From IMG/VR virus record IMGVR_UViG_3300013111_000300, positions 1-21,304 of that record: 21,304 nucleotides of DNA. One strand, written 5' to 3'. Below the pieces are notes generated by a model that had not been told where the DNA came from, searched no databases, and saw only the letters and a list, made by a program, of their open reading frames with translations. Below, piece after piece: positions 1 to 21,304 of the stretch. The translations under genes and the position numbers were made by a program. Numbering within the stretch: position 1 is the first letter of the stretch; each line of letters opens with the position of its first letter. The DNA comes from a virus.

Positions 1-210
1 CATGACATTATCGGAATATTTGCCACTTCTTATATTCCATGCCTTTATTGCCAGTTCCTTTGTTTCCCAGTATGCAACGTATGTATCTACAGGATTTCCT
101 CGGCAATATTCATCGATACATCCTGCCGCCCAATATCGCCTGTCATTCAATAATCTCGAAACAAGTTCTCCCTCATCGCCACAAAATGGACACGGTTTTA
201 TTTCGGGCAT
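1..210 (-). CDS. Lar-like restriction alleviation zinc protein (partial)
   Basis: The reading frame stays open to the left edge, so only the first 70 residues are seen and the C-terminus is missing. The N-terminus has a CPFCG zinc knuckle at residues 7-11, two further cysteines near 31 and 37, and an AIKAWN motif near residue 57. This CPFCG...C...C...AxxAWN layout is the signature of the Lar family, small zinc proteins that in some prophages modulate type I restriction. Many phage members with this layout have no tested role. The start is the ATG at 208-210, preceded on the minus strand by an AAGGAGA ribosome binding site with suitable spacing. It overlaps the upstream gene by 13 bases, so it belongs to the leftward operon. 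The family call rests on motif pattern only. Confidence 0.72.
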   Translation of the reverse strand, partial: MPEIKPCPFCGDEGELVSRLLNDRRYWAAGCIDEYCRGNPVDTYVAYWETKELAIKAWNIRSGKYSDNVM

Positions 211-437
211 GGTTCATTCTCCTTGCTGGTGACATTAATGTCCCTAGCACTTGCGTCAATACATCCTGGCCCCGGTATCATCCGTCCGAAATTGTCCTGA
301 GAGCCGAGGCCGTCGAGACAAATCGCCTCGGGCAGTCCGTCATTGACGCACACCGATGACGCTCGGGAGCACGAAGCGCATTTACTGTCTTGGTTTACCT
401 CCAGATCCCAGTGTATTATTCGGATGTTGACTGACAT
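198..437 (-). CDS. Cysteine-rich small phage protein, function unknown
   Basis: This 79-residue product matches no family I recognise. It has a CASC pair followed by several spaced cysteines (near residues 20, 23, 30, 40, 59 and 77), so metal binding is possible. A stretch rich in Gly, Asp and Pro lies in the middle and there is no membrane segment. The ATG at 435-437 is preceded by an AGAGG ribosome binding site three to four bases away. The end overlaps the Lar-like gene by 13 bases, which suggests translational coupling. Being in the same operon as the recombinase and the Lar-like gene fits an early accessory role, but that is inference from position. Confidence 0.6.
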   Translation of the reverse strand: MSVNIRIIHWDLEVNQDSKCASCSRASSVCVNDGLPEAICLDGLGSQDNFGRMIPGPGCIDASARDINVTSKENEPCPK

Positions 438-529
438 GGTTCCTCTACATTTTCGAAAAATCGGGCAATTAGAAATGATACATTCGCTAATTTGAATTCT
501 GCAGTTTCAACATGTTTAGAGGTTAACAT
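416..529 (-). CDS. Putative 37-residue small protein
   Basis: A short reading frame fills most of the gap between the recombinase gene and the next gene. Its ATG at 527-529 has a GGAG motif eight bases upstream, and its end overlaps the following gene by 22 bases. The product is mainly predicted helical, with alternating hydrophobic and charged residues (AEFKLANVSFLIARFF in the middle). I recognise no family. The ribosome binding site and the overlap argue for translation, but the length makes chance plausible. Confidence 0.4.
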   Translation of the reverse strand: MLTSKHVETAEFKLANVSFLIARFFENVEEPCQSTSE

Positions 530-584
530 TCATTCTCTCCTTCATACCACGGACAGCCGGGGCCGGGATATAAAAGCGTTTCTT

Positions 585-1187
585 CTAGTATTCCGTGATT
601 CCCCTCACACATTCGATGACAATCTCGTCAATCTGATCTTCCCCGAGCTCTAAATACAGAGTAGTCGTTTCAACGTTGGCATGCCCGAGCGCTTGCTGTG
701 TAAGGTATAGGTTTCTTCCGCTAGCCTCAAACACCGAATTAGCGAAGGTTTTCCGCATTGAGTGAGTGCCGATGGTGCCTTCCAGCTCGTTCTCTTTCGC
801 CGCTCGGTTTATAACCCGGTAAGCATGTTCTCTCGTCATAGGCTGATCCAAGGTGGGCTTGCCGCTGAACAGAACCGCGTCGTCAAACAGCCTACCGCGA
901 TCCGCGATCTCGTCAATGTATGCTTTCAAGGCTTCTTGCGCCCTGGGATGCAACTTGACAGTACGAGATGTTTTCTTGCTCTTCATGCTCTTGCGCTGAA
1001 CGGACACACGATCCGTTACCTTGCTCCCCTGGAAAACGTCTTTTACTCTCAAGCTCAACAGCTCCGTGATCCTGAATCCGGTGGCGCGGCCCAGCCAGAA
1101 CAGCGCCCGGTTTCGTTTCTCATGCTTGCCGTAGAACGTCTTGCTTATCAATTCACATTCCTCGTTAGTTAGCGGTCGGCACCTCAT
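585..1187 (-). CDS. Minimal tyrosine recombinase / integrase
   Basis: This is a 200-residue tyrosine site-specific recombinase reduced to the catalytic domain. The catalytic set is visible: Arg39 in ATGFRITELL, a candidate Lys in the basic KSMKSKKTSR segment (residues 66-75), His142 and Arg145 in THSMRKT, His169 in LGHANVETT, and the nucleophile Tyr178 in LYLEL. Family members normally have an extra N-terminal core-binding domain of about 80-100 residues, which is absent here. The ATG at 1185-1187 has a GGAGC ribosome binding site and overlaps the upstream stop as ATGA. It sits inside the leftward operon rather than beside an obvious attachment site, so it could act as an integrase or as a Xer-like resolvase of phage DNA multimers. 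The family is certain and the exact role is not. Confidence 0.9.
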   Translation of the reverse strand: MRCRPLTNEECELISKTFYGKHEKRNRALFWLGRATGFRITELLSLRVKDVFQGSKVTDRVSVQRKSMKSKKTSRTVKLHPRAQEALKAYIDEIADRGRLFDDAVLFSGKPTLDQPMTREHAYRVINRAAKENELEGTIGTHSMRKTFANSVFEASGRNLYLTQQALGHANVETTTLYLELGEDQIDEIVIECVRGITEY

Positions 1188-1363
1188 CCCCAGCTCCTTT
1201 CTATGGGAACAGGCAAGCCGATATTGGCTTGTGTCTCATCACTTACTCCTTTTTGAACCCATATTTCATACAAGGGGCAATCGGTTGAGCAGGTGCCGTT
1301 TTCAATCGGCTCCGGTATCTCAATCGTCTCCCGGCATACACGCAGAAGCGGACGGGTTTTCAT
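1184..1363 (-). CDS. Small cysteine-containing protein, unknown
   Basis: The 59-residue product has a C-x3-C motif (CSTDC near residues 25-29) and an additional Cys near residue 8. I recognise no family. The preferred start is the ATG at 1361-1363, because it overlaps the TGA of the upstream gene as ATGA and follows a GGAGG-rich site. A GTG six bases further upstream is an alternative. Its own stop overlaps the recombinase ATG by four bases, so the two are probably translated together. A role as a small partner or regulator of the recombinase (an excisionase-like position) is possible, but no DNA-binding motif is evident. Confidence 0.6.
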   Translation of the reverse strand: MKTRPLLRVCRETIEIPEPIENGTCSTDCPLYEIWVQKGVSDETQANIGLPVPIERSWG

Positions 1364-1707
1364 TGCCACCCCCCTCCATATTCAAGGACATGGTAATAGG
1401 GTGAATTATCTACGACCCCAACAAGAAAGTTGCATCTAGCACATGTATCCTCATACCATGCTTCAGGGTAAAGCGCCTTATTTCCCGAGCCTATAACAAC
1501 TGTGCATCCACATTTGGGGCAAAAGGGATATGGTTTAATAATAGTTGATTGAGGAAACGGTTGTGGGATAAGTTTAATTGCCCCAATACGCTTTTTTAAA
1601 GTGCTACGATTTAATCGTTTTCCCAGTACGGCCCTTTTTTGTTTTCGAGATAATTTTTCTCCTCTATACAATCGGTTATACCCTCTCTGGTAATGTTTTG
1701 TATTCAC
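1360..1707 (-). CDS. Zinc-ribbon-like protein, unknown
   Basis: The N-terminal third of this 115-residue protein is very basic (runs such as LSRKQKRAVLGKR), suggesting nucleic acid contact. The C-terminal half has a CPKCGC knuckle near residue 63 and a CARC knuckle near residue 89, a four-cysteine zinc ribbon. It starts with GTG at 1705-1707, which follows a well-placed AGGAGA site. No ATG lies in a better position. The stop overlaps the next gene's ATG as ATGA. Base composition is clearly lower in GC than the neighbouring DNA-processing genes, which may mark it as a separately acquired cassette. The specific function is unknown. Confidence 0.72.
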   Translation of the reverse strand: MNTKHYQRGYNRLYRGEKLSRKQKRAVLGKRLNRSTLKKRIGAIKLIPQPFPQSTIIKPYPFCPKCGCTVVIGSGNKALYPEAWYEDTCARCNFLVGVVDNSPYYHVLEYGGGWQ

Positions 1708-1708
1708 C

Positions 1709-1786
1709 TCAGTCTCCTTTCAGCCCGCCCCGCAATTGCAATGCACAGGTTAAAACTTGTATGTTATTTGCCGGGTTAGTTACCAT
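1709..1786 (-). CDS. Possible 25-residue leader peptide
   Basis: A very short frame begins at an ATG (1784-1786) that follows a GGAGAGG site with four-base spacing. It ends immediately before the GTG of the zinc-ribbon gene, so its stop lies within that gene's initiation region. It could be a leader that couples translation across the gap, or a remnant of a lost gene. The rest of the 1708-1843 gap holds no other convincing frame. A 22-residue frame from about 1843 lacks a ribosome binding site. Confidence 0.25.
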   Translation of the reverse strand: MVTNPANNIQVLTCALQLRGGLKGD

Positions 1787-1843
1787 CTAGCCTCTCCAGA
1801 TTTGTGTTGACAGTTGTCGTTAGGCGGGACGGGCGTTTGTTCA

Positions 1844-2203
1844 TTATTCTATTTTCCTTATCAACGCCACCGCCTTGTCGTAGTGCGGTATCTCGCCAGG
1901 GCTGAGAAAATCCGTCATGCCACGGTGCCGGATTTCCTTGTCGTTCGCCAGCACGATAGCCCTGAAGTCAGGATCGTCCATAAGCTCCGGGTGATGCATG
2001 ACGCCGTTAATAACAGCCTGGATATCCTTTTCGGGTATGTCGTGCGCGTATTCCTCGTATTCGCTCAGATCGGGCACGGTAAGGTAGCATTCCTCGCTGG
2101 CATTCGTGCATTCGATTCCGTGCTCGATCATGTGGAACCGATCCGATACCCCGATCCGGCAGTCGTCGTTCGTGTAATCACAGCCGCAGATTTTGAATTC
2201 CAT
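1844..2203 (-). CDS. Acidic small phage protein, unknown
   Basis: The product is about 119 residues, rich in Asp and Glu. It has cysteines near the start (CGC at 6-8, and near 14, 32 and 39) but no paired knuckle typical of a zinc ribbon, no membrane segment and no family I know. The ATG at 2201-2203 overlaps the upstream stop (TGATG). A GTG three bases earlier also overlaps it and cannot be excluded. No strong ribosome binding site is seen, consistent with re-initiation from the upstream gene. It is a hypothetical early-operon protein. Confidence 0.65.
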   Translation of the reverse strand: MEFKICGCDYTNDDCRIGVSDRFHMIEHGIECTNASEECYLTVPDLSEYEEYAHDIPEKDIQAVINGVMHHPELMDDPDFRAIVLANDKEIRHRGMTDFLSPGEIPHYDKAVALIRKIE

Positions 2204-2427
2204 CACGCTACCACCGTCGGTTTGGGTTTCGGCTTCGAGTTCCGGTTCCGCTTCGGTAACTGCGACCGGCGTCCGAACAGTCCGATCACGCCGATGGCTA
2301 TCAACTCCCAGCCGCTTGTGCCCTGAGTGACTATCGCTTGTGCTACGCCGCCGAGTATTGACGCAATCGCGGCCTTGCCTGTGCCAGTGTTAAGCAGTTT
2401 TTTCGTTGTTCCTGTAGGGTATTTCAT
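2203..2427 (-). CDS. Small two-segment membrane protein, holin-like
   Basis: The 74-residue protein has two hydrophobic stretches, roughly residues 18-34 (AAIASILGGVAQAIV) and 39-52 (WELIAIGVIGLFG), separated by a short turn. A strongly basic, proline- and lysine-rich tail follows (KPKPKP). Two short membrane segments with a charged tail are typical of small phage holins. No endolysin gene lies nearby, however, and the surrounding genes act on DNA. An AGGAGA site precedes the ATG, which overlaps the upstream stop as ATGA. I am sure it is a gene and probably a membrane protein; holin function is only a suggestion. Confidence 0.75.
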   Translation of the reverse strand: MKYPTGTTKKLLNTGTGKAAIASILGGVAQAIVTQGTSGWELIAIGVIGLFGRRSQLPKRNRNSKPKPKPTVVA

Positions 2428-3077
2428 TCGTGGTTCTCCTTTTCAACGACCCCGGCAGCACTCCGACGTTTGGTGTTATGAGACACGTTCGGTTTGGGAA
2501 GGAGCTTTCCCAGGTAGGTATCGGAGCCTGTTCCGGGGTCTGTGGTTATTCGTTCAATGGCGTACGTGCCTATGCAGACCGCCGCCGCGATATTGTGATC
2601 GGTGATTCTCTCCTGATGCCCGAACGAGCGGGCCAGGGCGTTCGCTATCTGTAGGCTTTTCGCCTGTATCGCCTTGCTCCCACGGTACAGCGGTATGCCG
2701 GTAATGCTCGGCATCCAGTCCATAGGGTTGACGCCCTCGGGCAGATACGACCAGCCAGCCAGTTGAGCGGCGAGCTGTAATTTGCCGTGCATCCTGATGA
2801 GCGCCATCACAGCGCGTATATTGTCCTGCGCCGTTTTGGTGTCGGACTCGATATCACGCTTGGCGATGTACTGACCTTCACATACAAATATACAGAAGTC
2901 ATTCGCACGGCTCAGCGACCGGAGAAATAGCTGCTGTTCATCCCACCAACCCTTGCGTTTTATCGCTGACAGGTTGCCGGTGCGCCATACTTTATGCAGA
3001 CGGGTATATTTGTCTATCACTTCATACAAAACAAACGCCGGGCGCTCGACTTCAGGGTCGCAGGAGAGCAGGATCAT
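2424..3077 (-). CDS. RuvC-like RNase H-fold protein (putative Holliday junction resolvase)
   Basis: The 217-residue order of elements resembles RuvC-type resolvases. There is a first strand with Asp7 (LLSCDPE), Glu67 in FVCEGQ at the second acidic position, and a central helix with an Asn-Arg-Met-His-Gly segment. A Lys-Ser helix then precedes a final TDHNIAAAVCIG helix. RuvC relatives usually end this helix with two acids in a D-x-x-D-A pattern. Here Asp160 is present, but the next expected acid is Ala, with Asn162 nearby. The enzyme would resolve recombination or packaging junctions if active, but the altered site may mean a changed or lost activity. The ATG overlaps the upstream stop as ATGA. 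The fold assignment is moderate. Confidence 0.55.
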   Translation of the reverse strand: MILLSCDPEVERPAFVLYEVIDKYTRLHKVWRTGNLSAIKRKGWWDEQQLFLRSLSRANDFCIFVCEGQYIAKRDIESDTKTAQDNIRAVMALIRMHGKLQLAAQLAGWSYLPEGVNPMDWMPSITGIPLYRGSKAIQAKSLQIANALARSFGHQERITDHNIAAAVCIGTYAIERITTDPGTGSDTYLGKLLPKPNVSHNTKRRSAAGVVEKENHE

Positions 3078-3802
3078 TCTTCTTCCTCGTGGTATTCATA
3101 TGTCGATCCATCTTCTGACAGACGATAGTATTCCCCTGCTTCGGTAAGTTTGAAAGCAAGCTCATAGCCCTCTTTGGTGTTGGTTAGTTCTTCCTCTGAT
3201 ACAATCTCGCTTTCGCGATATACTCGGCGGCCGACATTGTTCCCGGTATCCTCATCCGCCCATTCGTGGGTGATGCCTGACCCGTTACAGCGTGCGGCGA
3301 GTTCTTCAATTACCGGGTGCGGCGCGCTCCATGCTGTCTCGAACCGGATTGTTTTGTCGTCAATACGTTCGAAGCCGTAGGCGTTCCACTTAGTACCCCA
3401 GCGCTTAATACTCCAACTGTACCAGTTCATGTGCCCGCCGGTTGCTTTCCATGCTTGGAGATATTTGATAAAGAGGCTGAATTCCTTATCGTCAAAGTCT
3501 TTCGGCATTCGGCCCTCTGTCATCTGCCGAATACCATATGCATTGCTCGTTTCAAGCCTTGCAAGCACCGCGTCGATCGCCTCCTCTGCCGGGTGTGCCT
3601 TTGGTGGTTTAAAAGAAATCAGCCCCAATGCAATTTGTGCTATCAGTTCAATGTAAGCGGGTGCGCTTTCTTTTGAGATTATTTCAGGCATCGGGATGAT
3701 TTTGTTGAAATCGACGCGGGGTTCTCCTTTGTCGTCGCAACCTAGAAGTAACTCGATGACCGCTAGGTCAGCCGTGATTCTGTTCGTTACATGATTAGGC
3801 AT
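3074..3802 (-). CDS. YubB/DUF1281-like ferredoxin-fold protein
   Basis: The 242-residue product begins MPNHVTNRI and has a WGTKWNAYG motif near residue 140 after a Trp-rich stretch. These are the two hallmarks of the DUF1281/YubB ferredoxin-like family found on phages and plasmids. The molecular role of that family is not established. The C-terminal third is strongly acidic and ends in a run of Glu. I chose the ATG at 3800-3802 because it carries the family N-terminus and has an AAGGAT ribosome binding site. A further in-frame ATG 36 bases upstream would overlap the previous gene and add non-family residues. It lies in the leftward DNA-processing operon. Confidence 0.75.
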   Translation of the reverse strand: MPNHVTNRITADLAVIELLLGCDDKGEPRVDFNKIIPMPEIISKESAPAYIELIAQIALGLISFKPPKAHPAEEAIDAVLARLETSNAYGIRQMTEGRMPKDFDDKEFSLFIKYLQAWKATGGHMNWYSWSIKRWGTKWNAYGFERIDDKTIRFETAWSAPHPVIEELAARCNGSGITHEWADEDTGNNVGRRVYRESEIVSEEELTNTKEGYELAFKLTEAGEYYRLSEDGSTYEYHEEEE

Positions 3803-3806
3803 AGCA

Positions 3807-3965
3807 TTATCCTTTCTTCTTGAAAACCAGGTATTCAAGCGCCTGCTTATAGGTCAAGGTAACCCCGTGCTCCTCGAACGTAGTCTGCTTGAGCAGATCG
3901 AGAAGGCGAAGCACTCTCCCGCTAATCCGAACTGATCTGTCTGGCGGATATTCGCCTTTCTTCAT
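3807..3965 (-). CDS. Small ribbon-helix-helix-like protein (second of a pair)
   Basis: This 52-residue frame fills the gap between its neighbours. The ATG at 3963-3965 overlaps the stop of the preceding gene as ATGA, and the stop lies just before the YubB-like start. The sequence reads as a short strand (SVRISGRV), a helix, a turn at HGVTLT, and a second helix (YKQALEYLV). The same plan, including a G-V-x-L-(T/S)-x-x-Q-A element, is seen in the gene just upstream, so the two look like related tandem ribbon-helix-helix-type proteins. A DNA-binding or antitoxin-like regulatory role is possible; no partner toxin is visible. Confidence 0.62.
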   Translation of the reverse strand: MKKGEYPPDRSVRISGRVLRLLDLLKQTTFEEHGVTLTYKQALEYLVFKKKG

Positions 3966-4138
3966 TCCTTCTTTTCTCCCTTTGATAACGCAAAGTCTAT
4001 CGCTTGGGCCTTCGATAGCTTGACGCCGGTTTTTTTGGCAAATTCTGCCTGAACTTTCTTCACTACTTCCTGGGTGTTCGGTGAGATGTTCACCGAAACC
4101 TGTTTCGGTTTCTCTGTTTTTTTGTCTTCCTGCGACAT
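3962..4138 (-). CDS. Small ribbon-helix-helix-like DNA-binding protein
   Basis: The 58-residue product has a charged N-terminal arm rich in Lys and Glu, a strand (QVSVNIS), helix 1 (TQEVVKKVQAEFAKK), the turn TGVKLS and helix 2 (KAQAIDFALS). This is a CopG/Arc-like ribbon-helix-helix outline. The ATG at 4136-4138 is preferred because an AAAGGAGC site lies at the right distance. Longer in-frame starts would run into the SSB gene. It overlaps the next small gene by four bases. Members of this fold bind DNA as dimers and often autoregulate. Function here is inferred from the fold only. Confidence 0.7.
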   Translation of the reverse strand: MSQEDKKTEKPKQVSVNISPNTQEVVKKVQAEFAKKTGVKLSKAQAIDFALSKGEKKE

Positions 4139-4163
4139 TTGGTTGCTCCTTTTTATTGTGAGG

Positions 4164-4811
4164 TTATAGTCCTTCAATCTCGTCCTCGACAGGCGATTCG
4201 CGATCAGGCGAGAACGGGTCACCGGAACGATACAGCTCACGGAGGTCGATATCGCTTAACCCTTTCATCACAGCGACGGCCTTGTCGGGTATCGGTGATT
4301 TCGGTTTCGGTGTGACTGAGTACATGTTCGGCTTTTTCGCGTCGTCCCTAGTTATCAGTATGTCGTACTCGAACGGGTCGCCCCAGTCGGTATCCCCGAT
4401 GAGTGCGAGGATATCGGACCATATCGTTTTTTGTGTGATTTCGAGTATGTATATCTGCTCGTCCTTGTACGCCCAAAACGCATGGAATACGCGGGCGCGT
4501 CCGTCAGCGGTCGCCTTGATATCGTCCGGCACGGCTACACCCACGGGTGCGCGATACGGGCGGCGCACCTTCTGCGGCTTGCCCTGGTCGTCATCCTCAA
4601 CATCCTCGTACCACGTCACGGTTCCGTTGACCATGTGCGGGCTACCGTTCAGGCATGGCATGATGCGGATCCGGTGGTCGCCCTGTACGAGCTTCAGATA
4701 TCCCGGCAGCGTCGGTTCCTTGTACCCGTCGGGTAGAAACGTCCGCTTTTTCGCTTCCTCGACCGCCTTGAGTAAGGCGTTATTCTGCGGTGTCTGTTTT
4801 TTCGTTGACAT
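4164..4811 (-). CDS. Phage single-stranded DNA-binding protein (gp32-like)
   Basis: The 215-residue protein shows the pattern of phage single-stranded DNA-binding proteins. There is a core with HRIRIMP near residue 46, then the segment FHAFWAYKDEQIYILEI followed by TQKTIWSDILAL, then a WGDPFEYDILITRDD stretch and a YSVTPKPKSPI segment. The end is a Ser/Asp/Glu-rich acidic tail (DEIEGL), as usual for proteins that recruit replication partners through an acidic C-terminus. It would coat ssDNA during replication and recombination beside the RecB-like nuclease and RuvC-like protein encoded in the same operon. The ATG at 4809-4811 has an AAAGGAGC site. I did not identify the four-cysteine zinc site of T4 gp32, so it is a zinc-less relative. 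Confidence 0.72.
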   Translation of the reverse strand: MSTKKQTPQNNALLKAVEEAKKRTFLPDGYKEPTLPGYLKLVQGDHRIRIMPCLNGSPHMVNGTVTWYEDVEDDDQGKPQKVRRPYRAPVGVAVPDDIKATADGRARVFHAFWAYKDEQIYILEITQKTIWSDILALIGDTDWGDPFEYDILITRDDAKKPNMYSVTPKPKSPIPDKAVAVMKGLSDIDLRELYRSGDPFSPDRESPVEDEIEGL

Positions 4812-4959
4812 GGTTTTGCTCCTTTGAAAGTATGGATAAAAATTTAGCGACGGGCTTGATGTTGGCGAATTCGGCTAAGACAAGGCGCTTGAGAGTTCGG
4901 CATTCCTTGCGCAGTTCTTCAAGTTGTTCGTAAAGGGTTGTTTTATCCTTTCGGATCAT
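4780..4959 (-). CDS. Putative 59-residue helical protein
   Basis: This short frame starts at the ATG at 4957-4959, just after the stop of the preceding small gene, with a GAGGTG site that spans that stop. It ends 32 bases inside the SSB gene in another frame. The product is highly charged and probably coiled-coil (YEQLEELRKECRTLKRL), with a hydrophobic helix after it. I recognise no family. The ribosome binding site and the lack of any other gene in this gap support it; the sizeable overlap with the SSB gene weakens it. Confidence 0.45.
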   Translation of the reverse strand: MIRKDKTTLYEQLEELRKECRTLKRLVLAEFANIKPVAKFLSILSKEQNHVNEKTDTAE

Positions 4960-4967
4960 CCATCACC

Positions 4968-5126
4968 TCAATTCATACACGAACCGGTCATCGCCTCAAC
5001 AGCTCCTTTAAAGGGCGGCATTATCTCAATCCTTGATAGGTTTTTAGTCAGCCTACCTTCTACAGAAATATATGGTATCCCATGCTTAATTAAAGTGAAG
5101 CCTATGCGTCCGCTTATACTAGGCAT
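4968..5126 (-). CDS. Putative 52-residue small protein
   Basis: The frame starts at an ATG at 5124-5126 that overlaps the last codons of the RecB-like gene by eight bases, and ends nine bases before the next small ORF. An AGGGAAG stretch lies about a dozen bases before the start. The product is a mix of short strands and loops with no motif I know. Position and overlap favour translational coupling, but composition is AT-rich and alternative internal ATGs exist, so confidence is limited. Confidence 0.42.
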   Translation of the reverse strand: MPSISGRIGFTLIKHGIPYISVEGRLTKNLSRIEIMPPFKGAVEAMTGSCMN

Positions 5127-6087
5127 TCAAAAACTCGCTTCCCTTCAGGTTATCGTAATAGCCGGTGCCGGTCGTACTCCACAGCGCACTGCATGCGTTC
5201 AGATGGTCGCAACCCTCACAGCCGTACTTGCCCTGGCCCGTGTACCAGTTACCCCGGCGCATGCTGGCGGCGATACGGACGATCTGTTTCTTCCAGTATT
5301 CGAGCCATTCACGGGTTACGGGGAACTCATAGATACCGGGTCCGCGAAGTGCGCCCCTAGGTATTTTCCACTTCGAGCCGTCGTTCGCCTCATCGAAACC
5401 CTGAGCGGCGGCCCATTCGTTCCACGCGGCGTTGTGGGATATTTTCGCCTTAGTCGTGTTCCGAGCGTACGGTATCCAGTCCTTGACATGAACCCACATG
5501 AACGAATCGATAAGCAGTCCGAACTCCTCCTCGACGGCCCACGCGTACAACGGGAACTGTAGCAGTCGCGTCATTGTCGCATCGCCGGGTTTCATGTTAC
5601 CGGTTTTCCAGTCGGGTAGTGTTACCCTGTTGCCGAGCCGGGCCAGCAGGTCAAGCCGCCCTTCGAATACATACGGATTCTCGATAGTGCGTGGTGTTGA
5701 AAATTCAAAGCTCCACTGATGTTCGACCTGCATGGTCTCGTATACGTCGAACCTGTCAGCATACTGCGGGAACCACGCCTCCAGCTCTGCGCAATAGTCC
5801 GCGACGACCTCCAGCGGGGATTTGCCGTTGTCGGGGTACTGAACCGGCACTTTCGATGAACGCTCGACTGCATCCCAGGTTTGTGAATACCCGATCTGTT
5901 CGCCGGTTTCGTGCCAGCCGTGAAGGATACGGTGCGCGACTGTGCCAGCCACCGCCGCCGCTGACCTGAACTCCGGGCGTCGGTCCGCGTCAAGGTCAAA
6001 CAACAACCGTTGCGGGCATTCGCGATACCGTTCCAGCGTTGACTGATGGAGGCGTATCGACTGCATGATATCGGTGGGTTTGGTCAC
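5119..6087 (-). CDS. RecB/AddB-like PD-(D/E)XK nuclease with iron-sulfur cluster
   Basis: The 322-residue protein carries a complete RecB-family nuclease domain. It has GTVAHRILH (His52), the acidic GRLDLLA (Asp146), the core DWKTG with Asp159 and Lys161, and the downstream QFPLYAWA motif (Gln177, Tyr181). Cysteines at 24, 290, 293 and 299 (the last three as C-x2-C-x5-C) match the iron-sulfur staple seen in AddB and Cas4-like nucleases. It would process DNA ends or flaps during phage recombination, acting with the neighbouring SSB. The start is GTG at 6085-6087, which overlaps the upstream stop as GTGA and follows an AGGTG site. An ATG 21 bases further in is an alternative. A Cas4 role is unlikely, as there is no CRISPR locus here. 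Confidence 0.85.
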   Translation of the reverse strand: MTKPTDIMQSIRLHQSTLERYRECPQRLLFDLDADRRPEFRSAAAVAGTVAHRILHGWHETGEQIGYSQTWDAVERSSKVPVQYPDNGKSPLEVVADYCAELEAWFPQYADRFDVYETMQVEHQWSFEFSTPRTIENPYVFEGRLDLLARLGNRVTLPDWKTGNMKPGDATMTRLLQFPLYAWAVEEEFGLLIDSFMWVHVKDWIPYARNTTKAKISHNAAWNEWAAAQGFDEANDGSKWKIPRGALRGPGIYEFPVTREWLEYWKKQIVRIAASMRRGNWYTGQGKYGCEGCDHLNACSALWSTTGTGYYDNLKGSEFLNA

Positions 6088-6413
6088 GCCGCACCTCGCA
6101 ATTTCCCGCTGAGTATACTTTTCAGCGTGCGGATGTTCTTCTGTATGCCGCGATGTGCTACTCGGAGACCGTAATAGCAGTGGTTACAGCTCTCGCTGTA
6201 TGAGCTGGTCACTTCAACCAGCCCGTTCGCGCCCAAGTCGAGCGCGTAGTTGCTGACCTGAAAGTCCTTTTCACGCTGACGACGACCAGCGGCATTCGGG
6301 CGCGGTTTCCAGAAGTACGAATTTGCGTAGTCCCCATGCACCTTGAGTGTTCGCTCGATTGCGGCCCGCGCCTGGGGGCTGAGCCGTTGTCCGGTTACCT
6401 TGAAGGTTTTCAT
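6084..6413 (-). CDS. Hypothetical first protein of the leftward operon
   Basis: The 109-residue protein is basic and has a SYFWKPRPNA segment near residues 32-41, a block of Arg (GRRQREKDF), and CNHC near 76-79. The last segment is a basic helix. I do not recognise the family. It is the first gene after the leftward promoter and overlaps the RecB-like nuclease start, so a role linked to that nuclease is likely by position. The ATG at 6411-6413 is preceded by an AAAGGAGC site. The CxxC is a single pair, so metal binding would need a dimer or other ligands. Confidence 0.75.
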   Translation of the reverse strand: MKTFKVTGQRLSPQARAAIERTLKVHGDYANSYFWKPRPNAAGRRQREKDFQVSNYALDLGANGLVEVTSSYSESCNHCYYGLRVAHRGIQKNIRTLKSILSGKLRGAA

Positions 6414-6580
6414 CGGTTGCTCCTTTCGTGTCTCACTTCGGGCTGTTTCGTCCTTTTGGACTCGTCACAGGCAGGGCGCACACCCCACGACAGCCCGCCC
6501 GGAGGCGGGGGTGATTACTTTACTTTCCCGTGATAATGAAGCGTATGCGAATTGGTTGGTTCTCTGTGTCTCATATCTAT
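6414..6580 (-). other. 5' leader of the leftward operon
   Basis: About 160 bases lie between the predicted leftward transcription start and the first leftward gene, with no convincing gene on either strand. The minus-strand transcript can form a GC-rich six-pair hairpin with a four-base loop (6494-6509) and a small GTCC-AAAA-GGAC hairpin nearer the gene. An AAAGGAGC site lies just upstream of the ATG. A TTTACTTT copy sits at 6519-6526. No T-run follows the hairpin, so it is not a classic terminator. It could affect mRNA stability or translation. Confidence 0.5.
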
Positions 6581-6609
6581 AATATACACTGGGTTTCAGG
6601 GCTTGTCAA
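6581..6609 (-). promoter_or_regulatory. Strong leftward sigma-70-type promoter
   Basis: On the minus strand, TTGACA (6604-6609) is followed by exactly 17 bases and TATATT (6581-6586). This is a perfect -35 and a five-of-six -10 with ideal spacing. It faces the leftward operon, whose first gene begins about 160 bases downstream. The tandem AAAGTAAA repeats adjoin the -35 box, so regulation from them is plausible. Confidence 0.8.
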
Positions 6610-6611
6610 CA

Positions 6612-6633
6612 AAAAAGTAAATAAAAAGTAAAA
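6612..6633 (+). repeat. Tandem 11-bp repeats between divergent promoters
   Basis: Two adjacent 11-base units, AAAAAGTAAAT and AAAAAGTAAAA, sit one helical turn apart between the two outward-facing -35 boxes. The same AAAGTAAA core recurs as TTTACTTT at 6519-6526, 8410-8417 and 8416-8423, and as AAAGTAAA at 8488-8495 and 8495-8502. The position suggests operator sites for a protein that controls both promoters, for example the ribbon-helix-helix product encoded just downstream, or replication iterons. Confidence 0.7.
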
Positions 6634-6644
6634 TAAAATTAACG

Positions 6645-6673
6645 TTGACATAACGAGCCTTGCAGATTAAGTT
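6645..6673 (+). promoter_or_regulatory. Rightward promoter for the helicase operon
   Basis: TTGACA (6645-6650) is followed by 17 bases and TAAGTT (6668-6673). The -35 is perfect and the -10 is weak, matching at the first, second and last bases. It directs transcription into the ribbon-helix-helix and helicase genes. A weak -10 fits a promoter that needs an activator or is easily repressed. The predicted transcript start is near 6680. Confidence 0.55.
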
Positions 6674-6706
6674 ACTCTAAATGGCGAAAGCCGGAAAGGA
6701 CTACTG

Positions 6707-6910
6707 ATGGAAAGCACAGCGTTACCAAAACCACGACCTCGCGTAACCGGACCAGAATCGACCAATCTCGGACTTGCTTTGCCGCCGAAGGAACAAGCCG
6801 CTCTAAAGGAAATAACCGATCGGTTCCCTGAACTATCGAAATCCGAGGCGGTTCGTTGGGCGATTATTCATGCCGCGAACTATCTCCGCAATCACGCGGA
6901 GGAGGGCTGA
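6707..6910 (+). CDS. Ribbon-helix-helix DNA-binding protein, possible operator-binding regulator
   Basis: The 67-residue product has a basic, proline-rich N-terminal arm, a strand (STNLGLALP), a helix (KEQAALKEITDRF), a turn (PELSKSE) and a second helix (AVRWAIIHAANYL). This is the CopG/Arc ribbon-helix-helix plan. Such proteins bind tandem short repeats as dimers and often repress their own promoter. Here tandem AAAGTAAA repeats lie directly upstream between two promoters, so it is the best candidate for their ligand. The ATG has an AAAGGA site six bases away, and the stop overlaps the helicase ATG. It could alternatively be an accessory replication initiator. The fold is fairly sure; the target is inference. 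Confidence 0.75.
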   Translation: MESTALPKPRPRVTGPESTNLGLALPPKEQAALKEITDRFPELSKSEAVRWAIIHAANYLRNHAEEG

Positions 6911-8340
6911 TGTACCGACTAAATGACTTGGGTCACTCCAAGCGGTTTGTCGATTTATATGGTTCGCACTTGCGGTATGTTCATGATTGGAAAACATGGA
7001 TGTATTGGATTGGTGATCGGTGGATATATGACACGACGCAAAATTCCCACGTGCTGGCGAAAACCATCGGCGAAGAAATACGAAAAGAGGCCGAGGAATA
7101 TGCTGACTCGGATGATAAGGGCGAGCGAAAACTTTACGATCAGTTGATGAGAGCTGCGAGCCGGGCAGAAGAAGCACCGATGATAAAGAAGATTCTGTGG
7201 ATGGCGCAGTCGGATAGTCGAATGTCAACGGTATCCAATATGTATGACGATGATCCGTTGAGGGTCAATACGCCATCAGGAACTGTCGACTTACTTTTGG
7301 GCGGCCTTGATAAGCACCGACCTGAAGATTTACTGACGCAGGTTACGCATAAGGAAGCGAAATTCAACCTCGAAGCGACCTGCCCTTTGTGGTTGGATGT
7401 GTTGAACGTATTATTTCATGGTAGCCAGGAATTGATCGATTACGTCAATCGTGCTGCAGGCTATAGCCTTTCGTCAAAAATGTCGGAACAGTGCCTTTTT
7501 TACTGCTATGGCACAGGGGCAAACGGTAAAAGCATATTTCTGAACACGCTTAAAAATCTAATGGGCGGGTATGCTTGTCAAGCAATGCCAGGGACTTTTG
7601 ATGCTCGCGGGGCCAAGCGTTCCATACGTGAGGATCTCGCCCGCCTACGAGGGAAGCGCCTTGTGATTACTACAGAGATGAAGAAAGGTGAGCCCCTCGA
7701 CGCCGAGACTATTAAATCAATGACGGGCGGCGATACAATGGTCGCAAAGAATATTTATGAAAAGCCGTTTGAGTTCGATCCATATTTCAAAGTATGGTTC
7801 GCTGCGAATACCCAGATGCCGGTCCCAGAGGCCACGCATGGCATGTGGCGAAGGTTGAGAGTAATCCCTTTTACAGCGAAAATTCCGAAGGAAAAACAGG
7901 AGAATTTTGAAACGCTGATGTGGAAACTGGAAAGGGAATATTCGGGAATATTGAATTGGTTGATTGAGGGATACGCGGCATGGTGCGAACGCGGGCTCGA
8001 TCCGCCGATGGAAGTGATCAAGGCGACCGCTGACTACCAAGCGAATCAGGATAAGGTGGGCGAGTTTATCGCGCTGCATTGCGTAACCGGCGAGGGCTTA
8101 TCGGTCACCCTGTCGGACATATACGCTCGATTCAAACAATGGTACGAGGACGAGTGGGATAATTTTCCGATGGGTAAAAACACCTTTGCCAATGAGCTGA
8201 GAGAACGCGATTATGAATCAGACCGAGGATATCGAAACGCAGCGATTCATCGCGGTATTGATCTGAAACCAATCGTTGCGGTAGTGCCAGAACCGCCAGC
8301 CGAGAACGAATGGGACGACGAAAAGGCCCTGCCCTTTTAA
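6910..8340 (+). CDS. D5/P4-type SF3 replicative helicase
   Basis: The 476-residue protein has a D5_N-like N-terminal region (LRYVHDWKTW at 21-30 and GDRWIYD) followed by a superfamily 3 helicase. Walker A is GTGANGKS at 201-208 and the Walker B region is LVITTE at 251-256. The sensor-1 Asn is in WFAAN (296-300), and an Arg pair in MWRRLRVIPF (313-322) supplies the arginine finger. The C-terminal part resembles the winged-helix Pox_D5 region. Fused P4-type primases are about 780 residues with an N-terminal primase; that part is absent, so priming must come from another protein or the host. The ATG overlaps the upstream TGA and follows a GGAGG site. It would unwind the phage origin, probably close by. 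Confidence 0.9.
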   Translation: MYRLNDLGHSKRFVDLYGSHLRYVHDWKTWMYWIGDRWIYDTTQNSHVLAKTIGEEIRKEAEEYADSDDKGERKLYDQLMRAASRAEEAPMIKKILWMAQSDSRMSTVSNMYDDDPLRVNTPSGTVDLLLGGLDKHRPEDLLTQVTHKEAKFNLEATCPLWLDVLNVLFHGSQELIDYVNRAAGYSLSSKMSEQCLFYCYGTGANGKSIFLNTLKNLMGGYACQAMPGTFDARGAKRSIREDLARLRGKRLVITTEMKKGEPLDAETIKSMTGGDTMVAKNIYEKPFEFDPYFKVWFAANTQMPVPEATHGMWRRLRVIPFTAKIPKEKQENFETLMWKLEREYSGILNWLIEGYAAWCERGLDPPMEVIKATADYQANQDKVGEFIALHCVTGEGLSVTLSDIYARFKQWYEDEWDNFPMGKNTFANELRERDYESDRGYRNAAIHRGIDLKPIVAVVPEPPAENEWDDEKALPF

Positions 8341-8615
8341 AAGTTTAATTTCCGTTTAATTTCCCAAAATGGCGCAACCTCTAGTGTCATAAGCGATTAA
8401 CCCCAAAAGTTTACTTTTACTTTCGATCCGCAACTCTTTTTATATAGGGCTTTTATATACACCCTCATGTACATACTTCTGCATATAAAAGTAAAAAGTA
8501 AATATATCCTTGTTATCTCTGACAGCCTAATGAGTTAGGTGCGTTTAAGTAGGGTTTAACTTTTAATTTCTGCATTACTCATACCGTGAACCCTCTGTCA
8601 CACCCGAGACAGCAC
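8341..8615 (+). other. AT-rich repeat-bearing intergenic region, candidate origin
   Basis: No gene is supported here on either strand. The region holds two TTTAATTTCC copies 11 bases apart (8344-8353 and 8355-8364) and a third TTTAATTTC at 8562-8570. Two overlapping TTTACTTT lie at 8410-8423 and two AAAGTAAA at 8488-8502. An inverted repeat CTTTTATAT (8450-8458) / ATATAAAAG (8483-8491) and a CCTAA-TGAG-TTAGG hairpin (8526-8539) are also present. Dense short repeats, AT-rich tracts and position next to an SF3 helicase fit a replication origin. A regulatory region for the late promoter is the alternative, and both may be true. Confidence 0.5.
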
Positions 8616-8644
8616 TTGACACACCCCGATTAAAAGTGTAGAAT
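8616..8644 (+). promoter_or_regulatory. Strong rightward promoter of the late operon
   Basis: TTGACA (8616-8621) is followed by 17 bases and TAGAAT (8639-8644). This gives a perfect -35, a five-of-six -10 and ideal spacing. It precedes the sulfotransferase gene and, with no terminator in sight, the whole packaging and structural operon. A CTGTC/GACAG inverted repeat (8595-8612) lies just upstream of the -35. Confidence 0.8.
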
Positions 8645-8652
8645 ATTCTACA
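8637..8652. promoter_or_regulatory. Perfect 16-bp palindromic operator over the -10 box
   Basis: TGTAGAATATTCTACA is a perfect palindrome covering the whole -10 box and reaching the predicted transcription start near 8651. A dimeric repressor bound here would block polymerase. Spacing differs from the E. coli LexA box (CTGT-N8-ACAG), so LexA is not the obvious ligand. No cognate repressor gene is recognised in this window. Confidence 0.7.
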
Positions 8653-8668
8653 GCATGGCGGTGAGCCG

Positions 8669-9277
8669 ATGATAATCTCGCATAAACACCAGTTCATATT
8701 CATCAAGACGTTCAAGACAGCGGGTACGTCTATTGAGATGTACCTTGCGCAGTTCTGCGGGCCTGACGATATCCTTACGCCGGTAAACCCTGCGGCTGGC
8801 GAACACGAACCCCGCAATGGCGACGGCTATGAGCAACACATGACGGCCGAGCAGGTGCGGGCGAGGGTAGGATCGGATACCTGGGCCGAGTATCTTACTT
8901 TCTGCGTCGAGCGTAACCCGTGGGATAAGACGGTATCTCACTTCTTCCATGATCGTGCACACCACGGCGGGCCGGACACGTTCGGCGAGTACATACGGCG
9001 CGGACATTTCCCACATAATATGCAGTTCTATACTAACGGCACGGGCGCACCGATAGTCGATGAGGTGCTACGGTACGAAACGATCAACGCGGATCTGACT
9101 CGTGTGTTCAAGAGCCTGGGGATACCGTTCGCTGGTGCGCTCAATGTATGGGCGCTATCGCTGAGCCGTGAGGATAAGGGCCATTACAGCCGGTTTTACC
9201 CGCCGGAGCATCGAGGCGTGATCGAGGGCGCGTTCGGCAGGGAAATCAGAATGCACGGATACACGTTTGATGAGTGA
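8669..9277 (+). CDS. Phage-encoded sulfotransferase
   Basis: The 202-residue protein has both cofactor-binding signatures of PAPS-dependent sulfotransferases. KTAGTS at 16-21 is the 5'-phosphosulfate loop and RNPWDKTVS at 82-90 is the 3'-phosphate motif. The C-terminal YETINADLTRVFKSLGIPF and HYSRFY segments match the compact bacterial Sulfotransfer_2-type layout. It would move a sulfuryl group from PAPS to a hydroxyl or amine acceptor, often a sugar; the acceptor here is unknown. It is the first gene after the late promoter and overlaps the methyltransferase start by eight bases. The ATG has only a weak GGTGAG site and overlaps the stop of a five-codon mini-ORF. A cell-surface glycan is the likeliest target by family habit, but that is inference. 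Confidence 0.88.
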   Translation: MIISHKHQFIFIKTFKTAGTSIEMYLAQFCGPDDILTPVNPAAGEHEPRNGDGYEQHMTAEQVRARVGSDTWAEYLTFCVERNPWDKTVSHFFHDRAHHGGPDTFGEYIRRGHFPHNMQFYTNGTGAPIVDEVLRYETINADLTRVFKSLGIPFAGALNVWALSLSREDKGHYSRFYPPEHRGVIEGAFGREIRMHGYTFDE

Positions 9278-10475
9278 CAAGCGCAAAATAGACGAGCTGA
9301 TACCGGATGCGGATAACGCCAACCTCGGCACTGACCGTGGGCGCGAGCTGCTAAAGCAATCGCTGGCAGACTTCGGTGCTGGCCGTTCGATATTGCTCGA
9401 CAAGGAAGGCCGGATTATTGCCGGTAATAAGACCGTCGAGGGAGCGCGTGAGGTCGGCATCGATGACGTGGTGATCGTGCGCACGACAGGCAACCAGCTT
9501 GTGGCTGTCCAGCGTGATGATCTCGACCTGGAGGACGGCGACGGGCGGGCCAGGCGGCTGGCGTATGCCGATAATCGGATAGCGGAGGTTGATCTCGAAT
9601 GGGACGTTGACCAGATAGTCAAGGACATCGAGGCGGGTGTTGATATCGAGGGCATGTTTGAGGGGTTCGAGCTACCGACACCGGAACGCGAAGGGCTGAT
9701 CGATGATGACGACGTGCCGGAACCCGAGGAAGCGATTACGAAGCTGGGCAACTTGTGGACACTCGGCGAGCATCGGTTACTGTGCGGCGACGCGACGAAG
9801 GGCGAGGATGTTGAGCGGTTGATGGATGGGGAGAAGGCGGATTCGATAGTTACCGATCCCCCGTTTTTCACACCAGCGGCACACTATCAATCGCGGGTCA
9901 AGCATCAGCGCAAGTTTGCAGATTTAAGCACCCTGTCAGGTTTTTGGGAACAGGTTCACAATGCATTTATGCCATATCTAAAAAGCGAAGGGCATAGCAT
10001 CGTTTTCTGTAACCATGACAGTTACGCAGTGTTCTATCCGGTAATGTTTTCACGCTACGACAAGACGAAGAGCCTTGTGTGGGATAAAACCCGCGTTGGT
10101 TTAGGGCGTATATTCAGAAACCAACACGAGTTGATAATATGGGGCAGAAATGAAGGGCATTACTTTAAGCCCGATGGTGATCTACATGCTGACGTGCTGA
10201 GCTATGCGGCAACGCTTTCAAAGGACAGGGAGCACCCGGTCGAGAAGCCAGTTGCATTGTTAGTCGCGCTCGTGACGCCGCTAACACCACAAAAGGGCGT
10301 TAGCGTTGATTTATTTGCAGGTGGCGGCTCAACCCTCATCGCTTGCGAGAAAACGGGCCGCCGCTGTTACGGCATGGAAATCGACCCGCACTATTGCGAT
10401 GTAATAGTCAACCGCTGGGAGCAGTTCACTGGTGAAAAGGCTGTCTTGATGTCAACAAATAAAAAGGCGCAATGA
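9270..10475 (+). CDS. ParB-like nuclease domain / DNA methyltransferase fusion
   Basis: The 401-residue protein starts with a ParB/Srx-like domain (residues about 5-105, with DKEGRIIAGNKTVEGA at 44-59). It continues as an amino-group (N4-cytosine or N6-adenine) DNA methyltransferase. The catalytic motif is DPPF at 196-199, a variant of DPPY. HPVEKP at 322-327 and the AdoMet-binding DLFAGGGST at 347-355 follow, giving the beta-class motif order. Such fusions are common beside phage terminases and probably protect phage DNA or mark it. The ATG at 9270 overlaps the sulfotransferase gene; a TTG three bases earlier is possible. GC content falls sharply after DPPF, about 55-60% before against about 40% after, suggesting a recombined 3' half. 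Confidence 0.9.
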   Translation: MSDKRKIDELIPDADNANLGTDRGRELLKQSLADFGAGRSILLDKEGRIIAGNKTVEGAREVGIDDVVIVRTTGNQLVAVQRDDLDLEDGDGRARRLAYADNRIAEVDLEWDVDQIVKDIEAGVDIEGMFEGFELPTPEREGLIDDDDVPEPEEAITKLGNLWTLGEHRLLCGDATKGEDVERLMDGEKADSIVTDPPFFTPAAHYQSRVKHQRKFADLSTLSGFWEQVHNAFMPYLKSEGHSIVFCNHDSYAVFYPVMFSRYDKTKSLVWDKTRVGLGRIFRNQHELIIWGRNEGHYFKPDGDLHADVLSYAATLSKDREHPVEKPVALLVALVTPLTPQKGVSVDLFAGGGSTLIACEKTGRRCYGMEIDPHYCDVIVNRWEQFTGEKAVLMSTNKKAQ

Positions 10476-10479
10476 ATGA

Positions 10480-10851
10480 ATGTCGAAACCGACGCTAAAC
10501 ACGAAGGAAGTTGCCAAGCTCATAAAGAAACACAAGGGCTTCCTATCGTACGTGGCGAAGGAGCTTGGATGTTCATACCGCACGATCCACCGATACACGG
10601 TAAAGTACGCCTGTTGCAAGGACGCTTACGCGGAAGCGAAGGAGTCCCGCAAGGACTTCGGCGAGGCGATGCTGATCAAGAATATGAAAGCGGGCAAGGA
10701 CGCGAGTATCATATTCTTTCTCAAGACCCAGGCGAAGGATCGCGGCTACGTGCAGGACGACAAGCGGCACGATACTGAGGCGTTGAAGGAAGCGGTGGAC
10801 AGGATTAACGCGGTCCACAATGCACTGAAATTGGACGATGGCGAAAAGTAA
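10480..10851 (+). CDS. terS: Terminase small subunit
   Basis: The 123-residue product has a helix-turn-helix near residues 20-45 (FLSYVAKELGCSYRTIHRY), a helical middle, and the MLIKNMKAGKDASIIFFLKT segment followed by KDRGYV. This last block is typical of phage small terminases that recognise the packaging site and load the large subunit. It lies directly before the large terminase gene and overlaps it by 14 bases. The start is the ATG at 10480, four bases after the methyltransferase stop, with an AAGG site in the preceding coding region. An ATG four bases earlier is in another frame. Confidence 0.8.
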   Translation: MSKPTLNTKEVAKLIKKHKGFLSYVAKELGCSYRTIHRYTVKYACCKDAYAEAKESRKDFGEAMLIKNMKAGKDASIIFFLKTQAKDRGYVQDDKRHDTEALKEAVDRINAVHNALKLDDGEK

Positions 10852-12094
10852 CACACAACCATATTTCAGCTTGAAGCAGAAGCAGGTATACCACCGGGCG
10901 CACCGTAAAATTAATATCCTGTCCGGCAGCATGACCAGCGGCAAGACGTACATCACGAACCAGATATGGATTGACCGGCAGCTTGGCGCACTCGGCCCGA
11001 TACCTGACGGCGATTCGATTATCGTCGGGCGAACGCTTGGCACGGTACGACAGAACGTCATTAACCCGATACTCAAGATGGCGGGCGCATTGGCCCGGAT
11101 ACGACGTGAGGACGGATTGAGTTACCTCCACATCGGCGAACGCCGGGCGTGGTATGTAGGCGCTGACAAGGAATCCGAGTACACAAAAATCCTGGGTAAA
11201 ACGTTTGCTGATGGATACGCTGATGAGCTGACAGAGATACCCGAAAGCGCGGCGTCACAGGCTATCGGCAGGACGCGGGGCCGGTTCTTCGGTACCACGA
11301 ACCCCGGCTCGCCGTATCACTGGCTGAACCGCGAGTATATCAGTCAGTCCCGTGACGATACGTATTGCGCGACGTTCGGACTACTCGACAACCCGTCTCT
11401 GAGCGACGAACAGCGGGCCGATATTCTGTCACGGCTCAAGGGCCTGTTTTTCAAGCGATACGGTCAAGGGTTATGGGTAGCAGCGGAGGGCGTGATTTAT
11501 GATATGTTCGACCCTACGGAACTATTACCGGCGGCTGATGCGCCCGATACGGGAGATAGAAGCGTTGCTGGCATCGATTACGGAACATCAAACCCGTGCG
11601 TTTATGGATACTACCGACGACATGAAGGACGAGTCTATAAGCTCGACGAATGGCGATGGGACAGCCAGGAAACCGGACGACAAAAAACAGATAGCCAGTA
11701 CGCCGACGACTTTACCGCTTGGCTCGGACGACGTCCACTTGATTACATAGTCTGTGACCCGTCAGCGGCGAGCCTCAAGGTAGAGCTTCGATTACGCGGT
11801 TACATGGTGCGTGATGGAGACAACGACGTTCTCGCGGGCATACGGCACACTGCCGAAATGCTCGGCTCCGGGCGGCTGGTTATCACTGAGGGCTGTCCGA
11901 ATACGGCGTTGTCACTGTCGGCCTACTCATGGGATCCAGCGGCACAACGGCGGGGTCAGGATAAGCCATTGAAACAGCACGACCACGAAGCGGACGAGAC
12001 GCGATACATAACGATGGACTTGATACCGCCGATGGTTGGTGATACTGATATGCCTCAGACAGCGGGCGTAACCGAGAGCGTAAGGGTAGCTTGA
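10838..12094 (+). CDS. terL: Terminase large subunit (PBSX/Terminase_3-like)
   Basis: The 418-residue protein is the packaging motor. The ATPase domain has Walker A SGSMTSGKT at 29-37, an acidic Walker B-type DELTEI near 129-134, and an FGTTNPG coupling motif near 151. The nuclease domain has an RNase H-like Asp247 in AGIDYGT and DYIVCDPSAAS further on. It pumps DNA into proheads and cuts concatemers. Length is normal for the family. The stop overlaps the portal start as TGATG, and no frame break is seen. No intein or insertion is present. Confidence 0.95.
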   Translation: MAKSNTQPYFSLKQKQVYHRAHRKINILSGSMTSGKTYITNQIWIDRQLGALGPIPDGDSIIVGRTLGTVRQNVINPILKMAGALARIRREDGLSYLHIGERRAWYVGADKESEYTKILGKTFADGYADELTEIPESAASQAIGRTRGRFFGTTNPGSPYHWLNREYISQSRDDTYCATFGLLDNPSLSDEQRADILSRLKGLFFKRYGQGLWVAAEGVIYDMFDPTELLPAADAPDTGDRSVAGIDYGTSNPCVYGYYRRHEGRVYKLDEWRWDSQETGRQKTDSQYADDFTAWLGRRPLDYIVCDPSAASLKVELRLRGYMVRDGDNDVLAGIRHTAEMLGSGRLVITEGCPNTALSLSAYSWDPAAQRRGQDKPLKQHDHEADETRYITMDLIPPMVGDTDMPQTAGVTESVRVA

Positions 12095-14307
12095 TGAAAA
12101 CACCCATGATGATATATGAGGAACAGGGCGGCAACGGCACGCAAACCGTGAAGCCTCCCCAGGGCGAACAGGCCCTTGCGGCGGTCGATACCGAACTGAG
12201 TGCATGGCTGGCCGGGACGCCCGACTACAATCCCGATGACATCGAGATATCGACATACCGCGATATGGCCAAACGTGACGACCAGGTAAAAGCATGCCTG
12301 AAACTGAAAAAGCTCGCTATCCCCGCGCCCGGCTGGAGGCTCGACCCGTTCGACGATACGCCCGAGGCTGAGCGACAGGTCGAGTTCACGGAGGACGTGT
12401 TCACGCGGATGCCCGGCTCGATTATGCGCATGTTCATGGACTCGCTTTCCGCGATAGCGTACGGATACAGCATTCAGGAGCCGGTATACGAGCCGATTAT
12501 CGCGGGCGACTGGGCGGGTAAATGGGGCCTGAAAGCTATCAAACTCAGACCCGCCGAAACGTTCGGGTTCGTGTCGGACAAACATGGCAACCTGACCAAG
12601 CTCAAGCAGACCACCAGCTTCGGGAATGACATACCGCTCAAGCCCGAGGACTTCATTATTTGGACGTACGGCGAGGAAAGCAACCGGCACTATGGCGATT
12701 CTGACCTCCGGGCCGTGTATCGGAACTGGTACGCGAAGGATATACTTATCCGGTTCTGGAACGTATTTCTTGAGAAGTTCGGCGCACCGACGATGGTGGG
12801 CGAATATGAACCGGGCACCGGTAAGCCTGAGCAGGATAAGATACTCGCCGTCCTTGAACAGATAGCGTTCTCTAAGGCGGTCGTATTACCGAAGGGCTGG
12901 AAGCACGAACTACTGGAAGCGACCCGAACCGGCAAGGCGTCATACCTCGACGCGGTGAAATATCACGACCGCGCTATTGCCAGGGGACTGCTTATCCCGT
13001 CACTGCTCATCGAGGAAGGCGACCGGGGCAGTCGTGCACTGGGTGACGACCATCTCGATATATTCCACTTGACCACATCGGCCACCGGTGACGAGCTTGC
13101 GGAAACGGTATACACCGAACAGCTCATCAGGCGGCTGGTGGCGTTCAACTTCGCCGACCCGAAACCGCCTCAGTTTGTATGGAACGACCGCCAAGCTAAG
13201 GACCGTAAGGGAACCGTTGACGAGATAACCAGGATGATAGTTGCTGGCGTGCTCGATCCAACTGAAGCGTGGATACGTCAGGTTATGGACTATCCCGAAT
13301 GGGAGGAACCGGAGTTCATTCGTAGCGCGGAAGCGTACGGGCTTGATTCCGGGGTCAGCGGCGAGGTTGTCAAGTACGATATCGGCGGCATGCGGTTCGA
13401 CCTGGACACCGGCGAGCAGAACACTTTCGACGGCGTGACGAAGGTACTCGAATCCGAGCTGAAGCGTATCGAAAAGATGGTGCCCGACCTGCTCAAGTCG
13501 AAGAACCAGCAGCGGGTCGCCAAACTCGAAATCAAAAAGGTCAACCAGCTCCGTGACGTGTTCAGTCGCGAGATGAATCAGAGCTGGGCGAACGGCCTGA
13601 CGCATGCGCACAAGGAAACCGAGCGCGGTATAGGCGAACAGCTCAAGTTCACCATGATGGCCGAAACGAAAACCGAGGTATACGCGAAAAAGGACGTTCC
13701 TCCGGTAGCGAAGGACGCATTGGCCGCTATCAAGGCCCGCGTGCCGATGACCTGGGACGAGGTAAAGGACATCTCGTGGGACATACACCGGCGGGCGTTC
13801 CTGATAGCGGACGTTCTCGCGGTCGATGTGGTGAAGCAAGCTAAACTGGTATTGATGGAGGGTATCAGCGACGGCCTAAGCGTTGAGGAAACCACGCTGA
13901 AACTGCGAGAATCATTCGCGCCGTTCGTTGGGCTGGAGGTCGCCGAGGACGTGATATCACCTTACCGACTGGAAACCATCACCCGTAATGCGATGGCGAA
14001 ATCATTCAATGATGGCCGGTGGGCGTTCACTGAGTCGCCAGAGCTGGATCAGTTCCTCGCCGGGTATGAATACGTGGCAGTGCTCGACGGCAGAGTGACC
14101 GACCTGTGCGAATCACTGGACGGTAAGTTTTTCAAGCGCGGCGATCCTGACCTTGAGAATTATCGCCCTCAAAATCACCATAATTGCAGGTCACAGCTTA
14201 TCACCATGACACGGCACGAGCCGTTCGACGTGACACCGAAAGACCAGTTGCCGCCCAAAGCGGATATACCGAAAGGGTTCCGAGGCCCGGAAGGAGCGCG
14301 GACGTAA
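12094..14307 (+). CDS. Portal protein fused to MuF-type head morphogenesis domain
   Basis: The 737-residue product joins two proteins. Residues about 45-360 are a Mu gp29/DUF935-like portal (YRDMAKRDDQVKACLKLKK, SAIAYGYSIQEPVY, a conserved GDSDLRAVYRNWYAKD). The C-terminal part ends with the SPP1 gp7/MuF signature: VLDGRVTDLCESLDGK followed by PQNHHNCRSQL near residues 665-705. A long helical linker (about 430-520) lies between. The portal forms the twelve-subunit DNA gate; MuF sits inside the head and often carries ejected cargo. The start is the ATG at 12094, overlapping the terminase stop. In Mu and SPP1 these are separate genes, so this is a fused form. No cargo toxin domain follows the MuF end. 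Confidence 0.88.
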   Translation: MKTPMMIYEEQGGNGTQTVKPPQGEQALAAVDTELSAWLAGTPDYNPDDIEISTYRDMAKRDDQVKACLKLKKLAIPAPGWRLDPFDDTPEAERQVEFTEDVFTRMPGSIMRMFMDSLSAIAYGYSIQEPVYEPIIAGDWAGKWGLKAIKLRPAETFGFVSDKHGNLTKLKQTTSFGNDIPLKPEDFIIWTYGEESNRHYGDSDLRAVYRNWYAKDILIRFWNVFLEKFGAPTMVGEYEPGTGKPEQDKILAVLEQIAFSKAVVLPKGWKHELLEATRTGKASYLDAVKYHDRAIARGLLIPSLLIEEGDRGSRALGDDHLDIFHLTTSATGDELAETVYTEQLIRRLVAFNFADPKPPQFVWNDRQAKDRKGTVDEITRMIVAGVLDPTEAWIRQVMDYPEWEEPEFIRSAEAYGLDSGVSGEVVKYDIGGMRFDLDTGEQNTFDGVTKVLESELKRIEKMVPDLLKSKNQQRVAKLEIKKVNQLRDVFSREMNQSWANGLTHAHKETERGIGEQLKFTMMAETKTEVYAKKDVPPVAKDALAAIKARVPMTWDEVKDISWDIHRRAFLIADVLAVDVVKQAKLVLMEGISDGLSVEETTLKLRESFAPFVGLEVAEDVISPYRLETITRNAMAKSFNDGRWAFTESPELDQFLAGYEYVAVLDGRVTDLCESLDGKFFKRGDPDLENYRPQNHHNCRSQLITMTRHEPFDVTPKDQLPPKADIPKGFRGPEGART

Positions 14308-14576
14308 TGCCGGAACGTAAGGCACAAAGATGGGGCAGTTTGAAACTAGGTGATTGGCTTACAATAACGGTTTTGGTGGTTGGTATCATCACGGGTGCCG
14401 CAGTGCTAAAAAGTCAGGTTAATGCAAATGTTGACGAGATAAGGGAGATTAAAATAGACGTGAGGAGTCTTGATAACGAGGTTGATATCACCCAAAAGGA
14501 TATTGCGGTTATCAAGGAAAGCATTAAAAACATTGACTCGAACATACAAGACATAAAGCAGTTAATAAGGAGATAA
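14307..14576 (+). CDS. Small membrane-anchored coiled-coil protein, unknown
   Basis: The 89-residue product has one transmembrane segment at about 17-34 (LTITVLVVGIITGAAVL) followed by a heptad-rich helix (residues about 40-88). The ATG lies at 14307-14309, overlapping the portal stop (TAATG), with AAGGAG upstream. Longer in-frame starts lie inside the MuF coding region. GC content is near 40%, well below its neighbours, so it looks like an inserted extra gene. The topology resembles an inner-membrane spanin (Rz-like) or a superinfection exclusion protein, but no lysis partner is adjacent. The gene is sure; the function is open. Confidence 0.8.
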   Translation: MPERKAQRWGSLKLGDWLTITVLVVGIITGAAVLKSQVNANVDEIREIKIDVRSLDNEVDITQKDIAVIKESIKNIDSNIQDIKQLIRR

Positions 14577-14578
14577 CG

Positions 14579-15835
14579 ATGCCATACCCTAACCATCACA
14601 GCGCGAGAGTAGCGGATCCGATGGGGTTCGTTAAGCTGTCCGTTATCCGCACGACCGATGAGCGTATCGTTGTCGTCGGTGGCCCGCTGAAAACCGAGCC
14701 GAAAGGTAAGCTCGTCGATCAGGAGTACCGATTCCCCTCGGACGAATTCTCGCCGGACGAGTCCCGGGAATGGCTATCGAAAAACAGTATCGAGTTTACC
14801 GTGTTCGAGGAGGCGAAGAACTACGGCGCGGACTACTACGCGAAAATCAAAACGAAGGATATCGGCGGTGTGAAAATTTTCGATACCGGCACTTGGAACG
14901 ATAAGCGGCACTCGGAAAAAACGCTCACCGCCATCGTCGAAAATACAAATGACGCGATTAAGAATCAGGGGCATACCGTTGCTCTATGGCTCGGCCACGA
15001 CAAAAAGGGTTCCGCGAAAATCAACAGCGGCGACCCGGCTGTCGGATGGGTTGAGAAACTCAAGGTCAAATCGAAAGCGATATGGGCCGATTTCACGAAG
15101 ATACCAGAGAAAATCCACGACTGGATTGAGGCCGGGCTATACCGGCGCGTGTCAATCGGCTACATGCAAAACGTTAAGATTGGTAAAAAGAAGTATTCGA
15201 AAGTGCTTACTCATGTAGCACTACTCGGCGCGGAAACGCCCGCCGTCAGCACAAGTTCGGACCTGCTCAAGCTATTCGGCACCGAGCAGGATGGGATCGA
15301 GGTTATGACGTGGGATATTGACGCCGAGGAACAGGAACCAGAAAACAAGGAGCCTGAAATGGACGAAAAACTCAAGGCGCTGGAGAGTGACAATGCTCAA
15401 CTCCAGGCTGATATTCAGGCCGAGCAGGACAAGGCAAAGGCAGAGGCCGACGCACGTAAGGCGGCAGAGGAGGAACTTGCCCGGTTCCAGATGGAGGCAG
15501 AACAGCGCGATATCAAGGCTTTCTGCAAAACCATGACGGACGGTGACAAGCCCAAAGTGCCGCCCTCACATGCTGACGACCTGCCGGAGCTGATTGCTTC
15601 CGTACCCATCGCGGACGGTGAGCATACATTCAATCTCGGCGACGACAAGAAAACCAAGTCACCCCGCAAGGCTTTTATGAACTGGCTATCCGGCCTCGGT
15701 GCCGTGATGACGTTCAACGAAAAGGCGAACGACGACGGCGATGACAGTCCGAAAACGGAAGCGTTACAGGACAAAGCCGAAGCCGATGCCATGCTGAAAA
15801 CCTACGGGATTGACACTGACGAAGGAGGCGAGTAA
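14579..15835 (+). CDS. Prohead protease with C-terminal scaffold region
   Basis: The 418-residue protein has a protease domain with likely catalytic His140 (LWLGH), Ser192 (RRVSIGY) and acidic residue near LGAETPAV (Glu219). A long highly charged coiled coil follows at about 261-312, then a flexible acidic C-terminal part. This protease-scaffold fusion layout is known from lambda gpC and Mu gpI. It would build the prohead and then cleave scaffold. An AAGGAG site precedes the ATG. A second start lies within the gene (15359; see the nested entry). The catalytic residue assignment is by pattern and not proven. Confidence 0.82.
   Translation: MPYPNHHSARVADPMGFVKLSVIRTTDERIVVVGGPLKTEPKGKLVDQEYRFPSDEFSPDESREWLSKNSIEFTVFEEAKNYGADYYAKIKTKDIGGVKIFDTGTWNDKRHSEKTLTAIVENTNDAIKNQGHTVALWLGHDKKGSAKINSGDPAVGWVEKLKVKSKAIWADFTKIPEKIHDWIEAGLYRRVSIGYMQNVKIGKKKYSKVLTHVALLGAETPAVSTSSDLLKLFGTEQDGIEVMTWDIDAEEQEPENKEPEMDEKLKALESDNAQLQADIQAEQDKAKAEADARKAAEEELARFQMEAEQRDIKAFCKTMTDGDKPKVPPSHADDLPELIASVPIADGEHTFNLGDDKKTKSPRKAFMNWLSGLGAVMTFNEKANDDGDDSPKTEALQDKAEADAMLKTYGIDTDEGGE
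15359..15835 (+). CDS. Nested scaffold protein from an internal start
   Basis: In the protease frame, the ATG at 15359-15361 (residue 261) is preceded by a perfect AAGGAG at 15347-15352 with six-base spacing, as good as any start in the operon. It would give a 158-residue protein that contains exactly the coiled-coil and acidic tail and none of the protease domain. This is the lambda Nu3-in-gpC and Mu gpZ-in-gpI arrangement, where the short form is the main scaffold. I infer it is produced; nothing here proves expression. Confidence 0.65.
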   Translation: MDEKLKALESDNAQLQADIQAEQDKAKAEADARKAAEEELARFQMEAEQRDIKAFCKTMTDGDKPKVPPSHADDLPELIASVPIADGEHTFNLGDDKKTKSPRKAFMNWLSGLGAVMTFNEKANDDGDDSPKTEALQDKAEADAMLKTYGIDTDEGGE

Positions 15836-16260
15836 TGGCGAACGCCCAAAATGTGATCCATGACCAGACTCGCCACGTGAACCCGGTCAAGGCTGGTACT
15901 CCGATGCTCAAAACAGTGACCATCGACAGCACCGCCGAGGACGCCCGTAACGTAGGCGAAGAAAACATACTCAGCCCCGGCCTCGCGTTGGGGATAATCA
16001 CAGCCGAAGATACCTATACCGGATACGACCCGAACGGTGCCGATGGTACCGAGGTTGCTCGCTACGTTCTTTACGACGAGGTTGACACCAAGTCGGGAGA
16101 TGCAGCCGCGACAGCCGCAGACGTACCGGCAACGGTTATATGGCTAGGGAATCTGGACTCATCGAAAGTGTTCGACGAGGACGGGACTGCAATCGGCGTA
16201 TCCGGTAAAGCTGACCTTGCGAAAGGCGGCTCAGGTGATGCCATCATTGATTGGGACTAA
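15835..16260 (+). CDS. Head decoration protein, lambda gpD-like
   Basis: The 141-residue protein has the gpD pattern: a short N-terminal arm, a strand after LSPGLALGIIT, a YTGYDPNGADGTEVARYVLYDEV segment, and a final beta part. In lambda this protein binds as trimers at three-fold positions and stabilises the full capsid. It lies between protease and major capsid, its usual place. The ATG overlaps the protease stop as TAATG, with GGAGG upstream. The longer-than-lambda length (lambda gpD is about 110 residues) lies mainly in the N-terminal arm and tail. Confidence 0.8.
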   Translation: MANAQNVIHDQTRHVNPVKAGTPMLKTVTIDSTAEDARNVGEENILSPGLALGIITAEDTYTGYDPNGADGTEVARYVLYDEVDTKSGDAAATAADVPATVIWLGNLDSSKVFDEDGTAIGVSGKADLAKGGSGDAIIDWD

Positions 16261-16274
16261 CGGAGGTACCGAAA

Positions 16275-17282
16275 ATGGCTAAGAATAGCATACTCAAAGC
16301 CTCGGTACTGACCGAGGTCGTTAATCGAATCACGCTCGCACCTATTCCCGGGGAAGGTCTGTTCAAAGAGCAGAAAACATCCTCGAACGAATACGAGTAT
16401 GGTGCAATACCCGACGACCAGACGGCCGCCTCGTATCGGCTGACTACTACCCCGGCAGGTGAGAACGACGTAACGCAGCAGGCGAGATATGTCGTGACAA
16501 TCCCTCATCTTCGGGAGCGGATGCCCGTCCCTGGCAAGTACTGGGCTTGGGCTTCATCGCCTAATAGCCGCGAACAGAATGACGCTCGATACTGGTTCGT
16601 GAAACATCTCGAATCGTTGAAGAAGAAAATCGCACGCAGAAAAGCTATCTCCCTGTGGGAAGGTCTGCGGACCGGTAAGGTCGTGGCGACTATCGACGAT
16701 GTGAGTGTTGACCTGAACTTCGACGTCAACAGTGACTATTCCGGCAACTTCAGTAATGACGCGGGAACCATGTGGGATACCGTGGCAACCGCTACCGTGC
16801 TGGAAGATATCACCACGGCTAAACAAACCATTGCACAGAACTCTGACGTGGGCGAAGTCGATGCCTACATGACGAGCAATGTGCCGCCCCTGATCATGCA
16901 GAACGAACTCTTGCAGACTGCCATCGAAGGTTTCGCCTCGATGAAAGACAAGTACGCGATTACCGGTGAAATCCCCAAGTTCCAAGGGGTCAACTGGAAC
17001 ATCGTGGATCAGGGCTGGAAGAACGCCAGCGGTACGTTCAGGCGGTATATCAACGGCGATGTTGCAAATGATGAATTCATCATCTTCGTGGCCAAGGGTA
17101 GCCCGCTGGGGCAGAAAATCATGGCACCCTGCGTCGATCCCGATGCAAACGGTGTCCACGGCGAGTATGCTCAGGCGTACACAGAAAAGAATCCGCCCGC
17201 GAAAATTCTGTCGGTAGAGGATAATATCTTCTACGCGCCGGAACGGGTTGAGGGGATTTACGTCCTGAGAGTGAAAACGTAA
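16275..17282 (+). CDS. Major capsid protein (protein E-like)
   Basis: The 335-residue product follows the decoration gene and fits the major capsid protein E family. It has an early IPGEGLFKEQKTSS stretch, TIPHLRERMPVPGKYW, a KKIARRK basic block, and a C-terminal run where MAPCVDPDANGVHGEYAQAY precedes VEDNIFYAPERVEGIYVL. It would assemble the shell around the nested scaffold. The chosen ATG at 16275 has CGGAGG eight bases upstream. An in-frame ATG 24 bases earlier overlaps the previous gene and lacks a site. The following 74-base gap carries two hairpins and no terminator. Confidence 0.85.
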   Translation: MAKNSILKASVLTEVVNRITLAPIPGEGLFKEQKTSSNEYEYGAIPDDQTAASYRLTTTPAGENDVTQQARYVVTIPHLRERMPVPGKYWAWASSPNSREQNDARYWFVKHLESLKKKIARRKAISLWEGLRTGKVVATIDDVSVDLNFDVNSDYSGNFSNDAGTMWDTVATATVLEDITTAKQTIAQNSDVGEVDAYMTSNVPPLIMQNELLQTAIEGFASMKDKYAITGEIPKFQGVNWNIVDQGWKNASGTFRRYINGDVANDEFIIFVAKGSPLGQKIMAPCVDPDANGVHGEYAQAYTEKNPPAKILSVEDNIFYAPERVEGIYVLRVKT

Positions 17283-17283
17283 A

Positions 17284-17336
17284 AGGTCGCCCAGACCTGG
17301 AGCGTCGGGTTTTGGTTGCTTCCTTCCCGGCGCTCC
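17284..17336 (+). other. Two hairpins after the major capsid gene
   Basis: A small hairpin AGGTC/GACCT (17284-17298) is followed directly by an 11-pair stem with one G-U pair (17299-17309 with 17326-17336) and a 16-base loop. There is no T-run, so it is not a normal terminator. It may stabilise the capsid mRNA end or lower downstream expression, as often seen after abundant capsid genes. Confidence 0.6.
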
Positions 17337-17356
17337 GAACTGGGGCGAGGTAGGCC

Positions 17357-17791
17357 GTGCCATACACGACAAGCGCAAGAGTTCGGGAGCTGGTGCCACA
17401 GGCATCAACCGACAACCCGGACAACGACACCATTGACGACCTGATCACGCGGGTGGAAGGGACAGAGGTTAATCCGTATCTGAAAAAGATATTCAGCGTG
17501 CCGATAGAATCGCCCGACGAGATTATCATCACGATATCATCACTGTTCACTGCGGCGTGGTGTCTGATGGTCTACGTTCGGGGCAACCAGGCGAGTGCAC
17601 AGGCCAAGGCATATAGGAAAATCGCTCAGGAGAAACTTGACGATATCATACGTGACCCGACTATGGTGACGCATACACCGCAGGACTCCACGAAAACCAG
17701 CCGGGACAATTCCGCGGTCGGTATCTCACCGGCAGAGGGCGAGGGTAAATCGCATTTCGGGCTGGGCGACGAAACGACTTGGGGTAAATGA
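17357..17791 (+). CDS. Head-tail connector (Mu gp36/DUF1320-like)
   Basis: The 144-residue protein begins YTTSARVRELVP, then a helical segment with IDDLITRVEGTEVNPYL and later ITISSLFTAAWCLMVYVRG. This is the helical adaptor plan of Mu gp36 and HK97 gp6 connectors, which bridge portal and tail. The end is low-complexity, Ser/Gly-rich. The start is GTG at 17357, the only good choice, with a GAGG site before it. The stop overlaps the next ATG as ATGA. The family call is by order and pattern and is moderate. Confidence 0.62.
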   Translation: MPYTTSARVRELVPQASTDNPDNDTIDDLITRVEGTEVNPYLKKIFSVPIESPDEIIITISSLFTAAWCLMVYVRGNQASAQAKAYRKIAQEKLDDIIRDPTMVTHTPQDSTKTSRDNSAVGISPAEGEGKSHFGLGDETTWGK

Positions 17792-18282
17792 TGGCATACG
17801 AAACCCCGATAAACTGGCATGATGTGTTCGAACTGCTCGACAAGATAGTCGTGCGCGGTGAAATGCCGGGTCCGGTGGCGTCGTTCATAATGGACCGGGG
17901 CGTTGCGAGTATACAGCGGAACTTCAGGGCTGGCGGTCGTGTCGGCGGTTCAACTGGAACGTGGGACGACCTCGCAGAATCGACAAAGGCCCAACGGCGC
18001 GAGGGCAAGAAAACCGGGCGGCTCGGGCATCGGGTATTGATAGATACCGGTGAGCTTATGCGGTCGTTCGAAGTGCAGCATTCCGACAGCAATACCGGCA
18101 TCCGGCTGGGCCGCGATGAGTCGGTCGTTAGAATCGGCACCACGAAGGACTACGCCAGAACACACCAGGAAGGTGCCCCGGCGCGTAAAATACCAGCCCG
18201 CCCGTTTGCGATGTGGCAGAGCCGTGATATTGACTTGATTGCGAAGGCGCTCGCCGATTACTTGGTCGGAAAGGGTATCTGA
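17788..18282 (+). CDS. Virion morphogenesis protein (Mu gpG / tail completion)
   Basis: The 164-residue product has WDDLAESTKAQRR at about 59-71, LIDTGELMRSFEV near 84-96, a Thr-Lys-Asp-Tyr-Ala-Arg-x-His-Gln-Glu-Gly segment near 120, and KIPARPF near 133. This is the signature of the phage virion morphogenesis family, which includes Mu gpG and P2 gpS, acting in head-tail joining. Two ATGs in tandem are possible starts; the first overlaps the upstream stop as ATGA. It also overlaps the next gene by one base. Confidence 0.85.
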   Translation: MMAYETPINWHDVFELLDKIVVRGEMPGPVASFIMDRGVASIQRNFRAGGRVGGSTGTWDDLAESTKAQRREGKKTGRLGHRVLIDTGELMRSFEVQHSDSNTGIRLGRDESVVRIGTTKDYARTHQEGAPARKIPARPFAMWQSRDIDLIAKALADYLVGKGI

Positions 18283-18725
18283 TGGAATCGGTAATGAAAC
18301 GGATGATCGCATCCCTGCTGAACAACACGCCAGCCGGAACGCAGGTGCATAAAGTCAACATGCCACAGACTACCGGATATCCTTGTATCGTAGTTCAGCC
18401 GATATCGCGGAACCTTCGATTACTCGATACCGGTTTCTGGCAGGTAGAGTTCATTATTCACTGGCATCTGGTTGTTGCACGACTTGACCTTGAGGAAAGG
18501 CTTGAAGGGCTTGACGAGCTGATACTCGCCGCCGAGGAAGTATACGAAGGTAATCCCGGCTGGACGGATGAAGGCGATCCGGGTAGTGAAGTATACGATT
18601 CGGAAGTCGTATCCACCCGGTTTATCGGCGGTGGATATTCGATGATATTCAATGACACACCCCATTACGGGGCGACTATGGAGCTTCGCGGTTACGCGGA
18701 GATTGAACGAGGGAGTTTAGGATGA
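18282..18725 (+). CDS. Putative tail terminator protein
   Basis: The 147-residue protein lies between the virion morphogenesis protein and the tail tube, where phages encode a tail terminator that caps the tube. The sequence fits a mixed alpha/beta fold: an N-terminal helix, strands at YPCIVVQPI and WQVEFIIHWHLVV, a long acidic helix, then further strands. It resembles the gpU-like/Mu gp37 group in size (130-150 residues), but I see no diagnostic motif. The ATG overlaps the upstream stop by one base; its stop overlaps the tube ATG as ATGA. Confidence 0.6.
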   Translation: MESVMKRMIASLLNNTPAGTQVHKVNMPQTTGYPCIVVQPISRNLRLLDTGFWQVEFIIHWHLVVARLDLEERLEGLDELILAAEEVYEGNPGWTDEGDPGSEVYDSEVVSTRFIGGGYSMIFNDTPHYGATMELRGYAEIERGSLG

Positions 18726-19741
18726 CCCATTATCCAAAGGACACGAAATTCGGCTTTGACTTCCAGGCCGCAAAAGGGACGGGGGTCGCCTCGGCATACT
18801 TCGTTCCGCTACTGGAGGGCAATGTTACGATCACGCCATCACTGGCACGCGAGGAAGTCGCGGACGGCACGCGGTTCCAGACCCGGAGCCTTGCAACCGA
18901 GGGCTATGACTATGGCTTCGATTTCAAAATGGTGCTGAAGCCTGGCGAATCCGTTGGCGCGGTTGACCGCCTGATTTATGGGCTGTTCGGTGACGTGGCA
19001 ACGTCGGGGCCGGTGTCTGATTACTACACTCACGACCTGACACCGGAGGATCCGGCGAGTGCGTTACCGTGGTTCAGCTTCGAGGTTGACCGTGGCGTTG
19101 ACCTCGGCGGTGCCGGAACGGACTACACCGAGCGATACGTAGACGGCAAAATTGATGCGTTTTCTCTGGAGCTCGCACCGCGAACAGGCGCACCGGTATC
19201 TATCGGCGTTACAGGGCACTGCCTGTCGAGGGATTCGACCACATATTCAGGACTCAGCACGTCATACAATGATGAGGATCCGTATGTGTTCAAAGATCTG
19301 TCCGTATTCCTTGAGGATTACAGCGACGGTTCCGAAGCCACGTCAGAGGATACCGCAGTGCGTCGGATTACGTTCAACTATTCGAACGGCAATGTTGTCG
19401 AGTCGGAGGAAGCGGACGGCACCGGCGACATGAGCGATATCAGTGAGGGCATTGTCACCGTCACCGGCGAGATTGACAAGGCGTTCGCGTCATCGGATGA
19501 TTACCAGGACTTTCTTGCCGACACTTACAAGACCATGAAAATCGAACTGCTCAAAACCGCCGACCAAAAGGAAATCAAGTTCCTTGTCCAGAAGGTGAAA
19601 ATCGCCGGGCTACCGTTACCGGGTGCCGGGCCGAGCAGGGAGAAAGGTGTATACACTATGACGTACGAGGCTGTGTATGACGGAACGAACGACTTATGCA
19701 CGGCATCGACATACAACAAAGTGGCTGACATAACCACATAA
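18722..19741 (+). CDS. Major tail tube protein
   Basis: The 339-residue product is a beta-rich protein with a repeated two-half plan. VDRGVDLGGAGTDYTERYVDGKIDAF followed by LELAP and VSIGVTGH is typical of phage tail tube proteins of the Phage_tube_2-type group. A GIVTVTGEIDKAF segment and a C-terminal VYTMTYEAVYDGT complete the pattern. Subunits stack into hexameric rings that form the tube. GGGAG precedes the ATG, which overlaps the upstream stop as ATGA. No sheath gene precedes it, favouring a non-contractile siphovirus tail. Confidence 0.8.
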   Translation: MTHYPKDTKFGFDFQAAKGTGVASAYFVPLLEGNVTITPSLAREEVADGTRFQTRSLATEGYDYGFDFKMVLKPGESVGAVDRLIYGLFGDVATSGPVSDYYTHDLTPEDPASALPWFSFEVDRGVDLGGAGTDYTERYVDGKIDAFSLELAPRTGAPVSIGVTGHCLSRDSTTYSGLSTSYNDEDPYVFKDLSVFLEDYSDGSEATSEDTAVRRITFNYSNGNVVESEEADGTGDMSDISEGIVTVTGEIDKAFASSDDYQDFLADTYKTMKIELLKTADQKEIKFLVQKVKIAGLPLPGAGPSREKGVYTMTYEAVYDGTNDLCTASTYNKVADITT

Positions 19742-19754
19742 TCGGAGGTTTTTA

Positions 19755-20216
19755 ATGGGCGACCTAAATATTCAAACCGCAGCACACGAGCTGATTGAGA
19801 AGTCGGTATCAATACCGGTGGACCCAAGCTCTAAACTCGTCGAGGTCAAGGAAGGTTCGGAGGTGTCAATTACATTTCACCTGCGGAAGCTATCATCTTA
19901 CGACCTTGAAATCATTACCGAACAGTGCACAACTATCGGTAGAAAGGTAATAACCAAAAAGGACGGCACGCCCGGGGAGGTGCCAGACATCAAAACGAAC
20001 GGCTGGAAACTGAACCGCATGCGGATTATGGATTCAACCGTTGGTATCGATGGGCTGTCCCTGAACGGTAAGCCAGCCAAACAGTTGACGCTCGAAGTGT
20101 ATAAAATGTTCCATTCGTCCGTAACCGGATTACTACTTGAGAATGTCCGAGCAATAAGCGGCGGCGAGGAACCGGAGGATGCCGAAAATTTCGAGAAATC
20201 GCCCGAGAATGGTTAG
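19755..20216 (+). CDS. Tail assembly chaperone (gpG-like, unshifted form)
   Basis: The 153-residue product lies just after the tail tube gene and before the tape measure, the conserved slot for tail assembly chaperones. It has a VEVKEGSEVSITFHLRKLSSYDLEIIT stretch (about 29-55) and helical ending regions, as in other small chaperones of this group. CGGAGG lies upstream of the ATG. Near its end is the slippery sequence AAATTTC, and the stop follows 24 bases later. Unshifted ribosomes make this short form; a fraction would make the longer one listed next. Confidence 0.78.
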   Translation: MGDLNIQTAAHELIEKSVSIPVDPSSKLVEVKEGSEVSITFHLRKLSSYDLEIITEQCTTIGRKVITKKDGTPGEVPDIKTNGWKLNRMRIMDSTVGIDGLSLNGKPAKQLTLEVYKMFHSSVTGLLLENVRAISGGEEPEDAENFEKSPENG

Positions 20217-20485
20217 AGGGTTCGAAATCCGGCGGGCAAGTAGTCCTCTGCAACAAGTGTCTCGATGGGCCAGAATTATGCGAAATCTGCCCGTTCCGAA
20301 ATCTCAGGCCGTGGATGTTTCGGATGATGAAATTATACGCCAGGGTGAAGCGGTGGAATGCTCTACCGTTCCAGGGTGGAATACACGACCAGAGTCCGTT
20401 CGAACTGTATTGCCTCGACATCGTGCAGGAGGAAGCGGACGAAATGCACAGGATCGAAATGGAGCGGATCAAATATAGGAGATAA
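19755..20485 (+). CDS. Tail assembly chaperone, frameshifted long form (gpGT-like)
   Basis: Reading frame 0 to the TTC codon at 20190-20192 (146 codons) and then slipping one base back at AAATTTC gives a 243-residue product ending at TAA 20483-20485. The added 97 residues start REIAREWLEG and contain CNKC-x6-CEIC (fusion residues 166-179), a likely four-cysteine zinc knuckle. Helical, charged segments follow, up to the YRR end. In lambda the long form binds the tape measure while the short form assists tail shaft building. The tape measure start follows four bases after its stop, which fits this role. The frameshift is strongly supported by frame continuity; it is not experimentally shown. 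Confidence 0.78.
20186..20192 (+). promoter_or_regulatory. Programmed -1 frameshift site (slippery heptamer)
   Basis: In the chaperone frame the codons read GAA AAT TTC, so AAATTTC forms a perfect X-XXY-YYZ heptamer (A-AAT-TTC). After a -1 slip the frame stays open for 97 codons. A GCCCG (20201-20205) / CGGGC (20233-20237) pair begins eight bases downstream, where a stimulatory stem would lie, but it is short and has a long loop. Use in this place is a conserved feature of long-tailed phages. Confidence 0.82.
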
Positions 20486-20488
20486 CCG

Positions 20489-21304
20489 GTGCCGTTTGGC
20501 GACGTGACAAAAGACGTGACTATCACGATGAAAATGCTCAACCGGCTCAAGCCGGGCGTTCGTGATGGCAAAGGCGACCTCAAGGACTTAGAGCGTCAGG
20601 CTGAACGGTCATCGAAAGAGATTGACAGCGACTTCAAAAAGGCGTCGAGAGGCATATCGGGGTCGTTCGGTTCAATGAAAACGGCGGGCGTCGCGGCGTT
20701 TGCGGCTATCGGCGCGGCTACTGCGGCGGCTACCGGGATCGCTTGGAAAGCGGTTGAGGCGGCAAATGAACAGGAACGGGCCGAGGTTCAGCTTGCGGCG
20801 GTATTGGAGTCAACGGGTCATGCAGCAGGGGTGACTGCTGATGATATGAAACTGCTTGCAGCGGAACTTCAGAAAGTCACTACTTATGGTGATGAGACAA
20901 TTATCGCCGCTGAAAATATCCTGCTCACATTTAAACAAATCGGCAAAGAGGTTTTACCTGACACGATAGAGGTCGTTCTGGATATGGCGACAGCCCTCGG
21001 GACTGACTTGAAAAGCCAAGCGATACAGGTCGGCAAGGCATTGAACGATCCGGTAGAGGGACTGTCCGCGCTTCAACGTGCTGGCGTAACATTCACCGAA
21101 AGCCAGAAAGAAGTAATTCAGTCGCTGGTAGACACCGGCAACGTAGCGGATGCGCAACGGTTAATTCTCAAGGAACTTGAAACAGAGTTCGGCGGCTCTG
21201 CCCGTGCCCTCACGCTTACAGCGCAAGGTGAGATTTCACAGATCCAGAACATGATCGGCGACGGGATGGAGGTTGCCGGTAAGATAATGCTCGCCAGGTT
21301 CTCG
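20489..21304 (+). CDS. Tail tape measure protein (partial)
   Basis: The frame is open to the right edge, giving the first 272 residues of a much longer protein. It starts with GTG at 20489-20491, four bases after the chaperone stop, with AGGAG at 20477-20481. After a charged N-terminus come a hydrophobic alanine-rich segment (AGVAAFAAIGAATAAATGIAW) and then LNDPVEGLSALQRAGVTFTESQ, a classic tape measure motif. The protein sets tail length and is ejected with DNA. The remainder, including any lytic domain, lies outside the window. Confidence 0.92.
   Translation, partial: MPFGDVTKDVTITMKMLNRLKPGVRDGKGDLKDLERQAERSSKEIDSDFKKASRGISGSFGSMKTAGVAAFAAIGAATAAATGIAWKAVEAANEQERAEVQLAAVLESTGHAAGVTADDMKLLAAELQKVTTYGDETIIAAENILLTFKQIGKEVLPDTIEVVLDMATALGTDLKSQAIQVGKALNDPVEGLSALQRAGVTFTESQKEVIQSLVDTGNVADAQRLILKELETEFGGSARALTLTAQGEISQIQNMIGDGMEVAGKIMLARFS

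Follow-up and report, generated by a model that had tools for sequence, protein, structure and literature searches.

The SF3 initiator alpha of satellite phage P4, which has a fused primase, reads a short word in two separate noncoding regions, ori and crr. Classical iteron-plasmid origins of the RepE/pi type consist of regular direct repeats of about 20–22 bp that are read by a Rep protein other than a helicase. The origins of PICIs are situated immediately 3′ of rep and contain two sets of iterons around an A+T-rich region, and PICI/SaPI origins have been described as sharing no plan with other known bacterial replicons (PMC6092414). The Cch2 helicase of SCCmec recognizes, by means of its C-terminal domain (residues 400–538), iterons situated immediately after its own gene (PMC7581432). 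We examined a phage locus in which a short word is repeated on both sides of an operon coding for an SF3 helicase, and compared it with these systems and with related viral loci.

Genome setting and distribution of the repeat word

The DNA analyzed, hereafter the window, is the complete 21,304-base IMG/VR record IMGVR_UViG_3300013111_000300, a tailed-phage fragment. Its leftward genes include those for an integrase, an SSB-like protein and a PD-(D/E)XK exonuclease, and its rightward genes those for a 67-aa ribbon-helix-helix (RHH)-like protein, an SF3 helicase, a sulfotransferase-like protein, a ParB/MTase protein and, further on, terminase, a Mu-type portal, capsid E and a tail tube. The sulfotransferase-like gene (8669–9277) lies between the putative origin described below and the gene for the ParB-like/N6-N4 methyltransferase protein (9267–10475). 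The Mu-type portal and a Mu F-like head protein, annotated as separate genes in many of the matched phages, occupy here one reading frame of 738 aa (12091–14307). On the minus strand, the leftward early block contains a gene for a protein with an Api92-like DUF1281_C domain (3074–3838) and two small ORFs (3807–3965 and 3962–4240) with an RHH-like pattern by eye and no family match, which, from their sequence, might alternatively encode a DNA-binding regulator. GC skew, proposed in a first-pass annotation of this DNA as a way to map the start of replication, does change sign near 6.0–6.5 kb; because transcription also diverges there, the switch was set aside as origin evidence.

The word AAAGTAAA occurs in seven exact copies in the window, against 0.52 expected from shuffled sequences (0 of 100 shuffles reached seven). 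The copies are at 6519, 6614, 6625, 8410, 8416, 8488 and 8495, exactly as the first-pass annotation had listed them. It had also placed every copy in the noncoding DNA flanking the RHH-like and helicase genes, with none noticed elsewhere, and both statements hold for the whole window: all copies fall within 6414–6706 and 8341–8668, either side of the helicase operon, and the count against a shuffled background that it had suggested reveals no chance-level copies inside genes. The number itself was too low. When G or T is allowed at position four (AAAKTAAA), the window contains ten copies, the three additional ones (8344, 8355 and 8562) being all within 8341–8668; there are thus three in 6414–6706, seven in 8341–8668 and none elsewhere. 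Read as TTTAMTTT, the core is followed by a pyrimidine in all ten copies.

The word is A+T-rich and the stretch 8341–8668 has only 38% G+C, as would suit repeats arisen by chance in A+T-rich noncoding DNA. However, local dinucleotide shuffles gave 0.07 expected copies against the three observed in 6414–6706, and 0.15 against the seven in 8341–8668, and 0 of 5000 reached the observed count in either stretch, so that a chance origin is ruled out for practical purposes. The same virus is represented by another record, IMGVR_UViG_3300009378_000637, which shares its sequence with the window from base 11297 onward, apart from three differences in 10 kb, and continues for a further ~9 kb; AAAGTAAA is absent from this record, including the additional ~9 kb, where the AAAKTAAA scan found one stray AAATTAAA.

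Repeats 3′ of the helicase gene in the window and in related loci

The noncoding stretch that immediately follows the helicase gene (8341–8668, plus strand), with its seven AAAKTAAA iterons, is a putative replication origin. The helicase gene stops at 8340 and the nearest cores, 8344 and 8355, belong to a tandem 11-bp repeat, two copies of GTTTAATTTCC (8343–8364, plus strand), which makes up the first iteron set and lies where the relatives described below have their first iterons. The iteron pair TTTACTTTTACTTT (8410–8423, minus strand) is the left arm of an inverted arrangement, whose right arm is the pair AAAGTAAAAAGTAAA (8488–8502, plus strand). Between them, a 64-bp spacer (8424–8487) containing TTTTTATATA and CTTTTATATA has 64% A+T, against 47% for the record, and is a candidate melting region. 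An outlying iteron, AAATTAAA, is found at 8562–8569 (minus strand), and a rightward sigma-70-type promoter (TTGACA-17-TAGAAT; 8616–8644, plus strand) precedes the gene starting at 8669. Counted from the helicase stop, with TTTAMTTT as “+”, the offsets of the seven iterons are +3 +14 +69 +75, −147 −154 and +221. When seven sites were placed at random, 0.3% of trials produced paired inverted sets separated by a gap of this kind. A classical iteron-plasmid origin of the RepE/pi type was considered and rejected, because neighboring copies are irregularly spaced, with 8-bp cores 6, 7 or 11 bp apart and in both orientations, and the adjacent gene codes for a helicase.

The same region could be a single large stem-loop origin like that of pRN1, the repeats being merely its arms; as in pRN1, an operon pairing RHH-like and SF3 genes is followed, some 65 bp past the stop codon, by an inverted repeat of ~100 bp (PMC4234260). 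Nevertheless, the single-stranded fold of 8395–8515 has −8 kcal/mol and a z of −1.3, no better than shuffles (21 of 200 were as stable), and not the stable 100-nt stem-loop of the pRN1 type; moreover, the arms do not account for every copy of the word, as some lie beyond them and others at the promoter. We therefore regard this possibility as very remote.

Scans with single sequences did not identify a true relative of the helicase, the RHH-like protein or the exonuclease, and close relatives of the helicase were not found. A profile search with the helicase led to 80 viral loci with 31–38% identity, and phages added more; among plasmids, no relative was found at the DNA level. A weak match to a Rhodococcus plasmid (E 0.05) was dropped because it was inside a larger hypothetical gene, and loci L002–L009 were dropped as chance matches to a reading frame without a comparable protein. 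In each locus, the sequence immediately following the helicase stop codon was compared with the remainder. Of 51 loci, the window included, 25 had the 350 bp after the stop codon ranked within their top 5% by unique repeated 8-mers, and in 18 this stretch ranked first.

The iteron words are phage-specific (TGGAGGGT, AGGGCAGG, TGACGGGT, GCATAGTT and TCTGACGG, among others) and the arrangement is common: as a rule, the first 40 bp after the stop codon contain one to three copies, sometimes with another near +75 to +100; then come a spacer mostly of 53–77 bp, more A+T-rich than the locus it belongs to, and finally copies in the opposite orientation. A strict version of this geometry (the same 7-mer in opposite orientation across a gap of 50–85 bp, with at least three copies) was present in 22 of 50 downstream regions of relatives, and in 21 of 2475 control windows taken from these loci; since the loci are not all independent, the associated P value serves only as a guide. 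Exact copies are situated at +3 +13 −31 +91 / −174 / +234 in L015, at +0 −26 +87 / −168 / +229 in L019 (both among the best-scoring relatives) and at +3 +79 / −155 / +213 in L031; the last of each, near +213 to +234, is an outlying copy like the 8562 iteron of the window. The iterons of the relatives are mostly confined to the 3′ side of the helicase gene.

No close relative has the iteron word of the window, and this word is by itself, as the compared sequences stand, not conserved evidence. Because in L015 and L019 AAAGTAAA is found within the A+T-rich spacer and a different word serves as iteron, some of the window copies could be part of a melting element; the flanking positions of the copies and the GTTTAATTTCC tandem right after the stop codon argue for iterons.

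Arrays of 8-mer iterons with the common geometry were seen in Acidithiobacillus phage AcaML1 (L010), in Lactobacillus phage vB_Lga_AB1 (L012) and in loci L015, L019, L020, L031, L034, L035, L037, L042, L052, L063, L088 and L090, and constitute ready origin predictions. A AACTTTTCTATATA / CTCTATA element recurs inside the A+T-rich spacers of the relatives (for instance, in L090 at offsets 23–92), where the words CTCTATA and AAAGTAT are over-represented, and is possibly a common melting or priming signal; for comparison, the spacer of the window contains AACTCTTTTTATATA at 8433–8447.

Candidate DNA-binding proteins and the promoter-side repeats

The gene at 6910–8340 (plus strand) codes for the putative initiator, an SF3 helicase with D5_N and DUF5906 (primase_Cterm) domains and a predicted C-terminal winged helix. 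The protein matched the profiles D5_N, DUF5906 and TIGR01613, and profile searches found no primase domain in it. In an AF2 model built on 34 window and locus sequences (mean pLDDT 91), residues 382–452 show the helix/strand order of a winged helix, at the position from which Cch2 reads its iterons (PMC7581432). The top Foldseek matches of the model are viral prim-pol helicases, and the helicase profile matches, along the helicase and the C-terminal part, the primase-helicase of PDB 7ola, which we take to be the SaPI5 protein. Profiles thus identify the helicase, and the model assigns a putative DNA-binding role to the C-terminal winged helix, the part with which related initiators bind such repeats.

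The first gene of the helicase operon (6707–6910, plus strand) codes for the 67-aa protein, classed as RHH in the first-pass annotation. Its sequence pattern and a model with helices at residues 27–39 and 45–66, in the places expected for RHH (pLDDT 71), are consistent with that identity, which found no support in Pfam, NCBIfam, PDB sequence or fold searches; Foldseek and VIA-align returned neither an RHH protein nor a clear match. Since the single-sequence model is weak, the missing fold match is no evidence against an RHH fold.

Upstream of this operon, in 6414–6706, one iteron-like site (6519–6526, minus strand) is in the leader of the leftward transcript, within the longer match TTTACTTTCCC, and two more, 11 bp apart (6614–6632, plus strand), adjoin the −35 box of the leftward promoter and are inside a weak rightward one. 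The leftward promoter is of the sigma-70 type (TTGACA-17-TATATT; 6581–6609, minus strand) and, read as 6609–6581, is with that at 8616–8644 one of the two best matches in window positions 1–20000, one per noncoding region. The first-pass annotation had described 6614/6625 as an exact 11-bp tandem between divergent promoters: the spacing is exact, but the 11-mers differ at one base, and only the leftward promoter is strong, the rightward one having 9/12 matches (6606–6634). The 6519 copy faces the 6614/6625 pair in opposite orientation across 87 bp, outside the 50–85 bp of the strict geometry, with the leftward promoter between them. The fold of this promoter region is no more stable than that of shuffles. 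These extra copies are, judging from the loci compared, an unusual feature of the window, as promoter-side copies are mostly absent from the relatives.

RHH proteins commonly bind tandem short sites before their own gene. If this habit, widespread among them, extended to the 67-aa protein, all copies might be its operators, repressing its own operon at 6519–6632 and a promoter or the origin at 8410–8502; the 6614/6625 pair, the sole tandem repeat of the promoter region, overlaps both promoters. The operon of pRN1, besides, combines an RHH repressor with an SF3 replication protein (PMC4234260). We consider this improbable, because repeats with the same geometry, and a different word each, are found 3′ of related primase-fused helicases, which points to the helicase as reader, and because the family, PDB and fold searches left the RHH fold unconfirmed. 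Rather unlikely, though less so, is that similar A+T-rich words have two readers, with the helicase recognizing the 3′ cluster and the RHH-like protein the promoter pair. The 3′-side location of the relatives' iterons would agree with two readers, as would the 11-bp spacing and T-rich flanks of the promoter pair, which differ from most origin copies; however, the 6519 copy carries the longer word TTTAMTTTCC, as do the iterons right after the helicase stop, and makes separate readers less simple. Given the same word in both regions, it is simplest to suppose that the origin-binding protein acts at the promoter as well and limits early transcription.

Proposed origin and comparison with known systems

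We consider it probable that the repeats are initiator-binding iterons (TTTAMTTTY), with the 3′ cluster as origin and the promoter copies as a probable control of early transcription. The irregular spacing of neighboring copies weighs against this proposal, as do the 87 bp that separate the promoter-side sites and the scarcity of such sites in the relatives. Iterons are favored over RHH operators at 8341–8668 because place, orientation and spacing match the repeat sets of the relatives, so that of the options in the first-pass annotation (RHH operators, iterons or both) iterons gain support there, and RHH operators persist as a candidate only for the promoter cluster. According to our proposal, the seven copies at 8344–8569 would form the origin, and the helicase would bind them through its C-terminal winged helix and load, as a ring, on each inverted set (8410–8423 and 8488–8502), with melting of the 64-bp A+T-rich spacer between the sets and start of replication. 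The three copies at 6519–6632, which lie on either side of the leftward promoter and overlap its weak rightward counterpart, probably serve autoregulation, by which the initiator or the small RHH-like protein, or both together, would hold down early transcription. More tentatively, and with somewhat less than even confidence, one word may serve both the origin and a three-copy switch bracketing the divergent early promoter, the level of a self-loading helicase, with or without an RHH-like partner, setting early transcription and replication together.

The window resembles P4 in having a short word in two separate noncoding regions and a (putative) SF3 initiator, and differs from it in that its helicase lacks the primase fused to alpha. 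By analogy, the layout of its origin is best read as a PICI/SaPI-type plan: as in the rep-ori of these elements, it is directly 3′ of the initiator helicase gene and has two short iteron sets, here inverted (8410/8416 and 8488/8495), around an A+T-rich region (PMC6092414, PMC7581432), and the predicted initiator is of the D5_N/Primase_Cterm kind, like SaPI5 Rep. In contrast to PICIs and SaPIs, the window is part of no satellite but of a phage that encodes terminase, portal and capsid itself; its helicase is without a primase domain, its iteron is TTTAMTTTY, and further copies are present in the promoter region of the operon. With Cch2 from SCCmec it shares a stand-alone D5_N/Primase_Cterm helicase and short iterons downstream of its gene, with a C-terminal reading predicted for the window; the Cch2 iteron is AAGTG in a 23-bp direct-repeat block, whereas the window has more copies and inverted sets (PMC7581432), and the Cch2 partners CCPol-MP were not seen in it. 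The likeness to pRN1 (orf56/orf904) is in the order of a small RHH repressor gene (RHH-like in the window), an SF3 replication gene and a 3′ origin, but pRN1 has a fused prim-pol and requires a 100-nt stem-loop without iterons (PMC4234260), whereas iterons are present in the window and a significant hairpin is not.

With this analysis, a hitherto unexplained repeat yields a specific origin prediction for an uncultured phage, and the origins of phages are linked with those of PICI/SaPI satellites. The plan, in which inverted iterons lie 3′ of an SF3 helicase gene on both sides of a ~70-bp A+T-rich spacer, can be recognized in the sequences of many phages whose iteron words differ, which makes their origins and the specificity of their initiators predictable.

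Follow-up and report, generated by a model that had tools for sequence, protein, structure and literature searches.

Sulfotransferases are a recurring class of auxiliary genes in phages (PMC10580990, PMC8290583), and their role there has been stated as unclear (PMC10580990). Gene clusters for sulfated capsules also carry sulfotransferases (PMC11641403), and the temperate phage Kapi1 modifies the O-antigen that is its own receptor, for which superinfection exclusion was proposed by the authors (PMC8787464). The sulfotransferase gene described here was found in a viral record of IMG/VR, the whole of which (21,304 bases) was analysed and is called the window below. The features of the window referred to in the text are the following.

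585..1187, minus strand: tyrosine integrase gene, on a phage contig with head genes
8341..8668, no strand: intergenic control region, 38% GC, with four AAAGTAAA boxes (8410-8502)
8616..8644, plus strand: sigma-70-type promoter TTGACA-17-TAGAAT, consensus match 11/12
8637..8652, no strand: perfect 16-bp palindrome TGTAGAATATTCTACA, covering the -10 box of the sulfotransferase promoter
8669..9277, plus strand: sulfotransferase gene, 202 aa, from PAPS motifs, homology, predicted fold, and conserved His57
9270..10475, plus strand: ParB-N6/N4 DNA methyltransferase, 8-bp overlap with the sulfotransferase gene at ATGAGTGA; ORF listed from TTG 9267
10480..10851, plus strand: possible terminase small subunit, weak match (phrog_309, E=0.0024)
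10838..12094, plus strand: terminase large subunit, from family matches and alignment to known phages

The complete 202-residue ORF with both PAPS motifs, as given in the original prediction, was reproduced exactly in coordinates and motif positions. The intact frame of 202 codons runs from ATG 8669 to the stop codon at 9275-9277, and KTAGTS and RNPWDKTVS occupy residues 16-21 and 82-90, respectively. When the protein was searched against known families, PHROG 3347 (galactose-3-O-sulfotransferase) matched residues 1-153 (E=1.1e-7), while with the Pfam family PF03567 (Sulfotransfer_2) it reached 19.3 bits, which is below the gathering cut-off of 22. Since a relative 28% identical to it scored 63.8 bits with the same family, the window protein appears to be a divergent Sulfotransfer_2 relative lying outside the curated members. 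Single-sequence scans of a phage collection and IMG/VR gave no close viral relatives; plasmid homologues were matched over the full length (E=8e-47, approximately 40% identity), and viral relatives surfaced only after an alignment had been built through these plasmid sequences. The scan with this alignment detected 119 viral loci in IMG/VR, and 253 others came from genomes of bacteria and archaea, the nearest sequences being bacterial with 40-50% identity (50% for the best ones). The view that a sulfotransferase is out of the ordinary here was thus only partly right, considering the 119 viral relatives, PHROG 3347, and the enzymes of the phages RSL1 and SIO1.

Eight viral relatives (L101, L102, L107, L108, L111, L112, L116, and L117) are approximately 500 residues long, of which about 280-300 form an additional region at the C-terminus; in L101, this region weakly resembles GH43 (E=8e-5, below the cut-off). 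One viral contig (L164, 1263-8633) contains at least six sulfotransferase-family ORFs in a single stretch, and a relative on a Pseudosulfitobacter plasmid (L088, 8001-8675) has a stop codon inside and is annotated as two genes.

In the alignment of 56 sequences, K16, Y75, R82, N83, P84, and S90 were invariant (56/56). The 5′-phosphosulfate motif (residues 13-21) has the sequence of the binding loop, K13-T-F-K16-T-A-G-T-S21, and the 3′-phosphate motif (residues 82-90) has its Arg and Ser, with R82, N83, P84, and S90 all present. His57 was kept in 55 of the 56 sequences and, judging from this pattern, is likely to be the catalytic base. Near the C-terminus, in the AKS..R stretch, the window protein has L163 where 54 of 56 rows have lysine, so that this mark of the subfamily is missing. 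The AlphaFold2 model calculated from the 56-sequence alignment (mean pLDDT 95.4, pTM 0.91) has the predicted alpha/beta fold of sulfotransferases, and its best PDB matches by Foldseek were PAPS sulfotransferases (E to 8e-6, TM approximately 0.55 by query length). By sequence, a PDB search with the single protein found nothing and that with the profile gave just weak SULT matches; the matter was decided by the fold search. Motifs, homology, and predicted fold all agree with the proposed sulfotransferase identity, and the comparison of structures found the sulfotransferase fold in the model; these three lines support the reading of the gene as encoding a PAPS-type sulfotransferase.

The gene is similar in composition to its neighbours (GC 0.557, GC3 0.665), and, considering also its position between phage genes and the 8-bp overlap, a stray host fragment is unlikely. 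In a quick tree, the window protein fell among 47 rows from bacteria (SH-aLRT 87). The careful 56-row tree left its place unresolved, and the window protein and the viral rows as a single clade were not rejected (p-AU 0.26); the end branch of the window protein was long (0.7-0.83). Judging from identity, the gene is likely of bacterial origin, a question that the trees do not settle. Two further IMG/VR contigs of the same phage (L082 and L083/L251) are 99.9% identical to the window from 11297 on, and as both begin at 11297, inside the terminase gene, the sulfotransferase part of the window rests on one assembly. A chimera joined at this position is unlikely because the terminase aligns full-length to that of Streptomyces phage Raleigh; known phages also give alignments that cover most of the terminase.

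Exopolysaccharide clusters surround the relative at nine Rhodobacterales loci, on two plasmids of Leisingera, in Salipiger, and in six other genomes of the order. These clusters contain genes for polysaccharide export, Wzc-like proteins, and glycosyltransferases as well as more sulfotransferases, and directly downstream of the relative there is a GH16 gene. The relative on Sinorhizobium pSymB is near polysaccharide pyruvyltransferase and glycosyltransferase genes, while the neighbours in Caulobacter, Lysobacterales, and Planctomycetes were mixed or unrecognised. Some viral relatives adjoin GT8 or other glycosyltransferase genes, methyltransferases, or an aminotransferase, and some of the phage contigs that carry them also encode UvsX or ribonucleotide reductase. 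Because the nearest annotated bacterial relatives are in exopolysaccharide clusters, the substrate class with the best support is a host surface glycan. The proposal of host surface glycans as substrate therefore stands in this form, as an argument from relatives, of which only those in Rhodobacterales have a clear exopolysaccharide setting.

The original prediction also described the gene as the first one of a late operon directly following a strong late promoter. A strong promoter consensus does lie directly upstream, ending 24 bp ahead of the start codon. Sites matching at least 11 of the 12 consensus positions were found twice in the window compared with 0.125 expected by chance, and the second one is on the minus strand (6609-6581), facing the leftward gene block. 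The palindrome TGTAGAATATTCTACA over the -10 box is operator-like in sequence; it had one exact match, where 0.02 would be expected even allowing up to three mismatches. The window has seven AAAGTAAA boxes (0.52 expected in its whole length), every one of them in one of two intergenic control regions (6519-6632 and 8410-8502), a clustering that is partly due to both regions being AT-rich. Promoter consensus, palindrome, and boxes point to regulated expression without indicating that it is late. As for the operon, the gene is the first in the block leading into the terminase and head genes: it is followed by the methyltransferase, which more likely starts at ATG 9270 in ATGAGTGA than at the listed TTG 9267, by the weak candidate for the terminase small subunit, and then by the terminase, portal, protease, and major capsid genes. 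Upstream of the sulfotransferase gene, however, the same strand also carries a small ORF and a primase gene, for which the scan gave no relatives. Thus, the promoter was borne out by its consensus, the rank of the gene as the first of an operon is less certain, and “late” is an assumption in both statements. Of the attributes of a moron in the strict sense, the gene has a promoter of its own by consensus only (the 11/12 site at 8616-8644) and lacks a terminator setting it apart from its neighbours: it overlaps the next gene, and the stretch from 8669 to 9400 showed no terminator-like site. The tyrosine integrase gene makes a temperate life style likely; consequently, expression of the sulfotransferase in the lysogen is as open as late expression.

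Considering these results, we give a probability of roughly 0.5 to the following explanation, in which the activity of the enzyme, its sugar substrate, and any advantage for the phage are our inference. The phage lineage would most likely have acquired a carbohydrate sulfotransferase from a bacterium. PAPS would be supplied by the host, as no APS kinase gene was found in the window, and in the cytoplasm the enzyme would transfer sulfate to a sugar hydroxyl, either of a host polysaccharide or of the lipid-linked precursor. The more negative surface glycan could then make it harder for competing phages, or for the progeny of the phage itself, to adsorb. Several points count against this explanation: the argument for the substrate class comes from relatives only, among which those outside Rhodobacterales had mixed or unrecognised neighbours in Caulobacter, Lysobacterales, and Planctomycetes; L163 replaces the conserved lysine; and the window proteins scanned included no recognised glycosyltransferase. 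The extended form of the idea, that the phage, possibly as a prophage, sulfates the host surface polysaccharide and so excludes other phages in a sulfate version of serotype conversion, is put forward tentatively and seems rather doubtful; no experimental case of it was found in the literature searched.

The location of the gene directly upstream of the packaging and head genes, in the same direction, would also suit an enzyme that sulfates a product of the phage itself, a virion protein or virion glycan, during assembly, and the glycosyltransferases adjoining some viral relatives would fit as well. We consider this unlikely, since the closest relatives with annotation come from bacterial polysaccharide clusters, no glycosyltransferase was recognised among the window proteins scanned, and the searches gave no similarity to protein-tyrosine sulfotransferases. 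It is similarly improbable that the gene is decaying or has lost its sulfotransferase activity. The substitution at L163, the long end branch, and the lack of a close relative in the other viral records searched could be read in this way, but the frame of 202 codons has stayed intact despite only about 50% identity to the nearest relatives, neither His57 nor any residue of the PAPS motifs has been lost, the promoter consensus is strong, and the fold is predicted with confidence.

A slightly less probable explanation is that the enzyme sulfates a small molecule (a metabolite, lipid head group, or defence signal) or drains PAPS. The best PDB fold matches were SULT enzymes, which act on small molecules, and some relatives are near oxidoreductase or TonB-receptor genes; however, at 11-16% identity, the SULT matches reflect the common fold, and the sequence family is Sulfotransfer_2-like and of the carbohydrate type. 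Finally, a joint modification role with the overlapping DNA methyltransferase, for which the 8-bp gene overlap suggests translational coupling, is very improbable and was not supported, because the pairing is not conserved in either search direction: sequence search found a sulfotransferase in none of 80 ParB-methyltransferase loci from viral contigs (0/80), and only 4 of 49 viral records with a sulfotransferase hold an N6/N4 methylase, none of them adjacent. The sulfotransferase family search in 33 of the ParB-methyltransferase records was also negative, a weak result since no control genome matched PHROG 3347. As far as seen, the overlap is particular to this phage.

Returning to sulfation of the host polysaccharide, the preferred explanation, the closest known counterparts are the sulfotransferases of Rhodobacterales exopolysaccharide clusters, for example the Leisingera and Salipiger proteins (WP_260008595.1 and WP_066111560.1, both annotated as “hypothetical protein”), which share approximately 40% identity over the full length and the same motifs with the window protein. 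They differ in belonging to a polysaccharide cluster of a bacterium, where GH16 is their partner, in having about 27 additional residues, most of them located between positions 50 and 57, and in keeping the lysine where the window protein has L163. Phages with sulfotransferase genes were already known, and the window gene adds another. The match to the phage family PHROG 3347 (moron/auxiliary) is distant and leaves the C-terminal quarter of the window protein unmatched, while the sulfotransferase-like protein of Ralstonia phage RSL1 (TM 0.69 by query length, 21% identity) and Gp5.1 of Roseobacter phage SIO1 (TM 0.63 by query length, 16% identity) have a similar predicted fold and come from other types of phage. 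Because exopolysaccharide clusters hold some of its relatives, its promoter consensus is defined, and the protein is short and modelled with confidence, the window sulfotransferase offers a testable substrate class. O-antigen modification by Kapi1 and the Shigella seroconverting phages (PMC8787464), which in the Shigella cases is glucosylation or acetylation rather than sulfation, has no sequence link to the window protein; the shared proposed logic is to alter a sugar on the host surface that serves phages as receptor. If surface sulfation is true, it would be a further chemical modification among the known means by which phages alter host receptors.
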